The notes beneath the pieces are model-generated. The model was not told the DNA's origin and ran no database searches. It was given only the letters and a program-made list of their open reading frames with translations. The position numbers were made by a program, and so were the translations under genes. From Saccharopolyspora spinosa NRRL 18395 (lineage in GTDB: Bacteria; Actinomycetota; Actinomycetes; Mycobacteriales; Pseudonocardiaceae), in assembly GCF_000194155.1 (NCBI RefSeq), contig NZ_GL877878.1:712458-776457 (forward strand): a stretch of 64,000 nucleotides of DNA, written 5' to 3'. The number at the start of each line of letters is the position of its first letter. Within the stretch, counting starts at the first letter, position 1. This document shows, in pieces, positions 1-64,000 of this stretch.

Positions 1-957
<957 letters not shown>

Positions 958-970
958 CGACCGACGACTC

Positions 971-1012
971 GGGCCCCTTCCGCGACGACCTCGACTCTCG
1001 CGGGAGGGGCCC
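971..1012 (+). terminator. hairpin terminator after the E2 gene
   Basis: A 14-bp stem with one mismatch (GGGCCCCTTCCGCG pairing with CGCGGGAGGGGCCC) encloses a 14-base loop directly after the E2 stop codon and is followed by a short T-rich stretch. It probably ends the E2 transcript and may also serve the convergent minus-strand gene. Confidence 0.7.
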
Positions 1013-1157
1013 TCTTCATGCCCCGATCGTGTGTGGCTGCGAAGAGATCTGGGAAAACGGGAGCGGATCGCCGCCCCGCCGCGTCGGACGGAAGTCCCCC
1101 CGCCTCAGGGATCCAGCGGTGCCCTCCTGGTCGGCGCCCGTCCACTGTGGATCGGCT

Positions 1158-2195
1158 TCAGCTCACGGCGTCGACCAGCTTCGGGGTCAGCCGCTCCAGC
1201 GCGAACGGGATGCTGGAGACCGTGGCCGAGCCGAGCGCCATAGTCAGGTCGTAGTCGTCCAGCAGCACCAGCGCGCCGCGCTTGGCGGCAGGCAGGTTGT
1301 TCAGCAGCGGATCCTTGCGGACCGCGTCCACATCGGTCGCCTTGGCGGTCGTGACGATCACGACGTCGGCGTCCAGCAGCGACACCTGCTCCTTGCTGAC
1401 CTTGACGTTGAACTTGCCGCCGCTGTCGAGGTTCTCGATGGCCGGGGACAGCCGCAGACCGAGCTGCTCCAGCAGCGCCGTACGCGCGTCCTGCTTGGTG
1501 TAGGCGGCGTAGGTGCCCGCCGAGTCGGTGCGGACCGTGACGTGCGTCTTGCCGTCGAAGACCGGGTTGTCGCGGCGGGTCTGGTCGATGCGCGCCTGGG
1601 TGCCGGCGAGCAGCTTGGCGACCTCGGCCTGCTTGCCCAGCGCCTGGCCGATGGTCTCGGCCTGCACCCGCCAGTTCACCCCGTAGTCGATGGAGTTCGG
1701 CGGCTGCGCCACCACCGGGCCGAAGCTGCTGAGCCGGTTGTACTGCTCCTGCGTCAGGGCGCTCTGCAGCGCGATCGTGACGTCCGGGGCCAGCGCGATG
1801 ACGCCCTCCGCGTCGACCTCGCTGCCGAAAACCTTGGGTCGCTGGCCGCCGAGCAGCGGCTCGACCCACGGTCCGACGCCGCTGTCCCACGGTCCCCACT
1901 TGGTCAGCCCGGCCGGGATCAAGCCCAGCGGCAGCAGCACGTCGTGGTCGGTGATGCCCAGTGTGACGAGGCGCTGCGGCGCGGCCTTAAGCTCCGCCGC
2001 GCCGTAGCGGTTCGGGATGCTCGTCGGGAACCCCGGCCCGGCCTGGGCGTTGCCGGTCGCGTCCGGCCCGCCGGCGTTGCCGCAGGCCGCCAGCCCGGCA
2101 GCCAGTCCGGTGGCGAGCACGCCGGTCGCGCCGACCAGGAAGCCCCGACGGCCGAACCTGTTGCGGGCACCAGCGGCTGGGGGAGGAGGAGTCAT
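1158..2195 (-). CDS. iron-siderophore ABC transporter substrate-binding lipoprotein
   Basis: This 345-residue protein is a cluster-8 (FepB/FecB-like) periplasmic-binding-type receptor that would capture ferric siderophores at the cell surface for an ABC importer. The N-terminus has a twin-arginine-like segment (FGRRGFLVGATG) and a lipobox (LAAC), so it is probably exported and lipidated. The body has the usual features of the family: RLVTLGITDHDVLLPLGL, then APDVTIAL and VSLLDADVVIV. The ATG at 2195 was chosen over the longer open frame because it puts the signal sequence at the N-terminus. No permease or ATPase gene is adjacent. An IdeR/DtxR-type box lies about 50 bases upstream, so iron repression is likely. 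Confidence 0.9.
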   Translation of the reverse strand: MTPPPPAAGARNRFGRRGFLVGATGVLATGLAAGLAACGNAGGPDATGNAQAGPGFPTSIPNRYGAAELKAAPQRLVTLGITDHDVLLPLGLIPAGLTKWGPWDSGVGPWVEPLLGGQRPKVFGSEVDAEGVIALAPDVTIALQSALTQEQYNRLSSFGPVVAQPPNSIDYGVNWRVQAETIGQALGKQAEVAKLLAGTQARIDQTRRDNPVFDGKTHVTVRTDSAGTYAAYTKQDARTALLEQLGLRLSPAIENLDSGGKFNVKVSKEQVSLLDADVVIVTTAKATDVDAVRKDPLLNNLPAAKRGALVLLDDYDLTMALGSATVSSIPFALERLTPKLVDAVS

Positions 2196-2244
2196 CGACC
2201 GAGTCCTTCGTCGTCCGGTTCGGGCTCGCCACCCGAAGATCTTC

Positions 2245-2263
2245 ACAAGAAAGGCTAACCTAA
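2245..2263 (-). promoter_or_regulatory. IdeR/DtxR-type iron box
   Basis: Read on either strand this 19-base site matches the actinobacterial IdeR/DtxR consensus TTAGGTTAGSCTAACCTAA at 14 of 19 positions. The half GGCTAACCTAA is perfect and the other half is degenerate. It sits upstream of the siderophore-binding protein start at 2195, where an iron-loaded repressor would block transcription. Confidence 0.7.
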
Positions 2264-2402
2264 GTTTTTCGGCTTCAGGTGCGCAAACGACGTCGAGCGC
2301 CTCGTGAGGCGGATCACCGGGGGTGGCTCGCGGCGTATGGTGAATCGGGAGAGATCGCACAGTCACCATGCGTGATCAAATCGCCGGGATGCTGGAGTCG
2401 CG

Positions 2403-2612
2403 ATGAGTGACGATGACGTGTTCGGCCGTCGCTGGCTGCTCGTCGAGGACGAGCTGTTGAGGATGCTCTGGCGCAGCCACGCCGGGGAGAGCCCGGACGT
2501 CCTGCTGCTGGAACTGCACGCGAACCGCCAGGGCAACGGCGGGCCGTCCGGCGGGCGGACACCCAGGTCGGTGCCGCATCCGCGGCGCAACCGGCACCGG
2601 GTGGTGCGCTGA
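2403..2612 (+). CDS. small acidic hypothetical protein
   Basis: A 69-residue protein of unknown function. The first 45 residues are acidic and helical (MSDDDVFGRRWLLVEDELL then RMLWRSHAGESPD), while the tail is Arg/Pro-rich. There is no signal peptide or membrane segment. It has an ATG start with a purine-rich GGAGTCGCG just before it. It is followed 80 bases later by the EI24 gene in the same direction. Coding status rests on composition and spacing only. Confidence 0.55.
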   Translation: MSDDDVFGRRWLLVEDELLRMLWRSHAGESPDVLLLELHANRQGNGGPSGGRTPRSVPHPRRNRHRVVR

Positions 2613-2692
2613 TCCGCCGGTTTCCCGCCCGGTGGTGGGGCTGCGGCCGATACGGTGGGCGTTGATCGCCACCGCACGGGAGACCAATCCTG

Positions 2693-3460
2693 ATGAGTTC
2701 GTTCTTCGCCGGAGTCCGCACGCTCGGCACCGGTTTCGGCATCATCCTGCGCCGCCCGAAGCTGCTGTTCCTCGGCGCGCTGCCGGCGCTGATCAGCGCC
2801 GTGTTGCTGCTGGGCGGCCTGGGCGCGCTGATCTATTTCAGCCCGGACCTGGTCACCTGGATGACGCCGTTCGCCGACGGCTGGGGCGATGCCGCCCGCC
2901 AGGCGCTGCGCATCCTGGTGGGCGTGGCGCTGGTCGCCGCCGCCGGGCTGCTGGCTTCGGTGTCGTTCATCGCAGTCACGTTGCTCATCGGTGGCCCGTT
3001 CTACGAGCACATCGCCGAGCAGGCGGAGCAGCGGCTCGGGTTGGACACCTCCGGCGACGGCGCCGGTTTCACCCGCCAGCTCGGCCGCGGCCTGCGGGAT
3101 TCGCTGAAGCTGGTAGGCGTCGCGCTGGTCGGCGCGATCGTGCTGTTCGCCATCGGATTCATCCCGGTGGTCGGGCAGATCGCGGCTCTGGTGCTGGGCG
3201 CGCTGTTCGGGTCGTGGCTGGTCACCTTGGAGATGGTCGGGCTGGTGTTCCAGCGGCGCGGCCTGCGCCTCGCCGACCGGCGCAGGGCGTTGCGGCGGCA
3301 CCGGGCCGTGGTGTTCGGGTTCGGGCTGCCGACCTACCTGCTGTGCCTGGTCCCGATCGCGCAGCTCGTGGTGATCCCGGCGGCGGTCGTCGGCGGCACG
3401 CTGCTCGCGCACCGGGTGTTGGGGCCGGTTCCCCGGCAGGACGGCGTTACGCAGCGGTGA
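2693..3460 (+). CDS. EI24/CysZ-like integral membrane protein
   Basis: A 255-residue membrane protein of the EI24 (etoposide-induced 2.4/CysZ) family. It opens with MSSFFAGVRTLGTGFGIILR and has four clear hydrophobic segments at about 25-50, 75-105, 140-175 and 200-230. The long amphipathic stretch between the second and third segments (FYEHIAEQAEQRLGL) is typical. CysZ members assist sulfate uptake, but most actinobacterial paralogues have no tested role, so transport is only a suggestion. It stands alone, 36 bases before the next gene. Confidence 0.85.
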   Translation: MSSFFAGVRTLGTGFGIILRRPKLLFLGALPALISAVLLLGGLGALIYFSPDLVTWMTPFADGWGDAARQALRILVGVALVAAAGLLASVSFIAVTLLIGGPFYEHIAEQAEQRLGLDTSGDGAGFTRQLGRGLRDSLKLVGVALVGAIVLFAIGFIPVVGQIAALVLGALFGSWLVTLEMVGLVFQRRGLRLADRRRALRRHRAVVFGFGLPTYLLCLVPIAQLVVIPAAVVGGTLLAHRVLGPVPRQDGVTQR

Positions 3461-3496
3461 TCCGCGGGTTAACTCGTTCGGCCTAGAGTCGGGGTT

Positions 3497-4819
3497 GTGA
3501 CACAGCCGACTCAGCCAGTGCAGCCCGATGGCTCCTACCTGCGTGCCGTCTCCGCGACCACTGAGCGGGCGGTGGCCGAGGCCGAGCCGATCCGCTCCGA
3601 TTTCGCCGGCGCCGACGAGGCGTTGCGCGCCGAAGTGGAGCGGTGGGTGGACGGCCATGCCGAGGACCTCGTTGCGCTGAGCCGGGATCTGCACGCGCAC
3701 CCGGAGGAGGCGTTCGCCGAGCACCGCTCCGCAGCTCAGGCCGCCGAGCTGCTGCGGCACCACGGGCACGACGTCGAGGTGGGCGTCGGCGGGCTGGACA
3801 CCGCATTGCGCGCCGAGAGCGGTGGCAACGGCCCGCACGTCGCGGTGCTGGCGGAGTACGACGCGCTGCCGGGCATCGGGCACGGCTGCGGGCACAACAT
3901 CATCTGCTCGGCGGCGGTCGGCGGGTTCCTCGCCGCGGCCACCGCGGTGTCGGCCACCGGCGGCCGGGTGAGCCTGTTCGGCACCCCAGCAGAGGAGGGC
4001 GGCGGCGGCAAGGAGCACCTCGCCAGGGCTGGGCTTTTCGACGACGTCGACGCGGTCGTGATGCTGCACCCGTTCTCGCACGACATCGCCGCCCACCCGT
4101 TCCTGGGGCGGCGCCAGGTCGAGGTGATCTTCCACGGCGTGGCCGCGCATGCCGCCGCACAGCCGTTCATGGGCCGCAACGCGCTCGACGCGGTCGTGGC
4201 GACCTACCAGGGCGTTGCGGCGATGCGGCAGCACATGCCGTCAACGGACCGCGTGCACGGGATCATCACCGACGGAGGCAAGCGCCCCAACGTCGTGCCC
4301 GACCGCGCCGCGGCGCTGTTCTACGTGCGTTCCGCCGAGCCGGGCTCGTTACGGGACCTGGCCGCCCGGATCGAAGCGATCGCGCACGGCGCGGCCTCGA
4401 TGACGGGCTGCGGTGTCGGGCTGCGCTGGGACAACAACCCCGCCTACCTGCCCATTCGGCACAACGACGTGCTGGCGGCACGCTGGGCCGAGCACCAGGC
4501 CCGCCGGGGTCGGACGTCCTTGCCGCGCGGGGTCGTCCCGGAGTACCTCACCGGCTCGACGGACCTCGGCAACCTCAGCTACCGGCTCCCGGCCATCCAC
4601 CCGATGATCGGTCTCGGCGACCCGAACCTTTCGCTGCACACCGAGGAATTCGCCGCCGCGGCGGGCTCTCCGGCGGGCGACCGAGCGGTCCTCGACGGCG
4701 CCATCGGCCTGGCACTGACGACAGCGGACTACCTGGTCGACGTGGACCTCCGCCAAGCGGTCCGGGCCGAGTTCCAGGCCGCGGGCGGCGCCCTGGACGT
4801 CGCAACCTACTTCGACTGA
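3497..4819 (+). CDS. M20D-family amidohydrolase/peptidase
   Basis: A 440-residue zinc-dependent amidohydrolase of the M20 family, the group containing p-aminobenzoyl-glutamate hydrolase AbgB and PM20D2/ACY1L2. Metal and catalytic motifs are visible: LSRDLHAHPEEAF near residue 60, AEYDALPGIGHGCGHN near 120, and GTPAEEGGGG near 163. The lid domain follows (VEVIFHGVAAHAA), and then the C-terminal part containing STDLGNLSYRLPAIHP. It probably cleaves an amide bond in a small N-acyl amino acid or dipeptide in the cytoplasm. The GTG start at 3497 follows a short intergenic gap. The substrate is not readable from sequence. Confidence 0.88.
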   Translation: MTQPTQPVQPDGSYLRAVSATTERAVAEAEPIRSDFAGADEALRAEVERWVDGHAEDLVALSRDLHAHPEEAFAEHRSAAQAAELLRHHGHDVEVGVGGLDTALRAESGGNGPHVAVLAEYDALPGIGHGCGHNIICSAAVGGFLAAATAVSATGGRVSLFGTPAEEGGGGKEHLARAGLFDDVDAVVMLHPFSHDIAAHPFLGRRQVEVIFHGVAAHAAAQPFMGRNALDAVVATYQGVAAMRQHMPSTDRVHGIITDGGKRPNVVPDRAAALFYVRSAEPGSLRDLAARIEAIAHGAASMTGCGVGLRWDNNPAYLPIRHNDVLAARWAEHQARRGRTSLPRGVVPEYLTGSTDLGNLSYRLPAIHPMIGLGDPNLSLHTEEFAAAAGSPAGDRAVLDGAIGLALTTADYLVDVDLRQAVRAEFQAAGGALDVATYFD

Positions 4820-5016
4820 CAACTGCCGCCGGGATGTCGGCAACCCCTTCTCCACGCTCGTCGAGTCGGTAAAGAACCAGCTGCACGACGGGCAGTTGCT
4901 CGGCGACTCCAGCACGTCTCCGGGGGCGAGACCGCGCCCAGGCGGATCGCCATCGCCCCGAAACCGTGGTGCGCACCTCCGGCTAGGCTGGCGGCGGCCT
5001 GTCCCCGAAGCCCCGG

Positions 5017-5733
5017 GTGTCTATTGTGGACGATTTAGTGCGGGAGTGGACCTCGCAGCTGCTGGATTCCGGCAACGTCGCCGCGCTGATCGCCGGCGTG
5101 ATCTCGCTGGTGCTGGTGCTCGGCCGGAACACCTGGCTGCTGCTGCGCAACGTCGTGACGATCGCCCACGAGGGCGGCCACGCGGTTGTCGCGCTGCTCA
5201 GCGGGCGCAAGCTGAACGGCATCCGCCTGCACTCCGACACTTCGGGGCTGACCGTCTCGACCGGCAAGCCGACCGGGCCGGGAATGGTGTTCACCCTGGT
5301 GGCCGGCTATCCGGCGGTGTCGCTGCTCGGGCTCGGCGGCGCGTGGCTGGTCACCGCGGACCTGGCCCACGTGATGCTCTGGGTGTGCGTCGCGCTGCTC
5401 GCCGCGATGCTGCTGGCGATCCGCAACGCCTACGGCGTGCTTTCGATCGTGGTCACCGGTGGCGCGATCTTCGCCGTGTCCTGGTTCGCGACTCCGGCGT
5501 GGCAGGCGCTGTGCTGCGCGCTGTTCAGCTGGTTCCTGCTGTTCGGCGGCCTGCGCCCGATCGCCGAGCTGCGCCGCAAGCGCGCCGGCGGCCGCGCACC
5601 CAGCTCCGACGCCGACCAGCTCGCGAGGCTCACGGGGCTGCCCGCCGCGCTGTGGCTGGCCTGCTGGTTCCTCATCGGCCTGGCCGCCCTCCTCTTCGGC
5701 GCGCGCTGGCTCCTGCTGATGCCTCAGGTGTGA
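5017..5733 (+). CDS. M50B-type membrane metalloprotease-like protein
   Basis: A 238-residue multi-spanning membrane protein with the zinc-protease motif HEGGH (TIAHEGGHAVVALLSG, residues about 51-66). This marks the M50B-like family, related to site-2 proteases but lacking a PDZ domain. About six hydrophobic segments are visible after the motif. A second metal ligand (typically an NPDG-like Asp in true S2P enzymes) is not obvious, so proteolytic activity is uncertain. GTG at 5017 is used here and GTG at 5026 is an alternative. It is isolated from its neighbours. Confidence 0.8.
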   Translation: MSIVDDLVREWTSQLLDSGNVAALIAGVISLVLVLGRNTWLLLRNVVTIAHEGGHAVVALLSGRKLNGIRLHSDTSGLTVSTGKPTGPGMVFTLVAGYPAVSLLGLGGAWLVTADLAHVMLWVCVALLAAMLLAIRNAYGVLSIVVTGGAIFAVSWFATPAWQALCCALFSWFLLFGGLRPIAELRRKRAGGRAPSSDADQLARLTGLPAALWLACWFLIGLAALLFGARWLLLMPQV

Positions 5734-5838
5734 TCTTTGATCGTGGGCCCACCTTGCCTGGCGGTTGCGCCGCTTTGAAGGCGAGGATGTGAGGAAGGGC
5801 TTGTTGCTGTCGGGGCGGTTTTCTAGCAGCATCGCGGC

Positions 5839-6741
5839 GTGACGAGTGCTTCGACCGCCCTTGGTGGCGAGTTTCAGCTGGGCGCGGACCTGACGGTGAA
5901 CCGGCTCGGTTTCGGCGCGATGCAGTTGGCCGGCCCCGGCGTTTACGGTCCGCTCGCCGACCACGAGCGGGCGATCCGGGTGCTGCGGCGCGCCGTGGAA
6001 CTGGGCATCGACCACATCGACACCAGCGACTTCTACGGGCCGTGGGTGGTCAACGAGCTGATCGCGGAGGCGCTACGGCCCTACGGCGACAACCTCGTGC
6101 TGGCCACCAAGATCGGCGCCTACCGCGACCACCAGGCGGCGTGGCTGCCGCTGAACCACCCCGACGCGCTGCGCGCGCAGGCGCACGACAACTTGCGCCG
6201 CCTGCGGCTCGACGCGCTGGACCTGGTCTACTTGCGGCACGTCGCCGACACGGGCATCTCGCTGGCCGACCAGCTCGGTGCCCTGGCCGAGCTCCGGGAG
6301 CAGGGCCTGGTGCGCAACATCGGCCTGTCCAATGTGTCCGTCGAGCAGTACGCCGAGGCGCGGCAGCACACCGAGATCGCGGCCGTGCAGAACCTCTACA
6401 ACGTGGTGAACCGCACGTCGGCTGAACTGCTCCGCGCGACCGCGGACGACGGCGCGGCTTTCGTCCCGTTCTTCCCGTTGGGCTCCGGATTCGCGGACAG
6501 CCGCGCCCGCGAGGACGGCGTGCTGCACGCGGTGGCCCAGCGGCGCGGCGCGACCCAGGCGCAGGTGTCGCTGGCCTGGCTGCTGCAGCGCTCGCCGAAC
6601 ATCCTGCTGATCCCGGGCACGTCGTCGCCGGAGCACCTCGAGGAGAACACCGCGGCCGCCGGGGTGGCGCTCACCGCCGAGGACATCGCCGAACTGAACG
6701 CCCTGGTCGCCGAGGGAGAAACCCTCGAAGAAGCCCACTGA
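5839..6741 (+). CDS. aldo/keto reductase
   Basis: A 300-residue NADPH-dependent oxidoreductase of the AKR superfamily with a TIM-barrel fold. Visible features are LGFGAMQLAGPGVYGPLAD near the N-terminus, the active-site region HIDTSDFYGPWVVNELI (Asp and Tyr of the catalytic tetrad), LVLATKIGA (Lys), LDLVYLRH (His region), and the cofactor-binding C-terminus SPNILLIPGTSSPEHLEEN. It probably reduces an aldehyde or ketone in the cytosol. It starts with GTG. No pathway partner is adjacent. Confidence 0.9.
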   Translation: MTSASTALGGEFQLGADLTVNRLGFGAMQLAGPGVYGPLADHERAIRVLRRAVELGIDHIDTSDFYGPWVVNELIAEALRPYGDNLVLATKIGAYRDHQAAWLPLNHPDALRAQAHDNLRRLRLDALDLVYLRHVADTGISLADQLGALAELREQGLVRNIGLSNVSVEQYAEARQHTEIAAVQNLYNVVNRTSAELLRATADDGAAFVPFFPLGSGFADSRAREDGVLHAVAQRRGATQAQVSLAWLLQRSPNILLIPGTSSPEHLEENTAAAGVALTAEDIAELNALVAEGETLEEAH

Positions 6742-6901
6742 CGGGGGTTCGCCGCACCTCGCTCGCACCCGGAATGCCCGAAGTGCGACGAAAAGCCGTC
6801 TCGATCGATACGGACGGGCGCGGCGGGGTTAGTTTTACGGCCCGTCTGGTGTCACCCAGTAGTCTTGCCGACACGCAACGGCGCGAGGAGCGAGGTGAAC
6901 C

Positions 6902-7060
6902 TTGACCGGACAGGCGACACGGGTACCCCAGCGCTGCTCCGTGGTTTTCCTGGCGTACCAGGGAGTCCGGCAGTTCCTCGACGTCGGCTCCGGCATCCCG
7001 ACCGTGGGCAACGTTCACGAGATCGCCCAGATCTACGCGGGAGTGGGACGCAAACGGTGA
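6902..7060 (+). pseudogene. remnant of an S-adenosyl methyltransferase (PF04672-type)
   Basis: A 52-residue open stretch that ends in a stop contains QGVRQFLDVGSGIPTVGNVHE then IAQ. This is recognisably the SAM-binding core of the actinobacterial 'S-adenosyl methyltransferase' family (consensus G-x-x-QFLDIGTGxPTxxNVHE). The usual 150-200 residues downstream are missing, and no clear start codon or upstream family sequence remains. A piece resembling the next family segment (LHQGDLPANVDG) appears around 7107-7142 in another frame. Genes of this family often precede GGDEF/EAL genes in actinomycetes, as here. Confidence 0.6.
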
Positions 7061-7151
7061 CACGTCGCGGGGGGCGTGGCGCTGGATCTCGACGATGCCA
7101 GGAAGGTTTGCACCAGGGCGATCTGCCGGCGAACGTTGACGGACGGGTGAG

Positions 7152-9311
7152 ATGAGAGAGGGAACTCCGGACGCCCCGCAGGGGATGCCGGATGTGCTGA
7201 TCCCGCAGCGGTACGACGCCGACTGGCGGGTGGCGGTCGCACGCCGCTGGGCGGCGCGGCTCAGCACTGCGGCCGACATCCCGCTCGCCCGCGAGGTCGT
7301 CGAGCAGACGCTGCTGGAACTCGTCGACCGCGCCATCGGCGCGCTCGACGATCCGTCGACAGTGGACGAAGCGGGGCGCGCCGTCGGCAGTCGGCTGGCG
7401 GAGATCCACGCCACCGGCGAGGACAGCCTGCCGCTGAGCCTCAACCTGCTCCGCGACGAGCTGGTCCGGCCCGGCAACGACGAGGTGCGCCGGATCCTCG
7501 CGCTGGTCACCGCCATCGCGGCCGGCTACGCCGCCGCCGACCGGGAGAACACGTTCGTCCAGCAGGAGACGCTGAAGAAGGATCTGCTGCGCTCGAAGCT
7601 GAAGGCCGACCGCGAGCTCGCGGCCAGCGAGGCGAGATTCTGCGAGGTGTTCGCCACTACACAGATCGGGATCGCGATCTGCGACATCGAGGGAAAGTTC
7701 GCCCAGGTCAATCCGGCGTTCGAGGTCACCCTCGGCTACCAGGCGCAGGACCTGGCGTCGATGACGATCCACGACCTGTTCCACTCCGACGACGCGGAGT
7801 ACCTGGCGGCCGCCTACCGAGAGCTGGCCGATGGTGGCAGTTCGAAGCGGCTCGGCGACCGCAAGCGGCTGCTGCGCGCCAACGGTGAGGAGGCGTGGGC
7901 CTACCTGGCGGTGTCGGTGCTGCGGGGCTCGGACGGGGCGCCGCGCCACTTCGTGACCACGGTCGAGGACATCACTGAGCTGCACCTGCTGCAGGACCGT
8001 CTCCAGTACCAGGCCCTGCACGACGCGCTGACCGGGTTGCCGAACCGGCAGTTCTTCCGCACCCGGCTGGAGGCGATGCTGGCGAGCCTGCCCGGCCACG
8101 CCCAGCTGTCGCTCTACCACCTGGGCTTGGACGGCTTCGAGCTGATCAACGATGGTCTCGGTTACGAGGTCGGCGACCAGGTGATCAAGGCGGTGGCCCG
8201 GCGGCTGGAGCAGCTGTTCGAGGACGAGGAAGCGATCGTCGCACGCTTCGGCGGCACCGAGTTCGCGATCCTGCTCTTGGAGCAGGAGAAGACCCCACCG
8301 GTGACCACCTTGACCCAGCAGATAAACGAGCTGCTCGCCGAACCGGTCCACGTCGACGGCCACGGCATCGCTGCATCGGCCGGGATCGGCGTGGTGCAGC
8401 GGGCGTTGACCGACGCCGACGCGTCGAACATGCTGTGGGCCGCCGACGTCGCGCTGCGCCGCGCGGAGGCCGCCGGCAAACGGCAGTGGGCGCTGTTCGA
8501 CCCGGATAAGGCGCCGGAGGAGCGGATCGAGTCGAAGCTGGCCGCGGTGATGCCCGGCGGCCTGGAAATGGGCGAGTTCGACGTCGTCTACCGGCCGCTG
8601 GTGTACATGGACACCGGCGAGCTGGTCGTGCTGGAAGCCGAACTCCGTTGGGAGACCAGCGAATACGGCACCCTCGAGCACGACGAGTGCCTGCGTCTGG
8701 CCGAACGCTCCGGGGTCACCCTGTCGCTGCGGGACTGGATGCTGGAAACGGCGTGGCAGCAGCTGTGCGAATGGCACGCGGACGGGCACCGGGTGCAGCT
8801 GAAGCTGGCGCTGAGCCCGAACCAGGGCCAGGACCCGGACCTGGCGGCGGTGATCCACCAGGTGCTGGACGCGTGCGAGGTCGACGCGACCTGGCTGCGG
8901 CTTTGCATGCCGCTGGCGGCCGTCCGTGGTGACAACGAGGAAGCCCGCGACAACGTCCGCTACCTCAACAGTCGCGGCATCAAGACCTCGCTGCACAGCT
9001 TCCACGGCTCCCCGGACGAACTGCGCCTGCTGCGGGAGCTGCCGATCGACGCGGTGCGCCTGGCGGACGAACTGGTCGACCTCGTGCACGCCGCGGACTC
9101 CGCGAACCTGCCGGAGGTGCAGGCGATCCACGGCCTGGTCCCGCTGGTCCACGCCTGCGGAGCGCGCCTGTGGGTCCGCGGCGTCGACACCGAGGAGCAG
9201 GCCCGGATCTGGCGCGGCATGAACTGCGAAGTCGGCGCGGGAGCGCTGTTCGGAGACCCGCTGCTGTCCTTCGACGTCCCCGACTTCCTCCACGGCGTCC
9301 AGCCTCACTAG
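7152..9311 (+). CDS. PAS-GGDEF-EAL protein with degenerate catalytic motifs
   Basis: A 719-residue cytoplasmic signalling protein. It has an N-terminal helical region (1-150), a PAS domain (about 158-275, with FATTQIGIAICDIEGKFAQVNP), a GGDEF domain (about 290-450) and an EAL domain (about 475-715). The diguanylate cyclase signature is GGTEF at residues 367-371, not GG(D/E)EF. The phosphodiesterase signature EAL reads EAE (495-497, in LEAELRW). The usual Asn, Glu, Asp-Asp and Lys positions of EAL enzymes are also not evident (for example SLHSFHGSPDEL in place of DDFGTGYSS). The protein therefore looks like a c-di-GMP or PAS-ligand sensor rather than an enzyme. No transmembrane segment is seen. 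Confidence 0.88.
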   Translation: MREGTPDAPQGMPDVLIPQRYDADWRVAVARRWAARLSTAADIPLAREVVEQTLLELVDRAIGALDDPSTVDEAGRAVGSRLAEIHATGEDSLPLSLNLLRDELVRPGNDEVRRILALVTAIAAGYAAADRENTFVQQETLKKDLLRSKLKADRELAASEARFCEVFATTQIGIAICDIEGKFAQVNPAFEVTLGYQAQDLASMTIHDLFHSDDAEYLAAAYRELADGGSSKRLGDRKRLLRANGEEAWAYLAVSVLRGSDGAPRHFVTTVEDITELHLLQDRLQYQALHDALTGLPNRQFFRTRLEAMLASLPGHAQLSLYHLGLDGFELINDGLGYEVGDQVIKAVARRLEQLFEDEEAIVARFGGTEFAILLLEQEKTPPVTTLTQQINELLAEPVHVDGHGIAASAGIGVVQRALTDADASNMLWAADVALRRAEAAGKRQWALFDPDKAPEERIESKLAAVMPGGLEMGEFDVVYRPLVYMDTGELVVLEAELRWETSEYGTLEHDECLRLAERSGVTLSLRDWMLETAWQQLCEWHADGHRVQLKLALSPNQGQDPDLAAVIHQVLDACEVDATWLRLCMPLAAVRGDNEEARDNVRYLNSRGIKTSLHSFHGSPDELRLLRELPIDAVRLADELVDLVHAADSANLPEVQAIHGLVPLVHACGARLWVRGVDTEEQARIWRGMNCEVGAGALFGDPLLSFDVPDFLHGVQPH

Positions 9312-9316
9312 TTCCG

Positions 9317-9588
9317 GCGCCCCGCAACGGTTTCGGCACAACCGCGTTGGTGCTCAGCATCACCGGTGCCGTGCTGGCCCTGGTGCCGATCATCGCCGTC
9401 ATTACGTGGCCGCTGGTGATCCTAAGACCTCGGCCGGGGATAACTCGTTCGGCAGCTACCACGCGCGGCTGAAGGACACCACCGGCGATCTCGGCACAAT
9501 CGTCATCAACAACATCGTGCAGGGTCCGGCCACTGCCACCGTCAAGGCCAGCGACGGCGCGTTCGAAACCAAGGGCTGCGGTCTTTGG
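9317..9588 (+). pseudogene. fused fragments of a small membrane/exported protein
   Basis: Two frames carry pieces of one protein type. 9326-9420 encodes NGFGTTALVLSITGAVLALV then PIIAVITWPLVIL, a two-segment membrane anchor. 9430-9588 encodes DNSFGSYHARLKDTTGDLGT, then VQGPATATVKASDGAFETKG, then CGLW, the beta-rich C-terminal part of a secreted actinobacterial protein of unknown function. The centre is missing and the frames differ, so this is an internally deleted gene. It runs directly into the truncated DUF397 gene on the other strand. Confidence 0.55.
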
Positions 9589-9685
9589 TATCGCGCACGC
9601 CGGTCTGGCCGGGTGCGGTGCCGACTTCAACGCACTGTTCGGGGTTGTGCAGGCTCTTGGCGGACTTGCGCCAGTTGGTGAACAC
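9542..9685 (-). pseudogene. truncated DUF397 protein
   Basis: A GTG-started 47-residue frame, two bases after the regulator stop, encodes FTNWRKSAKSLHNPEQCVEV then GVRDTKDR. This is the first two-thirds of a DUF397 (BldB-like) small protein. After DTKDR the family's C-terminal strand (consensus GPxLxFxxxxWxxF) is replaced by an unrelated SPWFRTRRRWP, which is antisense to the neighbouring broken gene. DUF397 proteins are encoded with WhiJ-like XRE regulators and act in developmental control. This copy is probably inactive. Confidence 0.7.
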
Positions 9686-9687
9686 GG

Positions 9688-10551
9688 TCAGTCCTTCGTC
9701 ATCGGAGAATCGCGTAGCTGGGCGATTTCGGTGGAGATCTGCACGAGCAACCGCCGAGCGTCGTCGCCTTCGACCGCGGCCTGCCACAGGCTGTCAGCGA
9801 GTCGGTTGTAAAGGGCGACATCGTCAGTGTCGTCGGTGTTGATCTCGGTGTTGACGGTCTCGACAAACGCGGTGTCGCCGATGATCCAAAAACCGCTTGC
9901 CGGGATGTGCGGCAACCGGGTGTTGAGCGGGATGATGCCGAATCGGACGGTCGCCAGCCCGCACAGCGCGATCAAGCGGTCGATCTGCGCCACCATCGTT
10001 TGCGGCGGGCAGGCGAAGTACCGCAGGGCAGACTCAGCGATGAGCAGTTCGACGTGTTTGGCCGAGTCGTAGAGCGCGTGCTGCCGTTCCAGGCGAACCT
10101 GCACGGCGGCGTCGATGTCGTGCGGCACCTGCTGCAGGGCGGCGGCCGAGCTGAATACGTGGCGGGCGTAGTCCGCGGTCTGGACGAGGCCGGGCACGAC
10201 GACGAGTTCGAACGCGCGGATCGTGCTTGCTTCGGCCTCGATTCCGCGGCTGTGCTCTTGCCGTCGCCGGTGCCCGGTCCGCAGCTGCCGTTTCCAGCTG
10301 GAGGACTCCAGCCGGATCGTCCGCAGCTCGTCGCGGAGTTCGGTAGCCGCGGGTTCCGGAACCTTGCCGAGGCGCACCCAGGTCAGCAGGTCGGCGTCGG
10401 TCGCGAGTTGTTTGCCGTTCTCGATCTTGGAGATCTTGGACGGTTGCCAACCGGCGGCGCTGGCGAACTCCCTGCCGGAGTAGCCGGCGCTCTCCCGGAG
10501 TTCGCGGAGTCGATCGCCGAATTCGAGCTTGTGCCGTTCGGGTGTGCTCAC
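9688..10551 (-). CDS. WhiJ-like XRE transcriptional regulator with DUF5753
   Basis: A 287-residue regulator. The N-terminal XRE helix-turn-helix (residues about 10-65) contains LRELRESAGYSGREFA then GWQPSKISKIENG. The C-terminal DUF5753 domain runs from about 105 to 280 (FELVVVPGLVQTADYARHVF, then FGIIPLNTRLP). Members of this WhiJ-like family pair with DUF397 proteins in actinomycete development and antibiotic control. Its DUF397 partner immediately downstream is truncated. The DUF6879 gene lies 17 bases upstream in the same direction. Starts at ATG 10551. Confidence 0.92.
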   Translation of the reverse strand: MSTPERHKLEFGDRLRELRESAGYSGREFASAAGWQPSKISKIENGKQLATDADLLTWVRLGKVPEPAATELRDELRTIRLESSSWKRQLRTGHRRRQEHSRGIEAEASTIRAFELVVVPGLVQTADYARHVFSSAAALQQVPHDIDAAVQVRLERQHALYDSAKHVELLIAESALRYFACPPQTMVAQIDRLIALCGLATVRFGIIPLNTRLPHIPASGFWIIGDTAFVETVNTEINTDDTDDVALYNRLADSLWQAAVEGDDARRLLVQISTEIAQLRDSPMTKD

Positions 10552-10568
10552 AGGTTCATCTCGTCGGG

Positions 10569-11087
10569 TCAGGGTGTCAGGACCGTTTCAAAGGGTGCCG
10601 CATGACTCCATGCGATCTCGCGCCACCTCCTGTGCTTGGCTACGGTGTCGGCGTCGTCGACGAGTTCGGCGGCGATCATGCCGTGGTCGTCGAAGTGCAT
10701 GATCGCGACCAAATCGTCGTCAAACAACCAGAAGTCGTGATCGGGCAGGTTGTGTTCGACGGCAGCGGCGGTCGACATGACGCGGATGACTTCACCCGCC
10801 GCGGCGTTGCCCGGTGCCGCGAACATCTCGAACCGCAGGTAGTCCGTCAAAGGCGCGGTGAGCACCCGCACTCGTTTGAAGCGCCGTCCCGCTGCGGTTG
10901 CCTGCCGGACGTTGGCCAGCCATTCCGTGGTGAATGACATGTCGGGCGTTTCGCCCGTGAGGAACTGCCGGAAAGCCTCGGCTTCGTGCGGTTCCCGGTA
11001 CTCGGCCTGGCATTCCCAGCGCCAGGCCGAGCGCGTGAAGGTCTCGAACAGTTGCCCGAAGTCCTCGCCGCGTACGAGCCGGGTCAT
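10569..11087 (-). CDS. DUF6879 family protein
   Basis: A 172-residue protein of the DUF6879 family, which is regularly encoded beside WhiJ-like regulators. It begins MTRLVRGEDFGQLFETF and has the conserved core EYREPHEAEAFRQFLTGE, then the C-terminal HDFWLFDDDLVAIMHFDDHG. It is soluble with no catalytic motif that I recognise. The ATG at 11087 overlaps the upstream gene's stop by one base (TGATG), so translation is probably coupled and the start is secure. Confidence 0.85.
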   Translation of the reverse strand: MTRLVRGEDFGQLFETFTRSAWRWECQAEYREPHEAEAFRQFLTGETPDMSFTTEWLANVRQATAAGRRFKRVRVLTAPLTDYLRFEMFAAPGNAAAGEVIRVMSTAAAVEHNLPDHDFWLFDDDLVAIMHFDDHGMIAAELVDDADTVAKHRRWREIAWSHAAPFETVLTP

Positions 11088-11293
11088 CACGTGTCCTTTG
11101 GCGCGAACGACAGCAGTCCGGCGGGAATCTCGACCGCGGTTTCCGTCTCCGGCATCCCCCGGGCGTGAAGTGCCGCAAGAGCTTCCACATCGTTGATCTT
11201 GTAGCCCTGCACGACGTAGGTGCCCCGGTCGGTGGCGTACAGGTTCGGGCACGAGCCGTTGATGCTGGTAGTCCCCAAGAACGTGAGCTTCAT
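11087..11293 (-). CDS. small conserved protein of the WhiJ cassette
   Basis: A 68-residue protein of unknown function that begins MKLTFLGTTSINGSCPNLYA and continues DRGTYVVQGYKINDVEAL. The single Cys and the TYVVQGYK motif are characteristic of small proteins encoded just upstream of DUF6879 genes. It is probably the first gene of a minus-strand operon with DUF6879, the XRE regulator and DUF397. A GGAGGGGTT ribosome-binding region precedes the ATG. Confidence 0.8.
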   Translation of the reverse strand: MKLTFLGTTSINGSCPNLYATDRGTYVVQGYKINDVEALAALHARGMPETETAVEIPAGLLSFAPKDT

Positions 11294-11460
11294 AACCCCT
11301 CCAGATTGTCGAAACACCGAGCATCCTGCAAGAAACTTCAGCAATCGTCAATGCACAGCCGGGTGTCGTTACTGGGCTTTACCCGGCTCGGCGTAGCGCA
11401 GCTACCCCAGACGAGCGTAGTTGCTCTAAAATTTCTTGAATTGCTTGATTTGTTGCTCGG

Positions 11461-11736
11461 ATGGACGTCACAGTGATCGCCATGACCAGCATTGGCGCGA
11501 CGTACCGGCCGCACCCCTTCCACTGGGTTCCAGCCGCCGGGCAGCGGCACGCTAGCGCTGACGAGCACCCGCCAGGCGCGTCGATCTATCCGGCTGGCAC
11601 CAAGGTCACGACGCTGTGCGAGCGCACTGTCAAGGCGGCGACCGGCGACACGGCCTGGCTGTGGGAGACGTGCCCGGACTGCAACGCGGCGGCGCGGGTG
11701 CGCGCAGGACTGTCGCCGGTGGTGGGTGCGCGATGA
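11461..11736 (+). CDS. small zinc-finger-like protein, WhiJ-cassette associated
   Basis: A 91-residue protein with Cys/His positions suggesting one zinc site: HPFHWVP and RHA near the N-terminus, then TLCERT and WETCPDCN near residues 52-74. A 16-residue shorter form from a later ATG is not excluded; ATG at 11482 is the most likely alternative. It is divergent from the WhiJ cassette and its stop overlaps the next start (ATGA, 11733-11736). The gene at 46004-46255 (RHYWLPTPK, CGQE, CLRC) has the same layout and is probably a paralogue. Confidence 0.7.
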   Translation: MDVTVIAMTSIGATYRPHPFHWVPAAGQRHASADEHPPGASIYPAGTKVTTLCERTVKAATGDTAWLWETCPDCNAAARVRAGLSPVVGAR

Positions 11737-11948
11737 GGGCGCAGGCACAACCGCAGTTGCACGAGTTGTTGGTGCGCGCGTCGGCGGTGTTGGAGGACCT
11801 CACCGACGACGTGCGCGAGCGGACCGTCCATGACGGGCAGTTTGCAGAGACCGCCGAGTTTCTTGCTGAGATTGCCGAGCTGCTGCGGGACCAGAACGCG
11901 ACCTATGTTCCGCCGCGCGTGATCGACGGCGAGAGGGCAGGCCGATGA
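11733..11948 (+). CDS. small helical hypothetical protein
   Basis: A 71-residue soluble, mostly helical protein (QLHELLVRASAVLEDLTDDV, then FLAEIAELLRDQNATYVP). It is translationally coupled on both sides by 4-base ATGA overlaps, which fixes the start and shows it belongs to a three-gene operon. I recognise no family. The paralogous cassette near 46 kb has no counterpart of this gene. Confidence 0.75.
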   Translation: MRAQAQPQLHELLVRASAVLEDLTDDVRERTVHDGQFAETAEFLAEIAELLRDQNATYVPPRVIDGERAGR

Positions 11949-12295
11949 CTGCCGTGTTGATCGCGACGAGTCTGCTCGGCGTCGGGGGGCTCGCCCTGTG
12001 GGCGACGTTCTACTACGCCCCGGCGCGCCACGCCGGTAGCGGCGAAGGCGCGTTGACGGTCGCCTACTTGGTCGCGAGCGTCGAAGCTGAAACCCGTGGC
12101 GGCGGGCGGCATCGGTTGCGTGAACCGCTGGTGATCCGCGGCGACCTCGCCGACGGTGACGAGCTCGCCACCGAGGAAACCAGGATGCTGCCGCCGATCG
12201 ATTCCGGTCTGCCAGTCGATGATCCTGAGGCGATGGCCCGGCATCCCGGCATGGTGCGGCGTCTTTATGCCGCGCTGCGCGACCTCGCTACCTGA
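11945..12295 (+). CDS. small membrane-anchored protein, WhiJ-cassette associated
   Basis: A 116-residue protein with one N-terminal transmembrane segment (VLIATSLLGVGGLALWATFY) followed by a cytoplasmic domain with HAGSGEGALTVAYL, EAETRGGGRHRLREP and a C-terminal helix. The gene at 45669-46007 on the minus strand shares this exact architecture (HAGGGEGALTVRYL, EAETSSGGRHRLREP), so they are paralogues. Third gene of an overlapping operon. The function is unknown. Confidence 0.8.
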   Translation: MTAVLIATSLLGVGGLALWATFYYAPARHAGSGEGALTVAYLVASVEAETRGGGRHRLREPLVIRGDLADGDELATEETRMLPPIDSGLPVDDPEAMARHPGMVRRLYAALRDLAT

Positions 12296-12544
12296 TCCCG
12301 GTGGGGACGCCGCCGCCTTCCCCCGACCGGCATCCGCACCGTCACCACTTGCCCCATCGGCACCGACCCCCCAGCGGTGGCCGGGCACATCGAATGGTCG
12401 GGCGGTGGAAGCCCCCCGACGCCGTCAGGCCATTCCCCCGAACTCCGGTGCGGCATGGCCCCGTCTCGGCGGCCGTATCGCGGCCGACGGCGGCAGTGCG
12501 CCGCAACCGGCCACGACCGCGCCGGGGAACCCTTTATCGAACTA

Positions 12545-12847
12545 CTATCGAGAACGGTCGATCCGTGTCGGCTCCGTGCCTGCGATCCGGACTGCCGTCA
12601 GACGGCCGTCCTCCCGCCGATAGCACACGTACAACGTGTACCGGCCGCCTTCGGCAAGGTTGTCTTGTGCCCACGCGATGGCTTGGTGCACGTCGCACTC
12701 TTTGAGCTCGTAGGCGTAGTTCCACCACCCAACCCGTTCTGGAGGAACGTGGACGTTCGGGAAGGGCTGCGACCACATGTACACCCGGAAAACAGGGTGG
12801 TCATCCTCGATTGTCACGTCCCGCTCATCGACGGGGTTGACCTCCAT
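12545..12847 (-). CDS. hypothetical protein
   Basis: A 100-residue soluble protein with no recognised family. It is Trp/Tyr-rich in the middle (FRVYMWSQPFPNVHVPPE, then GWWNYAYELKECDVHQAI). It ends with a beta-rich stretch (RYTLYVCYRREDGRLTAVRI) that resembles small actinobacterial proteins found beside DNA-binding regulators. ATG start with GGAGG seven bases upstream. It is 18 bases downstream of the secreted protein gene, probably cotranscribed. Confidence 0.7.
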   Translation of the reverse strand: MEVNPVDERDVTIEDDHPVFRVYMWSQPFPNVHVPPERVGWWNYAYELKECDVHQAIAWAQDNLAEGGRYTLYVCYRREDGRLTAVRIAGTEPTRIDRSR

Positions 12848-12865
12848 GATCGCAACCTCCTTAAG

Positions 12866-13411
12866 CTACGGCGTGGTCACAGGAACCAACGGAGTGTCCC
12901 CATTGCCGATCGGGCCCTGAATCGGCGCCACGAAACCAGCTTCGTATCCACCTGTGTACCAGTGAGACCCCAACACAGGCGGTTGCCCTTGCGCGGGCGT
13001 GTAATAGGTCGCCTCCCCGGGGACTGGAACGCGCTGGGTCTGACTGGACACCGAGCGCGGTTCAACTGGCGCAGGCGGAGGTGGCGGCCCGGCCGGGTCT
13101 CCAGGCACGAATCCGAGGACACCGTTGACGTGAATGTCCGGCGGAGCTCCTTGTCCGTCGCACTTGACCCGAACCTTGAACAGCACACTCCCCGCCCGAG
13201 GCGGCGGGGAGTAGTGCGGGTATTCGACTCCGCTGCTGCACGCGACATCGGCCGCTCCGCCGGTGTCGCCGACGACAGAGACCAGGTGACCATCTGCGTC
13301 GTAGTTTCGTAGCACGTACGTGGTGGGGTCCTGGTCTGCTGTCGAAATCCCACTGGACACCAGCAGCCCGACTCCGGCGGCCAGTGCGGCACGATGAATC
13401 CGTGTGAACAT
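12866..13411 (-). CDS. secreted hypothetical protein
   Basis: A 181-residue protein with a Sec signal peptide (RIHRAALAAGVGLLVSSG, then ISTADQD, with cleavage probably after STA). The mature part has two Cys (about residues 58 and 84) that could form a disulfide, a Pro-rich linker (PAGPPPPPAPVEP) and a Tyr/Gly-rich tail. Probably exported. No family is recognised. It is the upstream gene of a two-gene minus-strand unit with the 100-residue protein. Confidence 0.7.
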   Translation of the reverse strand: MFTRIHRAALAAGVGLLVSSGISTADQDPTTYVLRNYDADGHLVSVVGDTGGAADVACSSGVEYPHYSPPPRAGSVLFKVRVKCDGQGAPPDIHVNGVLGFVPGDPAGPPPPPAPVEPRSVSSQTQRVPVPGEATYYTPAQGQPPVLGSHWYTGGYEAGFVAPIQGPIGNGDTPLVPVTTP

Positions 13412-13847
13412 GTCACAGGACCATAATGATCACCGCTAGTGCTTCACTAAACGCTCATTAACCTCGTGCTTGCTAGCCGGACGTTCGAAGCGAGGTCACG
13501 CCGTTCTCGTCGGTGAACAAATTCCCCACCGTAGCACGGAAAGCCCATGTGCTTTCCTAGATCCAGTTCGGGGAATGGGTTTTCCAACCGGTCGTCGAAC
13601 TCTCGCGGGAGTCGAACTTGCCTGGAAGAACACCGCGACCAAACCCGCCTACCAGTGGGGGCGGGTCGAGCAAGGGCTACCGGCGGATCGCGGGCTTCGA
13701 GCTGGAGAGTCCGGGTCGGTTCCAGCCGGCATGAGTCCTTCTTTGTTTGAGAGCAACACGAAACAGGCCCGTCCCTAGGAAGCGAGACGGGCTCGTTCAT
13801 GCGTTGCTGAGATCTCGAGCGCGAAGGTGCACTCCGTACGGAAGCCC
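13412..13847. other. intergenic region with no convincing gene
   Basis: This 436-base gap has open frames on both strands, but none has family sequence, a good start or a codon bias like its neighbours. Codon-like residues such as MGFPTGRRTLAGVELAWKN at 13570-13620 suggest a decayed gene that I cannot identify. Near its end, 13768-13793 forms a short hairpin (GCCCGTC pairing with GACGGGC) that could terminate the lipoprotein transcript coming from the right. Confidence 0.4.
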
Positions 13848-14393
13848 TTACTTGGGGAGCCGCGATTCGACCTTGCTCGCCGCCTTCTCAGCCTCACCGC
13901 ACGGATCTGCGACCGAATCCGCCATGATTCCCGTCACCGTGAAAAGAACGACGCCGCCACCTGCGTCAACCACTACTGAGCAACCGCCCTGGTTGCTGGC
14001 ACCTGCTTCGACACCACGCGCAGCATTCCGGCCGTTGATGTTGAACTTATCGTACCTGTCCCAATGGCCACTGGTTTCGTACTTGTCGACGGTGTGCTCC
14101 GGGCTTTTGTACAGGGTGAGAAGGATCTTCTCGCCCTCGTAAGAACAGCCTGGTTCAGACTTGATTTCCTCGACCTTCTCGCCAGGCCCGCTGACACCGG
14201 CTCCGCTCAAGTCCTGCGGAGTGAGGAACGCACACGGGTCGAAGTTTTTCAAGCCGGATGCCTCAGCCTGAGTCGTGGGGGCTTCCTGACTTGCGTTGCC
14301 GTTATGCGGAGTCCCGCCAGCAGAGCAGGCGGCAAGGCCGAGCAGTGCCACGCCTGCGACGGCCGAGATCAACGAGCGGGAAAGTCGGGTCAC
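13848..14393 (-). CDS. DUF3558 lipoprotein
   Basis: A 181-residue surface lipoprotein of the DUF3558 family. A signal peptide with lipobox (LLGLAACSAG) leads to a linker and then the DUF3558 core with FDPCAFLTPQDL, PGCSYEGE and ADPCGEAEK, whose Cys residues probably form disulfides. Three more members lie at 41148, 42108 and 44531. The GTG start overlaps the stop of the PE-like remnant upstream (14390-14393), the same coupling seen in the other three copies. Confidence 0.88.
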   Translation of the reverse strand: MTRLSRSLISAVAGVALLGLAACSAGGTPHNGNASQEAPTTQAEASGLKNFDPCAFLTPQDLSGAGVSGPGEKVEEIKSEPGCSYEGEKILLTLYKSPEHTVDKYETSGHWDRYDKFNINGRNAARGVEAGASNQGGCSVVVDAGGGVVLFTVTGIMADSVADPCGEAEKAASKVESRLPK

Positions 14394-14560
14394 TGGATAC
14401 CTCGCTGCAAGTCCTGGGCGATCTGATCGTCGGTCGAACGGTAGTCCTTCGCCGCAGCCCGGAACGCATCCGCCTGCGCCTGGAGTTCTTTCTGCATCAT
14501 GCGGATCAGCTCGATCGCGCCGGCACCGGGCGCATTCGCCTTGTCTTCAAAGGGGTTCGT
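14390..14560 (-). pseudogene. 3' remnant of a PE-like/ESX-associated small protein
   Basis: The last 50 or so codons encode NAPGAGAIELIRMMQKELQA then QADAFRAAAKDYRSTDDQIA. This is an amphipathic helix typical of the C-terminus of actinobacterial PE/WXG100-like proteins encoded in front of DUF3558 lipoproteins. Upstream of about 14560 the sequence changes to Arg/Pro-rich residues without family character, and no start codon fits, so the 5' half is lost. Confidence 0.6.
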
Positions 14561-14652
14561 TGTGGACAGTCGGTGAAGTTGAGGGACGGGGGTGGTGGTT
14601 CCGGTGCGGGTGCCGGTCGGGGGGCGTGAAACTGCGGCACCCGCACCAGGTC

Positions 14653-14949
14653 TTAGGGGTGGAGTGCTCGGTTGGTGGCGCAGTTGTGACAGCCGACAGC
14701 GAAGATGCGGCGGCACTTGGTGGCGCTGCTTGTGGTGATCAGGCGGCCACCGGCTGTCCGGTTCTTGCTGTGCTGGTGGCGTTCGTGTGTGACGCCGTGG
14801 TCATCGGTCGATGTGTCGGCATGGCCGCTGCCTGAACGGGTTTCGGTGGTGTCGGTGAACAATGCGACGGGGGAGGTTGCCTGCGGGATGCGGTGTCTGC
14901 CGGGTGTGGGTTTGCGGAGTCCGGCGCGTGTGGTCGTGGTCGTGGTCAT
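14653..14949 (-). CDS. small His/Cys-containing protein, last of four-gene operon
   Basis: A 98-residue basic protein with HERHQHSKN in the middle and CRRIFAVGCHNC near the C-terminus, which could bind zinc. The Thr-rich N-terminus has low complexity. Its start overlaps the stop of the upstream gene by four bases (14946-14949), the main reason for calling it. No known family. Confidence 0.5.
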   Translation of the reverse strand: MTTTTTTRAGLRKPTPGRHRIPQATSPVALFTDTTETRSGSGHADTSTDDHGVTHERHQHSKNRTAGGRLITTSSATKCRRIFAVGCHNCATNRALHP

Positions 14950-15221
14950 CGGGCGGATGCGTTTCTGAGTTGTCGGGCGAGTTCGCCTGGGCAGAACGAA
15001 CAGGGCGAGGGCTCCTGGCGGCTTGGATCCCGTGGGTGGAGGCTGGTCAAGGGAACGCCGCAGAGTGCCTTGGTTGCTCCGCTTTGGATCCAGTGGCTGA
15101 CGCTGTTGAGGCTGACCAGCTCCCGGTATTTTGCGGCGGGTCCCGGTCCGGTTCCGCAGAGCGCGCTTCGCTTTCCGGATTCGTCGAGGCCGTAGACGTG
15201 GCTGTATTCGTCGTTGCTCAC
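14946..15221 (-). CDS. small zinc-ribbon-like protein
   Basis: A 91-residue protein (starts MSNDEYSHVYGLDESGKRSA). It has a CGVP motif followed about 22 residues later by CSFC, a spacing that recurs in several small genes of this window (CGRM...CWQC, CGVL...CSWC). Probably a single zinc-binding ribbon. Coupled to its neighbours by ATGA overlaps on both sides. The role is unknown; proximity to XRE regulators suggests accessory or plasmid-like functions. Confidence 0.65.
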   Translation of the reverse strand: MSNDEYSHVYGLDESGKRSALCGTGPGPAAKYRELVSLNSVSHWIQSGATKALCGVPLTSLHPRDPSRQEPSPCSFCPGELARQLRNASAR

Positions 15222-15418
15222 TGGGCGGTCACCGCCTGGGCGGTCTCCTGGTCGGTAGCCTCCTGGTCCGGGTTTTCGTCTGCGGCCAGCCAGGTCGGGC
15301 CGTGGGCATCACGTTCGTGCTGGCCGACGACTTTGGCGTCCGGGTCGGTGTATAGGCAGCGTTCGGCGGAGCATCGCCATTCGGTGATGTGCTCGGGCGT
15401 GAAAGTTCGGCGCGGCAT
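15218..15418 (-). CDS. small C2H2-type zinc-finger protein
   Basis: A 66-residue protein with WRCSAERCLYTDPDAK and GQHERDAHG. These give a Cys-x4-Cys...His-x4-His arrangement like a C2H2 finger, followed by an acidic tail. It begins seven bases after the previous gene and overlaps the next by four. Similar small proteins occur on actinomycete integrative elements, which fits the recombinase relic downstream at 17.2 kb (inference). Confidence 0.65.
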   Translation of the reverse strand: MPRRTFTPEHITEWRCSAERCLYTDPDAKVVGQHERDAHGPTWLAADENPDQEATDQETAQAVTAQ

Positions 15419-15425
15419 TGTGGCC

Positions 15426-15623
15426 TCACAATCGCGGTTGGGTTGGTGTCGGCGGGAAGGCGAGTTCGGAGGGTGGCCAGCACTGCCAGCAGTTCCCGGC
15501 GGTCGTGGTACCGGCGTCGGGAATGGCGATCATGCGTCCGCAGCGCGTGGTGTAGGCGTCGGAGTGTGAACGGGCGTGGCGTACTCCCGTCCAGTCGACC
15601 CACGTCGAAACCGGGGTGGCCAT
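15426..15623 (-). CDS. small zinc-ribbon-like protein, first of four-gene operon
   Basis: A 65-residue protein beginning MATPVSTWVDWTGVRHA, with TTRCGRMIAI and GNCWQCWP forming a Cys-x16-Cys-x2-Cys ribbon. A competing frame starting at 15666 lacks these Cys residues and is less convincing. It leads a four-gene minus-strand operon and is divergent from the XRE/TPR regulator, with a palindrome between them. Confidence 0.6.
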   Translation of the reverse strand: MATPVSTWVDWTGVRHARSHSDAYTTRCGRMIAIPDAGTTTAGNCWQCWPPSELAFPPTPTQPRL

Positions 15624-15681
15624 AGCGCTTAACCGCCGGCCCGAAGCTGGGAATGAATGACGACATGATCGAACGATCTCC

Positions 15682-15699
15682 TGTAATCGGCTGATTACA
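15682..15699. promoter_or_regulatory. palindromic operator candidate
   Basis: TGTAATC and GATTACA are separated by four bases, a perfect 7-bp inverted repeat. It lies 59 bases before the small-gene operon start and 101 bases before the regulator start. It is the obvious binding site for the divergently encoded XRE protein. Confidence 0.5.
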
Positions 15700-15800
15700 A
15701 AAGGTCACCGGCTAGCGGTCTGTGGTCGTCTGGCAGATGTCCGGGCGGCGTCTGGCGTCAGTGGGGTGACACGCCGAGTGGACGTGGGGAGACTGGGCAC

Positions 15801-17051
15801 GTGGGAAACAGACTCCGCGAGTTCCGCACAGCGCGCCGCTGGCGTCAGCGGGACCTCGCCGACCAGGTCGAGCTGCTGTCCCGGCGAGTATTGAACGAGA
15901 CCCTGAGCGTCACCGAGCGCACGGTGAGCCGTTGGGAAGGGGGCGACGATCCGTCGCCGCCTGCGCAGCGAGTCCTGGCGGTAGTTTTTGAGACCACTCC
16001 CGACGAGTTGGGGTTTTCCACGCCGACGCCAGGATTGATCGCCGCGAGCGGGTTAAATCTCACAAATGGCTCTGACATTGGGGAATCGGACGTTGTCGAT
16101 GCGTTCGAATTGGTTGTCCGGCTCACCCGTTCGGATGCGTCCGACGCGACGCTGACGATGCTTGCTCGGAGGGTGGATCGGCTGTGTCGGGACTATCCGG
16201 TGCGTAGCGCTGGTGACTTGCTCGCCGAGTCTCGCCGCTGGCTAGACCGGACACTCGCCATGACTGAACGTCGCCTCACACTGACTCAGCACCGCGAAAC
16301 ACTCGTGCAGGCTGGATGGTTGTCAGCGCTGGTCGCGTGTCTTACCTACGACATTGGCGACTCGTTCGGGGCTGAGACCTGGCGCGAGGCAACGGCGGAG
16401 CTTGGGCGGGAGACCGGTCATGCCGAACTGATTGGTTGGTCATACGAGATCGCGGCGTGGATGGCGCTGACTTCTAGTCGACCGGCCGATGCTGCCGACT
16501 ACGCGGCAGCAGGACAGGAAATCGACAGAACTTCGTGCGTGAGCGTCCAACTTGCTGCTCAGCAAGCGCGCGCCCTCGCGTTAATGGGAGATCGCGCCGG
16601 TGCCGAAGCTGCAATGGCACGGGGCCGGGCAACTCTGACGCACTTGCCTAGCCCTGCGGATCCTGAACACCACTTCGTGGTCGACCCTGCCAAAGCGGAC
16701 TTCTACGCCGTCGATGTGTACCGCATGTTGGACATGCGGGAGGCGGCCACCGAGTACGCCGACCGAGTGATCGACTACTGCGAACGTCCGGACGGCACGA
16801 TTCGCTCCCCAATGCGGCGAAGTGAGGCGCTGTTGACGCTCGGCACAGTCGCGGCCCGTAATGGCGAACTCGACGCCGCAGTCAGTCGCGGTTTGGATGC
16901 GTTTGGTGACCCTCGCAAGTGTCTTCCGTCGCTGCTGACGGTGGCCGCTGATCTAGACACCGAGCTGCGGCCACACCGCCATGAGCCAATCGTGACGCGG
17001 TGGCAAGACGCACTAACCACTGTGCGGGCACCACTCGCCCTGGAACCCTGA
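15801..17051 (+). CDS. XRE-family regulator with TPR-like sensor domain
   Basis: A 416-residue protein. The N-terminal XRE domain (about 1-75; LREFRTARRWRQRDLADQVE, then SVTERTVSRWEGG) has an unusually long loop between recognition helices. It is followed by about 320 residues of helical repeats of TPR type (for example WLSALVACLTYDIGDSFGAE and AALTLGTVAARNGELDAAVS-like units), as in peptide-sensing regulators. It probably controls the divergent small-gene operon. A strong hairpin terminator follows the stop. GTG start. Confidence 0.85.
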   Translation: MGNRLREFRTARRWRQRDLADQVELLSRRVLNETLSVTERTVSRWEGGDDPSPPAQRVLAVVFETTPDELGFSTPTPGLIAASGLNLTNGSDIGESDVVDAFELVVRLTRSDASDATLTMLARRVDRLCRDYPVRSAGDLLAESRRWLDRTLAMTERRLTLTQHRETLVQAGWLSALVACLTYDIGDSFGAETWREATAELGRETGHAELIGWSYEIAAWMALTSSRPADAADYAAAGQEIDRTSCVSVQLAAQQARALALMGDRAGAEAAMARGRATLTHLPSPADPEHHFVVDPAKADFYAVDVYRMLDMREAATEYADRVIDYCERPDGTIRSPMRRSEALLTLGTVAARNGELDAAVSRGLDAFGDPRKCLPSLLTVAADLDTELRPHRHEPIVTRWQDALTTVRAPLALEP

Positions 17052-17103
17052 TTGGCAACCGGGGCACTCAAGATCTGGCGGCATGTTTGCTGGGCGTTGT
17101 TCT

Positions 17104-17144
17104 GAACGGCCGGTCGGTGGGCAAACGCTCCCGACCGGCCGTTC
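17104..17144 (+). terminator. strong hairpin terminator
   Basis: A perfect 14-bp stem (GAACGGCCGGTCGG with CCGACCGGCCGTTC) and a 13-base loop lie 52 bases after the XRE/TPR regulator stop. The following T-tract is weak, as usual in high-GC actinomycetes. Confidence 0.75.
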
Positions 17145-17241
17145 GCATTTGTCGGTCCGCGGTGCCGGATTCATCCTTTAAGCGGTTGCATCTTGGCTGT
17201 TTAGTCGATTTTTAGTGGTTGTCTAGTGTAGACGCTTTTAG

Positions 17242-17301
17242 CGTGGAGCTCGCGAGTACCTGGGTCACAAAGATCCCGGCTTCACCCTGCGCGACGCATA
17301 C
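17242..17301 (+). pseudogene. C-terminal remnant of a tyrosine recombinase
   Basis: Twenty codons encode REYLGHKDPGFTLRDAY. This matches the conserved C-terminal motif of phage/ICE integrases (EYLGHxDPGFTLRTYTH), which holds the box II His region just before the catalytic Tyr. The Tyr-containing THL motif has been lost and the frame runs on into the GntR region. An integrated element probably once ended here. Confidence 0.6.
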
Positions 17302-17332
17302 GCTCCCAAAGGTGCCCTTTGCTCGTCAAAGA

Positions 17333-17689
17333 TCACGCTTTCAGGGCGGCCCGGACGATCGCTAGGGCTTCGTCGGCCGGGATGCCTAGGGCGTGGGTGA
17401 TCTGGGCGTAGGTCGCTGCTGCTTCGGCTGCTCGGGCCGCTGCTTGATTTCCCGCGTCGCTGACGAAAGTGCCTGCGCGGCCGCGGGTTTCGAGCAAACC
17501 CGCCTGTTCCAGCTCCCGGTAGGCCTTCGCCGCCGTGTTCGCCGCGATGCCCAGGTCCGCCGCCAGCGCCCGGACCGTCGGGAGTTTGCTGCCCACCGGC
17601 AGTTCGCCGCTGTTGATCTGCTCGGCGAGGGTCGACCGCACCTGTTCGAAGGGCGGCACGTCGGAGTTCGGGTCAACGCTGATCCGCAT
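17333..17689 (-). CDS. GntR-family regulator, YtrA type
   Basis: A 118-residue regulator. The winged helix (residues about 10-75) contains PPFEQVRSTLAEQINSGELP, KLPTVRALAADLGIAANTA and AAKAYRELEQAGLLETRG, and a short C-terminal helical tail marks the YtrA subgroup. It has an AGGAGAG ribosome site. It lies 24 bases after meaB in the same direction, so it may be the last gene of the mutase operon, though no ABC transporter (the usual YtrA partner) is nearby. Confidence 0.88.
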   Translation of the reverse strand: MRISVDPNSDVPPFEQVRSTLAEQINSGELPVGSKLPTVRALAADLGIAANTAAKAYRELEQAGLLETRGRAGTFVSDAGNQAAARAAEAAATYAQITHALGIPADEALAIVRAALKA

Positions 17690-17713
17690 GACTCTCCTGG
17701 GTCGAGGTTGCGT

Positions 17714-18700
17714 TCAGGATTTCCGGAAGGCGTCGAGCAGCCGTTCCGCCGCGAGGCTGGCGGTGAGTTCCCCCGCCCGCACCTGGGTTTCCACCTCGCC
17801 GACGATCGCGCGCACCCCGGGGTGGTGGGTGAGTTCCGACATCAGCTGGTCGCGGACCAGCGCCCAGGTCCACTCGACCTGCTGGCGGCTGCGCTTCTCC
17901 GCGAGCTCGCCGGTCTCGGCCAGCGCCGCCCGGTGCTGCTCGATCTGCTCCCACAACGTGTCCAGGCCGAGCCCCTGCAGGCCGCTGCAGGTCAGCACCG
18001 GCGGCGTCCAGGTCGCGCTGACCGGGGTGAGCAGCCGCAGGGCGCTGCGGAGTTCGCGGGCGGCCTTGCGGGCTTCGGCGGCGTGATCGCCGTCGGCTTT
18101 GTTGACGGCGATGACGTCCGCCAGCTCCAGCACGCCCTTCTTGATGCCCTGCAGCTGGTCGCCGGTGCGGGCCAGGGTGAGCAGCAGGAAGCAGTCCACC
18201 ATGCCCGCCACGGTCACCTCGGACTGGCCGACGCCGACCGTTTCGACCAGTACGACGTCGTAACCGGCCGCCTCCATCAGCACGATCGTTTCGCGCGTCG
18301 CGCGGGCGACGCCGCCGAGCGTGCCCGCAGACGGCGACGGCCGCACGAACGCCGCCGGGTCGCTGGCCAGCCGGCCCATCCGGGTCTTGTCGCCGAGGAT
18401 GCTGCCGCCGCTTCGCGTCGAGGACGGGTCGACCGCCAGCACCGCGACGCGGTGTCCCGCCGCGGTCAGCATCGAGCCCAGCGACTCGATGAACGTCGAC
18501 TTGCCGACGCCGGGCACGCCGGTGATGCCGACCCGGTGCGCGCCGCCGCTGTGCGGCAGCAGCTCGACGAGCAGCTCCTGGGCCAGCGCCCGGTGGTCCT
18601 TGCGGGTCGACTCGACCAGCGTGATCGCCTGCGCCAGCTTGGTGCGGGAACCGGCGAGCACGCCCTTGGCGTAGTCTTGGACGTCGATCGTTCGCGGCAT
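17714..18700 (-). CDS. meaB: methylmalonyl-CoA mutase-associated GTPase MeaB
   Basis: A 328-residue G3E P-loop GTPase that guards methylmalonyl-CoA mutase and helps load or replace its cobalamin cofactor. Motifs: Walker [11 protein letters not shown] near residue 58, AVDPSST, switch [21 protein letters not shown] (Walker B region) and the G4-type NKAD near residue 197. The C-terminal dimerisation region is complete. The start at 18700 is two bases from the mutB stop, so it is cotranscribed with mutAB. Confidence 0.94.
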
Positions 18701-18702
18701 GA

Positions 18703-20944
18703 TCAGTGTTCGAGTTGGGTGCGGAGTTCGGCGAGCAGGCCCAGCGCGGCGTCGGCGATCACCGTGCCCGGCGGGAAGATCGCGCTGGCACCGGCCTGCC
18801 GGAGGGCGTCGAAGTCGGCTGGCGGGATGACCCCGCCGACGACGATCATGATGTCGTCGCGGCCCAGTTCCCGCAGCTCTTCGCGTAGCGCGGGCACCAG
18901 GGTGAGGTGCCCGGCGGCGAGGCTGGAGACGCCGACGATGTGCACGTCGGACTCGGCGGCCTGGCGGGCCACCTCGGCCGGGGTCTGGAACAGCGGGCCC
19001 ACGTCCACGTCGAAGCCGAGGTCGGCGAACGCGGTCGCGATCACCTTCTGACCGCGGTCGTGGCCGTCCTGCCCCATCTTCGCGACCAGGATGCGCGGGC
19101 GGCGGCCCTCCGCCTCGGCGAAGTCCGCCACCTGCTGGCGGGCCGCCTCCAGCTGCTCCGACGGCCCCGACTCGTCCCGGTACACGCCCGTGATCGTACG
19201 GATCTGCCCGGAGTGGCGGCCGAACACCTTCTCCAACGCATCGGAGATCTCCCCGACGGTCGCCTTCTCCCGCGCCGCGTCCACGGCCAGCGCCAGCATG
19301 TTGTGCGCCAGGTCGTCGGGCCGCTGGTCCGACATCGACGCCTCGGCCGCGGCGGTGAGCCGGCGCAGCGCGTCCCCGCAGGACTCGCTGTCGCGTTCTT
19401 CCCGCAGCCGCCGCAGTTTCTCGAGCTGCTGCGCGCGGACCCCGGCGTTGTCGACCTTCAGCACGTCGATCTGCTCGTCGCCGTCGTAGCGGTACTTGTT
19501 GACGCCGATCAGCGGCTGCCGGCCGGAGTCGATGCGGGCCTGGGTGCGGGCCGCGGCCTCCTCGATGCGCAGCTTGGGGATTCCGGCGTCGATGGCCTGG
19601 GCCATGCCCCCGGCGTCCTCGACCTCGGTGATGTGCGCCCAGGCGCGTTCGGCGAGGTCCGCGGTGAGGCGCTCCAGGTAGTAGCTGCCGCCCCACGGGT
19701 CGATCACCCGCGTGGTGCCGGATTCCTGCTGCGGTGGTGCCGGATTCCTGCTGCAGCACCAGCTGCGTGTTGCGGGCGATGCGCGCGGAGAAGTCGGTGG
19801 GCAGCGCCAGAGCTTCGTCGAGCGCGTTGGTGTGCAGCGACTGCGTGTGCCCCTGGGTGGCGGCCATCGCCTCGACGCAGGTACGCACCACGTTGTTGTA
19901 GACGTCCTGGGCGGTCAGCGACCAGCCGGAGGTTTGCGAATGGGTGCGCAGCGACAGCGATTTCGGGTTCTGCGGCTCGAAGGTCGCCACCAGCTTCGAC
20001 CACAGCAGCCGGGCCGCGCGCAGTTTTGCGACCTCCATCGCGAAGTTCATCCCGATGCCCCAGAAGAAGGACAGCCGGGGCGCGAAGGCGTCGATGTCCA
20101 GCCCGGCCTGCCGCCCGGCGCGCAGGTATTCGACGCCGTCGGCCAGGGTGTAGGCCAGCTCCAGGTCGGCGGTCGCCCCGGCCTCCTGGATGTGGTAGCC
20201 GGAGATCGAGATGGAGTTGAACTTCGGCATCCGCTGCGAGGTGTAGGCGAAGATGTCGGAGATGATCCGCATCGACGGCTGCGGCGGGTAGATGTAGGTG
20301 TTGCGGACCATGAACTCCTTGAGGATGTCGTTCTGGATGGTCCCCGTCAGCTTCTCCGGCGCGACACCCTGCTCCTCGGCGGCGACGATGTAGAGCGCCA
20401 TCACCGGGAGCACCGCGCCGTTCATGGTCATCGACACGCTCATCTTGTCCAGCGGGATGCCGTCGAAGAGCTGCCGCATGTCGAAGATCGAGTCGATGGC
20501 CACCCCGGCCATGCCGACGTCACCGGCCACGCGCGGGTGGTCGGAGTCGTAGCCGCGGTGGGTGGCGAGGTCGAACGCCACCGACAGGCCCTTCTGGCCG
20601 GCGGCCAGGTTGCGGCGGTAGAAGGCGTTGGACTCCTCGGCGGTGGAGAACCCGGCGTACTGCCGCACCGTCCACGGCTGGTTGACGTACATCGTCGGGT
20701 ACGGTCCGCGCAGGAACGGTGCCAAACCCGGGTAGGTGTGCGGGAAGTCGAGCCCCGCGACGTCGGCCGAGGTGTAGAGCGGCTTGATCCCGATGCCCTC
20801 CGGTGCTTCCCAGACCAGGGCGTCGGAGTCCTTGCCGGTGGCGGACAGCAGCTCCTGCTGCCACCGCTCGGGGGCGGCGGCGGGCGGCCCGTGGACATCG
20901 GCGCTGTCCAGCGGGATGTCGGCGAAGTTCGGGATCTGCGTCAT
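18703..20944 (-). pseudogene. mutB: methylmalonyl-CoA mutase large subunit, frameshifted
   Basis: This gene encodes the catalytic, B12-binding large subunit, which interconverts methylmalonyl-CoA and succinyl-CoA. The first part is intact from [19 protein letters not shown] through [11 protein letters not shown] and the TIM-barrel region to [10 protein letters not shown] 22-bp tandem duplication at 19712-19755 then shifts the frame. The remainder continues in another frame from [14 protein letters not shown] to the cobalamin domain with DGHDRGQ (the DxHxxG ligand motif). Removing one repeat unit restores a 739-residue protein, the normal family length. As written it would not make active enzyme. 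It may be a true mutation or an assembly error. Confidence 0.9.
19712..19755. repeat. 22-bp tandem duplication inside mutB
   Basis: The unit GTGGTGCCGGATTCCTGCTG plus two bases is present twice, at 19712-19733 and 19734-19755, with only the last base differing. Because 22 is not a multiple of three it causes the mutB frameshift. One copy reads in frame as ...QQESGTTR. Confidence 0.95.
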
Positions 20945-22839
20945 CGTCCCACTCCCGTATCGGGCCTGATGGGCGTATCGGGCCTGATGTGCAACAGCTT
21001 CTGGACGCCGGTCAGGACGGCCAGCGCATCGCATCCGGCGAAGGCGAACCCGTCGACGCCTTCCGGTGCCGGATCGCTCGGCTTTCCGGCCAGCAGCACG
21101 TGCTTCGCCCCGGCCTGCTTGAGCGCCGCAGCGGTGTCCGCGGCGCGTTCGGCGTAAACCTTGTCGCTGGCGCAGAGGCACACCACCGGCGCTCCGGTGT
21201 AGGCCTTGAGAACGTCCTCTGCGGATTCGGTCGCACCGGCGTCCGTGCATTCGATACCGCCCGCTGCGAACAGGTTCCGCGCGAACGAGGCTCGCGCGTT
21301 GTGCGCGGCGAGCGAGCCGAGCGTTGCGAGGAACACCGCAGGGCGTTGGCCGGTGGCTTCCAGATGCGCGTCGGCGGCGTCGCGCAGCCGCTCGAAGTCT
21401 TCTGCGTAGTGGTGCACCGGAAGGCCGCCGGAAGGCTGTTCCGGCGTGGGTTCCCGCTCCAGCGGCGGCTCGTCCAGGTTCGGGAATTCGCTGACGCCGG
21501 TGATCGCGTCCTCGCGGTGCGTGATCGCGGCGCGGCGCTCTTCCCAGGTGGCCGCGAGCCGGTCGGCGACCAGGCCGGACTCCAGCGCGGCGGGCAGCCC
21601 GCCTGCCGCTTCGATCTCCTGGAACCACCGCCAGGCGACCTGCGCCAGCTCCTCGGTCAGCGACTCGACGTACCAGGACCCGCCCGCCGGGTCGATCACC
21701 TGCGCCAGGTGCGACTCCTCCAGCAGCAGCGCCTGGGTGTTGCGCGCGATGCGGCGGGCGAAGTCGTCCGGCAGGCCGATCGCGGCGTCGAACGGCAGCG
21801 CGGTCACCGCCTGCGCGCCGCCTACCCCGGCGGCGAACGTGGCGATCGTGGTGCGCAGCATGTTCACCCACGGGTCGCGCCTGGTCAGCATGGCCGCCGA
21901 CGTCACGGCGTGCTGCACCTGTGCCCGCGCCGGCTCCGACGCGCCGCTGGACCGGGTCACCTGTTCCCACAGGCGCCGCGCGGCGCGCAGCTTGGCGATG
22001 CTCAGGAACTGGTCGGCGGTGGTGGCGAAGCGGAACTCCAGCAGCCCGGCGGCGGTGTCGACGTCAATCCCGGCCTCGGTCAGCCAACGCAGGTAGGTCG
22101 TGGCGACCGCGAGCGAGCAGCCGAGCTCCTGCGCGTCGGAACCGCCCGCGTCGTGGTACGGCAACCCGTCCACGACCAGCGCCTTCAGCTCCGTGAACTC
22201 CGCAGCGCAGCGGCGGGCGAGCGACACCGCGGCCTCCCGGTCGCCGGGGCGGCCGGTCCTGGCCTGCACGCCCAGCGGGTCGGCGCCTAGGTTGCCGCGC
22301 AGCGCGGCGCCGGGCAGGTCCTGCTCGGCTGCCAACGCCAGGAAGGCGTCCGCCGCTGCACCGAAATCAGCGCCCGCGTCGAGGGTCATGCCGATCATGT
22401 CCAGGTGCACGCCGGTGAGCGCGTCGGCGAGGTCGTCGACCGCCAGCCCGCCGGTTCCGAGCCGCAGCCACAGCGACGACACCCCGTTGTAGAGGTCCGC
22501 CAGGATCTCGCGGTTCGTCTCGGCGGGGTCCGGGTTCTCGTGCCGCTGCCGCACGTCCCAGCCTTCGGCGACGCTGCCCTGCGGGCGGCTGCCGCGCACG
22601 AACGGCACCAGCCCCGGCGCGCCCGCCTCCAGCGGGCCTTCGGTGTACAGCGGGTGCACGACTATGCCGTCGTAGGTCGTCGAGGCCAGTACGTCCTCCA
22701 CCGGTCCGGCGGGGCCCTGCTCGCCGATCAGTCCGGACCGCTGCAGCACTTTCTTGACCTGAGCCCGCCACTGCTCGCGGTCCACGGGCCCGGCCGCGGA
22801 AAGGTCCGGCCCGCCGCCGCTCGTCGAGTGCGCCACCAT
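20941..22839 (-). CDS. mutA: methylmalonyl-CoA mutase small subunit
   Basis: A 632-residue non-catalytic partner of MutB. It has the mutase TIM-barrel ([50 protein letters not shown]) and a degenerate cobalamin-like domain ([20 protein letters not shown]) that lacks DxHxxG, as expected for the small subunit. The ATG at 22839 gives the family length; a longer frame exists but adds unrelated residues. The stop overlaps the mutB start by four bases. An 18-base period repeat near the 3' end duplicates IRPDT in the C-terminus. Confidence 0.93.
20956..20989. repeat. 16-bp direct repeat near the mutA 3' end
   Basis: CGTATCGGGCCTGATG occurs at 20956-20971 and again at 20974-20989, a period of 18 bases. 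It adds six residues in frame to the MutA tail (IRPDT repeated) and should be harmless. Confidence 0.9.
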
Positions 22840-23016
22840 GAACGTGATGGTAAGCCGAGTGGCCAGTTCTGGAACCATCTGTGATCTGGAACTCACAACG
22901 CTTGATCGACCTAGCGGCGATTCACTTAGCCCCGCTCTGCGGTGGGACTCTGCCGGTTCGGTGAGCTCTTCGCCGGTCACCTGGCCCTTGCGCAACGCCG
23001 GTGCGAGGGGCGGTTG

Positions 23017-23277
23017 TCAGCGCTCGTTAATCTCGCGGCCGTGGCCGACCGCGACTACCGCGACGACGAGACGTCCGTCTTCGGCGCGGTAGATCACCCG
23101 GTAGTCGGCGACTCGGATCCGCAGATAGCCGGCGACTCCCTTGAGTGCGATGGCTCCGGCGGGGCGTGGATCGCCGGCGAGCTGATCGATCGCGATCTGC
23201 AGCCGTCGCCGAATCGGCTTGTCAAGTTTGGCCAGGGTTTTCAGGGCGTCGCGGGTGATCTCGATTTGGTAGGTCAC
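23017..23277 (-). CDS. RelE/ParE-family toxin
   Basis: An 86-residue RelE-type protein, probably a ribosome-dependent mRNA interferase. It has the family fold pattern ITRDALKTLAKLDKPIRRRL, LKGVAGYLRIRVADYRVIYR and VVAVGHGREINER. The basic residues Lys, Arg and Arg/Tyr expected in the active site are present. The start overlaps the antitoxin stop by four bases (23274-23277), the normal order of such pairs. Confidence 0.92.
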   Translation of the reverse strand: MTYQIEITRDALKTLAKLDKPIRRRLQIAIDQLAGDPRPAGAIALKGVAGYLRIRVADYRVIYRAEDGRLVVAVVAVGHGREINER

Positions 23278-23534
23278 CGATCCCGCTCCAACGCGACGAT
23301 CGCAGCTTCCCAGGCAACCGTGCCGGACTCCTCTGCTTGGGCGACGCGACGCGCCCAGTGCGCGTCTTCTTCGGCTTCCCAGTGCCCGGCGACGTCCGCT
23401 GCTACGAGTGCGGCAACCCGCTTGCCTCGATGGGTCAGGTAGACGTACTGGCCCTCGCTCGCCAGCTCGATGTATTTCGGCAGGTTGGCGCGGGCAGACG
23501 AGACATTGACTTCAATGGCGGCGCTGTCGTCCAT
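23274..23534 (-). CDS. Phd/YefM-family antitoxin
   Basis: An 86-residue antitoxin. The N-terminal DNA-binding Phd/YefM fold contains VNVSSARANLPKYIELASEG then YVYLTHRGKRVAALVA. The acidic C-terminal tail that neutralises the toxin starts near WEAEEDAHWARRV. The ATG at 23534 was chosen because operator half-sites lie directly upstream and the family begins here. It probably represses its own operon through the palindrome at 23563. Confidence 0.9.
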   Translation of the reverse strand: MDDSAAIEVNVSSARANLPKYIELASEGQYVYLTHRGKRVAALVAADVAGHWEAEEDAHWARRVAQAEESGTVAWEAAIVALERDR

Positions 23535-23562
23535 GTGTACAGCTTCGACGCAAATGCACGAA

Positions 23563-23579
23563 TTGTACAGTCTGTACAA
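23563..23579. promoter_or_regulatory. antitoxin operator palindrome
   Basis: TTGTACA and TGTACAA, separated by three bases, form a perfect inverted repeat. A third TGTACA copy lies at 23536-23541 next to the antitoxin start. Phd/YefM antitoxins are known to bind TGTACA-type palindromes, so autoregulation is well supported. Confidence 0.8.
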
Positions 23580-23601
23580 GTGGTCGATCGATCACCGTCT
23601 G

Positions 23602-23802
23602 TTATTGCTGCGAGCGGCCGCAGAGGTGGTAGACCCAGCCGGATTCCGGGGTGTAGCGGAGCTCGTAGTGGGTCTCGATCTTCGGGCCGTCGTGCAGGTG
23701 GATGTGCCTCAGCAGTCGTCCCGCGACCGCCTCGGAGTCGCGGAGATCCTGGATCCGGCCGTCCAGCGGCCCGCCGACGAAGCGCACGTTCCGGCTCGTC
23801 AT
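23602..23802 (-). CDS. small conserved protein with FVGGPLDGR motif
   Basis: A 66-residue soluble protein that begins MTSRNVRFVGGPLDGRIQDL and ends YTPESGWVYHLCG. The VRFVGGPLDG opening is common to small actinobacterial and actinophage proteins of unknown function. It has an excellent ribosome-binding site (GGAGGAGGG, five bases before ATG), which makes it a convincing gene despite its size. It stands alone. Confidence 0.75.
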   Translation of the reverse strand: MTSRNVRFVGGPLDGRIQDLRDSEAVAGRLLRHIHLHDGPKIETHYELRYTPESGWVYHLCGRSQQ

Positions 23803-23838
23803 GACATCCCTCCTCCCGCACGTGCACATGGTCCCCGA

Positions 23839-23982
23839 TTGACGGCGCCCAACACCAGCGTGCAACTCGGCGTGCCCACGAAGACGTGGCCGATGTTCGC
23901 GTTCTTGCCGCTGTGCGAGATCGCGGTCTACCGCTCCGATCCGGATCGGGCGGTGATCCAGGTGTGTGCCTTCACCACCTGA
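23839..23982 (+). CDS. doubtful short ORF
   Basis: A 47-residue frame from TTG encodes TKTWPMFAFLPLCEIAVYRS then PDRAVIQVCAFTT. It has no ribosome-binding site and no recognised family. It may be the tail of a lost gene. It is listed because it is the only candidate in the gap before the helicase. Confidence 0.22.
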   Translation: MTAPNTSVQLGVPTKTWPMFAFLPLCEIAVYRSDPDRAVIQVCAFTT

Positions 23983-24042
23983 CCCAGCATCGGCCACCCC
24001 GGGTCCATTCGGCCGGAGTTGAGCAGGGACGATGGGGGCACG

Positions 24043-26571
24043 ATGAAGCTCACCGACCAGCTCCCAGCCCTCTCGACCGACTCCCCGGACTCCGACGCGG
24101 TGCTCGACGCGTTCGTGTCCTGGACCACCGACCAGGGCATCGAGCTCTACCCGGCGCAGGAAGAAGCGCTGATGGAGGTCGTGACCGGGGCGAACCTGAT
24201 CCTGAGCACGCCGACCGGCTCCGGCAAGAGCCTGGTGGCCACTGGGGCGCACTTCACCGCGCTGGCCGCTGGCAAGCGCAGCTTCTACACCGCACCGATC
24301 AAGGCGCTCGTGTCGGAGAAGTTCTTCTCGCTGGTGGAAACCTTCGGTGCCGAGAACGTCGGCATGATGACCGGCGACAGCAGCGTCAACGGCGACGCCC
24401 CGATCATCTGCTGCACGGCGGAGATCCTGGCCAACATCGCGCTGCGCGACGGGGACCGCGCCGACGTGGACCAGGTCGTGATGGACGAGTTCCACTTCTA
24501 CTCCGAGCCCGACCGCGGCTGGGCGTGGCAGGTGCCGCTGCTGGAGCTGCCGCGCACCCAGTTCGTGCTGATGTCGGCGACGCTCGGCGACGTCAAGTTC
24601 TTCCAGGAGGACCTGGCCCGGCGCACTGGCCGGGAGACTGCCGTGGTCACCTCGGCGGAGCGGCCGATCCCGCTGACCTTCCGCTACGCCAAGACGCCGC
24701 TGCACGAGACGATCGAGGAGCTGCTGGCCGGCCAGCAGGCCCCGGTGTACGTCGTGTACTTCAACCAGGCTTCGGCGCTGGAGCAGGCGCAGGCGTTGAT
24801 GAGCGTCAAGGTCGCCACCCGCGAGCAGCGTGACGAGATCGCCGAGGCGATCGGCGACTTCCGCTTCACCGCCGGGTTCGGCAAGACCCTGTCGCGGCTG
24901 GTGCGGCACGGCATCGGGGTGCACCACGCCGGGATGCTGCCGAAGTACCGGCGGCTGGTGGAGCAGCTCGCGCAGGCCGGGCTGCTCAAGGTCATCTGCG
25001 GCACCGACACCCTCGGGGTGGGCATCAACGTGCCGATCCGCACCGTGCTGATCACCGGGCTGACCAAGTACGACGGTGTTCGCACCCGGCACCTGAAGGC
25101 GCGGGAGTTCCACCAGATCGCCGGTCGCGCCGGCCGCGCCGGGTACGACACCGCAGGTTACGTGGTGGTGCAGGCGCCCGAGCACGAGATCGAGAACGAG
25201 CGGGCGCTGGCCAAGGCCGGCGACGACCCGAAGAAGAAGCGCAAGCTGGTGCGCAAGAAGGCGCCCGAGGGCTTCGTGTCCTGGAGCGAGAAGACCTTCG
25301 AGAAGCTGGAGTCCGCCGAGCCGGAGCCGCTGCGGTCCAGCTTCACCGTCAACCACGCGATGCTGCTCAACGTCATCAACCGGTCCGCCAACGGTCGGCA
25401 CGGCGATGCGTTCTCCGCGATGCGCCACCTGCTCACCGACAACCACGAGGACCGGCCGACGCAGCGCCGTCACATCCTGCGCGCCATCGCGATCTACCGC
25501 GCGCTGCTGGCCGCCGGGGTGGTCGAGCAGCTCGACGAGCCCGGCGAGCAGGGCCGCCGGGTGCGGCTGACCGTGGACCTGCAGTTCGACTTCGCGCTCA
25601 ACCAACCGCTCTCGCCGTTCGCGCTGGCCGCCATCGAGCTGCTGGATTCCGGGTCGCCGAGTTACCCGCTGGACGTGCTGTCCGTCATCGAGTCCATTTT
25701 GGACGATCCGCGGCAGGTGCTGTCGCAGCAGCAGTTCAAGGCCCGTGGCGAGGCCGTCTCGCAGATGAAGGCCGACGGCATCGAGTACGACCAGCGGATG
25801 GAGCTGCTGGAGGAGATCACCCACCCCAAGCCACTGGCCGAACTGCTGGATGCCGCCTACGAGACCTACCGCAAGGGGCATCCGTGGGTCGGCGAGCACG
25901 AGCTGTCGCCGAAGTCGGTGGCCCGCGACATGTTCGAGCGGGCGATGAACTTCGTCGAGTTCGTCAACTTCTACGGGCTGGCCCGCTCCGAGGGGCTGGT
26001 GCTGCGCTACCTGGCCGACGTCTACAAGGCGCTGCGGCACACGGTGCCCGACGACGCCAAGACCGAGGAGCTCACCGACATCATCGAGTGGCTCGGCGAA
26101 CTGGTCCGGCAGGTCGACTCCAGCCTGCTCGACGAATGGGAGAAGCTGCGCCACCCGGGCGCGGAGCCGACGGCCGTGGCGGTGGACGAGGGCCCGGAGC
26201 GGATCACGCTGAACAAGCGGGCCTTCCGGGTGCAGGTGCGCAACGCGTTGTTCCGCCGCGTGGAGCTGGCGGCGCGGCGGCGCTACGACGAGCTCGGCGC
26301 GCTGGACGCGGAAGGCGGCTGGGACGCCGACGCGTGGGAGGATGCGCTGGAGGAGTACTTCGAGCAGCACGAGGAGATCGGCACCGGCCCGGACGCGCGC
26401 GGCCCGGCGCTGCTGATGATCACCGAGGAGCCGGAGCGCTGGCTGGTCCGGCAGATCTTCGCCGACCCGGCCGAGGACCGCGACTGGGGCATCAGCGCCG
26501 AGGTCGACCTCGCCGCCTCCGACGAGGCGGGCACCGTGGTCATCCGGATCACCGACGTCAACCAGCTCTGA
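24043..26571 (+). CDS. DEAD/DEAH-box RNA helicase with DUF3516 domain
   Basis: An 842-residue superfamily II helicase. RecA-like motifs: I STPTGSGKSLV near residue 60, II DEFHFYS near 150, III LMSATLGD near 180, and VI QIAGRAGRAGYDT near 360. The C-terminal half (about 430-842) is the actinobacterial DUF3516 domain, helical and acidic, ending in AGTVVIRITDVNQL. It probably acts on RNA, by analogy with Ski2/Mtr4-like enzymes, but a substrate is not established here. ATG at 24043 follows GGGGG at a good distance. A longer TTG start is possible. Confidence 0.92.
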   Translation: MKLTDQLPALSTDSPDSDAVLDAFVSWTTDQGIELYPAQEEALMEVVTGANLILSTPTGSGKSLVATGAHFTALAAGKRSFYTAPIKALVSEKFFSLVETFGAENVGMMTGDSSVNGDAPIICCTAEILANIALRDGDRADVDQVVMDEFHFYSEPDRGWAWQVPLLELPRTQFVLMSATLGDVKFFQEDLARRTGRETAVVTSAERPIPLTFRYAKTPLHETIEELLAGQQAPVYVVYFNQASALEQAQALMSVKVATREQRDEIAEAIGDFRFTAGFGKTLSRLVRHGIGVHHAGMLPKYRRLVEQLAQAGLLKVICGTDTLGVGINVPIRTVLITGLTKYDGVRTRHLKAREFHQIAGRAGRAGYDTAGYVVVQAPEHEIENERALAKAGDDPKKKRKLVRKKAPEGFVSWSEKTFEKLESAEPEPLRSSFTVNHAMLLNVINRSANGRHGDAFSAMRHLLTDNHEDRPTQRRHILRAIAIYRALLAAGVVEQLDEPGEQGRRVRLTVDLQFDFALNQPLSPFALAAIELLDSGSPSYPLDVLSVIESILDDPRQVLSQQQFKARGEAVSQMKADGIEYDQRMELLEEITHPKPLAELLDAAYETYRKGHPWVGEHELSPKSVARDMFERAMNFVEFVNFYGLARSEGLVLRYLADVYKALRHTVPDDAKTEELTDIIEWLGELVRQVDSSLLDEWEKLRHPGAEPTAVAVDEGPERITLNKRAFRVQVRNALFRRVELAARRRYDELGALDAEGGWDADAWEDALEEYFEQHEEIGTGPDARGPALLMITEEPERWLVRQIFADPAEDRDWGISAEVDLAASDEAGTVVIRITDVNQL

Positions 26572-26671
26572 CGGGCCTCCGCGAAGCGACCGTTCCGGCG
26601 GTGGCGACGCGGATGGCGCTGCCCTAGCATCCCCGGCGAGATCACCCAAACGTCGCCGTAGGGAGCCGGGC

Positions 26672-27085
26672 ATGCCGCAAACCATCGCAGTCGGGGTGGA
26701 CGGGTCGAAGGAGTCGGTGCGGGCGCTGCGCTGGGCGGCGAACCAGATCAGCGAGGTCGGCGGCATCGCGCACGCGATCATGGTCTGGCACCAGCCGGTC
26801 CAGTTCGGATATCGTCTGCCGACCCCGGACAGCGAGCTGGAGCAGCGGGCGCGCGAGGCGCTGGAAGCCGCCATGACGGCGGTCAAGGCGGATTTTCCCG
26901 CCGTGGACCTGCGATCCCGGCTCATCCGGGGGCACGTGGTCGACGAGTTGGTCGGGCTGTCCAAGCAGGCCGATCTGCTGGTGGTGGGCAACAAGGGGCA
27001 CGGCGCCTTCACCGGCATGCTGGTCGGGTCGGTGGCGCTGAAGCTGGTGCACCATGCGGCCTGCCCGGTCGTCGTCGTCCGCTGA
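26672..27085 (+). CDS. universal stress protein (UspA family)
   Basis: A 137-residue single-domain UspA protein. It begins MPQTIAVGVDGSKESVRAL and ends with the ATP-binding signature VGNKGHGAFTGMLVGSVALK (G-x2-G-x9-G-S) and CPVVVVR. It probably binds ATP and acts in stress or dormancy responses. ATG start. It stands between the helicase and a DUF1349 gene in the same orientation. Confidence 0.92.
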   Translation: MPQTIAVGVDGSKESVRALRWAANQISEVGGIAHAIMVWHQPVQFGYRLPTPDSELEQRAREALEAAMTAVKADFPAVDLRSRLIRGHVVDELVGLSKQADLLVVGNKGHGAFTGMLVGSVALKLVHHAACPVVVVR

Positions 27086-27131
27086 CGAAGCCGGACCGGC
27101 GGGCACGCCGGACAAGTGGAAACAGGTGGGC

Positions 27132-27719
27132 ATGCAGCAGGCCGAGGACATCACGCTGTTCGGGCTCGACGGTTGGCGGTGGCTCAACCAACCGGTGAAC
27201 TGGTTGTCCTACGGGGGATTGACGATGACCGCCGACTCCGGCACGGATTTCTGGCGGACGACCCACTACGGCTTCGTGCGCGACAGCGGGCATGCGCTGC
27301 TGCGCCCGGTGGGGCCGCGGTTCACGTTGACGACCCGGTTCTTCGGCGACTACCGGGAGCAGTACGACCAGGCCGGGCTGCTGCTGCGGCTGGACGAGCA
27401 GAACTGGATCAAGGCGGGCATCGAGCTCGTCGACGGCGAGCAGCTGCTCAGCGCGGTGGTGACCCGCGAGGTCTCGGACTGGAACGTGGTGCCGCTGGAG
27501 GCGGTGTGCGGCCCGGTCGAGTCGATCACCCTCCAACTGGAGCGGGCCGGCGACACCGCCACGATCCGCTACGCCGCCGACGGCGACGAGCCCAAGACGC
27601 TGCTTCGGGTGGCGTACTTCCCGCCGGAGGTCCCGGCCGAGGCCGGGCCGATGTGCGCCTCCCCGGACGGGGCGGGGTTCCCGATCCGCTTCGCCGAACT
27701 GTCCCTCGTGGAGGGCTGA
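27132..27719 (+). CDS. DUF1349 family protein
   Basis: A 195-residue protein with the concanavalin-like beta-sandwich of DUF1349: LTMTADSGTDFWRTTHYGFV, then FTLTTRFFGDYREQYDQAGL, LLRLDEQNWIKAGIELVDG and a C-terminal strand region. Members may bind carbohydrate or small ligands. The role is unproven. ATG at 27132 has AGGTGGG upstream. It is convergent with the methyltransferase gene, one base apart. Confidence 0.85.
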   Translation: MQQAEDITLFGLDGWRWLNQPVNWLSYGGLTMTADSGTDFWRTTHYGFVRDSGHALLRPVGPRFTLTTRFFGDYREQYDQAGLLLRLDEQNWIKAGIELVDGEQLLSAVVTREVSDWNVVPLEAVCGPVESITLQLERAGDTATIRYAADGDEPKTLLRVAYFPPEVPAEAGPMCASPDGAGFPIRFAELSLVEG

Positions 27720-27720
27720 G

Positions 27721-28581
27721 TCAGCTCGGCAGTTCGGCGGTGAGGAGGTTTCCGGCCCGGGTGAGGCCTCGGCTGGCGGCGGTGAGTTCGCGGCCCAGCC
27801 GGGCTGATGCGTCGCCGATCGATTCGCGCCGAACGCGCCAGCCGAACCCGGCGAGCCGGTCCTCCGGATCCGGCCGGGCTTCGGGGCTGAACAGCGCGTT
27901 CAGGTCGACGCCCCATTTCTCCGACCCCTGCGAGAAGTCGTCGTCCAGCAGCACCGTCCGCTTCGCGGTGAGGTTCTCGATCGCGACCCGGCTACCCGGC
28001 ACGGACAGCTCGTGGACGGCCTCCAGTAGGCGCATGTCCACCGCCGCGGGCAGGTAGGGCAGGAGTCCCTCCGCCAGCCAGGACGTGGGGCGGCTCGGGT
28101 CGAAACCGGTTTCCCGGAGCGCGCGGGGCCAGTCGTCGCGCAGGTCCACCGCGACCGCGTGGCGATCGCAGCCGGGCCGGGCGCCGTGGTCGGCGAGGAC
28201 TTCGTCCTTGTAGGCCAACACCTTCGGCTGGTCGATCTCGAACAGCCGGAACCCGGGCGGCCACGGCAGCCGGAACGCCCTGGTGTCCAGGCCCGCGGCC
28301 AGGATGACTCCTTGTCGCACGCCTGCGGCGCAGGACTGCTCGAACCACTCGTCGAAAAGGCGGGAGCGCAGGCCGATGTAGTCGATCGTGTCCTGCCAGG
28401 CAGCGGCGAAGTCCGTGGCCTTCGTGGGCACCGCGGGCCCGGCGGCCCTCGCCAGCACCGCCGCGTACGGGTCGTCGATCAGCCGGTCGGCGCGTTCGGT
28501 TTCCAGTGCTCGGGTGGCGGCGACCATCAACGCGGTGATCCCGACACCCGACGAAATGTCCCACTCCTCGTTGGCCGGCAC
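27721..28581 (-). CDS. TIGR00027-type SAM-dependent methyltransferase
   Basis: A 286-residue class I methyltransferase of the leucine carboxyl methyltransferase-like group common in mycobacteria and relatives. It shows GVGITALMVAATRALETERA, DDPYAAVLARAAG, SAM-binding GVILAAGLDTRAFRLPWP, FEIDQPKVLAYK and the WLAEGLLPYLP motif. The substrate is unknown. GTG at 28581 with GAGAGGGG upstream was preferred over a longer frame. It is divergent from the STAND ATPase. Confidence 0.9.
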   Translation of the reverse strand: MPANEEWDISSGVGITALMVAATRALETERADRLIDDPYAAVLARAAGPAVPTKATDFAAAWQDTIDYIGLRSRLFDEWFEQSCAAGVRQGVILAAGLDTRAFRLPWPPGFRLFEIDQPKVLAYKDEVLADHGARPGCDRHAVAVDLRDDWPRALRETGFDPSRPTSWLAEGLLPYLPAAVDMRLLEAVHELSVPGSRVAIENLTAKRTVLLDDDFSQGSEKWGVDLNALFSPEARPDPEDRLAGFGWRVRRESIGDASARLGRELTAASRGLTRAGNLLTAELPS

Positions 28582-28684
28582 GGTGTCCCCTCTCCGTTGG
28601 CAGCGAGTGCCGAAGCTGTCACGCTCTGATGGTCCACCCGGTATCGTCGCGCGGGAGTGATCGACAGCGCCGGTGGGGGTCGGG

Positions 28685-30766
28685 ATGGACGAGTGGCACA
28701 ACGCCAACAACGCTCCGGTGGGAAACCTGCTTCAGGTCGGACGCGCCGAGCACGTCGTGATGAACCTGGGCGGCCACTCGGAGCCGGTGTGCCCAGACAT
28801 GCTCAGAAAGGACCCCACCCACTTCGGCTTCACCAACCGGACCGCGGAACTCGCCGAACTGGATCGGCTGTGGCGCAACGCGGAGCGCGCCGGAAACCCA
28901 CTGGTCGTGGTCCTCAGCGGCATGATGGGCATCGGCAAGTCGTTGACGGCGCTGCGCTGGGCGCACCGGATGCGCGACGAGTTCTCGGGCGGGATTTTCT
29001 TCGGTGAGCTGCACGGATCCAACCCCGCCGAGACTCGGTCCCCGGGCGAGGTGCTGGGCAGGTTCCTCGGGCGGCTCGGGCTGACCGGCGCGGCGCTGCC
29101 AGCGACGGAGGAGGAGCGCGGCGATGCGTTCTGCGAGATCACCGCGCACCGCCGGATCCTGGTGATCCTCGACGACGCCGCGAGTGCCGCGCAGGTCCGG
29201 GCGTTGCTGCCGTCGTCACCGACCAGCGCGGTGCTCGTCACCAGCCGCCGCGAGCTCACGTTCCTGGGCGGCGGCGTCGTACCGATGCGGCTGGCGCCGT
29301 TCGAGGAGGATGCGGCGATCGCGCTGCTGGCGGGTTCGCTCGGCGACGGTGCGGAGGCGGAAGAGGCCGCGCTGCGGAAGCTGAGCAGTGCGTGCGGCCG
29401 GCATCCGATGGCGTTGCAGGTGGCGGCCGCGCAGCTGCCCGGCCGGTCGTCGATATCGTCCTATGTGGACAGAATTGCGCCGGATCTGCTGCGCCGCCTG
29501 GAGGTGGACGGGGAACGGCCCTTCGACGGTGCCTTCGAGTTCGGTTACCAGGCGTTGTCGGCGGATCAGCAGCACGCCTACCGGATGCTGGGATGCCATC
29601 CCGCGACGGAGTTCTCCCTGGACGCTGCTGCCGCGCTGCTCGGCCATTCGGTCGCCGACACCGAGGATCTGCTGCGGGCCCTGTCCCGCGCCCACCTCGT
29701 GGTTCCGGTCGGTCTCGGTCGGTACAGCATCCATGCGCTGGTGCGGCAGCATGCGAAGGCCAAGCTGTCCGCGGGCGACGATTCGCGGTCGGCGTTGCGC
29801 CGGACCGTCGAGCACTATCACGACTTCGTGATGGCGCGGGATGTCGTGCTGTCGAAGCGGCGGCGGCTCAGTGCGCGGTACGAGAAGGTCTTTCCGGCGC
29901 ATGAGGGGGAGCGCGCGTCGGAGCGGGCGTTGGACGAGCTGGAGGCGGAACGCGAGACGCTGTCGGCGTTGGTGGGCATCGCGGTCGAAGTCGGGCTGGC
30001 TGACCGCGCCTGGCAGCTGTGCGAGAGCCTGTTCAGCTACTACACCGATCGCAACTACTTCGTCGATCTGATCGAGATCCTTCCGCTCGGTATCGCGGCG
30101 GCCGAGCGTCTGGGCGATCCCCGGGCGCTGGTGCGCATGCATTCGCACTCCGGTTCGGCGTACTACGCGGTGCGGGAATACCGCGCGGCACAAGAACAAT
30201 TCGAGCTCTCGTACGACATCGCCGAGGCGAACGGCGACGATTGGGGGCAGCAGAGCGCTATCGAATGGCTCGGTCTCATCCACGAACGGCGCGCCGAGTT
30301 CGACGAGGCCTTGCGCTGCTTCGAACGGTCCCGTGGCATCGTGGAGAAGCACTTCGCAACAGACCGGCGGCCCCGCCCGCTGGCGCTCTACCTCATGCAC
30401 TCGGGGCGGGTGTTGACCCGCGCCGGGCGGGCACCGGAGGCGCTGCCGCGGTTGGCGGAGGCGTTCGATTTCTTCGTCGGGCTCGGGGAGCAGGCCAACA
30501 GCGCGAAGGTGGCGCTGTCGCTGGCCGAAGCCCACTTGCAGCGCAACGACCTGGCGGCGGCACTGCGGTGGGGTCGCAAGGCCCTCGAACTGTGCCGCGC
30601 GGCGCGGATGGCGGCCGACCAGGCCGAGGCACTGGAGCTGTTGGCCGAGCTCAGCGCCCGCAGCGGGGACGTGCAGGCGGCGGCGGATCAGCGCCGAGAG
30701 GCGGCGGAAATCCTCACCGTGCTGGGCAATCGGCGTGCTCAGGCGCTGCTGGCGCGCGAGTCATGA
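28685..30766 (+). CDS. STAND-type NB-ARC ATPase with TPR repeats
   Basis: A protein of about 693 residues. A short N-terminal segment (NNAPVGNLLQVGRAEHVVM) of the kind seen in front of actinobacterial STAND proteins precedes an NB-ARC ATPase. That ATPase has Walker A GMMGIGKS near residue 85 and Walker B ILVILDDA near 163, followed by SAVLVTSRREL and a winged-helix region. The C-terminal half (about 420-690) is TPR-like. It resembles the AfsR/NB-ARC sensors but has no DNA-binding domain. It may be a ligand-triggered signalling switch or defence-type sensor; no effector gene is adjacent. GTG at 28673 is an alternative start. Confidence 0.85.
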   Translation: MDEWHNANNAPVGNLLQVGRAEHVVMNLGGHSEPVCPDMLRKDPTHFGFTNRTAELAELDRLWRNAERAGNPLVVVLSGMMGIGKSLTALRWAHRMRDEFSGGIFFGELHGSNPAETRSPGEVLGRFLGRLGLTGAALPATEEERGDAFCEITAHRRILVILDDAASAAQVRALLPSSPTSAVLVTSRRELTFLGGGVVPMRLAPFEEDAAIALLAGSLGDGAEAEEAALRKLSSACGRHPMALQVAAAQLPGRSSISSYVDRIAPDLLRRLEVDGERPFDGAFEFGYQALSADQQHAYRMLGCHPATEFSLDAAAALLGHSVADTEDLLRALSRAHLVVPVGLGRYSIHALVRQHAKAKLSAGDDSRSALRRTVEHYHDFVMARDVVLSKRRRLSARYEKVFPAHEGERASERALDELEAERETLSALVGIAVEVGLADRAWQLCESLFSYYTDRNYFVDLIEILPLGIAAAERLGDPRALVRMHSHSGSAYYAVREYRAAQEQFELSYDIAEANGDDWGQQSAIEWLGLIHERRAEFDEALRCFERSRGIVEKHFATDRRPRPLALYLMHSGRVLTRAGRAPEALPRLAEAFDFFVGLGEQANSAKVALSLAEAHLQRNDLAAALRWGRKALELCRAARMAADQAEALELLAELSARSGDVQAAADQRREAAEILTVLGNRRAQALLARES

Positions 30767-31825
30767 CACCGCGACCGGTCGGCCGTTGACGGTGAGGCCA
30801 GCGGAGAGATCGGCGAGCACGCGTCCGGTCGCCAGCCACTCGAACACCGCGGAGGCGTAGAGCGCCGGGTCGTCGGTTCCGCTGAGGCGTGCTTGGTCGC
30901 CGCTTCGGGTCCGGACGATGCACGAGTCGCCGCACACCGCAGCGGCGAGTTGCAGGCCCCGATGGGACGAAATGGCTTCCCCGAGCCAGGTTTCGGCGTG
31001 GCGCCCCAAGCGCTCGGCGTCGGTCAGCACGAGCACGTCGGCGACGGCGCGAAGTCGTCGACCGGGGTGGTCCGCTGCCACCACCAGGTGGCTCCGCTCC
31101 GGAATTCGCCCGGCCGGAATCATTTCCGCGGGATGCCGGTCCAACGAGATCTCGCATCCGCCGTGGACCTTTCCGGTGACGTGCATGGCAGTTGGCCGCC
31201 ACGGCCAGTCTCCGTCCGGGAGTCCTCGCGCCGTGTCGGGTGGCACGCTTGGTTCGGTGCGCGGTTCCGCCAAGCCGAGCATCGAATAGCACAACGTCCG
31301 CAGGTGCTCCGCCGCCTCGCCCGGGTGTGAGGTGATCATCTGATGCAGGGCGGCGGACCTCTCCGGGGTGTGCTCGGCCACGGTTTTCCGCAGCTGCGGC
31401 AGGATCGGCTGGGTCAGGTCCAGCCGGGGCGCATGCGATCCGAGCAGCGCGACCGCCGAGCCGGGGGCGACCGCGGATTCCGGGAACGCCGCCAGCGACG
31501 TGGGCAGACCCAGCGCCGCGCCGTACGCGGTCACCGAGCCGTGGTCGCCGATGAGCAGATCGGCGGCGACCAGTGCGGCGCGCCAACCGTGCTCCGGAGG
31601 CACGGCCATCAGGCCGGAACGCTGGTGCGGCGCCAGCCAGCGGTGCACCTGGTGCGGGCCGTGCTCGTACCAGATGTGCGGGTGCAGGATCGCCACCACG
31701 CGGAAGTCGTCGACCGGCAGTTCGGCCAGCAACCGCTCGTACAGCTCGGAAACCTCGCCGAACAACGAATTCCTCCGATGCGTCGAGCTGACGGCGATGA
31801 CGGTCTGGTCGCCGTCCGCACCTAG

Positions 31826-32757
31826 GGTCTGTTTCAGATGTCAGAGCCACTCGTTGATAGACGCGATGACCACCGTGGCCTCGTAACGGACAGCGAGTTT
31901 GTCGTACCGGGTGGCCACGGCCCGGTTCCGCTTGAGCCGGTTGATTCCGCATTCCACGGCATGACGCTGCTTGTAGATCTCCGTGTCGAACGCCGGCCGG
32001 CGACCACCGCGCGAACCTCGGTTCTTGCGGTGACGGATCTGGTCCGCTTTCTCGGGAATGGTGCACCGAATGCCCCGTCGCCGCAGGTACGAGCGATTGG
32101 CGCGCGAACCGTACGCCTTGTCGCCCAGCACCCGGTCCGGACGTGTCCGCGCCCGGCCCCGACCAGTGCGGGGCACGCTGATCCGCTCCAAGACCGGCTG
32201 GAACTGCGGCGAGTCACCCCGCTGCCCCGCCGTGACCACCAGCGACAACGGCTTCTGACCCTGCTCAGTGGCCATATGCAGCTTGGTGGTCAGCCCGCCC
32301 CGCGACCGGCCGATTCCGTGATCATCCGGTTCGGTGTCAACCCCGCCCGGCGGTTCCCGCTGTTCAGCCCCTTTTTTCGCGCACCGGCGGCGTGCTGGTG
32401 CGCGCGAGCGACAGTGGAATCCACGCTGACATCCCAGGTGATCAGGCCTTCGGCGTCGGCCTGGGCTTGCAGCCGCGTCAGGATTCGCTTCCAGGTCCCG
32501 TCGCGCTGCCAGCGCCGGAACAGCCCATACACGGTCTGCCACGGGCCGTATCGCTCCGGCAGGTCACGCCACTGCACACCCGTGCGCACCCGGAACCGGA
32601 TACCGTTGATCAGCTGCCGTTTCGGATGCTTGGGCGGGCGGCCCGACTTCTTACCCTTGGGCAGCAACGGTTCCATCTTCGCCCACTGCTCGTTCGTCAG
32701 ATCACCTCGACCCACACGAAGATCATCTCAAACCCAGATCAACTTCTGAAACAGGCC
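31826..32757 (-). mobile_element. IS5-family insertion sequence, 932 bp
   Basis: The ends are inverted repeats: GGTCTGTTTCAGA on the left and GGCCTGTTTCAGA on the right, read inward. CTAG stands on both sides (31822-31825 and 32758-32761) as a 4-bp target duplication. The single transposase unit is in two frames, typical of the IS427 group. The copy looks complete, so it could be mobile. It splits a glycosyltransferase-like gene. Confidence 0.9.
31841..32715 (-). CDS. IS5-family (IS427 group) transposase, two frames
   Basis: A DDE transposase in two overlapping frames. OrfA (32290-32715, 141 residues) has the DUF4096-like N-terminus [20 protein letters not shown] and the first catalytic Asp in [13 protein letters not shown]. 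OrfB, ending at 31841, has [20 protein letters not shown] (second Asp) and [20 protein letters not shown] (catalytic Glu with the K/R motif). A programmed frameshift near 32320 would join them, as in other IS427-group elements. Confidence 0.9.
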
Positions 32758-32957
32758 CTAGCGCCAGGCGGTAGCGCAGCCGCCACGGGATGCTGGCGCG
32801 GAGCCGGTCGTAGCAGGGATCGCCGGTGACGACCGCTACCTCGGCGGCCTGCGGTGCCGAGGCGCGCAGCCGCGCGAGCTGCTCGTCGTGCGTGAGCACG
32901 ATCGCCGACGGGATCGGACGGCCGTCGGCGAGCAGCAGCTCAGGCGACAGGCCGAAG

Positions 32958-32989
32958 GCTTCCGGGCTTCCGGGCTTCCGGGCTTCCGG
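32958..32989. repeat. four tandem copies of an 8-bp unit
   Basis: GCTTCCGG occurs four times without interruption inside the N-terminal part of the disrupted glycosyltransferase-like gene (coding PEARKPGSPEAFG). A unit of 8 means any gain or loss of a copy changes the frame. Confidence 0.95.
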
Positions 32990-33357
32990 AACGATCTTAG
33001 TGTACCGAATTCCGTGTGGCAGCGAAAGAATCGGCGGTCTCACATCGAGGAGTCCACTGTGGCCTGCCGTGATGGCGAGCTCGTACTCCCGGGACAAGCC
33101 CGCCTTTACGGGGAAGACCCCTTTGGCGGCGAACAGCTCCGCCAGCCCGTTCGACTGCGGATCGTCGGTGTTCCAGACGAAGTCGAGTGCGACCCGGAAG
33201 TCCCCTTCGAACAGGTCCACCACGTCGAGCAGCCGCGTCATCGCCACGACGTTGTCCACGACGACCAGCACGCGTCGCTGGAGCCGGACGCTTTCGAAGC
33301 GCGAGCGTTCGCCGTCGCCCCAGGAAGTCGCCATGCGGCAACGATAGCCGCGACCGG

Positions 33358-35256
33358 TCAGCGGCGTCGCCAGGCGTGTTCGCCGAGCAGGCGCAGGCCG
33401 TTGAGGCCCACGATGATCGTCGAACCCTCGTGGCCCGCCACGCCCAGCGGCAGCGGCAGGTGTCCGACCAGGTCCCACACCACGAGGACGGTGATGAAGG
33501 TGCCCGCGATGACCAGGTTCTGCTTGACCAGGCGGCGGGCGCGGCGGGACAGGTCCACGACCTTCGGCACGGCGGCCAGTTCGTCGCGGACGATCACCAC
33601 GTCCGCCGTTTGCAGCGTCAGGTCGGAGCCGGTGCGACCCATCGCCACCCCGCAGTGCGCGGCGGCCAGCGCGGGCGCGTCGTTGACGCCGTCGCCCAGC
33701 ACCATCGTCCGCTGCCCGGATTCCCGCACCGCCGCAACCTTGTCCGCAGGCAGGAGTGCGGCGCGCACGTCGTCGATGCCGACTTCGGCGGCGACCTGCG
33801 CGGCCGCCCGCTTGTTGTCACCGGTGAGCAGCACCGGTTCCGAACCGGTAAGTTCCCGCAGCGCCCGCACCGCTTCGGCGGCATCCGGGCGCAGCCGGTC
33901 GGCGATCCCGAGGACTCCGGCGGGCACGCCGTCGACGGTCACGAGCACCGCGGTGTGGCCCGCAGCCTCCAGGCCGGCGGCGAAATCGGAGTCGCGCGGG
34001 CTGGTTACCTCCACCGCGCGTCCGTCCACAGTGGCCGAAACGCCGTGCCCCGGGGTGGCGTGGAAGTCCACGGCGTGTGCAATGGTGAGTTCCCTCTCGT
34101 GCGCGGCGGCCACGATCGCGCGTGCCAGCGGGTGCTCGCTGAGGTGCTCAGCGCCTGCGGCCAGCGCGAGGAGCTCGTCGGTCGCCCAGCCCTCGGGTGC
34201 GTCGATCCGCACCACGCGCGGCGTGCCTTCGGTGAGGGTGCCGGTCTTGTCCAGCGCGACCCGCTCGACCTCGCCGAGCCGTTCCATCACCACGGCCGAC
34301 TTCACCAGCACGCCGTGCCGCCCGGCGTTGGCGATCGCGGACAGCAGGGGCGGCATCGTGGCCAGCACCACGGCGCACGGCGAGGCGACGATCATGAACG
34401 TCATCGCGCGCAGCAGGGCGCTCTGCAGGTCGTCGCCGAGCAGCAGGGGGATCGCGAAGACCGCGAGCGTCGCCACCACGACGCCGATCGAGTACCGCTG
34501 CTCGACCTTCTCGATGAACAGCTGCGTCGGCGCCTTCGTCTCGCCTGCCTCGGCGACCAGTGCCACGATGCGCGCGATCACCGATTCCGAGGCGTCCTTC
34601 GCGACGCGCACCCGCAGCGCGCCGGTGCCGTTGAGGGTGCCCGCGAACACCTCGTCGCCCGGCTGCTTCGCCACCGGCAGCGGCTCGCCGGTGATGGTCG
34701 CCTGGTCGACGTCGCTCGCGCCGTCGAGGACCTCGCCGTCGGCGCCGATCCGCTCGCCGGGGCGAACCACGATAACGTTGCCGACCTGCAGCTTCGCCGT
34801 GTCGACGGTCTCCTCGACGCCATCGCGCACCCGCACTGCGGTCTCCGGAGCGAGGTCGAGCAGGCTGCGCACGGAGTCCTCGGTGCGGGCGGTGGCGTAG
34901 GCCTCCAGGGCACCCGAGGTGGCGAAGATGACGATCAGCAGCGCGCCGTCGGTGATCTGCCCGATCGCGGCGGCGCCGATGGCCGCGACGATCATCAGCA
35001 GGTCGACGTCCAGGGTCTTCTCGCGCAGCGCCTGCAGTCCGGCCAGGCACGGTTCCCAGCCGCCGGTCGCGTAGCAGGCCAGGTAGAGCGCCCAGTAGAG
35101 CCCGGCCGGGCCGCCGGTCAGCTGCACGGCGAGGCCGAGCAGGAACGCCACCAGCGCAGCGGCGGCCCAGCGTGCCTCCGGCAGCGCGAACAGGCCGCGC
35201 CGGGTCTTCGGCGGCGCGGGTATCGGCGGGGTCGTGCGGTCTGTGGCGGTGGTCAT
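33358..35256 (-). CDS. heavy-metal P1B-type ATPase (probably Zn/Cd/Co export)
   Basis: A 632-residue metal pump without an N-terminal HMA domain. Motifs in order: TITGEPLP (actuator), SPC in VASPCAVVLATMP (metal-binding membrane helix M6), phosphorylation DKTGTLTEG near residue 335, SEHPLARAI (the HP motif), and GDGVNDAPAL hinge. The SPC variant instead of CPC favours Zn, Cd or Co over Cu (family knowledge; see the CtpD/PfeT-like P1B-4 group). It is divergent from an ArsR/SmtB repressor, which supports metal-induced export. ATG at 35256; an upstream start adds three residues. Confidence 0.93.
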   Translation of the reverse strand: MTTATDRTTPPIPAPPKTRRGLFALPEARWAAAALVAFLLGLAVQLTGGPAGLYWALYLACYATGGWEPCLAGLQALREKTLDVDLLMIVAAIGAAAIGQITDGALLIVIFATSGALEAYATARTEDSVRSLLDLAPETAVRVRDGVEETVDTAKLQVGNVIVVRPGERIGADGEVLDGASDVDQATITGEPLPVAKQPGDEVFAGTLNGTGALRVRVAKDASESVIARIVALVAEAGETKAPTQLFIEKVEQRYSIGVVVATLAVFAIPLLLGDDLQSALLRAMTFMIVASPCAVVLATMPPLLSAIANAGRHGVLVKSAVVMERLGEVERVALDKTGTLTEGTPRVVRIDAPEGWATDELLALAAGAEHLSEHPLARAIVAAAHERELTIAHAVDFHATPGHGVSATVDGRAVEVTSPRDSDFAAGLEAAGHTAVLVTVDGVPAGVLGIADRLRPDAAEAVRALRELTGSEPVLLTGDNKRAAAQVAAEVGIDDVRAALLPADKVAAVRESGQRTMVLGDGVNDAPALAAAHCGVAMGRTGSDLTLQTADVVIVRDELAAVPKVVDLSRRARRLVKQNLVIAGTFITVLVVWDLVGHLPLPLGVAGHEGSTIIVGLNGLRLLGEHAWRRR

Positions 35257-35302
35257 CGCGAGCACCCTTCCGGCGTCGGTTAGCGGTCCGGGCGAGCACG
35301 AT

Positions 35303-35332
35303 ACATGAATGTGTGATCAGTTATTCATATGT
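35303..35332. promoter_or_regulatory. SmtB/ArsR-type operator
   Basis: ACATGAAT and ATTCATATGT form an imperfect inverted repeat around TGATCAGTTATTCA, which differs from the classic SmtB core TGAACAGTTATTCA by one base. It lies between the divergent P-type ATPase and repressor starts and should control both. Confidence 0.75.
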
Positions 35333-35354
35333 CCCGGTAGTTAGAATGCCGGGC

Positions 35355-35699
35355 ATGGGTCACGTAGTCAATCGCGAGGTCACGCCCGCCGCGCGGCTGG
35401 ACGCGGCGTCGGCGGCCTCGGTCGCCGAGACGCTGCAGGCCCTGGCCACGCCGTCGAGGCTGCTGATACTCAGCGAACTGCGCCAGCGCGCGATGGCGGT
35501 GGGCGAACTGGCGGAGGCCGTCGGCATGGAGCAGTCCGCGGTCTCGCACCAGTTGCGGCTGCTGCGCTCGCTTGGGCTGGTCGTCGGCAACCGCTCCGGC
35601 CGCAGCGTGGTCTACTCGCTGTACGACAACCACGTCGCCCAACTCCTCGACGAAGCCGTCTACCACATCGAGCACCTGCGTCTCGGCATCTCCGACTGA
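35355..35699 (+). CDS. ArsR/SmtB-family metal-sensing repressor
   Basis: A 114-residue winged-helix repressor with LQALATPSRLLILSELRQRA, ELAEAVGMEQSAVSHQLRLL (recognition helix) and VGNRSGRSVVYSLYDNHVAQ. The C-terminal LLDEAVYHIEHLRLG carries an alpha-5-type site (Asp/His, then His/Glu) for Zn or a similar ion. It probably represses itself and the divergent pump through the SmtB-like operator. The ATG at 35355 follows the operator closely. Confidence 0.92.
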   Translation: MGHVVNREVTPAARLDAASAASVAETLQALATPSRLLILSELRQRAMAVGELAEAVGMEQSAVSHQLRLLRSLGLVVGNRSGRSVVYSLYDNHVAQLLDEAVYHIEHLRLGISD

Positions 35700-35753
35700 C
35701 ACGCTCGATCGACGGGAAAACCGCCCCAGTCACAACGGGCAGGGGCAACCAGC

Positions 35754-36116
35754 TCACGCCGTGCCTGGCTGACGTGGCACGGCGGGTTGCCGGCTATTCC
35801 GCGCGTCGTGGCGCAGGTCGTTGATGGTCGACTCGTTGCTCTGGGCGATCGCGATTAGCTGGTCGAACACGGCGATTGCCTCGCACAGCTCGCCGTAGGC
35901 CTCGCGCACCGGCGGGCGGCTCACGTCGTGGACCTTCTCGGCCAGAGCGTGGACCAGTGACCGGCATTCGTAGAGGATCGAGTGATTCACCACGCCATAG
36001 CAGCCCAGGTCGTCGCTGACCTGTGCCGGCGTCTGCTTCTCGACTGCGCTGACTGCGGCCTGGAGCGCTTCGCGGGCCTGGTAGAGGGTTTCGAGCGGGT
36101 GCTCCGGGGTACTCAT
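35754..36116 (-). CDS. hypothetical helical protein
   Basis: A 120-residue soluble protein with long helices (LETLYQAREALQAAVSAVEK, then SLVHALAEKVHDV). There are no membrane segments or known motifs. It is convergent with the ArsR gene. AGGGACGGC before ATG 36116 is a fair ribosome-binding site. The function is unknown. Confidence 0.65.
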   Translation of the reverse strand: MSTPEHPLETLYQAREALQAAVSAVEKQTPAQVSDDLGCYGVVNHSILYECRSLVHALAEKVHDVSRPPVREAYGELCEAIAVFDQLIAIAQSNESTINDLRHDARNSRQPAVPRQPGTA

Positions 36117-36305
36117 GCCGTCCCTTTTCTGCGTGTCGAGGCATCGCCACCATGATGCCTCGTGCGAGTGAGCAAGCTTGGAAACAAACGGCCCCACTCG
36201 TGTGAGTTATGAGGCATGGCGGTCGAGCACGGTGCGCAGGTCGTAGGTCGGGTCCGCGTGGCGCGGGGCGGTCGTGTTTGGACAGTTCGGCTGCGAGCGG
36301 ACCGG

Positions 36306-36641
36306 TCAAGCCGAACGAGGTGCGTACATGATCACGGCGACGCCGACCAGGCAGATCAGCGCCCCGATGATGTCCCAACGATCGGGCCGGAACCCGTCGA
36401 CGAAAACGCCCCAGAGCAGCGACCCGGCTACGAACACCCCGCCGTATGCGGCGAGGATCCGCCCGAAGTGAGCATCGGGCTGGAAGGTGGCGACGAATCC
36501 GTAAATGCCGAGCGCGATAACGCCGGCGCCGATCCACAGCAGGCCGCGCTGCTCCCGAACCCCCTGCCAAACGAGCCAAGCCCCACCGATCTCGGCAACG
36601 GCGGCCAGCACGAACAAAACCACGGAACGCAACAAGGACAT
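36306..36641 (-). CDS. YnfA/UPF0060-family small membrane protein
   Basis: A 111-residue protein with four transmembrane helices: [40 protein letters not shown], a third segment around [17 protein letters not shown] and the last around [15 protein letters not shown]. The family signature [11 protein letters not shown] is clear. YnfA proteins resemble the small multidrug resistance fold, but a transport substrate is not established. Stands alone, with the accessory zone beginning upstream of it. Confidence 0.9.
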
Positions 36642-36962
36642 GAGCTCCACGGTAAACCGAGCCCCAAGCGCCCCGGTGCGGAGAGAGGTGCCCCTCACTT
36701 TAAAACGCGCCGGCGTACGCTGCGCAAACGCTTTTTGTGCTGGTCACAGGGGATCTGTAGACTCTGCTTAGTCCAGCACTCGGTCGGTGGTTGATAGGTA
36801 TCTATTGTGCTGGTAAGGGCTTTGCCCCTGAGTTCCTGCTACACGGCTGCTACACACAAGATCACAAACATGGACGCCCCGTTCAGCGAGAACCCCCGGC
36901 GCAGAGGCGCGCCGGGGGTTCTCGCTGCGGAGGACAATGACATGGGCGAACGCCGAACGGGC
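36642..36962. other. intergenic region with terminator and short direct repeats
   Basis: No gene is seen in these 321 bases. The region holds one copy of a GAGGTGCCCCTCAC element (36686-36699), also found near 38.28 kb. It has two CTGCTACAC copies (36836-36844 and 36847-36855) of a kind often seen near integrase 3' ends, and a very strong hairpin at 36885-36926. Confidence 0.6.
36885..36926. terminator. strong hairpin terminator
   Basis: A perfect 18-bp stem (AGCGAGAACCCCCGGCGC) with a 6-base loop lies 37 bases after the stop of the MafI-like immunity gene read from the right. It would stop that transcript before ynfA. Confidence 0.8.
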
Positions 36963-37565
36963 TCAAGGCTGGTCGGTGAGGTTCAGCGAGGCAAGCGTGT
37001 TCTCACGGTCGCGGATGTATTCGAGGTCAGCAACCGTGGCCGGGCGGAACCAGTTCAGCAGAGCGGCCAGTGCATCCCGTTCAGGAGGATTCACCGGGAT
37101 CTGCCGGGTGACTAGGCTCGCAGACAACAAGTTGACCAACATTCCCCATTCACCAACGCGGCTCAGCGTGCGGTACTCCTCCAACCGGTCAGGCGGGAGG
37201 CGATCGGCCAGCCGTTCCAGAAGGGCATGTGAATCCGCGCTGAGTTTGCGCAGGTCGTCATGGGTGACGACCCGCGGCTGATCGGCGACCTGGATCGCAG
37301 CCAGCGTCTGGTCACGGTTGCGGATGTAGTCGTAGTCGCCGGTGTCGGTGGGGACCACATCAAGCAGTCGGGTCAGCGTCTCCTTCTCTGCCGGTGTCAC
37401 TTCGGTGTGGCGATTGACCAGCATCTTGCAGATTTCGTTGAGCAACGACGCCGACTCGCCGGCTTCGCCCAGAGCGCGGTACGAGACCAATCGACGCTGC
37501 GGGAGGCGATCGGCGAGTTTCTCCAGCAGCTCGCGTACCGCCTCGTTCAGCTTGACAGCATCCAT
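36963..37565 (-). CDS. MafI-like immunity protein with two repeats
   Basis: A 200-residue protein made of two similar halves (about 8-100 and 105-200). Each has a LxEKLADRLPxxRLxEYR-type helix (LLEKLADRLPQRRLVSYRAL; LLERLADRLPPDRLEEYRTL), then a helix pair, a PxExxxLxxLL segment, and the ending DYDYIRNRDQTLA or DLEYIRDRENTLA. The pattern resembles MafI-family immunity proteins that protect against MafB-type toxins. An EndoU toxin remnant lies directly upstream, which fits. The start at 37565 has GGAGA upstream; GTG 37586 is possible. The duplicated form may bind two toxin surfaces or two variants (inference). Confidence 0.65.
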   Translation of the reverse strand: MDAVKLNEAVRELLEKLADRLPQRRLVSYRALGEAGESASLLNEICKMLVNRHTEVTPAEKETLTRLLDVVPTDTGDYDYIRNRDQTLAAIQVADQPRVVTHDDLRKLSADSHALLERLADRLPPDRLEEYRTLSRVGEWGMLVNLLSASLVTRQIPVNPPERDALAALLNWFRPATVADLEYIRDRENTLASLNLTDQP

Positions 37566-37591
37566 TGTCGTTCTGTCTCCACTCACTCGCT

Positions 37592-37831
37592 TCAGGGTAC
37601 TGGGTGCGGGTTGCCGAACTCATCGTTCTGAACGACGCCCTTGCCACGCACTGGGTAGCCGGTTTGGATCTGTCCATCCGGGGTTACATAACCCTCGATC
37701 TCCACGCCGTCCCTGGTTCCGCTGAACTTGTAGTTCCCACTCTGATCCGACATGACTGGCGGGCGGTCCGGGTTCTTGGCTACCTCCTCAATGGTATTGA
37801 TGATCTTGTCCTCGTCCCATCCGCACCGCAC
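37592..37831 (-). pseudogene. C-terminal remnant of an EndoU ribonuclease toxin
   Basis: An approximately 79-residue frame encodes WDEDKIINTIEEVAKNP, GVEIEGYVTPDGQIQTGYPV and a terminal tail. These match the last half of bacterial EndoU toxin domains (helix with WxxDKI, then G-V-I-x-V and the T-x-Y-P motif). The catalytic His residues of EndoU lie upstream in the family and are missing. The gene is joined to an integrase fragment instead of its secretion and repeat domains. It directly precedes the immunity gene. Confidence 0.65.
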
Positions 37832-38123
37832 TGAGGTACGTAGTCATCGTGCGCGCCTTGATATTCGGCATCCGGCGGATGGCATCCGGCCCGTACGACG
37901 CCAGCGTCGGCACACTGCGCTCCACGGCCACCTCAACCCCCAGCCCGCTGTACAGGCTGCGCAGGCGACGTTCGTAGACATCCCCGGCAAGCTTGGCCGC
38001 ATGCTTGGTCGGGTAGTAGTCCAGCCCTTCCGGGACGCGTGCGCACTTACGGGTATCGGGGTCGCGGTACATCGCAACCCACCGGCCAGGAGTACGCAGG
38101 GCACGGCCATAGCCCATGAGCAT
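37832..38123 (-). pseudogene. N-terminal remnant of a tyrosine recombinase (integrase)
   Basis: About 97 residues encode MGYGRALRTPGRWVAMYRDP, YPTKHAAKLAGDVYERRLRS and NIKARTMTTYLSAV. This is the arm-binding and early core-binding part of an actinomycete integrase. The reading passes into the EndoU fragment at about 37830, and the catalytic domain is absent. A GGAGTACG stretch and multiple ATGs near 38120 could still allow expression of the fragment. Confidence 0.6.
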
Positions 38124-38496
38124 GCTCTCTCAACTCATGAGCACAGCGCACGGCGCACGCCAAGTGCCGGCCGGGCCGTTGTCGATCCCAAGTCGCACAA
38201 CGTGTAGCAAGCTACGCGACAAGATCATCCACGTCGGCCCTGACCAGCGGCGAAACGTGACGAGTGCGTTCGAGGTGAAAGGTGCCCCTCACTCCGAGGA
38301 GATCACTCAGCTGGCGTCGCGGCGGAACGCTACCGCGACCGATGCGCGCCGAAGGCCGCGGTCGCGATCATGAACAGGCCGAACGCGGTGGAACCGGCCG
38401 GCAGCCCGATGGCGTCGTCGCTGTCCGCAGGTCGGAGCCGCCCTGGCCGAGTCGTTGTCCCGGCATCCGCGATTGACGCGATCCGATAAGGTCTTA
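38124..38496. other. intergenic region with degenerate sequence
   Basis: No intact gene is seen in these 373 bases. A second AGGTGCCCCTCAC element lies at 38280-38292. On the minus strand, 38345-38430 reads DSDDAIGLPAGSTAFGLFMI then ATAAFGA, which looks like the tail of a lost membrane protein. Confidence 0.4.
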
Positions 38497-39696
38497 ATGA
38501 TGACCACGGAGACCTCTTTGTCCACCGAGCCCATTTCGATCGACGATCTGGTTGCTCGTTCCGCAGATCTCAAAGGCGAACTGGTCAAGTTCGCTCAAAG
38601 CCGTCGCTTCGCCAGGCAGTTGGACGCGCGGTTTGCCGAAGCCGCTGATGGACATGGTTACCTGAGCGAGGAAACGGCCGTGTGGGTCATCGACCATTTC
38701 GCACTGCAGGACCGGCTGGCAGGCGGTCGTACCCTCCCCGAGCGATTTATCGCGCAGCGGCGACCGCGGCTGTCCGACGTCGAGCAAGAAATGGTGCTTG
38801 GCTGGCGCGACGTCATCGAGGCGTTTTTCGAGGTCCGCCAGTTCGACGGGGACGCCGTCCTGCTGCACAACCTCTTTGACGACCTGGTCTACCGGGTCTA
38901 CTCCAACATGGGGCGCGGTGTGTTCGCGAAGCTGCGCAAGGGGATGTTCGTCGTCGGCCGGATCGTGCCGGTCCACCCTTCCTGCGACGCCTGGCTGGTC
39001 AGCGGGCACTTCGTCTGTTTCCCAAAGTCAGCGCGTCGGCAGATTGCCCAGTCCGCTGCGCAGAAGCTGATCACCCGTCCGGGGGCGCTTCGCCGCAACC
39101 CTGCCCTGCTGCGGCGGTCCTGGGAGATCCAGGCCGAGCAGCGCGCGAATTTCGTCGATCTGGTCGGCTCCGACGTTTTGGTGTTGCCCCCAGCGCAAGC
39201 CCAGGCGACCTTGCGTGAGCACTACCGCCGGATACGCGAGGCCACAGCAAAGCCTGCGGGTAAGTTCGCCAAGCCGACCACCGGTGTCACGCTTGACGAG
39301 TTGACACGCTGGCCCGAGGACCTACTCGAAGCCGAGAGCGTCGCGCTGATCTACGACGAGGTTGAAGGACTCAACTTCTACCGTGATTTCGGCCGACTGG
39401 ACGCCCTGTTCGCCGATCCCTCGCTTGCCAGCGACCGTACCCGCATTGCCCATTTGCGCGAGTACCTGCACGACGAGTCGGTGTCCCCGCTGGCAATCCG
39501 CCGCCTGGTGCAACGCCATCCCGACGGTGCCGACCCGGTTTTCCGTGCCTTGCTAAGCAAACCCGGATTCTCCTGGCCGCGTGATGGCGAGAAACTCCTG
39601 CGCCGCCACAAGAAGTCCTACTTTGACCAAGAGCCGACCCCCAGCATCACCACCGTCGGCGACCGCCTCGCCGAACTTCTCGGCAAGACCAGGTAG
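38497..39696 (+). CDS. hypothetical protein, about 400 residues
   Basis: A 399-residue soluble protein of no family I recognise. Notable stretches are GYLSEETAVWVIDHFALQDR, an acidic helix around VEQEMVLGWRDVIEAFFEVR, the beta-rich KLRKGMFVVGRIVPVHPSCD with WLVSGHFVCFP, and the C-terminal HKKSYFDQEPTPSITTVGDR. The central segment resembles bacterial proteins that carry SEC-C-type or ancillary nucleic-acid domains, but I cannot place it. Two adjacent ATGs (38497, 38500) are both possible starts. Confidence 0.75.
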   Translation: MMTTETSLSTEPISIDDLVARSADLKGELVKFAQSRRFARQLDARFAEAADGHGYLSEETAVWVIDHFALQDRLAGGRTLPERFIAQRRPRLSDVEQEMVLGWRDVIEAFFEVRQFDGDAVLLHNLFDDLVYRVYSNMGRGVFAKLRKGMFVVGRIVPVHPSCDAWLVSGHFVCFPKSARRQIAQSAAQKLITRPGALRRNPALLRRSWEIQAEQRANFVDLVGSDVLVLPPAQAQATLREHYRRIREATAKPAGKFAKPTTGVTLDELTRWPEDLLEAESVALIYDEVEGLNFYRDFGRLDALFADPSLASDRTRIAHLREYLHDESVSPLAIRRLVQRHPDGADPVFRALLSKPGFSWPRDGEKLLRRHKKSYFDQEPTPSITTVGDRLAELLGKTR

Positions 39697-39875
39697 CGAC
39701 GCGGAGTTCGCTGGGCGGCCGTCGCTGTGCTGCGGGAACATTTCGCCGATCGTGTTCTGTAGCCCGGCTAATCGGGTGATAGAACCCTGTTGTGGCTCGG
39801 GTCTCGCGTGGCAGTCGAGTATCTTCCTCGACGGTCCGCGAGATCGTCAAGAAGTGTCGCCGTGGGGGTTCTGGG

Positions 39876-40736
39876 GTGGAGTGCAGCTTTTGGGAATTCG
39901 GCGCGATTGTGCGGCACGAGAAGGCACGTCACGAGGCCGGTTCGGTGTCGGTGGCGGAGGCTCGGCGGAAGTTCGACGTGCCAGTGTTCGTGTTCGCTCA
40001 GGGGAGCGGGCTCAACCAGCCTGAGGATCCCCGGGCGACTGTGCTGGCAGCCGAGGACCGGGTGCGTTCCAGGGGGTGGATTGAGCCTGGCGGGCGGTTG
40101 AACGATCGGTGGTATGAGATCGTTTCCGCGCTGGTCCACGGTCAGTCGTTCGGTTATCTGTATCTCGCTTCGCCTGATGAGGCGGAGACACGGGTGATCG
40201 TGACGGTCAGCGAGGGGTTGGCGTTTCGGCTGCTGCTTCGGGGTGATCGGGTGTGGATCGACGAGGTGCGGCCGGATTCCGCTGAGCAGGCGCTCGTGGC
40301 CAGCCTGCCGGAGGTCGTTCCTGCGTCCGGGCGGGAGGTGCGGTTACCGACGGCGGTACTGCATGCGGCCGGGTTGGAGGCGGAGAATCACAAGGCGGAC
40401 CAAGGGGATTGGATCGCCTACGAGCTTGGGCAGGCCGGCGTCTCGACGGAGGACGCCACGGCGGTCGGCAGGCTTTCGAAGCTCGCGGATCGCGCGACCG
40501 GGCAGTTCAACGTCGGCATCCACGAATCCGATGGCACGCCTCGGCTGGCTCCGTGGGCGATCACGGTGCACCACAGCCCGTCGGGGCGAGTCGCGCAGAT
40601 CCCGCAGCCGCCTCGCGGAGAGCAAATCCTGGTCACCCCAGCGAGCAACAGGACGCTGGCCGTGGCGCTGCGCACCTACCGCGACGAGCTGCACCAGCAG
40701 GTCCGCGACGCTCGGCGGCCTCGGCGATCCGGGTAG
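39876..40736 (+). CDS. EspG-family ESX secretion-associated chaperone
   Basis: A protein of about 286 residues of the EspG family (PF14011), cytosolic chaperones that in mycobacteria bind PE-PPE pairs for type VII secretion. The N-terminus has the strand pattern VECSFWEFGAIVRHEKARH. It is followed by VFVFAQGSGLNQPEDPRATV, RWYEIVSALVHGQSFGYLYL and a C-terminal region ending with AVALRTYRDELHQQVRDARR. The exact start is uncertain; a longer frame from 39792 lacks family features. It heads the PE-like/DUF3558/PPE-like array, which supports a chaperone role. Confidence 0.8.
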   Translation: MECSFWEFGAIVRHEKARHEAGSVSVAEARRKFDVPVFVFAQGSGLNQPEDPRATVLAAEDRVRSRGWIEPGGRLNDRWYEIVSALVHGQSFGYLYLASPDEAETRVIVTVSEGLAFRLLLRGDRVWIDEVRPDSAEQALVASLPEVVPASGREVRLPTAVLHAAGLEAENHKADQGDWIAYELGQAGVSTEDATAVGRLSKLADRATGQFNVGIHESDGTPRLAPWAITVHHSPSGRVAQIPQPPRGEQILVTPASNRTLAVALRTYRDELHQQVRDARRPRRSG

Positions 40737-40821
40737 TTCTCTGCTGGTTTTGCCCACCGTCACAGTGAGCTATGACACGATCACGCGCGGACGCAGGATC
40801 GGTCTTGGGAAGGACGAGCCT

Positions 40822-41151
40822 GTGAGCGAGCCGGTAAGCGTCAGCGGTCACCAGGCGTTCTACGTCGACCTCGACCGCGCACCCGAACTCCTAGCCGAGC
40901 TCGACGGCGTGCGGGAGAAGTACGAGGTAGCGCGTGACATAGCCACGCAGCTGGCGAATATCACGCCGCCGTTCGTTGACGACGTGACCGTCGAGGTCTT
41001 CAGGAAGCTTGGCGAACGTGCTCAAGGTGGCGAAGGCAGCCTTTATGACACGGCCCAAGGCATGATCCAGTGGATCATCGATTTTCAGGCCGCTGTGCAA
41101 AAAGCAATTGATGAGCACAAGCGCATCGACGAAGAGAATCGGATGGGATGA
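40822..41151 (+). CDS. PE-like small helical protein (module A)
   Basis: A 109-residue two-helix protein (SVSGHQAFYVDLDRAPELLA, ELDGVREKYEVARDIATQLA, RAQGGEGSLYDTAQGMIQWI). By size, helical content, EspG neighbour and PPE-like partner I infer a PE/WXG100-type type VII substrate. GTG start with AAGGAC upstream. The stop overlaps the next lipoprotein start by four bases. Copies lie at 41731 (chimeric) and 44205, with a relic at 14390. Confidence 0.7.
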   Translation: MSEPVSVSGHQAFYVDLDRAPELLAELDGVREKYEVARDIATQLANITPPFVDDVTVEVFRKLGERAQGGEGSLYDTAQGMIQWIIDFQAAVQKAIDEHKRIDEENRMG

Positions 41152-41729
41152 CCGTGCACACCACGCGCGCCACCCTTGCGGTGACAGCGAGTCTTCTGAC
41201 GGTTGGCTTGGCGGGTTGCGCCGCGCCACCCGGTACCCCTGAACCAACCGCCAACGGCGAGGCGACTTCCGCTGCGAGGGATCCGCTGCACATCGACAAA
41301 CCGAAAAGCCTTCGAGCGATTGCGGACCCTTGTCAGCTTCTGACGCCTGCACAATTGCAGCACCTCAACGCGGGAACTCCGGAGTCGGGACAGTCCCAGT
41401 GGGGGCAAGCGGAGTGCACATGGCGGAACCAGCAACTGCGGATCAACATCGCTCCAGACACTGTCCAAGGCCAAGGGCTGCGCTGGATGGCGAAGACCGC
41501 TGGAGATGGGAACGGCAACCCGAACGCCGAGGTCAACGGGTATCCAGCGGTCCATTACGGCATCAGTTCTGGGTCTTGTGGAACCTACGTCGGGACATCC
41601 GACAAGGAACTGTTCCTGGTGAACTTCCAGACAGGCAGTGAGGGCAAGGGCAATCCGGAGTATGCGGATCCGTGTGCGATGGCCGACAGGATCGCGGGTT
41701 TGGTGCTGGAGAACATTCCTTCGGTGTGA
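41148..41729 (+). CDS. DUF3558 lipoprotein (module A)
   Basis: A 193-residue lipoprotein with a signal peptide and lipobox (LLTVGLAGCAAP), then the core IADPCQLLTPAQLQHLNAG, ECTWRNQQLRINIAPDTVQG, SGSCGTYVG and the conserved tail NPEYADPCAMADRIAGLVLE. Four Cys suggest disulfides outside the membrane. Coupled to the PE-like gene. It is about half identical by eye to the copy at 42108. Confidence 0.88.
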   Translation: MTVHTTRATLAVTASLLTVGLAGCAAPPGTPEPTANGEATSAARDPLHIDKPKSLRAIADPCQLLTPAQLQHLNAGTPESGQSQWGQAECTWRNQQLRINIAPDTVQGQGLRWMAKTAGDGNGNPNAEVNGYPAVHYGISSGSCGTYVGTSDKELFLVNFQTGSEGKGNPEYADPCAMADRIAGLVLENIPSV

Positions 41730-41730
41730 G

Positions 41731-42111
41731 ATGGGGGTAGGTGGGGGACATGGAGCTTTTCGGTTGGTTGTTCGGCACCCGGGAGATTCCGGGGCAGGCG
41801 CAGGCGGAGTTCGATCATCCGAAGTCGACCTCGACCGCGCACCCGAACTCCTGGCTGAGCTCGACGGCATGCGGGAGAAGTACACGACGACACGGGATAT
41901 GGCGACTGAGCTGGCGACCATCATGCCGCCATTTGGGGATGACGTGACGATTGCGGTCTTCCAGAAGCTCGGGGAACGCGCTCAGGGCGGTGAGGGATGT
42001 CTCTACGGCACCGCGCAGGGAATGATCGACTGGATTGACGGTTTCAAGGCCGCCGTGCAGAAAGCGATCGACGAGCACAAACGCATCGACAACGAGACCT
42101 GGATGGCATGA
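41731..42111 (+). pseudogene. chimera of a PPE-like 5' end and a PE-like gene (modules A/B)
   Basis: 41731-41824 is nearly identical to 42684-42785, the start of the PPE-like gene (MELFGWLFGTREIPGQAQAE from 41750). At about 41824 it changes to the PE-like gene at the codons for VDLDRAPELLAELDGMREKY and continues to DEHKRIDNETWMA. The two parts are in different frames. A 126-residue hybrid starting at 41731 (MGVGGGHGAFRLVVRHP) is possible in the PE frame. It marks the crossover between module copies. The lipoprotein start is still coupled at 42108. Confidence 0.8.
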
Positions 42112-42683
42112 CCGTGCATACCAAACGCACCACTCTCCTAGCAGTAGCAAGCTTGTTCACCCTCGGACTGGTCGGCTGCACCGCACCTGCATTGGAAAAG
42201 CCAGTTCCTAGCCCGCAGACCAGCTCAGCTGTCGAGGATCCGCTCCACATCGAGCAGCCCAAGAACCTCGCTGCCGTGTCCGACCCATGTCAGTTCCTGA
42301 CGTCCACGCAAGTGCAGCAGCTTAGGGCAGGCAGTGCTGAGCCGGGCCAGTCGGAGTGGGGGCAAGGAGCCTGTAAGTGGCGTAATCAGCTGTTCGAAGT
42401 CAAGATCTCGCCCGACACTGTGCAGGGCCAAGGGCTTCGTTGGATGGCGAAAACCGCCGGCGACAATGGGAATCCGAACGCGAATGTCAGCGGCTACCCT
42501 GCGGTGCACTATGGCGTGTCCGGCGGCTCATGTGGCACCTTCGTCGGAACATCGGACAAAGAGCTGCTCCTAGTGAATTTCCAAACCGGTTCCGATGGGC
42601 GTTGGAATCCGGAGTATGCGGATCCGTGTTCGATGGCCGACAAGATCGCGGGTTTGGTGCTGGAGAACGTTCCTTCGGCGTGA
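42108..42683 (+). CDS. DUF3558 lipoprotein (module B)
   Basis: A 191-residue paralogue of the proteins at 41148 and 44531. It has the lipobox LVGC, VSDPCQFLTSTQVQQLRAG, ACKWRNQLFEVKISPDTVQG, GGSCGTFVG and NPEYADPCSMADKIAGLVLE. The signal peptide and C-terminus are best conserved, while the central strand region differs among copies, which suggests surface diversification. Confidence 0.88.
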   Translation: MTVHTKRTTLLAVASLFTLGLVGCTAPALEKPVPSPQTSSAVEDPLHIEQPKNLAAVSDPCQFLTSTQVQQLRAGSAEPGQSEWGQGACKWRNQLFEVKISPDTVQGQGLRWMAKTAGDNGNPNANVSGYPAVHYGVSGGSCGTFVGTSDKELLLVNFQTGSDGRWNPEYADPCSMADKIAGLVLENVPSA

Positions 42684-42703
42684 GATGGGAGTCGGTGGGG
42701 GAC

Positions 42704-43984
42704 ATGGAGCTTTTCGGTTGGTTGTTCGGCACCCGGGAGATTCCGGGGCAGGCGCAGGCGGAGTTCGATCATCCGAAGGTCTACGGCGAGGTTGAGTCCG
42801 GGCCGGGGGTGGCTGCGGCGTCGCGGGCGGCGGCGAACTGGCGGGATCGGGTCAGCGCCGCGTTCGGTGCGGCCGACGGGGATCTGGATCGGGCGCTGAA
42901 GAAGTTCGACGTCGTCATGCAGGGTGCCGCCGGCGAGCAGGCCAAGGACGCGGTGACACCGTTGTCGCAGGCCACCCGGCAATCCATCGAGGTAGCCGCG
43001 CAGGTCGGGGCGGCGGTGGAGCAGCAGGCCCAGGGTTCGGCGGACTTCAAGTACGCCTTCCCGCCGCCGTATCAGGTGCCGCCGGACAACATCGGGTGGA
43101 CCGACTACGTCAACCCGATCGCCTACGGGTTCAAGACCGAGGTGCGTGCTGCGCACGAGGAACACCATGACCAGGTCGAGGCGCAGGCGCGGCAGCAGTA
43201 CGAGACCTACACCCAGGCCAGCAACGACCGGGCGAACACGGTGCAGCGGTTCGATCCGCCGCCGACGTTCACCGCCGACGTCGCCCCTGCGGACACCGCG
43301 CCGGTGCACAAGGTCGACCCGAACCCGGGTTACACCGGCGCGACCACCACAACCCCTGCGAGCACCGGGCAGCCGTCGAGCGATCGTACCGGTTCGCCCA
43401 CCGAAGTGCCGTCACGTACGCCAGGTCAACCGATCGTCCCGAATGGACAGTCGATGTCCCCGGTTCCGCAATCGCCAGCAGAATCCGGTTCGGTGTGGGC
43501 CATGCCTCCCGCAGCGGGCACCACCCCGCCGCTGCCCGGTACTGGTGTGCCGACATCTCCTGGCGTTGGTGGGGGAGGGTTCGTTGGTGATGCGGTGATC
43601 TCAAGGGCCAGCACCAGCGGCCCGGGCGTCGCTGGCCGAGTCGGCGGTGGCACCGGACCTGGCCGAGGAGTCGGCGGTTTGGGTGGCAGTGTGCTGAGCC
43701 CCGGTGGCTCGTCCGGCGGGGGCGGCTCGACGCCGGGTGGCGCCGCTGCCGGTGACAACGTGACCACGCGAGGCGGTGCCGGTGCTGCTGCTGGTGGCGC
43801 GGGTACTGGGCGCGGCAAGCGTGAGGACGAGGACAAAGAGCATGTGAACAAGTACTTGGCCCCCACCGATGATGCGTGGGAGGAGCTGGGCTTGCCGAAG
43901 ACGGCCCCGCCCGTGTTTGGTGACTGGGCCGCCCAGAATCCGGAGGGCAAACCCCCTCGCCCTCCGGAGAAGGGCGCCCCGTGA
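42704..43984 (+). CDS. PPE-like protein (full-length copy, module B)
   Basis: A 426-residue protein. It has an N-terminal conserved tag MELFGWLFGTREIPGQAQAE and a helical domain (about 40-190) with VAAASRAAANWRDRVSAAFG and AFPPPYQVPPDNIGWTDYVN, like the PPE fold. A low-complexity Pro/Gly/Thr-rich linker follows (190-390), and the C-terminus KYLAPTDDAWEELGLPKTAP resembles those of actinobacterial PPE proteins. There is no signal peptide, consistent with type VII export. ATG 42704 with a GGTGGGGG site. It has partners in the coupled PE-like and lipoprotein genes, and EspG is upstream. Confidence 0.75.
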   Translation: MELFGWLFGTREIPGQAQAEFDHPKVYGEVESGPGVAAASRAAANWRDRVSAAFGAADGDLDRALKKFDVVMQGAAGEQAKDAVTPLSQATRQSIEVAAQVGAAVEQQAQGSADFKYAFPPPYQVPPDNIGWTDYVNPIAYGFKTEVRAAHEEHHDQVEAQARQQYETYTQASNDRANTVQRFDPPPTFTADVAPADTAPVHKVDPNPGYTGATTTTPASTGQPSSDRTGSPTEVPSRTPGQPIVPNGQSMSPVPQSPAESGSVWAMPPAAGTTPPLPGTGVPTSPGVGGGGFVGDAVISRASTSGPGVAGRVGGGTGPGRGVGGLGGSVLSPGGSSGGGGSTPGGAAAGDNVTTRGGAGAAAGGAGTGRGKREDEDKEHVNKYLAPTDDAWEELGLPKTAPPVFGDWAAQNPEGKPPRPPEKGAP

Positions 43985-44007
43985 TCGCAGGTCACCTTTC
44001 GCCACAA

Positions 44008-44050
44008 GCTGGCCGCGGCCTCCCATCCTCCTCGGGAAGCCGCGGCCAGC
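44008..44050 (+). terminator. hairpin terminator, copy 1
   Basis: A 17-bp stem with one mismatch (GCTGGCCGCGGCCTCCC with GGGAAGCCGCGGCCAGC) and a 9-base loop follow the PPE-like stop by 23 bases. The same hairpin occurs at 45187. Confidence 0.8.
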
Positions 44051-44204
44051 CACCTTTCACCCCGCATCCGGTTTGGGCACGATCTTCGTCCGTCCAGTTT
44101 GGACTTCTTCAGCGCACCATGAACACGCAGCCGGTTATCCTTTTTGGACGCTTCACTGGGCAGCGTGAGCACGCCACACAGTCGCTCTTAGGAAGGATGA
44201 GCCA

Positions 44205-44534
44205 GTGAGCGAGTCGGTAAGCGTCAGCGGTCACCAGGCTCTCTACGTCGACCTCGACCGCGCACCCGAACTCCTAGCCGAGCTCGACGGCGTGCGGGAG
44301 AAGTACGAGGCAGCGCAGGATGTCGCGTATGAACTTTCTCGGATCATGCCGCCGTTTGGAGACGATGTGACCGTTGAGGTCTTCAGGCAACTCGGTGAGC
44401 GTGCTCAGGGCGGTGAGCGAAGCCTGTTCGACACGGCTCAGGGAATGATCGACTGGATCGACGGCTTCAAGGCCGCTGTGCAGAAGGCAATCGACGAGCA
44501 CAAGCGCATCGACAACGAGACCTGGATGGCATGA
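44205..44534 (+). CDS. PE-like small helical protein (module C)
   Basis: A 109-residue near-copy of the protein at 40822 (SVSGHQALYVDLDRAPELLA, ELDGVREKYEAAQDVAYELS, AVQKAIDEHKRIDNETWMA). GTG start with AGGAAGGA upstream. The preceding 160 bases repeat those after 45190, including a degenerate copy of the zinc-ribbon gene's 3' end on the minus strand. Coupled to the next lipoprotein by ATGA. Confidence 0.7.
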   Translation: MSESVSVSGHQALYVDLDRAPELLAELDGVREKYEAAQDVAYELSRIMPPFGDDVTVEVFRQLGERAQGGERSLFDTAQGMIDWIDGFKAAVQKAIDEHKRIDNETWMA

Positions 44535-45109
44535 CCGTGCACACGCCACGCACCACCCTGATCACTGCGGCCGGCCTGCTCGTCTTTGGGCTAGCCGGTT
44601 GCTCCGAATCTCCACCGCAGACCCCGACTCCCAGCCTGAAGACCACCTCCGCTGCGACGGATCCGTTCTACATCGAGCGGCCCAGGAACCTAGCCGCGGT
44701 CTCCGATCCGTGCGAGCTGTTGACATCCGCGCAGGTGCAGCTTCTCCGCGCAGGTGATGTCAAGCACGGAGAGTCCGAATGGGGCCAGCCATCCTGTGAA
44801 TGGCGCAACCAGCAGTTCTCCATGACAGTTGCCCCGGACACAGAGCAGGGGCAGGGGCTGAAGTACACGGCAAAGATCTGGGGTGACGGAGAGGGGAAAC
44901 CCACTGGGGCTGTAAACGGTTACCAGCTGGTTCATGGTGGTATTAACGACATTCGCTGTAGCGCGACGGTCGGCGTGTCGGACACCCAGACCCTGACGGT
45001 TCATTTCACGGCGGGTTCCGAGGGGCGTGGGAATCCGGAGTATGCGGACCCGTGTGCGATGGCCGACAGGATCGCGGGTTTGGTGCTGGAGAACGTTCCT
45101 TCGGCGTGA
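44531..45109 (+). CDS. DUF3558 lipoprotein (module C)
   Basis: A 192-residue lipoprotein with lipobox LAGC, VSDPCELLTSAQVQLLRAGD, SCEWRNQQFSMTVAPDTEQG and NPEYADPCAMADRIAGLVLE. The middle (GDGEGKPTGAVNGYQLVHGG) is the most divergent among the three module copies. Confidence 0.88.
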   Translation: MTVHTPRTTLITAAGLLVFGLAGCSESPPQTPTPSLKTTSAATDPFYIERPRNLAAVSDPCELLTSAQVQLLRAGDVKHGESEWGQPSCEWRNQQFSMTVAPDTEQGQGLKYTAKIWGDGEGKPTGAVNGYQLVHGGINDIRCSATVGVSDTQTLTVHFTAGSEGRGNPEYADPCAMADRIAGLVLENVPSA

Positions 45110-45129
45110 GATGGGAGTCGGTGGGGGAC

Positions 45130-45348
45130 ATGGAGCTTTTCGGTTGGTTGTTCGGCGTGGAACTCTTCTTGCCGAAGACACCACATGCTGGCCGCGGCTT
45201 CCCATCCCCCTCGGGAAGCCGCGGCCAGCCCCCTTTCACCCCGCATCCGGCTTGGGCACGATCCTTATCTGTCCAGTTTGTACTTCTTCGGAGCACCATG
45301 AACACGCCGGCCGGTTATCCTTTTTGGGCGCCTCACTGGGCAGCGTGA
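45130..45348 (+). pseudogene. truncated PPE-like gene (module C)
   Basis: It begins with MELFGWLFG exactly like 42704. After nine codons it jumps to sequence normally found after the end of the PPE-like gene (VELFLPKTP, then the hairpin region). The 72-residue frame therefore runs through the terminator and ends in a composition without family character. An internal deletion of about 1.2 kb explains it. Confidence 0.75.
45187..45229. terminator. hairpin terminator, copy 2
   Basis: A perfect 17-bp stem (GCTGGCCGCGGCTTCCC) with a 9-base loop lies between the convergent lipoprotein and zinc-ribbon genes. It duplicates the hairpin at 44008 together with about 170 bases on its right. Confidence 0.85.
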
Positions 45349-45607
45349 GCACGCCGCACAGTGCGGTCAGCTTGCCGTCTTCGCGGTATCGCGGTCGGGC
45401 TGGCAGGACGTGGTTGTGGTAGCCGAACGCTGCCCAGTATCCCGGCGGAATATCAACGCCTGGCAAGGTTTCCTCTTCCTCGAGGTTGTTCGTGGACCGG
45501 TTGGGGTGGATGGCCGGGCAATGCCGGGGGACATCGGGGAGGTGATACACCGCCCGGCCATCCAGGGTGCCCGAGCGCCGCTTGGGGAAGGGGCGGGGTT
45601 CGGGCAC
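45236..45607 (-). CDS. zinc-ribbon-like protein
   Basis: A 123-residue protein. The middle GYWAAFGYHNHVLPARPRYR leads to a ribbon TALCGVL and CSWCSEEVQ, then a basic tail (GQIRIVPKPDAG). The same Cys spacing is seen in the small genes around 15 kb. A decayed copy of its 3' end (SKKDNRLRVHG) is on the minus strand at about 44050-44170. The function is unknown. Confidence 0.6.
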   Translation of the reverse strand: MPEPRPFPKRRSGTLDGRAVYHLPDVPRHCPAIHPNRSTNNLEEEETLPGVDIPPGYWAAFGYHNHVLPARPRYREDGKLTALCGVLTLPSEAPKKDNRPACSWCSEEVQTGQIRIVPKPDAG

Positions 45608-45668
45608 GCGGGATCGGCGAGGACACCGGCCTGGGAGGGGGAAACGATGCGCGGTGCCCCCGCCGGGT

Positions 45669-46007
45669 CTACATGCGCAGCGGTCCGGCGAGGATTCGCC
45701 GTAGTGTTACCGGATGCGGCGCGAAGTCCTCGTGATCGACCGGTAGTTCACGCTCGATCATCGGCAGCACTCTGGTTTTGGCGTCGGCGAAGTCGTCGGC
45801 CATCTCGCCGCGCGGCCGCAAAGGTTCGCGTAGTCGATGTCGGCCGCCGCTGCTGGTCTCGGCCTCGACGCGCATGGTCAGGTACCGAACCGTCAGCGCC
45901 CCTTCGCCGCCGCCAGCATGCTGCGGGCGATACGCCCAGTAGTGGCAGATGTACCAGATGGCGACCGGAACGACGGTGAGAACGGATGCGACGCTCGACG
46001 CGCTCAA
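45669..46007 (-). CDS. small membrane-anchored protein, paralogue of 11945 gene
   Basis: A 112-residue protein with one transmembrane helix (VASVLTVVPVAIWYICHYW) and then QHAGGGEGALTVRYLTMRVE and SGGRHRLREPLRPRGEMADD. These match the protein at 11945-12295 motif for motif. The TTG start overlaps the preceding zinc-finger gene by four bases. Unknown function; the recurring pairing suggests a conserved two- or three-gene unit. Confidence 0.78.
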   Translation of the reverse strand: MSASSVASVLTVVPVAIWYICHYWAYRPQHAGGGEGALTVRYLTMRVEAETSSGGRHRLREPLRPRGEMADDFADAKTRVLPMIERELPVDHEDFAPHPVTLRRILAGPLRM

Positions 46008-46255
46008 GGTTCACGCCTTCCTGGTTCAGTGCACTGCTCTGCGCGGAGAATTTCGTTGCAGCGAAGGCATGTTGGAAAGACGCACCAGTCCATTTCGGAG
46101 GGTTTGGCCATCGCCACTTCCTGTCCGCAAACGGTCGTTTCGGAAGGCTGTCCTTCCCAGCGCGCCCCGCGGAAGGCGTGGCGTGTTCCGCCGATATCGC
46201 CTGCTTTTGGGGTCGGCAGCCAGTAGTGGCGGTTCATGGCGTGCTTAGTGGTCAT
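46004..46255 (-). CDS. small zinc-finger-like protein, paralogue of 11461 gene
   Basis: An 83-residue protein starting MTTKHAMNRHYWLPTPKAGD, with RHAF, VCGQE and CVFPTCLRCN giving a likely zinc site. The layout is the same as the 91-residue gene at 11461. It is divergent from the XRE regulator at 46446, with palindromes between them. Confidence 0.7.
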   Translation of the reverse strand: MTTKHAMNRHYWLPTPKAGDIGGTRHAFRGARWEGQPSETTVCGQEVAMAKPSEMDWCVFPTCLRCNEILRAEQCTEPGRREP

Positions 46256-46311
46256 CGCGCCTGCCTCGGCTTTCAGCATGTTCCCTTACGGGGTGCAACT
46301 TCGAAACTGAT

Positions 46312-46363
46312 GATCACGTGATCGACAAAGTGTAAGTTACACTGAAACAATCCTGGTGTAAGT
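46312..46363. promoter_or_regulatory. cluster of operator candidates
   Basis: Two perfect palindromes lie together: GATCACGTGATC at 46312-46323 and GTGTAAGTTACAC at 46330-46342. A further direct GTGTAAGT copy is at 46356-46363. They sit between the divergent zinc-finger gene and the WhiJ-like regulator and are likely binding sites for that regulator. Confidence 0.55.
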
Positions 46364-46445
46364 CCATCGATAGGGTTGTGTCGCTAGTTGGCAGTTGATC
46401 GATCACCGGGGAGACTGGTCGCCGTCACACAACGCAGGAGGTGTC

Positions 46446-47303
46446 ATGGCCGGGGTAGCCCCGACGATGGGACGACGCCGATTGGGCGGCGTGCTGAAGA
46501 CGTTGCGCCTCGGTGCTGGACTCAGCAACGAGCAGGCCAGGCAGCGCGCAAGCATGTCTACCGCGAAGCTCTCGCGGCTTGAAACCGGCCACAACGTGGT
46601 GCTCCTGAAGGATGTTCGCGCGCTGCTGGACGCCTACAACGCCGACGGCAAGACACGGAGCAAGGTTCTGCAACTCGCTCAGGCGGCGGAGCAAAGCGGG
46701 TGGTGGCAGCAGTTCGACGACGTCCTACCAACGGACTTCGACCTGTACCTCAGCGTTGAAGAGGCAGCCGCATCCCTCCTCGTCTTCGAAACTTCGATCA
46801 TGCACGGGTTGCTCCAGACGGAGAACTACGCCCGAGCCTGGCTTCGCGCAGAGGATCCCGGCAGACCCAACGGTGAGTTGGAGCGGCTCGTCGGCTTGCG
46901 GATGGCACGACGACAAGCGCTGACGCGAAAAGATGATCCACTCACGGTTTGGGCCGTGCTTGACGAAGCGGTGTTCCGCAGGCGTGTGGGTGGCCCAGAG
47001 GTCATGCGCGAACAACTCAAACACCTGCTCACGTTGTGCGAAAGCACCAACGTAACGATTCAGATCTTGCCCTTCATCGCAGGCGAGCATGTTGCCGCGA
47101 GCGGTTCGTTCACGCTTGTCGAGTTCTCCGAGCCCACCGATCCCGAGATCGGCTACGTGGACTGCGCTGCGGGTAACGTCTATCCCGAGAAGTCGGCGCA
47201 GGTACGCAGGATGAAGACGAACTTCCATCATCTGACCAGCGCCGCGCTGGAGCCGATAAAGTCGCTGGCGTTCATCCGCAAGGTACAGAGGGAGTTGACG
47301 TGA
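46446..47303 (+). CDS. WhiJ-like XRE regulator with DUF5753 (second cassette)
   Basis: A 285-residue regulator. XRE domain: LGGVLKTLRLGAGLSNEQAR, then STAKLSRLETGHNVV. DUF5753: SIMHGLLQTENYARAWLRAE, FIAGEHVAASGSFTLVEFSE and a C-terminal helix. ATG 46446 has AGGAGG six bases upstream, a much better start than the longer frame. Its stop overlaps the DUF397 start (GTGA). It probably works with the small DUF397 proteins in developmental control, as WhiJ does with its partners. Confidence 0.92.
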   Translation: MAGVAPTMGRRRLGGVLKTLRLGAGLSNEQARQRASMSTAKLSRLETGHNVVLLKDVRALLDAYNADGKTRSKVLQLAQAAEQSGWWQQFDDVLPTDFDLYLSVEEAAASLLVFETSIMHGLLQTENYARAWLRAEDPGRPNGELERLVGLRMARRQALTRKDDPLTVWAVLDEAVFRRRVGGPEVMREQLKHLLTLCESTNVTIQILPFIAGEHVAASGSFTLVEFSEPTDPEIGYVDCAAGNVYPEKSAQVRRMKTNFHHLTSAALEPIKSLAFIRKVQRELT

Positions 47304-47512
47304 GCCACGTTGAGAGGGCATCCGACTTACCGATTCGGTGGCGCAAGAGCAGCCGCAGTCAGCAAGGGTCGCAGTGCGTTGAGGTCGGTGCCACTGCGGA
47401 GTTCGCCGCTGTCCGAGACTCGAAGAACCCGACGGGGCCCGCGTTGCTGTTCCCGCCAGCCGCGTTCACCGCGATGATCCGTTCGGTCAAGTCGGGTCGC
47501 TTGGACGGCTGA
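47300..47512 (+). CDS. DUF397 (BldB-like) small protein, copy 1
   Basis: A 70-residue protein with the full domain: RWRKSSRSQQGSQCVEVGA, AAVRDSKNPTGPALLFPPAA and a C-terminal FTAMIRSVKSGRLDG. GTG start translationally coupled with the regulator. Family members counteract or assist WhiJ-like regulators. Confidence 0.92.
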   Translation: MSHVERASDLPIRWRKSSRSQQGSQCVEVGATAEFAAVRDSKNPTGPALLFPPAAFTAMIRSVKSGRLDG

Positions 47513-47521
47513 CGTGGGGTC

Positions 47522-47638
47522 GTGGTGGCAGAGCTTTCGCGGTTGTTCGGCACTCTCCAAGCGCAAGCTCTTTCGGCCAAGGAGTCGAGGCGTCTGCTGG
47601 GTAGCATCGCGGATGCGCACACCGGTTCGAAGGAGTGA
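47522..47638 (+). CDS. possible 38-residue peptide gene between two DUF397 genes
   Basis: An open frame starting GTG encodes VVAELSRLFGTLQAQALSAK then ESRRLLGSIADAHTGSKE, a clear amphipathic helix. It fits in the 131-base gap and ends six bases before the next gene's start codon. The composition and position fit a real small gene, but no ribosome-binding site is convincing. Confidence 0.4.
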   Translation: MVAELSRLFGTLQAQALSAKESRRLLGSIADAHTGSKE

Positions 47639-47643
47639 GAGAC

Positions 47644-47841
47644 GTGAGCCCGACACCCTTATGGCGCAAATCCAGCCGCAGTGCTCAGGCAGGCAACTGC
47701 GTTGAGGTCGCCACGAACATGATGGATACCGCCCTGGTCCGTGACAGCAAGCTCGGCGATTCGTCTCCGATCATGGTCTTGTCTCGAAAGGTGTTCGCGG
47801 GGTTCATCTGCAGCATCAAGTCCGGTCGCTTGGACGGCTGA
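47644..47841 (+). CDS. DUF397 (BldB-like) small protein, copy 2
   Basis: A 65-residue protein (PLWRKSSRSAQAGNCVEVAT, then ALVRDSKLGDSSPIMVLSRK) ending FICSIKSGRLDG like copy 1. GTG at 47644 has AAGGAG nine bases upstream. A tandem duplicate of the first DUF397 with a diverged middle. Confidence 0.9.
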   Translation: MSPTPLWRKSSRSAQAGNCVEVATNMMDTALVRDSKLGDSSPIMVLSRKVFAGFICSIKSGRLDG

Positions 47842-47844
47842 AGT

Positions 47845-47892
47845 GCTCGTGAGTGGTTGTGCCAGTAAGGACCGGAACAGTCACTCACGAGC
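47845..47892. terminator. bidirectional hairpin terminator
   Basis: A perfect 11-bp stem (GCTCGTGAGTG with CACTCACGAGC) encloses a 26-base loop between the convergent DUF397 and fhs genes, suitable for both directions. Confidence 0.65.
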
Positions 47893-47901
47893 CCTGACCG
47901 C

Positions 47902-49599
47902 TTAGCTGAGGCCGGTGATCTGGCCGTGGTCGTCGATGTCGATCGATTCCGCCGCCGGATGGGAGCCCAGGCCCGGCATCGTCCGCATCTCCCCGCAGAT
48001 CGGGTAGATGAAGCCCGCTCCCACCGAGGCCCGGACCTCCCGGACCGGGAGGGTCCAGCCCGTCGGGGCACCGAGCAGGGTCGGGTCCGAGCTCAGCGAC
48101 AGGTGGGTCTTGGCGATGCACACCGGGAGGTTCCCGAAGCCGTTGGCCTCGTAGCTGTCCAGGGCGCGGGCCGCCGCAGGAAGGTACGACACCCCTGCCG
48201 CGCCGTATACCTTGGTCGCGATGGTTTCGATCTTCGCCCGCAGGTCCGCCGAATCCGGGTAGAGCAGCTGGAACGCGGTCGGTTCCTCAGCCGCCGCGAC
48301 CACCGCTTCGGCCAGCTCCAGCGCGCCCTTGCCGCCCTCCAGGAAGTGGTTGCTGGTCGCGACGCGCGCGCCTTCTGCCTCGGCGACCTGGCGGATCGCC
48401 TCGTGCTCGCTGGAGTAGTCGGTCGGGAACGCGTTGATCGCGACCACCGGCGACACCCCGTGCAGCCGGATGTTGTCGATCTGCTTGCGCAGGTTCGCCG
48501 CCCCGGCCAGCACGTCGTCGGGGTTCTCGGCCAGCATCGCCGCAGGCAGCGGCTTGCCCGCCACCACCTTGTACCGGCCGGAGTGCGCCTTCAGCGCGCG
48601 CACCGTTGCCACCAGCACCGCCGCGTCCGGGCGCAGGCCGGAGGTGCGGCACTTGATGTTGAAGAACCGCTCCGCGCCCATGTCGGCCCCGAACCCGGCC
48701 TCGGTGACCACGTAGTCCGCGCACCGGCTGGCGATGCGGTCGGCCACCACCGACGAGTTGCCGTGCGCGATATTGCCGAACGGTCCCGCGTGCACCAGCA
48801 CCGGTGTGTTCTCGGTGGTCTGCATCAGGTTCGGTTTGATCGCCTCGCGCATGATCACCGCCATCGCCCCGGCCGCCCGCAGCTGCTCGGCGCTGACCGG
48901 CTCGCCGTCGCGGGTGTAGCCCACCACGATCCGGCCCAGCCGCCGCCGCATGTCCTGCAGCGATGTGGAAAGTGCCAGCACCGCCATCACCTCGCTGGCC
49001 GCGGTGATGTCGAAACCGGTCTGCCGCGGCGTGCCGTCGAGTTGACCGCCGAGGCCGGTGACGATGTTGCGCAGGTCCCGGTCGTTGACGTCCAGCACCC
49101 GCCGCCAGGTGATCCGGTGCGGGTCGATGCCCAGCGAATTCCCCCGGTGCAGGTGGTTTTCCAGCATCGCGGCCAGCAGGTTGTGTGCCGCCGTGACCGC
49201 GTGCATGTCGCCGGTGAGGTGCAGGTTCAGCGCCTCCATCGGCACCACCTGGCTGTACCCGCCGCCGGCGGCGCCGCCCTTGATGCCGAACGTCGGGCCC
49301 ATCGACGGCTGCCGGATCGCCACCGCGGACCGTTTGCCGAGGTGCCGCAGGGCTTGGCCCAGCCCTACTGTCGTGGTCGTCTTGCCTTCGCCCAGCGGGG
49401 TGGGTGTGATCGCCGAGACCACGACGTAGCGGGCGGTCGGTTGCACGGGCAGCTCGTCGAGCGCTTCGAGCGAGATCTTCGCGGCGCTGCGCCCGTAGGG
49501 TTCGAGCAGGTGCGCGCCAATGCCCAACTGCGCTGCGACGTCCTCCAGCGGCAGGAGCGCGGTGGCGCGCGAGATGTCCAAATCGGACGGAATGCTCAT
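47902..49599 (-). CDS. fhs: formate-tetrahydrofolate ligase
   Basis: A 565-residue enzyme that makes 10-formyl-THF from formate, THF and ATP, or runs in reverse to recover formate and ATP. Motifs: TPLGEGKTTTTVGLGQAL (ATP site) near residue 60, RQPSMGPTFGIKGGAAGGGY, a C-terminal region with VREVRASVGAGFIYPICGEM and MPGLGSHPAA. The length is normal. It is the last gene of the minus-strand dmg/gcvT-like/metF/fhs run. Here it would drain one-carbon units from dimethylglycine or sarcosine demethylation. Confidence 0.96.
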   Translation of the reverse strand: MSIPSDLDISRATALLPLEDVAAQLGIGAHLLEPYGRSAAKISLEALDELPVQPTARYVVVSAITPTPLGEGKTTTTVGLGQALRHLGKRSAVAIRQPSMGPTFGIKGGAAGGGYSQVVPMEALNLHLTGDMHAVTAAHNLLAAMLENHLHRGNSLGIDPHRITWRRVLDVNDRDLRNIVTGLGGQLDGTPRQTGFDITAASEVMAVLALSTSLQDMRRRLGRIVVGYTRDGEPVSAEQLRAAGAMAVIMREAIKPNLMQTTENTPVLVHAGPFGNIAHGNSSVVADRIASRCADYVVTEAGFGADMGAERFFNIKCRTSGLRPDAAVLVATVRALKAHSGRYKVVAGKPLPAAMLAENPDDVLAGAANLRKQIDNIRLHGVSPVVAINAFPTDYSSEHEAIRQVAEAEGARVATSNHFLEGGKGALELAEAVVAAAEEPTAFQLLYPDSADLRAKIETIATKVYGAAGVSYLPAAARALDSYEANGFGNLPVCIAKTHLSLSSDPTLLGAPTGWTLPVREVRASVGAGFIYPICGEMRTMPGLGSHPAAESIDIDDHGQITGLS

Positions 49600-50438
49600 G
49601 CTGGGACCTCCCGGAGTCTGGCGACCAGGTCGTGGCGCCATTGCACCGTCTTCGCGATCTCGTTGAAGGTGAAGAAGTGCCAGCCCGCGATGCCGCAGGT
49701 GGTGTCGACGAGGTAGGGGGACAGCCCGTCGAACAGCTCCTCCGGCGTGTAGCGGGTGAGCAGCTTCGACACCACGCCGTGCTGCTTGCGCAGGAAGCGC
49801 ATCGAGTCGCCCAGCCCGATCTTCAGCGAGATCCGCAGCAGCTTGTGGGCGTCCACCACGCCCGGCACCCCGATGTAGATCGGCAGTGCCAGGCCGCGGG
49901 CGCGCACGTCCTTCACCCAGGACGCCACGGTGTGCGGGTCGTAGCAGATCTGCGAGACGACGTAGTCGGCGTAGCGCGACTTTTCGGTCATCGCGCGGAT
50001 GGTCGACGCGTCGGAGATGAACGCGTGCCGCTCGGGATAACCGGTGATGCCCACCCGTGCGGGCCGCCGCCCCAGCTCGTCCATCGCGCGAAGCAGCGCC
50101 AACGCGTCCGGGAATTCGCCACGGGGCTGGGGAGGATCCCCGGCCACCACGAAGACCTCGGACAACCCCAACGCGTCCACGCGATCCAGCAGGGCCGTCA
50201 GGTGCGCGGTGTCGGCGATCAGCCGGGCGGCCAGGTGCGGCACCGCGTGCAGGCCGCGGCCCAGCAGCTGGGCCGCGACGTCCAGCGTCGCTTCGGTGCC
50301 CTTGGACGGGGACGCCGTGATGGTCACGGTAGTCCCCGGCGGCAGCTGTTCGGCCTGCTCGACCGCGCCGCGCAGCGGCAGCACCTCGAACCTTGCGTTC
50401 ATCAGGTACTGCTCCAGTTGCTCGGCGTTGGCGTTCAT
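49596..50438 (-). CDS. metF: methylenetetrahydrofolate reductase
   Basis: A 280-residue MTHFR-fold protein with ARFEVLPLRGAVEQAEQLPP, AVPHLAARLIADTAHLTALL, VFVVAGDPPQPRGEFPDAL and AFISDASTIRAMTEKSRYAD (FAD and folate site region). It interconverts 5,10-methylene- and 5-methyl-THF. Position between a GcvT-like gene and fhs suggests catabolic use of methyl groups. ATG 50438 preferred over an upstream start. It overlaps fhs by four bases, so the two are coupled. Confidence 0.9.
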   Translation of the reverse strand: MNANAEQLEQYLMNARFEVLPLRGAVEQAEQLPPGTTVTITASPSKGTEATLDVAAQLLGRGLHAVPHLAARLIADTAHLTALLDRVDALGLSEVFVVAGDPPQPRGEFPDALALLRAMDELGRRPARVGITGYPERHAFISDASTIRAMTEKSRYADYVVSQICYDPHTVASWVKDVRARGLALPIYIGVPGVVDAHKLLRISLKIGLGDSMRFLRKQHGVVSKLLTRYTPEELFDGLSPYLVDTTCGIAGWHFFTFNEIAKTVQWRHDLVARLREVPA

Positions 50439-50475
50439 CGCGATCACCACCTCTCGTCCGTGCCTGATCAGTCCG

Positions 50476-51672
50476 TCACGCCGTCGCGCGGATCAGTCGT
50501 TTTGGGATGTCCTTGGTGGGGTCCAGGAACGGCTTCTCCACGACCACCGCTTCCTGCGGGCCGTGCTGGGTGTCCACCACCAGTTCCGTGCCCAGCTCGT
50601 GGTAGGCGATCGGCACCATCGCGTAGCCGATGTTGCGCTCCAGCCGCGGCGAGTAGCAGGCCGAGGTGACCTCGCCGATGCGCAGGCCGTGCGGGTCGTG
50701 CACGGCGAAGGTGTCGATCATCTCGCCGTCGTTGAACGAGCCCACGCTCGGGCCGCCGATCTCCACGCCGACCAGCTTGCGGCTGATGCCCTCGCTCTTG
50801 ATCCGCCGCAGGGCCGCCTTGCCGATGAAGTCGGCCTCCTGGTCCAGGTCGACCATCCAGGTCGTCTCGAAGCCGTAGCCCACCTCGAACGGGTTGGTGT
50901 CGTAGGTGATGTCGCAGCCCCAGGACAGGATGCCGGCCTCGATGCGCCGGATGTGGCAGGGCCCGATCACCTTGAGGTCGTGCGGTTTCCCCGCCTCCCA
51001 GATGGTGTCCCACAGCTTCACGCCGTCGCGGCTGGCGTTGTGCAGGTAGATCTCGTAGCCGAGTTCGGCGGTGTAGCCGGTGCGCGACACCACCACCTGC
51101 ATGCCGTCCAGCTCGCGGTCGACGGCGTAGTAGTAGGGCACGTCCAGGATGGACTCGCCGAACAGGTCGACCATCACGTCCCGCGACTTCGGCCCCTGGA
51201 CCTGCACGGGGCCGACGTCCGGCTCCCGGATCTGCACGTCCATCCCGAGGTTGTGCGCCAGGCCCTTCGCCCACAGCAGCACGTCGCTGTCGGCCAGCGA
51301 AAGCCAGAAGTGGTTTTCGCCGAGCCGCAGCAGCACCGGGTCGTTGATGATGCCGCCGTCCTCCGCCGTGACGAACACGTACTTGCACTGCCCGACCTTG
51401 CATTTGGTCAGGTCGCGGGGCACCAGCATGTTGGTGAACTCGAACGCGTCGGGTCCGGTGATCTCCACTTGGCGCTCCACGCCGACGTCCCACAACGTCA
51501 CGCCTTCCAGCAGCGCCCAGTATTCGCCGATCGGGTCGCCGTAGTGGCGGGCGTGGTAGGTGTGGTTGTACACGCTGTAGAGGCCGACGCCGTGCCGCCG
51601 CGACGCGTAGAAGAACGGCGACTTGCGCAGGCGCGGGTAGAGCAGGACGCCGGGGTTCGGGTTGATGCTCAT
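50476..51672 (-). CDS. GcvT/DmdA-like THF-dependent methyltransferase
   Basis: A 398-residue aminomethyltransferase-fold protein. It shows SVYNHTYHARHYGDPIGEYW, WDVGVERQVEITGPDAFEFT, PRDLTKCKVGQCKYVFVTAE, PVQVQGPKSRDVMVDLFG, IRRIEAGILSWGCDITYDTN and EADFIGKAALRRIKSEGISR. These features are closer by memory to dimethylsulfoniopropionate demethylase DmdA than to glycine-cleavage GcvT. It is also unlike the GcvT halves of Dmg and SoxA. It probably moves a methyl group from a small quaternary or sulfonium compound to THF, giving 5-methyl-THF for MetF. The substrate is unproven. Confidence 0.82.
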   Translation of the reverse strand: MSINPNPGVLLYPRLRKSPFFYASRRHGVGLYSVYNHTYHARHYGDPIGEYWALLEGVTLWDVGVERQVEITGPDAFEFTNMLVPRDLTKCKVGQCKYVFVTAEDGGIINDPVLLRLGENHFWLSLADSDVLLWAKGLAHNLGMDVQIREPDVGPVQVQGPKSRDVMVDLFGESILDVPYYYAVDRELDGMQVVVSRTGYTAELGYEIYLHNASRDGVKLWDTIWEAGKPHDLKVIGPCHIRRIEAGILSWGCDITYDTNPFEVGYGFETTWMVDLDQEADFIGKAALRRIKSEGISRKLVGVEIGGPSVGSFNDGEMIDTFAVHDPHGLRIGEVTSACYSPRLERNIGYAMVPIAYHELGTELVVDTQHGPQEAVVVEKPFLDPTKDIPKRLIRATA

Positions 51673-51731
51673 GGCTGGTTCCTCCCTGACTGGTTCGTGG
51701 TCGGTTTGCTTGGCGGTGCGGGTGGCGGAAC

Positions 51732-51817
51732 CTCAGGCGGCGTCTCGCTGTGGGATCCCCGACTCGTGTATGTCCAATACGCCACGTCGGGGCTGTCCTC
51801 GCGAGACACCACCTGAG
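51732..51817. repeat. large imperfect inverted repeat in the dmg-gcvT interval
   Basis: Two arms of about 40 bases (from CTCAGGCGGCGTCTCGC to the reverse complement of GTCTCGCGAGACACC...) pair with roughly 70% identity around a short centre. The 321-base gap has no protein gene. 51842-51900 also encodes, on the minus strand, an odd run KELAVEIDVFGAAKPL next to a GCGGCTTCGCCGC hairpin. It may be a dispersed intergenic repeat or an RNA structure in the leader of the gcvT-like gene. Confidence 0.7.
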
Positions 51818-51993
51818 AACCCGCGGCGGTGCCGGGTGCGAGGGTGGGCTAAGCGGCTTCGCCGCTCCAAAGACATCGATTTCAACGGCGAGCTCCTTCA
51901 AGTCCGGGGTGCCGGTAGGTAGGCGGCACCCACACCGCTGGCCGATCGCCTCGGCCGGGCGTTCTGCAGGTCTGGCGGGGTGGAATGCGCCGA

Positions 51994-54465
51994 TCAGCGG
52001 CGCATTCTGCTCATCTCGGGGTCGAACACGGGGTCAGCGACGACCGTTGCCGGATGTCGCTGGTCGAAGTAGGACACCCGCACGGGGGTGCCCGGACCGG
52101 ACAGGTCCGCCGGCAGCCACGCGTAGGCGAGGCTCGCTCCGACGCTGTGCCCATAACCGGCGCTCGTGGTGAAACCGACGGGGGTGCCGTCGGCGAACAC
52201 CGGCTCGGATCCCATCAACACGGTGCCGTCGTCGATCGTCAGACAGCACAGCCGCCGCCGCGGACCGCTTTCCCGGCGCCGCAGCAGCGCCTCTCGTCCG
52301 ATGAACTCGCCTTTGTCGGCCTTCACGGCGAAGGCCAGACCGGCTTCATCGGGGTCGTGCAAGCTCCACATGTCCGCCCCCCAGGCTCGATATCCCTTTT
52401 CCAGGCGCAGTCCGTTGAACGCGCCGCGACCGCCGGGGAAGATGCCGTGCTCGGCACCGGCGGCGGCCAGCAGGTCCCACAGCCGCCGGCCGAACTCCGC
52501 CGAGCAGTACAGCTCCCAGCCGAGTTCGCCCACATAGGACAGTCGCAGTGCGAGCACCGGAACTTCGCCGACGTACAACCGCTTCGCGCGGAAGAACCGG
52601 AAGGCCTCGTGCGAGACGTCCCGGTCGGCCAGCTCGGCGAGCACGTCCCGGGCCCGCGGGCCCCACAGGCCGATGCAGCAGGTTCCGCCGGTGATGTCGC
52701 GGACCTGCACGGTCTCGTCGGCGTGCCGGCGCAGCCAGGCGATGTCGCGCGGACCGTTGCAGCCGACCTGGAAAGCGTCGCGCCCCAGCCGGGCGACCGT
52801 GATGTCGGCCCGGATGCCCGCGTTCGGTTCCAGCATCAGCGTGTAGGTGACGTAGCCGGGCGGGCGGTCGAGCTGGTTGGTGGTCAGCCGCTGCAGCAGG
52901 TCCAGCGCGCCGCGACCGCGGACTTCCGCTCGGGGAAGCGAAGTCATGTCGTACATCGCGACTCGCTCACGGGTGGCCTGGTGTTCGGCACCGACGATCG
53001 GGGACCAGTAGCGTCCCGCCCACGGCCCGGGCTCGACGATTTCCCGGCCGTCGACCAGGGGCTTGTTGCTCTCGTACCAGTGCGGTCGCTCCCAGCCGGC
53101 GGCTTCCAGGAACACCGCGCCGAGCTCGCGCTGGCGGTCGTGGAACGGGCTGGTGCGCAGCGGGCGCGGGTGCTCCGGCGGCTGCTGCGGGTGGATGATG
53201 TCGTAGACCTCGCGGAAGCTCTGCGCACCGCGCTCGCCCACATAGGACGGACTGTGCGCGAAGTCCTCAAAGCGGCGGAGATCGGCCTGCCGGAGGTCGA
53301 CGTCGGGCACCTCGCCGGCCAGCCATTGCGCCATCGCGCGGCCGACCCCGGCGGCGTGAGTGATCCAGACGGCCTCGGCGACCCAGAAGTTGTCGATCTC
53401 GTTGGACGGCCCCAGCACCGGCATCCCGTCGGCGGTGAACAGGAACAGGCCGTTCATGCCCTCGGCGATCTCGGTGCGCTTCAGCGCGGGCAGCAGCTCG
53501 CGGGCGTCCGCCCACGGCCCGGCGAAGTCTTCGGGGGTGAACGGCTGCACGGACGCCATGCCCTTCCAACCACCGCCCTCCGACGGCGCCTCGGCGCCCG
53601 CACCCGGCGCGGCGGTGGGCAGCAGGTCGTTGCTGTGCACCGGAATCGCGCGGTGCTGGTAGGAGCCGATGCCGTAGCGGTCGTGGACCTGCCGGAAGTA
53701 CATGGAGCTGTCCTGGTGCCGCAGGATCGGCTGCCGGACCTCGTCGGCGCCCGGTTCCAGGCCCGGCACCGGGCTGGTCACGGCGTACTGGTGCGCCAGC
53801 GGTTGCACCGGGATCGACACCCCGGCCAGCCGGCCGATCTTCGGGCCCCAGATACCCGCGCAGCACAGCACGGTCTGCACCGGCACGTCGCCCCGCGAGG
53901 TGCGAACGGCGCGGACCTTTCCACCTTGGACGTCGAAGCCGATCACCTCGGTGTTACCGGCGAACCGCACGCCGAGCCGCTTCGCTTCGCGGGTCATGGC
54001 TTCCGCCGCACGGACCGGCTTGGCGATCCCGTCGGTGGGCACGTGCAGGCCGCCGTGGATGCGCGACGGGTCGACCTGCGGGATGCGGTCGTGCACCTGC
54101 TGCGGGTCGAGCAGCTCGCCGCGGATTCCCCACGCGGTGGCCAACCCGAGCTTGCGCTTGAGGTCGCCCCAGCGTTGCGGCGTCGCGGCGACCTCGATCC
54201 CGCCGACCTGGTGGAAGCAGGGCTGCCCGTCGAGCTCGAGCCCGGAGTAGCACTGGACCGTGCTGGCGGCCAGGCGGCTCATCGTCTCCGACGGGTTGGT
54301 CTGGAAAACCAGGCCCGGCGCATGGGAACTGGAGCCTCCGGTGGCGAACAGCGGGCCCTGCTCGACGACCAGGACGTCGGTGATCCCGAGGCGCGCGAGG
54401 TGGTACGCGGTGCTGCATCCCACGATGCCTGCCCCGACGACGAGAACTTGCACGCTCAGGTCCAT
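51994..54465 (-). CDS. dmg: dimethylglycine oxidase/dehydrogenase
   Basis: An 823-residue fusion of an N-terminal FAD amine oxidase domain and a C-terminal GcvT folate domain. It converts N,N-dimethylglycine to sarcosine and hands the carbon to THF. Visible: Rossmann VLVVGAGIVGCSTAYHLARL, SSSHAPGLVFQTNPSETMSR, FHQVGGIEVA, LAHQYAVTSPVPG, YGIGSYQHR (substrate and cofactor pocket), YDMTSLPRAEVRGRGALDLL, GGTCCIGLWGPRARDVLAEL and GYRAWGADMWSLHDPDEAGL. The match along the full length to Arthrobacter-type dimethylglycine oxidase is good from memory. First gene of the minus-strand betaine/C1 unit. Confidence 0.93.
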   Translation of the reverse strand: MDLSVQVLVVGAGIVGCSTAYHLARLGITDVLVVEQGPLFATGGSSSHAPGLVFQTNPSETMSRLAASTVQCYSGLELDGQPCFHQVGGIEVAATPQRWGDLKRKLGLATAWGIRGELLDPQQVHDRIPQVDPSRIHGGLHVPTDGIAKPVRAAEAMTREAKRLGVRFAGNTEVIGFDVQGGKVRAVRTSRGDVPVQTVLCCAGIWGPKIGRLAGVSIPVQPLAHQYAVTSPVPGLEPGADEVRQPILRHQDSSMYFRQVHDRYGIGSYQHRAIPVHSNDLLPTAAPGAGAEAPSEGGGWKGMASVQPFTPEDFAGPWADARELLPALKRTEIAEGMNGLFLFTADGMPVLGPSNEIDNFWVAEAVWITHAAGVGRAMAQWLAGEVPDVDLRQADLRRFEDFAHSPSYVGERGAQSFREVYDIIHPQQPPEHPRPLRTSPFHDRQRELGAVFLEAAGWERPHWYESNKPLVDGREIVEPGPWAGRYWSPIVGAEHQATRERVAMYDMTSLPRAEVRGRGALDLLQRLTTNQLDRPPGYVTYTLMLEPNAGIRADITVARLGRDAFQVGCNGPRDIAWLRRHADETVQVRDITGGTCCIGLWGPRARDVLAELADRDVSHEAFRFFRAKRLYVGEVPVLALRLSYVGELGWELYCSAEFGRRLWDLLAAAGAEHGIFPGGRGAFNGLRLEKGYRAWGADMWSLHDPDEAGLAFAVKADKGEFIGREALLRRRESGPRRRLCCLTIDDGTVLMGSEPVFADGTPVGFTTSAGYGHSVGASLAYAWLPADLSGPGTPVRVSYFDQRHPATVVADPVFDPEMSRMRR

Positions 54466-54688
54466 CGCTGCCGCCTTGTTGCGCCTACGACAACTCTCTG
54501 CGTTAAACGCAACATTGCGCTTCGACCCGGGGCCGCGTCAAGGACATGTGCGAGTCAATTTCGACATTGGGCCGACTGTGGCACGGAGTGGTCGATTAGC
54601 GACGCAGCGTGTTTGCCAAAGAGGTCTCCAGGAGAGCGCGGTCCCGAAAGGATCAACCGGATCCCGTTGTGGGCAAAGGGAGTTCGGC

Positions 54689-55345
54689 TCAGATCAACTG
54701 GCGGATGGCCCGCTCGAAGTGGTCGACGTGCGCGACCGCAATGCGGTCGGCCCGGTCGGCGTCGGCGGCGATGAGCGCCTTGAGCAGCTCGGCGTGTTCC
54801 CCGACGTGATCGGAGACCTTCGGCAGCCGGTCGAAGAACAGGTGCCAGATCCGCAGCGCCAGGTTGTAGTACTGGTTGAGGGTGCCTTCGAGGTAGCGGT
54901 TGTGGGTGCAGCGGTAGATCGTGCGGTGCACCCGCGAGTCGACGTCCATGATCGCCGCCTGCTCGCCGCCGAGGTCCTCGACCAGTGCCCGCAGCTCGTC
55001 GAGCTCGGCCCGCTCGGCGTCCGTGGCGTGCTCCGCGGCGCGGCGGGCGGCGTGGCCCTCCAGGCGGTGCCGCACATCGGCGATCAGGGCGTGATCGGTG
55101 ATGTTGACCTCGGTGACGAAGCTGCCGCGGCGCGGGTAGATCGCCACCAGCGACTCGGCCTCCAGTCGCTTGACGGCCTCCCGGAAGGGGGTGCGGCCGA
55201 TGCCGAGTTCGGTGATCAGCGGCTCCTCCTGCACCGGTGCGCCGGGCGGCAGCTCCAGCGTCAGGATCAGGTCGCGCAGGGTCAGGTACGCGCGCTCAGC
55301 CTGCGACGGGCTGTCGCCGGATCGGGAATTGACGGCTGCGGACAC
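54689..55345 (-). CDS. GntR-family (FCD/VanR-type) regulator
   Basis: A 218-residue regulator. The winged helix (about 15-80) contains ERAYLTLRDLILTLELPPGA, TELGIGRTPFREAVKRLEAE and PRRGSFVTEV. The FCD all-helical sensor domain has the metal-site Asp/His residues: VDSRVHRTIYRCTHN, then HVGEHAELLKALIAAD and VAHVDHFERAIRQL. It probably senses a carboxylate such as betaine, dimethylglycine or sarcosine (inference from context). It is divergent from soxB with an operator between. GTG start. Confidence 0.92.
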   Translation of the reverse strand: MSAAVNSRSGDSPSQAERAYLTLRDLILTLELPPGAPVQEEPLITELGIGRTPFREAVKRLEAESLVAIYPRRGSFVTEVNITDHALIADVRHRLEGHAARRAAEHATDAERAELDELRALVEDLGGEQAAIMDVDSRVHRTIYRCTHNRYLEGTLNQYYNLALRIWHLFFDRLPKVSDHVGEHAELLKALIAADADRADRIAVAHVDHFERAIRQLI

Positions 55346-55366
55346 GTCTCGTAGCCTACCCGAAAG

Positions 55367-55380
55367 ACTGATATACCAGT
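55367..55380. promoter_or_regulatory. GntR operator candidate
   Basis: ACTGATATACCAGT is a near-palindrome (ACTG with CAGT; ATA with TAC) in the 86-base gap between the GntR gene and soxB. It has the T-G-x-T-A-x-A-C-C-A character of FCD-type GntR sites. Confidence 0.6.
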
Positions 55381-55431
55381 TGTCGGCGAACTTCTGCCGC
55401 TAGGTGTTCCCTGGTCGTCCCGGAGGCTGAC

Positions 55432-56655
55432 ATGGCCCCACATCCCGTCCTGCCGCAGCCGCCGCCGCGGCTGTGGCGCAGTCCGGAACCAAAGCGGCAC
55501 TACGAGGTGGTGATCGTCGGCTCCGGCGGCCACGGTCTGGCGACGGCCTACTACCTGGCGCGCAACCACGGCATCCGCGACGTCGCGGTGCTCGAACGCG
55601 GCTGGCTGGCCGGTGGCAACATGGCCCGCAACACCACGATCATCCGCTCCAACTACCTCTTCGACGAGAGTGCGGCGCTCTACAACCACGCGCTGGACCT
55701 GTGGGAGCAGTTGCCCGCCGAGCTGGAGTACGACTTCCTGTTCAGCCAGCGGGGCGTGCTCAACCTCGCGCACACCGAGCAGGAGGTCCGGGACTCGCGG
55801 CGGCGGGTGTTCGCCAACCAGCTCAACGGGGTCGACGCGGAATGGGTGGAACCGGCCGAGATCGCGGAGCTCTGCCCGATCCTGAACCTCTCCGACGACA
55901 TCCGGTACCCGGTGCTGGGCGCGACGCTGCAACGGCGCGGCGGGATCGCCAAGCACGACCACGTGGCGTGGGCGTTCGCGCGCAAGGCCGACGAGGTGGG
56001 CGTGGACCTCGTCCAGGGCTGCGAGGTAACGGGATTCGAGACCGACGGCGACCGGGTGACCGGGGTGCAGACCTCGCTCGGACCCATCGGCGCGGGGCGA
56101 GTGGCGCTCGCGGCGGCGGGGCGGACGACGCTGCTGACCGATGGGCTCGGCCTGCGGTTGCCGTTGCAGAGTCACCCGTTGCAGGCCTTGGTGTCGGAGC
56201 TGCTGGAGCCGATCCACCCGTGCGTGGTGATGTCCAACCACGTGCACGTCTACTGCAGTCAGGCGCACAAGGGCGAACTGGTGCTGGGCGCGGGCATCGA
56301 CACCTACAACGGCTACGGCCAACGCGGCTCGGTGCACGTGATCGAACGCCAGATGGCCGCGGCGCTGGAGCTGTTCCCGATCTTCGCGCAGGCGCACGTG
56401 ATCCGGACCTGGGCGGGCACGGTGGACGTCACGCCGGACGCGTCGCCGATCATCGGGCCGACCCCGTACGAGAACCTCTTCATCAACTGCGGCTGGGGGA
56501 CCGGCGGTTTCAAGGCGACGCCCGGCGTGGGCTGGGTGTACGCGCACACCATCGCCACCGGTCGCCCGCACCCGCTCAACGAGCCCTACGGACTCGACCG
56601 GTTCACCACCGGAGCCCTGATCGACGAACACGGCGCAGCCGCCGTCGCCCACTGA
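55432..56655 (+). CDS. soxB: heterotetrameric sarcosine oxidase, beta subunit
   Basis: A 407-residue flavoprotein subunit that oxidises sarcosine. FAD-binding [20 protein letters not shown] near residue 26, [19 protein letters not shown], covalent-flavin region [20 protein letters not shown] (the conserved His of SoxB), and C-terminal [15 protein letters not shown] plus [22 protein letters not shown] 55432. Start of soxBDAG. Confidence 0.96.
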
Positions 56656-56679
56656 GGAGGTCGCCTGGTCTCCAGTCCT

Positions 56680-56751
56680 CCGCAATTTCCATTGAAATCG
56701 AAGATCCGATTTCAATGGAAATCGAAGATCCGATTTCAATGGAAATTGCGG
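56680..56751. repeat. 21-bp inverted repeat with internal 24-bp duplication
   Basis: CCGCAATTTCCATTGAAATC plus G (56680-56700) and its exact reverse complement (56731-56751) enclose a duplicated unit AAGATCCGATTTCAATGGAA plus four bases. The result is a hairpin array in the soxB-soxD gap. It could be a terminator/processing element or a mobile intergenic repeat. The AT-rich character is unlike the surroundings. Confidence 0.9.
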
Positions 56752-56785
56752 ACCCCCAAGATCTTGATCTGGTTTGGAGTCCCTG

Positions 56786-57052
56786 ATGCTGCTGATCCAT
56801 TGCCCGTGGTGCGGGGATCGGGATGAGACCGAGTTCCACTACGGCGGTCAGGCCCACGTCGACTACCCGGACAACCCGAACGACATGGGGGACGCCGACT
56901 GGGCCGGATACCTGTTCATGCGCGACAACCCGCGCGGTTTGTTCCACGAGCGCTGGTCGCACACCGCTGGCTGCCGGCGCTGGTTCAACGTCGTGCGCGA
57001 CACCGCCACCAACGAGATGCACCCCGAGACCGCCGGAAAGGTGGCGCCATGA
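56786..57052 (+). CDS. soxD: heterotetrameric sarcosine oxidase, delta subunit
   Basis: An 88-residue zinc-binding subunit beginning [20 protein letters not shown], with C-x2-C near residue 6 and His/Cys ligands [15 protein letters not shown] near residues 57-71. The GTCCCTG context is weak as a ribosome site. The start is fixed by the family N-terminus, and the stop overlaps soxA by four bases. Confidence 0.93.
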
Positions 57053-59858
57053 CACGCCTTGGCACGGGCGGTCGCATCGACCGGACCCGAACGCTGCGGT
57101 TCACCTTCGACGGCATCGAACTCGCCGGGCACCCCGGCGACACGCTCGCCTCCGCGCTGCTGGCCAGCGGCCGGATCGAGGTCGGTCCGTCGATCTACCG
57201 GGCACGGCCGCGCGGCATCGTCACGGCCGACTGCGCCGAACCGAACGCGCTCGTGCAGGTGCTGGGCGGCAGGCCGGAACCGCTGGTGCCCGCCACGCAG
57301 CTGGAGCTCTACGACGGCTTGCAGGTCGCGAGCCTCTCCGGCGTCGGCTGGCTCAGCGACGCGCCGGATTCCACGGTCCACGACAAAAAGTACGTGCACG
57401 CCGACGTCGTCGTGGTCGGTGCCGGGCCCGCCGGGCTCGCCGCCGCGCTGGCCGCCGGGCGCAGCGGCGCGCGGGTGGTGCTGGTCGAGCAGGGCCGCGA
57501 GCTTGGCGGGTCGCTGCTCGACGGTGGCGAGCTCATCGACGGTCGCCCTGCCAGCGAGTGGATCTCGCGCGCAGCAAGGGAATTCGTCGACTCACCGGAG
57601 GTGCGGGTGCTGACCCGCGCCACCGCCGTGGGCCACTACGACCACAACTACCTGCTCGTCGCCGAAAACCGGGGCGACCGCAAGCGGCTGTGGCACGTGC
57701 GTGCCCAGCGGGTCGTGCTGGCCACCGGCGCGCACGAGCGGCCGATGGTCTTCGCCGACAACGATCGGCCCGGCATCATGCTCGCCTCGGCCGTTCGCAG
57801 CTACCTCAAGCGTTTCGCCGTGCTGCCGGGCCGGGAGGCCGTTGTCGTCACCACCTCCGACAGCGCCTATCTGACCGCGCTCGACCTGGCCGCCGCAGGT
57901 GGGCACGTCCGCGCCGTCGTCGACACCCGGCCGGAACCGCCGCAGCGGCTGGTCGAGCAAGCCCGCTCGCTGGGCGCGCAGGTGTTCACCGGCTCGGCCG
58001 TCATCGGCACGGCGGGGGACCGGCGGGTGTCGTCCGTGCGAATCGCCCAGATCGACGACGAGGGCCTGCTCGCCGGCACGCCGGTGGACGTCGACTGCGA
58101 CCTGCTGGCGGTCTGCGGCGGCTGGAGCCCCGCCGTGCACCTGTTCAGCCAGGCCGGCGGCGAGGTGCGCTGGGACCATCTGGTGTCCGCGTTCGTGCCG
58201 GTGCAGAAAACGGGGCTGCCCAAGGTGATCGGTGCCGGGCGTGGCACCTACGACCTCGCCGGATGCCTCGCCCAGGGCTTGGCGGCCGGGGCCGAGGCGG
58301 CGACCGCGAGCGGCTTCCGGGTCGCCGCGCCCGGCCGGTCGCCCAGCCGCGTCCGCTGTGGCTGGTCCCGGCGGAGTCCGGTGACCCGGCACAGTGGACA
58401 GATCACTTCGTCGACCTGCAAAGGGATTCCACGGTCGCCGACGTGTGGCGCGCGATCGGCGCGGGGATGCGCTCGGTCGAGCACGTCAAGCGCTACACCA
58501 CCATCAGCACCGGCAGCGACCAGGGCAAGACCTCCGCGGTCAACGCCATCGGCGTCATCGCCGACGCGCTGCTGGCCGAATCGCCGGGTGCGGTTGACAC
58601 CACGACGTTCCGGCCGCCCTACACGCCGGTGTCGTTCGCGTTGCTGGCCGGACGCGACCGGGGCCGGTTGCACGACCCGGTGCGGACCACGCCGATGCAT
58701 TCCTGGCATGTCGCGCACGGCGCGGAGTTCGAGAACGTCGGCCAGTGGAAGCGGCCCTGGTACTACCCGCGCCCGGGCGAGGACATGGCCGCTGCGGTGC
58801 GCCGCGAATGCCTGGCGGCGCGCACCGGGGTGGCGATGCAGGACGCCACCACGCTCGGCAAGATCGAGATCGTCGGCCCGGACGCACCGGAGTTCCTGAA
58901 CCGGATCTACACCAACGCCTTCGCCAAGCTCCCGGTCGGCAAGGCCCGCTACGGCGTCATGTGCAAGGCCGACGGGATGGTCTTCGACGACGGTGTGTCG
59001 ATGCGGCTGGCCGAGGACCGCTACCTGATGAGCACCACGACCGGCAACGCGGCGGCGGTGCTGGAGTGGCTGGAGGAGTGGCTGCAAACGGAGTGGCCGC
59101 ACCTGGCGGTGCACTGCACCTCGGTGACCGAGCAGTGGGCCGCGGTGGCGGTGGTCGGGCCGGACTCCCGGGAAGTGGTGGGCCGCGTGGCACCGGACCT
59201 GGACGTCTCGGCCGCGGCCTTCCCGTTCATGGAGTTCCGGGAAACCGTGCTGGGCAACGGGATTCCGGCCCGGATCTCCCGCATCTCGTTCTCCGGCGAG
59301 CTGGCCTTCGAGATCAATGCGGCCGCCTGGTACGGCATGGCGGTGTGGGAGGCGGTGCACGAGGCCGGCCAGGACTTCGGCATCACGCCCTACGGCACCG
59401 AGACCATGCACGTGCTGCGGGCCGAAAAGGGGTTCGTGATCGTCGGGCAGGACACCGACGGCACGGTGACGCCGCACGACCTGGGCATGGACTGGGTGGT
59501 GTCGAAGCGCAAGGACTTCGTCGGCAAGCGCTCGTTCGCCCGCCCCGACACCGCGCGCGCCGACCGCAAGCAGCTGGTCGGGCTGTTGCCGATGGACCCA
59601 GCGGAGCTGCTGCCGGAGGGCGCGCACCTGGTGGAGCCCGGCACCCCGCTGGAGCCGCCGGTGCCGATGCTCGGGCACGTCACCTCCAGCTACCGCAGCG
59701 CGATCCTGGACCGGACGTTCGCGATGGCGTTGGTGCGCGACGGACAGCAGCGCATCGGCGAGGTGCTGCACGTGCCGGTCCACGGCCGGTCGATCCCGGT
59801 CGAGGTGACCCAACCGGTGTTCTACGACGTGGAAGGAGCCCGCCGTGACGGTCGCTAG
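57049..59858 (+). pseudogene. soxA: sarcosine oxidase alpha subunit, frameshifted
   Basis: The large subunit carries the NAD-binding, THF and active-site-related domains. The first frame has [20 protein letters not shown] (N-terminal 2Fe-2S-like domain), [20 protein letters not shown] and [20 protein letters not shown]. At about 58330-58350 the correct reading moves to another frame, in which [20 protein letters not shown], the GcvT-like [20 protein letters not shown] and the C-terminus follow. The total 2810 bases is one short of 937 codons, so a single base is missing, probably in a C/G run. With it restored the protein has about 936 residues, near the usual length. True mutation or sequencing error cannot be told apart here. 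Confidence 0.9.
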
Positions 59859-60474
59859 CCCCGCTCACTCCCGGGTCGGTGCCCTGTCCCTGCGCCGCAG
59901 CCCGCTGGCCGACCGCGCGGCGGAGCTCGCCGCGCACGGCGCCGACGGTCCGCGCGGTGTTCGGCTGGCCGAAGAACCGTTCCTGACCCAGGTGAACCTG
60001 CGGGTGCACCCGGGCAGCCCGGCGGTGGCGCGCATCGAGCACGCCCTGGACCTTGCGCTCCCGCACCAGGAACCGAACCTGGTCTCGGGCGACGAGAACG
60101 GCGCGGCGCTGTGGCTCGGCCCGGACGAATGGCTCCTGGTCGCCCCGGACGGCCACGCGGACCGACTGGTCGGCTCGGTCCGAAGCGCCCTGTCGGACTC
60201 CTTGGGGTCCACAGTGGACGTGTCGGCGAACCGGACGACGTTGCGCCTCTCCGGCCCGGCGTCCCGCGAGGTCCTGGAGAAGATCTGCTCGCTGGACCTG
60301 CACCCGCGCGCCTTCACCCCGGGCCGCTGCGCCCAAACCCTCCTCGGCCGAACCCAAGCGGTCCTCTGGCAACTCGGCCCGGAACCCAACTACCGGATCC
60401 TCGTCCGCAGTTCCTTCGCCGACTACCTGGCGGACTTGCTTCTCGACGCCATGCGGGAGTTCACCGCGCCCTGA
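59845..60474 (+). CDS. soxG: heterotetrameric sarcosine oxidase, gamma subunit
   Basis: A 209-residue subunit with the SoxG pattern [52 protein letters not shown] and [20 protein letters not shown]. It has a gtg start and its first 14 bases overlap the soxA end. It completes the soxBDAG order typical of actinobacteria and proteobacteria. Confidence 0.94.
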
Positions 60475-60641
60475 TTGGTCGCTGCGAACGGCCTGTTCGC
60501 CTCGATAGGCGGCGCAAACGGTCCGTTCGCTCCCGCGAGCCCGCGAGCACGAGATCGTCGGGCGACCGTCGTGCCCCTGTGCCTCAATGGTGGCTGGCTG
60601 CTCGGAGCAACGGCATTCGAGCTGCCGACCGAGGGGGACGC

Positions 60642-61469
60642 ATGCCGACTGCCACCACGCGCGACGGTGTCGAGATCTACTACAAGGACTGGGGAAGCGG
60701 ACTCCCGGTGGTGTTCTGCCACGGCTGGCCGCTGAACGCGGATGCCTGGGAAGACCAGATGAAACTGGTGGCCGACCACGGCTTCCGCGGCATCGCCCAC
60801 GATCGCCGCGGCCACGGCCGCTCCAGCCAGCCCTGGGGCGGCTACGACTTCGACACCTTCGCGGACGACCTCGACGACCTGATCAACTCGCTGGATCTGC
60901 GTGACATCACGCTGGTCGCGCACTCGATGGGCGGCGGCGAACTCGCCCGCTACATCGGCCGCTACGGCACCGGGCGGGTCAGCAAAGCCGTGCTGCTCTC
61001 CGCGATCCCACCGCTGATGATCAAGACCGAGGGCAACCCCGAGGGCGTGCCCGCCGAGGTGTTCGAGGAGATCAAGAACGGCATCCTCGCCGAGCGCTCC
61101 CAGTTCTGGAAGGACACATCCGTTGGGTTCTTCGGCGCCAACCGGTCCGGCAACAAGGTCACCCAGGGCAATCGGGACGCCTTCTGGTTCATGGCCATGC
61201 AGGAGTCCATCGAAGCGGGGGTGAAGTGCGTGGACGCCTTCGCGCGCACGGACTTCACCGAGGACCTGCAGAAGTTCGACATCCCGACGCTGGTCGTCCA
61301 CGGCGAGGACGACCAGGTCGTGCCCATCGACGCCACGGGCCGCAAAACCGCCGAACTCATCCCGAACGCGACCCTGAAGGTCTACGAGGGCGGCTCGCAC
61401 GGCATCGCGATGGTCCCCGGGGACAAGGAGAAGTTCAACGGTGATCTCCTGCAGTTCCTCAAGAGCTGA
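60642..61469 (+). CDS. alpha/beta hydrolase, chloroperoxidase type
   Basis: A 275-residue cofactor-free haloperoxidase/esterase-like hydrolase. It starts MPTATTRDGVEIYYKDWGSG, with oxyanion VVFCHGWPLNADAWEDQM, nucleophile AHSMGGGELARYIG (Ser near residue 97), Asp in HGEDDQVVP and catalytic His in GGSHGIA. The family can perhydrolyse organic acids in vitro; the natural substrate is unknown. ATG with GAGGGGGAC site. It is convergent with the reductase, 10 bases apart. Confidence 0.93.
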   Translation: MPTATTRDGVEIYYKDWGSGLPVVFCHGWPLNADAWEDQMKLVADHGFRGIAHDRRGHGRSSQPWGGYDFDTFADDLDDLINSLDLRDITLVAHSMGGGELARYIGRYGTGRVSKAVLLSAIPPLMIKTEGNPEGVPAEVFEEIKNGILAERSQFWKDTSVGFFGANRSGNKVTQGNRDAFWFMAMQESIEAGVKCVDAFARTDFTEDLQKFDIPTLVVHGEDDQVVPIDATGRKTAELIPNATLKVYEGGSHGIAMVPGDKEKFNGDLLQFLKS

Positions 61470-61479
61470 CCGCGGCGGA

Positions 61480-62667
61480 TCAGCGGCGCGACAGGGCCGG
61501 CGCCGCCAGGGACGTGATGAGACGGCGGCGGTGGACCGCGAACTGCTTGGGGCTGTTCATCGCGAACACCGCGATCGTCCGGCCGCCGCGCTGGTAGGTC
61601 GCGACGAAGCGGCGGGTCTTCAACGAGCCGTCCACCACCGTGATCCGGTCCTTCGCCCCGGCGTAGCCGGCGAACTGCAGCGTCGAACCGTACTGCCGCG
61701 ACCAGAAATGCGGCACTCCCGCGTAGGTGGCGACGGTCTGCCCGGCCAGCAGGTTGCGCACCGCGACCGGCGGCTGGTTCATCGCCGTCGACCAGTGGTC
61801 GCTGCGGACGGTGCGCGACCAGTGCACCGGCTGGTACCGGGCGATGTCGCCCACTGCCACCACGTTCGGCAGCGAGGTCGCGCACCCGGAGTCGGTCACG
61901 ACGCCGTCGCGGAGCTTCAGCCCGGAGCCGCGCAGCCAACGGGTGGCGGGCTCGGCGCCGACCTCGACGACCACCGTATCGGCCGGGATAACCCGACCGT
62001 CGGCGAGCTCCACGCCGGTGACCCGGTCGTCCGCGAGAACGCGCGTTGCGGGCGTCCCGCACCGCACCCGCACCCCGTAATCCTCGTGCTGCGCGAAGCA
62101 AAGCGGCGCCAGCTCGATGCCCAGGGTGCGCGCCAGCGGCAGGTGCTGGGCGTCGACCAGCGTCACCTCGGCGCCCAGGGACCGGCAGGTCGAGGCGATC
62201 TCGGTGCCGATGAGCCCGCCACCGACGACCACAACCCGCGCCCCGGCGCGGATATCGCCGCGCAGCGCCAACGCGTCGTCGACGGTCCGCAGCCGGTGGC
62301 AGCCGGGGGCTTCCGCGGTGCCCGGCAGGTTCAGCCGGGCCGACCCGGTGGCCAGCACGACGCCGTCGGCGAGGACCTCGCTGCCGTCGGCGAGCACCAC
62401 CGCGCCGCGCTTGGTGTCCAGCCGCGCCGCCGGAACCCCCAACCGCCACTCGGCGGCGAGGTCGGCTTCCTCCTGCTCGCTGCCCAGCGAGAGCTCCTCC
62501 GGCTGCAACTGCCCGGCCAGGAACTCCTTGGACAGCGGCGGCCTGTCGTACGGGCGGTGCGCTTCCGCCCCGATGATCACCAGCCGCCCGTCGAAGCCCT
62601 GTTCGCGCAGCTCCTGCGCGGCACGCCAGCCGGCCACCGACGAGCCGACGACTGCGACCGTGTTCAT
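61480..62667 (-). CDS. FAD-dependent ferredoxin-NAD(P) reductase
   Basis: A 395-residue reductase of the type serving bacterial Rieske oxygenases and P450s. FAD site VAVVGSSVAGWRAAQELREQ, RPYDRPPLSKEFLAGQ, NAD site VVVVGGGLIGTEIASTCRSL, VVVEVGAEPATRWL, CATSLPNVVAVGDIARYQ and C-terminal W-rich GKP-type domain. It lies beside soxBDAG, so it may feed electrons to a Rieske glycine-betaine demethylase located elsewhere (inference). ATG 62667. Divergent from the IclR gene. Confidence 0.92.
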   Translation of the reverse strand: MNTVAVVGSSVAGWRAAQELREQGFDGRLVIIGAEAHRPYDRPPLSKEFLAGQLQPEELSLGSEQEEADLAAEWRLGVPAARLDTKRGAVVLADGSEVLADGVVLATGSARLNLPGTAEAPGCHRLRTVDDALALRGDIRAGARVVVVGGGLIGTEIASTCRSLGAEVTLVDAQHLPLARTLGIELAPLCFAQHEDYGVRVRCGTPATRVLADDRVTGVELADGRVIPADTVVVEVGAEPATRWLRGSGLKLRDGVVTDSGCATSLPNVVAVGDIARYQPVHWSRTVRSDHWSTAMNQPPVAVRNLLAGQTVATYAGVPHFWSRQYGSTLQFAGYAGAKDRITVVDGSLKTRRFVATYQRGGRTIAVFAMNSPKQFAVHRRRLITSLAAPALSRR

Positions 62668-62721
62668 GCTTCGACCGCGGCCGGTGCGGTGGCCCCGATG
62701 AATGACAACAAGCCGACCTCC

Positions 62722-62757
62722 GTTGCACAATGAGGAACACCGCGTAGTATGTGCAAC
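62722..62757. promoter_or_regulatory. IclR operator candidate
   Basis: GTTGCACA at 62722-62729 and TGTGCAAC at 62750-62757 form a perfect 8-bp inverted repeat with a 20-base spacer. It lies in the gap between the reductase start at 62667 and the IclR start at 62842. GTTGCACA is a plausible half-site for an IclR dimer pair. Confidence 0.6.
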
Positions 62758-62841
62758 AAATCTGACCCTTTTGTTGCGACAACGTCAAGAGGGACAACGG
62801 ATGGTTCCGATATGTGCACCTCGAACGGATACGGTTGACCG

Positions 62842-63630
62842 GTGGGTAGCGCAGCTGAGTCACGCGGAAGGAGTTCTGGCGCTCTGGTGCAGTCCGTCGA
62901 TCGGGCTGTGACCGTCTTGGAACTGCTGGCGCGCAACGGAGAAGCCGGCATCACCGAGATCGCCGGGGAGCTGGGAGTGCACAAGTCGACGGCCTCCCGG
63001 CTGGTGAGTGTGCTGGAAGCACGCGGCTTGGTGGAGCAGTTGGGGGAGCGCGGCAAGTACGCGATCGGCTTCGGCATCGTGCGGCTGGCCGGGGCGGCGA
63101 CCGAGCGGATGGACCTGCCGAGGCTGGGCCGTCCGTTCTGCGAGTCGCTCGCCGCGGACCTGGGCGAGACGGTCAACATCGCGATCCGGGACAATGATGT
63201 CGCCATCAACATTAGCCAGGCCCGCGGGACCGCGGCTGTGACGGCGCACAACTGGGTCGGGCAACGCACCCCGCTGCACGCGACGTCCAGCGGCAAGGTG
63301 CTGCTGGCGTACGCGCCGCAGGTGGACCAGGAGGAACTTCTCGTCAGGCCGCTGGAGCGGTACACAACGCGAACTGTCACCAATGCCGGCGAGTTGCGCA
63401 AGGACTTCGAGATGATCGCCCGCGACGGCTACGCGACGAGCTACGAGGAGCTGGAGCTCGGCCTCAACGCCGCGGCGGTCGCGGTCTACAACCACGAGGG
63501 CGATGTGATCGCCGCGCTCAGCGCCTCGGGCCCGTCCTACCGCTTCTCCCGCAAGCGCATGCGCGAAGTAGTGGGCGCGATGCGCATCGCCGCCAAGGAA
63601 CTCTCGTCCCAACTCGGCTTCCTGGCCTAG
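62842..63630 (+). CDS. IclR-family transcriptional regulator
   Basis: A 262-residue regulator. Winged helix: SVDRAVTVLELLARNGEAGI, TEIAGELGVHKSTASRLVSV, LVEQLGERGKYAIGFGIVRL. Effector domain with LAADLGETVNIAIRDNDVAI, HATSSGKVLLAYAPQ and the C-terminal RDGYATSYEELELGLNAAAV. It probably senses a small organic acid or betaine derivative and controls the divergent reductase. GTG start. Confidence 0.95.
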   Translation: MGSAAESRGRSSGALVQSVDRAVTVLELLARNGEAGITEIAGELGVHKSTASRLVSVLEARGLVEQLGERGKYAIGFGIVRLAGAATERMDLPRLGRPFCESLAADLGETVNIAIRDNDVAINISQARGTAAVTAHNWVGQRTPLHATSSGKVLLAYAPQVDQEELLVRPLERYTTRTVTNAGELRKDFEMIARDGYATSYEELELGLNAAAVAVYNHEGDVIAALSASGPSYRFSRKRMREVVGAMRIAAKELSSQLGFLA

Positions 63631-63700
63631 CGCCCGCAGTCGAGGGGCCGCTGAAGTTCCGCTACCCGCGCCGCCACGCAAAATGAGCCGGATATTCTTT

Positions 63701-64000
63701 TCAGTCGCGGGAGAGCCAGAGTTCTTCCAGGTCGAGCTGGTGCATGACGCGGCGCAGGACCTCGTCGTCGATGCGGCGGTTGTCGCGGAACTGGACGAAG
63801 ACCGCCCGCTCCGCAGCCAGCATCTCGCCCCGCAGGCGGCGGTACGCCGCAGTCGGGCTCTCGCCGACTTCGTCGGCCGACCGGCCCAGCCGCTCCCACG
63901 CCTGGTTGCTGCGCTGCTGCGCAGCTCGGTGCAAGCGCTCCGCGACGTCGCCGGGTGGCTCGGCTTCCGCGGTGAGTTCGTCGAGCCGTTCCCGCGCGGC
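63701..64000 (-). CDS. C-terminus of a CPA1-type Na+/H+ antiporter, partial
   Basis: The last 99 residues of a gene whose 5' part lies outside the window. Visible: ARERLDELTAEAEPPGDVAE, then AAYRRLRGEMLAAERAVFVQ, IDDEVLRRVMHQLDLEELWL. This is the helical cytoplasmic tail of bacterial NhaP/CPA1 antiporters. The membrane region cannot be seen, so the assignment rests on the tail only. Confidence 0.65.
   Translation of the reverse strand, partial: AARERLDELTAEAEPPGDVAERLHRAAQQRSNQAWERLGRSADEVGESPTAAYRRLRGEMLAAERAVFVQFRDNRRIDDEVLRRVMHQLDLEELWLSRD

What the first reader, a model, noticed from the sequence alone, without database searches (positions are those of the whole stretch)
39876..45348. 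Tandem array of PE-like/DUF3558/PPE-like modules behind an EspG gene
After an EspG chaperone gene, three modules follow in one direction: a small helical PE-like gene, a DUF3558 lipoprotein with 4-base overlap, and a PPE-like gene starting MELFGWLFG. The PE genes and lipoprotein ends are nearly identical between copies, while the lipoprotein centres differ. Only one PPE-like gene is full length. No secretion machinery is in the window. The pattern looks like a recombining, diversifying repertoire of type VII-associated surface proteins, with one DUF3558 lipoprotein per predicted secreted pair. I know of no described role for such a DUF3558-PE-PPE unit. Seen: the repeats and gene order. Inferred: PE/PPE identity and surface function.
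Basis: partly seen in the sequence, partly recalled or inferred. Interest (0 to 1): 0.8.

Follow-up and report, generated by a model that had tools for sequence, protein, structure and literature searches.

The report
Swappable genes for secreted surface proteins
A soil bacterium carries a tandem set of genes for proteins probably exported by a tuberculosis-type secretion system, each with a membrane-anchored lipoprotein; the set is a conserved gene team in related bacteria whose central part seems to be exchanged between species like a cassette.

Summary
The array is real and the PE/PPE reading largely holds. EspG and the one full PPE gene pass Pfam cut-offs; the PE-like genes link to PE only through distant relatives. 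The genus is probably Saccharopolyspora.

New here: PE, DUF3558 lipoprotein, PPE and EspG form a conserved module. At 40 PPE loci from 22 genera of the family, 37 have a DUF3558 gene within 3.5 kb. The 11 closest loci in congeners each carry the four genes once. In this genome 14 of 20 DUF3558 genes adjoin a PPE-like gene.

Array ends are homogenised, interiors as diverged as between species. At one shared locus, two close species with 93-98% identical flanks differ by 28-44% across PE, lipoprotein and PPE start.

Corrections: PE genes are near-identical only in their first 32 codons; of the lipoprotein ends only the 3' end matches; two PPE genes are remnants and PE2 lost its start. ESX genes lie elsewhere.

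Best mechanism, inferred: the lipoprotein is the outer-face membrane partner of the secreted PE-PPE pair. My library searches found no report of this link.

The parts
39876..40736 (+). EspG-family gene, the only one of the array
   Evidence: Pfam PF14011 E 1.1e-26, 94 bits, cut-off 27; 60-76% identical proteins at the head of the module in congeners
40822..41151 (+). PE1, PE-like helical gene; C-terminal HKRID in place of YxxxD/E
   Evidence: alignment A1; stop overlaps the LP1 start by 4 bases
41148..41729 (+). LP1, DUF3558 lipoprotein, central type A
   Evidence: Pfam PF12079 E 7.7e-24; lipobox LAGC and four further conserved Cys
41750..41947 (+). PPE remnant 1: first 75 bases (41750-41824) of a PPE gene joined to the PE2 body (one base shared)
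   Evidence: identical to the first 75 bases of PPE2
41731..42111 (+). PE2: intact PE body from 41824; native start and first 14 codons lost; open frame from ATG 41731 out of frame with the PPE remnant
   Evidence: whether it is translated is not known
42108..42683 (+). LP2, DUF3558 lipoprotein, central type A
   Evidence: Pfam PF12079 E 3.5e-22; 89% identical to LP1 in the stretch aligned to LP3 residues 105-160
42704..43984 (+). PPE2, the only full PPE-like gene: PPE domain, Gly/Pro-rich linker, C-terminal block EDKEH...LPKTAPPVFGDW
   Evidence: Pfam PF00823 E 3.2e-6, 27.7 bits, cut-off 26; alignment A3
44008..44050 (+). inverted repeat just after PPE2, repeated after PPE remnant 3 (45187-45229); possibly a terminator
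   Evidence: read from sequence; lies in repeat D3; not folded
44205..44534 (+). PE3, PE-like gene with native GTG start
44531..45109 (+). LP3, DUF3558 lipoprotein, central type B
   Evidence: Pfam PF12079 E 1.9e-22; residues 94-160 group with G015a, G012 and G008, support 95/94
45130..45348 (+). PPE remnant 3: nine codons, apparent remnant of a PPE 3' end (LPKT), then copied downstream sequence
46395..47512 (+). helix-turn-helix/DUF5753 regulator and DUF397 gene beside the array (possible regulator, inferred)
   Evidence: Pfam DUF5753 9e-55, HTH_31 2e-12, DUF397 8e-22; DUF397 genes lie near DUF3558 loci more often than random places

Best explanation
The array is a locally expanded and partly decayed copy of a conserved module of type VII (ESX) secretion: EspG chaperone, PE-like, DUF3558 lipoprotein, PPE-like. 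Shown: conserved co-occurrence, 4-base overlaps in the array, lipobox and four extra conserved cysteines, ESX core genes elsewhere in the genome, and a pattern of exchange that changes PE, lipoprotein and PPE start together. Inferred: EspG delivers the PE-PPE dimer to an ESX machine; the DUF3558 protein, exported separately and anchored by lipid on the outer face of the cytoplasmic membrane, captures or assembles the secreted dimer there, so that it acts as a dedicated receptor or tether. Sequence variety in the lipoprotein and PE would then set the specificity of that contact. In this strain the PE-lipoprotein part has been multiplied around one PPE, with two old lipoprotein types (A and B) held side by side.
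For: Module: by my own profiles, DUF3558 within 3.5 kb (midpoints) on the same strand in 37 of 40 PPE loci from 22 genera, PE 37, EspG 36, all four 32; two main orders, LP-PE-PPE-EspG 16 and EspG-PE-LP-PPE 12. The 40 were picked by me from the capped list, strongest plus a spread of genera, without regard to neighbours. The 11 loci found with PE3 in 9 of 21 congeners each hold the four genes in order, once. In this genome 14 of 20 above-cut-off DUF3558 genes have a PPE-like neighbour; of the five weaker ones, three were scanned and pass Pfam PPE (L068, L069, L073), L070 and L074 were not scanned. In genome G104, another genus, 9 of 11 DUF3558 genes have PPE and EspG matches beside them.
Anchoring: 73 of 79 lipoproteins with their N-terminus match a lipobox pattern; of the six misses two (G010, G001) have a hydrophobic anchor instead, the others are near misses of the pattern or cut. 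Four further cysteines in 78-81 of 83.
Co-inheritance: G012 against G001, flanks 93-98% identical, PE 62-67%, LP 56-72%, first 300 bases of PPE 67%, PPE C part 89%. PE type and PPE type (read by eye) agree at 13 of 13 loci, Fisher 0.0006 without correction for kinship.
Array: ends homogenised, interiors diverged; one clade of the three copies rejected for LP residues 94-160, p-AU 0.004.
Multiplication: two to seven lipoproteins beside one PPE at four of the 40 loci, L111, L112, L119, L127.
Against: No direct evidence of binding, secretion, anchoring or expression. DUF3558 also occurs without PE/PPE: 3 of 20 genes here (L075, L146, L147); 0 of 9 fetched loci of family f8 outside genus g65 and neither of two loci from families f5 and f15 show PE/PPE/EspG matches, though my profiles miss the lipoprotein itself at several of these, and one (L167) has two small genes ending in YxxxD beside it. 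In g65, 18 loci fetched, EspG or PPE matches in 6, all weak (E 4e-4 to 6e-3). LP type A/B does not follow PE or PPE type, which weakens a tight LP-PPE match. The one-clade test is not significant for LP 41-93 (p 0.073) or PE 25-109 (p 0.063) and was posed after seeing the sequences. At the shared locus the PE-LP block tends to be less conserved than its flanks even between species with the same type, so faster evolution adds to the contrast. The usual Tyr of the YxxxD/E signal is His in the window's PEs. In 8 of 40 loci at least one of the four genes was not found.
Confidence: 0.5

Rival explanations
1. The DUF3558 lipoprotein is an immunity or neutralising protein against the secreted PPE (or against the PPE of neighbours), as TilA is for the T7-secreted lipase TslA in Staphylococcus aureus; arrays of extra lipoproteins are orphan immunity genes.
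For: Same gene kinds: lipoprotein, long T7 substrate, small helical partner; lipoproteins multiply beside one substrate gene (L127 seven, L119 three); the array keeps three lipoproteins with one PPE. TslA/TilA precedent with variable-copy lipoproteins (PMC10730906, passages).
Against: In 17 PPE-like proteins scanned at E<=0.1 the only hits besides PPE are EspA_EspE (2 members, best 0.018) and PAC_bac (1, 0.027); no enzymatic or toxin domain. The PPE C-terminus is conserved in the alignment, not polymorphic. No PADLOC hit in the six proteins scanned.
Confidence: 0.18
2. The lipoprotein is an independent envelope protein that only shares an operon and regulator with PE/PPE; the linkage reflects co-expression.
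For: DUF3558 occurs without PE/PPE matches in family f8 and at three loci here. One study lists lprB and lprC mutants among those less sensitive to augmentin than wild type (PMC12802301, one passage; that LprB/LprC are DUF3558 is recalled).
Against: Linkage in two different gene orders across 22 genera and joint exchange with PE and the PPE start are more than shared promoters require.
Confidence: 0.2
3. The window array is mainly a decaying duplication with no working gain: two PPE genes and the PE2 start are already broken.
For: PPE remnants 1 and 3 and the lost PE2 start; none of the 21 other genus genomes searched shows tandem PE3 matches at E<=1e-12.
Against: Three lipoproteins, PE1, PE3 and PPE2 have intact frames; LP1 and LP3 interiors are old and distinct types.
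Confidence: 0.12

Closest known systems
Mycobacterial PE-PPE pairs with EspG chaperone (ESX-3, ESX-5 and others)
   Same: EspG PF14011, PPE domain PF00823, PE-like helical partner, ESX core genes in the genome
   Different: no PPE motif at the N-terminus, WxG replaced by MQG in the window PPE, PE ends in HxxxD; a DUF3558 lipoprotein is part of the module; none of the module genes lies in the 20 kb stretches fetched around the two EccB genes
ESX-4EVOL clusters of some mycolic-acid producers (PMC4791881, passages)
   Same: espG, pe and ppe outside the genus Mycobacterium
   Different: there the genes belong to an ESX cluster and the passages seen name no lipoprotein; here they are stand-alone modules
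TslA/TilA/TlaA1/TlaA2 cassette of Staphylococcus aureus (PMC10730906, passages)
   Same: T7 substrate with small helical partners and a lipoprotein whose copy number varies
   Different: different families (DUF576, lipase, reverse domain order); the PPE here has no recognised enzyme domain
DUF3558 lipoproteins LprB/LprC of mycobacteria (identity recalled)
   Same: family PF12079
   Different: the nine f8 loci fetched outside genus g65 (unnamed; which of them are mycobacteria is not known) show no PE, PPE or EspG match beside them

Membership tests
PPE family | PPE domain by Pfam PF00823 above cut-off | tested here: met
   27.7 bits against 26; 17 of 17 aligned proteins match at E<=0.1
PPE family | Pro-Pro-Glu motif near the N-terminus and WxG turn (features recalled) | tested here: not met
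   PPE2 begins MELFGWLFGTRE and has MQG at the turn; own paralogues L057 and L058 keep WSG/WTG. Hence PPE-like
PE family | PE domain by Pfam PF00934 | tested here: inconclusive
   no hit for the three window PEs; 3 of 18 aligned members hit, best 4.4e-6; profile to PE25 0.017-0.1
ESX substrate | C-terminal YxxxD/E signal (recalled) | tested here: inconclusive
   D103 invariant in 18 of 18; the Tyr position is His in 15 and Tyr in 3
EspG chaperone | PF14011 above cut-off | tested here: met
   94.4 bits against 27; no PDB chain of EspG found by single-sequence search
EspG chaperone | binds the PPE tip | not testable with these tools
   structure prediction off
DUF3558 | PF12079 above cut-off | tested here: met
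   79.6-85 bits against 34.1 for all three
Lipoprotein | signal peptide with lipobox Cys | tested here: met
   LAGC, LVGC, LAGC in LP1-3; 73 of 79 by pattern; acylation untested
ESX-dependent system | ESX core genes in the genome | tested here: met
   EccB at two loci; EccD, EccE and an FtsK/SpoIIIE ATPase at L066; EccD and an FtsK/SpoIIIE ATPase at L067; MycP not searched
T7 toxin-immunity cassette (TslA/TilA type) | recognisable toxin or enzyme domain in the substrate | tested here: not met
   no such domain in 17 PPE-like proteins scanned at E<=0.1

The most novel reading that the evidence does not exclude
DUF3558 lipoproteins are an unrecognised, dedicated outer-face component of PE-PPE secretion modules in Pseudonocardiaceae-type actinomycetes: a membrane-bound recognition partner whose specificity is swapped between strains and species as a PE-lipoprotein-PPE(N) cassette and stockpiled in tandem arrays, making a variable cell-surface recognition or self/non-self system built on type VII secretion.
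Probability: 0.25. Interest if true: 0.85.

Novelty: new variant of a known kind. Interest (0 to 1): 0.62.

Why it matters
A 2025 review still calls PE/PPE 'unique to mycobacteria' (PMC12209268, one abstract passage). Here EspG-PE-PPE-like modules are found in 22 genera of another family and, at 37 of 40 loci examined, with a lipoprotein of unknown function. That gives DUF3558 a concrete hypothesis that can be tested in soil bacteria, and gives PE/PPE biology a model with a built-in candidate for what holds the secreted pair at the cell surface.

Tried and rejected
Structure prediction of PE and lipoprotein: switched off. Profile search of DUF3558 in the PDB: nothing meaningful, best 0.28, LpqN at 1.9. 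Single-sequence searches of PPE2 and EspG in the PDB: nothing relevant. NCBIfam: no hit for nine proteins. The idea that the lipoprotein replaces the missing mycomembrane in mycolate-free bacteria was considered and set aside: the family's lack of mycolic acids is recalled, and f8 genus g65 shows some weak PPE/EspG matches beside DUF3558, so the contrast is not clean. Anti-phage defence: no PADLOC hit in six proteins. One-clade tests for PE and LP 41-93 did not reach 0.05. Whether the array came in on a mobile element: the empty sites show a variable spot, with recombinase-like and transposase-like frames in G007 (by eye), but I found no element ends and did not search for them systematically. 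A possible integrase fragment at 37791-38123 had no Pfam hit. A first scan of genome contigs with one PPE found nothing; a second with an alignment found seven loci. An extension of the L127 array found no further lipoprotein.
Full report
Observation. The region 39876-45348 holds an EspG gene and three PE-like/DUF3558 units with three PPE starts, all on the plus strand. Repeats of 300, 254, 144 and 53 nt confirm a tandem array. Pfam names EspG (1e-26), DUF3558 three times (8e-24 to 4e-22) and PPE once (3e-6, just above cut-off); the PE-like proteins have no Pfam hit of their own. Two PPE genes are remnants and PE2 has lost its start.

Where. 

Is it PE/PPE? 17 of 17 PPE-like proteins from this genome and relatives match Pfam PPE at E<=0.1, best 9e-16, and their profile matches PPE4 and PPE41 structures (1e-6 to 4e-3). 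For PE, 3 of 18 aligned members match Pfam PE, best 4e-6, and window PE3 finds two distant paralogues in this genome at about 1e-7. Against it: the PE profile reaches PE25 only at 0.017-0.1, with an unrelated chain above it. The PPE has neither the PPE motif nor WxG, and the PEs end HxxxD rather than YxxxD. I therefore write PE-like and PPE-like.

Machinery. EccB occurs at two places in the 8.58 Mb genome, neither in the window. One holds EccB, EccD, EccE and an FtsK/SpoIIIE ATPase beside what look like rpoA and ribosomal protein genes (names by eye); the other EccB, EccD and an FtsK/SpoIIIE ATPase. MycP was not searched.

A conserved module. In this genome the same genes recur at six further places: EspG-PE-LP-PPE at L056, L057, L058 and L059, PE-LP-PPE-EspG at L063, LP-PE-PPE-EspG at L060. 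Of 20 DUF3558 genes above cut-off, 14 have a PPE-like neighbour (five of them with weaker PPE matches: L068, L069, L070, L073, L074; Pfam PPE confirmed at the three scanned) and three more a small gene ending in a YxxxD-like motif (window 13.8 kb, L071, L072). The small partner genes at the weaker loci are named by position and C-terminus only: of seven scanned (L068, L069, L070, L072, L073, L074, window 14390-14716) none reached a Pfam cut-off and only L072 had a weak EspB_PE hit (0.0067). The L071 partner was not scanned; those at L071 and in the window look incomplete. The remaining three DUF3558 genes (L075, L146, L147) have no such neighbour.

In the genus, PE3 at E<=1e-12 finds 11 loci in 9 of 21 other genomes; each of the 11 carries EspG-PE-LP-PPE in that order, singly (one EspG, L091, lies in two frames); only this genome has the tandem. 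I fetched 40 of the listed matches, strongest plus a spread, from 22 genera by genus code: with profiles built from my alignments (E<=1e-3), DUF3558 lies within 3.5 kb on the same strand in 37, PE in 37, EspG in 36, all four in 32. PE matches at loci of the order LP-PE-PPE-EspG are weak (4e-9 to 8e-4). Main orders: LP-PE-PPE-EspG 16, EspG-PE-LP-PPE 12. From the other side, in genome G104 of another genus, 9 of 11 DUF3558 genes have PPE and EspG matches beside them. In the wider order 24 of 81 genomes have DUF3558 at E<=1e-8. Nine f8 loci outside genus g65 and one locus each of families f5 and f15 show no PE/PPE/EspG match; 18 loci of g65 only six weak PPE/EspG matches. My profiles often miss even the lipoprotein there, some PPE-like C-termini are visible by eye in g65 (L174, L175, L183), and L167 has two small genes ending in YxxxD, so these are lower bounds.

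Lipoprotein. Of 79 distinct DUF3558 proteins with an N-terminus in the match, 73 fit a lipobox pattern; four further cysteines are kept in 78-81 of 83. Two congeners (G010, G001) have a hydrophobic anchor instead of a lipobox. Lipoproteins multiply beside one PPE at L111 (two between PE and PPE, one before PE at the contig end), L112 (two), L119 (three, at a contig end) and L127 (seven).

Recombination in the array. Third codon positions of copies 1 and 3 agree at 31 of 32 in PE codons 1-32 and 24 of 28 in the last LP codons, but 41 of 77 in PE codons 33-109 (Fisher 6e-7). In PE codons 33-70 the window copies agree with each other at 47-58% of third positions, but with G009 and G007a at 61-68%, so the interiors are at least as diverged as between species; in codons 71-109 PE2 and PE3 agree at 74% and PE3 with G009 at 87%. 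LP3 residues 94-160 belong to a second type shared with G015a, G012 and G008; one clade of the three window copies is rejected there (p-AU 0.004, question posed after seeing the data), not for LP 41-93 (0.073) or PE 25-109 (0.063).

Recombination between species. Five congeners (G012, G001, G010, G008, G014) share the flanks of one module locus, three others (G007a, G015a, G018) those of another. G012 against G001: upstream 96%, EspG 86%, spacer 51%, PE 67% and 62%, LP 56%, 63%, 72% from start to end, PPE first 300 bases 67%, rest of the domain 84%, C-terminal part 89%, downstream 98, 97, 93%. G012 against G010 is alike (flanks 89-95%, PE 66%, LP 56-67%). G012 against G008, with more distant flanks (85-91%), is closer in LP 94-160 (88%), and G001 against G010 there 93%. 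So the block groups the species otherwise than the flanks do, which is what replacement of a PE-LP-PPE(N) block looks like; the block also tends to be less conserved than the flanks between species of the same type, so faster evolution contributes. The second shared locus shows no such sharp contrast: its flanks align poorly over much of their length. PE type and PPE type (read by eye; G018 a variant) agree at 13 of 13 loci while LP type A/B occurs with both; kinship was not corrected for.

Place in the genome. The array lies between conserved genes, UPF0060 (36306-36698) and a gene I take for formate-tetrahydrofolate ligase (47902-49641, name by eye). At the place of the latter in five congeners (G007, G015, G008, G019, G014) the interval to the nearest conserved gene on the other side (UPF0060 in G007 and G015, the gene at 35172-35699 in the others) is 4 to 8 kb, with other contents and no PE, LP or PPE match at E<=0.01; G014 has two weak EspG matches. 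The nearest relative by that gene, G007 (98%), carries its modules elsewhere.

Mechanism. Shown: conserved linkage, anchoring signal, exchange. Inferred: EspG escorts the PE-PPE dimer to ESX; the lipoprotein receives it at the outer face of the membrane; block exchange changes specificity. The main rival is immunity, modelled on TilA (PMC10730906, passages); it is favoured by lipoprotein multiplication and disfavoured by the lack of any toxin domain.

Literature. Library searches, listings only unless said: DUF3558 with type VII secretion 0 papers, DUF3558 alone 1 unrelated, EspG/lipoprotein/PPE/Pseudonocardiaceae (three of four terms) 42 papers, the 20 listed are mycobacterial or unrelated by title, EspG with Amycolatopsis and type VII 0, type VII secretion with Saccharopolyspora 9, EspG with PPE proteins, Actinobacteria and Nocardia 2, LprB with LprC and lipoprotein 4, PPE/EspG/chaperone terms 25, 10 listed. 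Passages were read in PMC4791881, PMC10730906, PMC12209268 and PMC12802301; PMC4791881 reports espG, pe and ppe in ESX-4EVOL clusters of mycolic-acid producers. The library lacks most subscription papers, so absence here is not proof.

Noticed in passing
46395-47841: Helix-turn-helix/DUF5753 gene and two DUF397 genes beside the array. Genome-wide, 10 of 18 DUF3558 loci lie within 8 kb of a DUF397 gene against 1.8 expected for random places (0 of 20,000 draws reached 10; regional clustering not controlled).
   Followed up: partly
13848-14393 and 14390-14716 (minus strand): A lone DUF3558 lipoprotein overlaps a small gene ending DYRSTDDQIAQDLQRGIQ whose first half looks lost; no PPE match beside it.
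   Followed up: partly
36698-47902: This interval is a variable spot: in G007 it holds recombinase- and transposase-like frames, in G015 a WXG-like long gene and, next to it, a small gene with YAGTDE near its end (all by eye).
   Followed up: partly
L127 (G119): Seven DUF3558 lipoproteins, six of them in a row after one EspG-PE-LP-PPE set.
   Followed up: partly
L062:8518-8938: A broken EspG copy (66-72% identical, frame broken) elsewhere in this genome.
   Followed up: no
C-terminus of PPE2, about 43830-43984, and relatives: A C-terminal block, acidic with EH then APPVxG, ends most PPE-like proteins aligned here and, by eye, several in G104; purpose unknown, candidate for lipoprotein or wall binding.
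   Followed up: no
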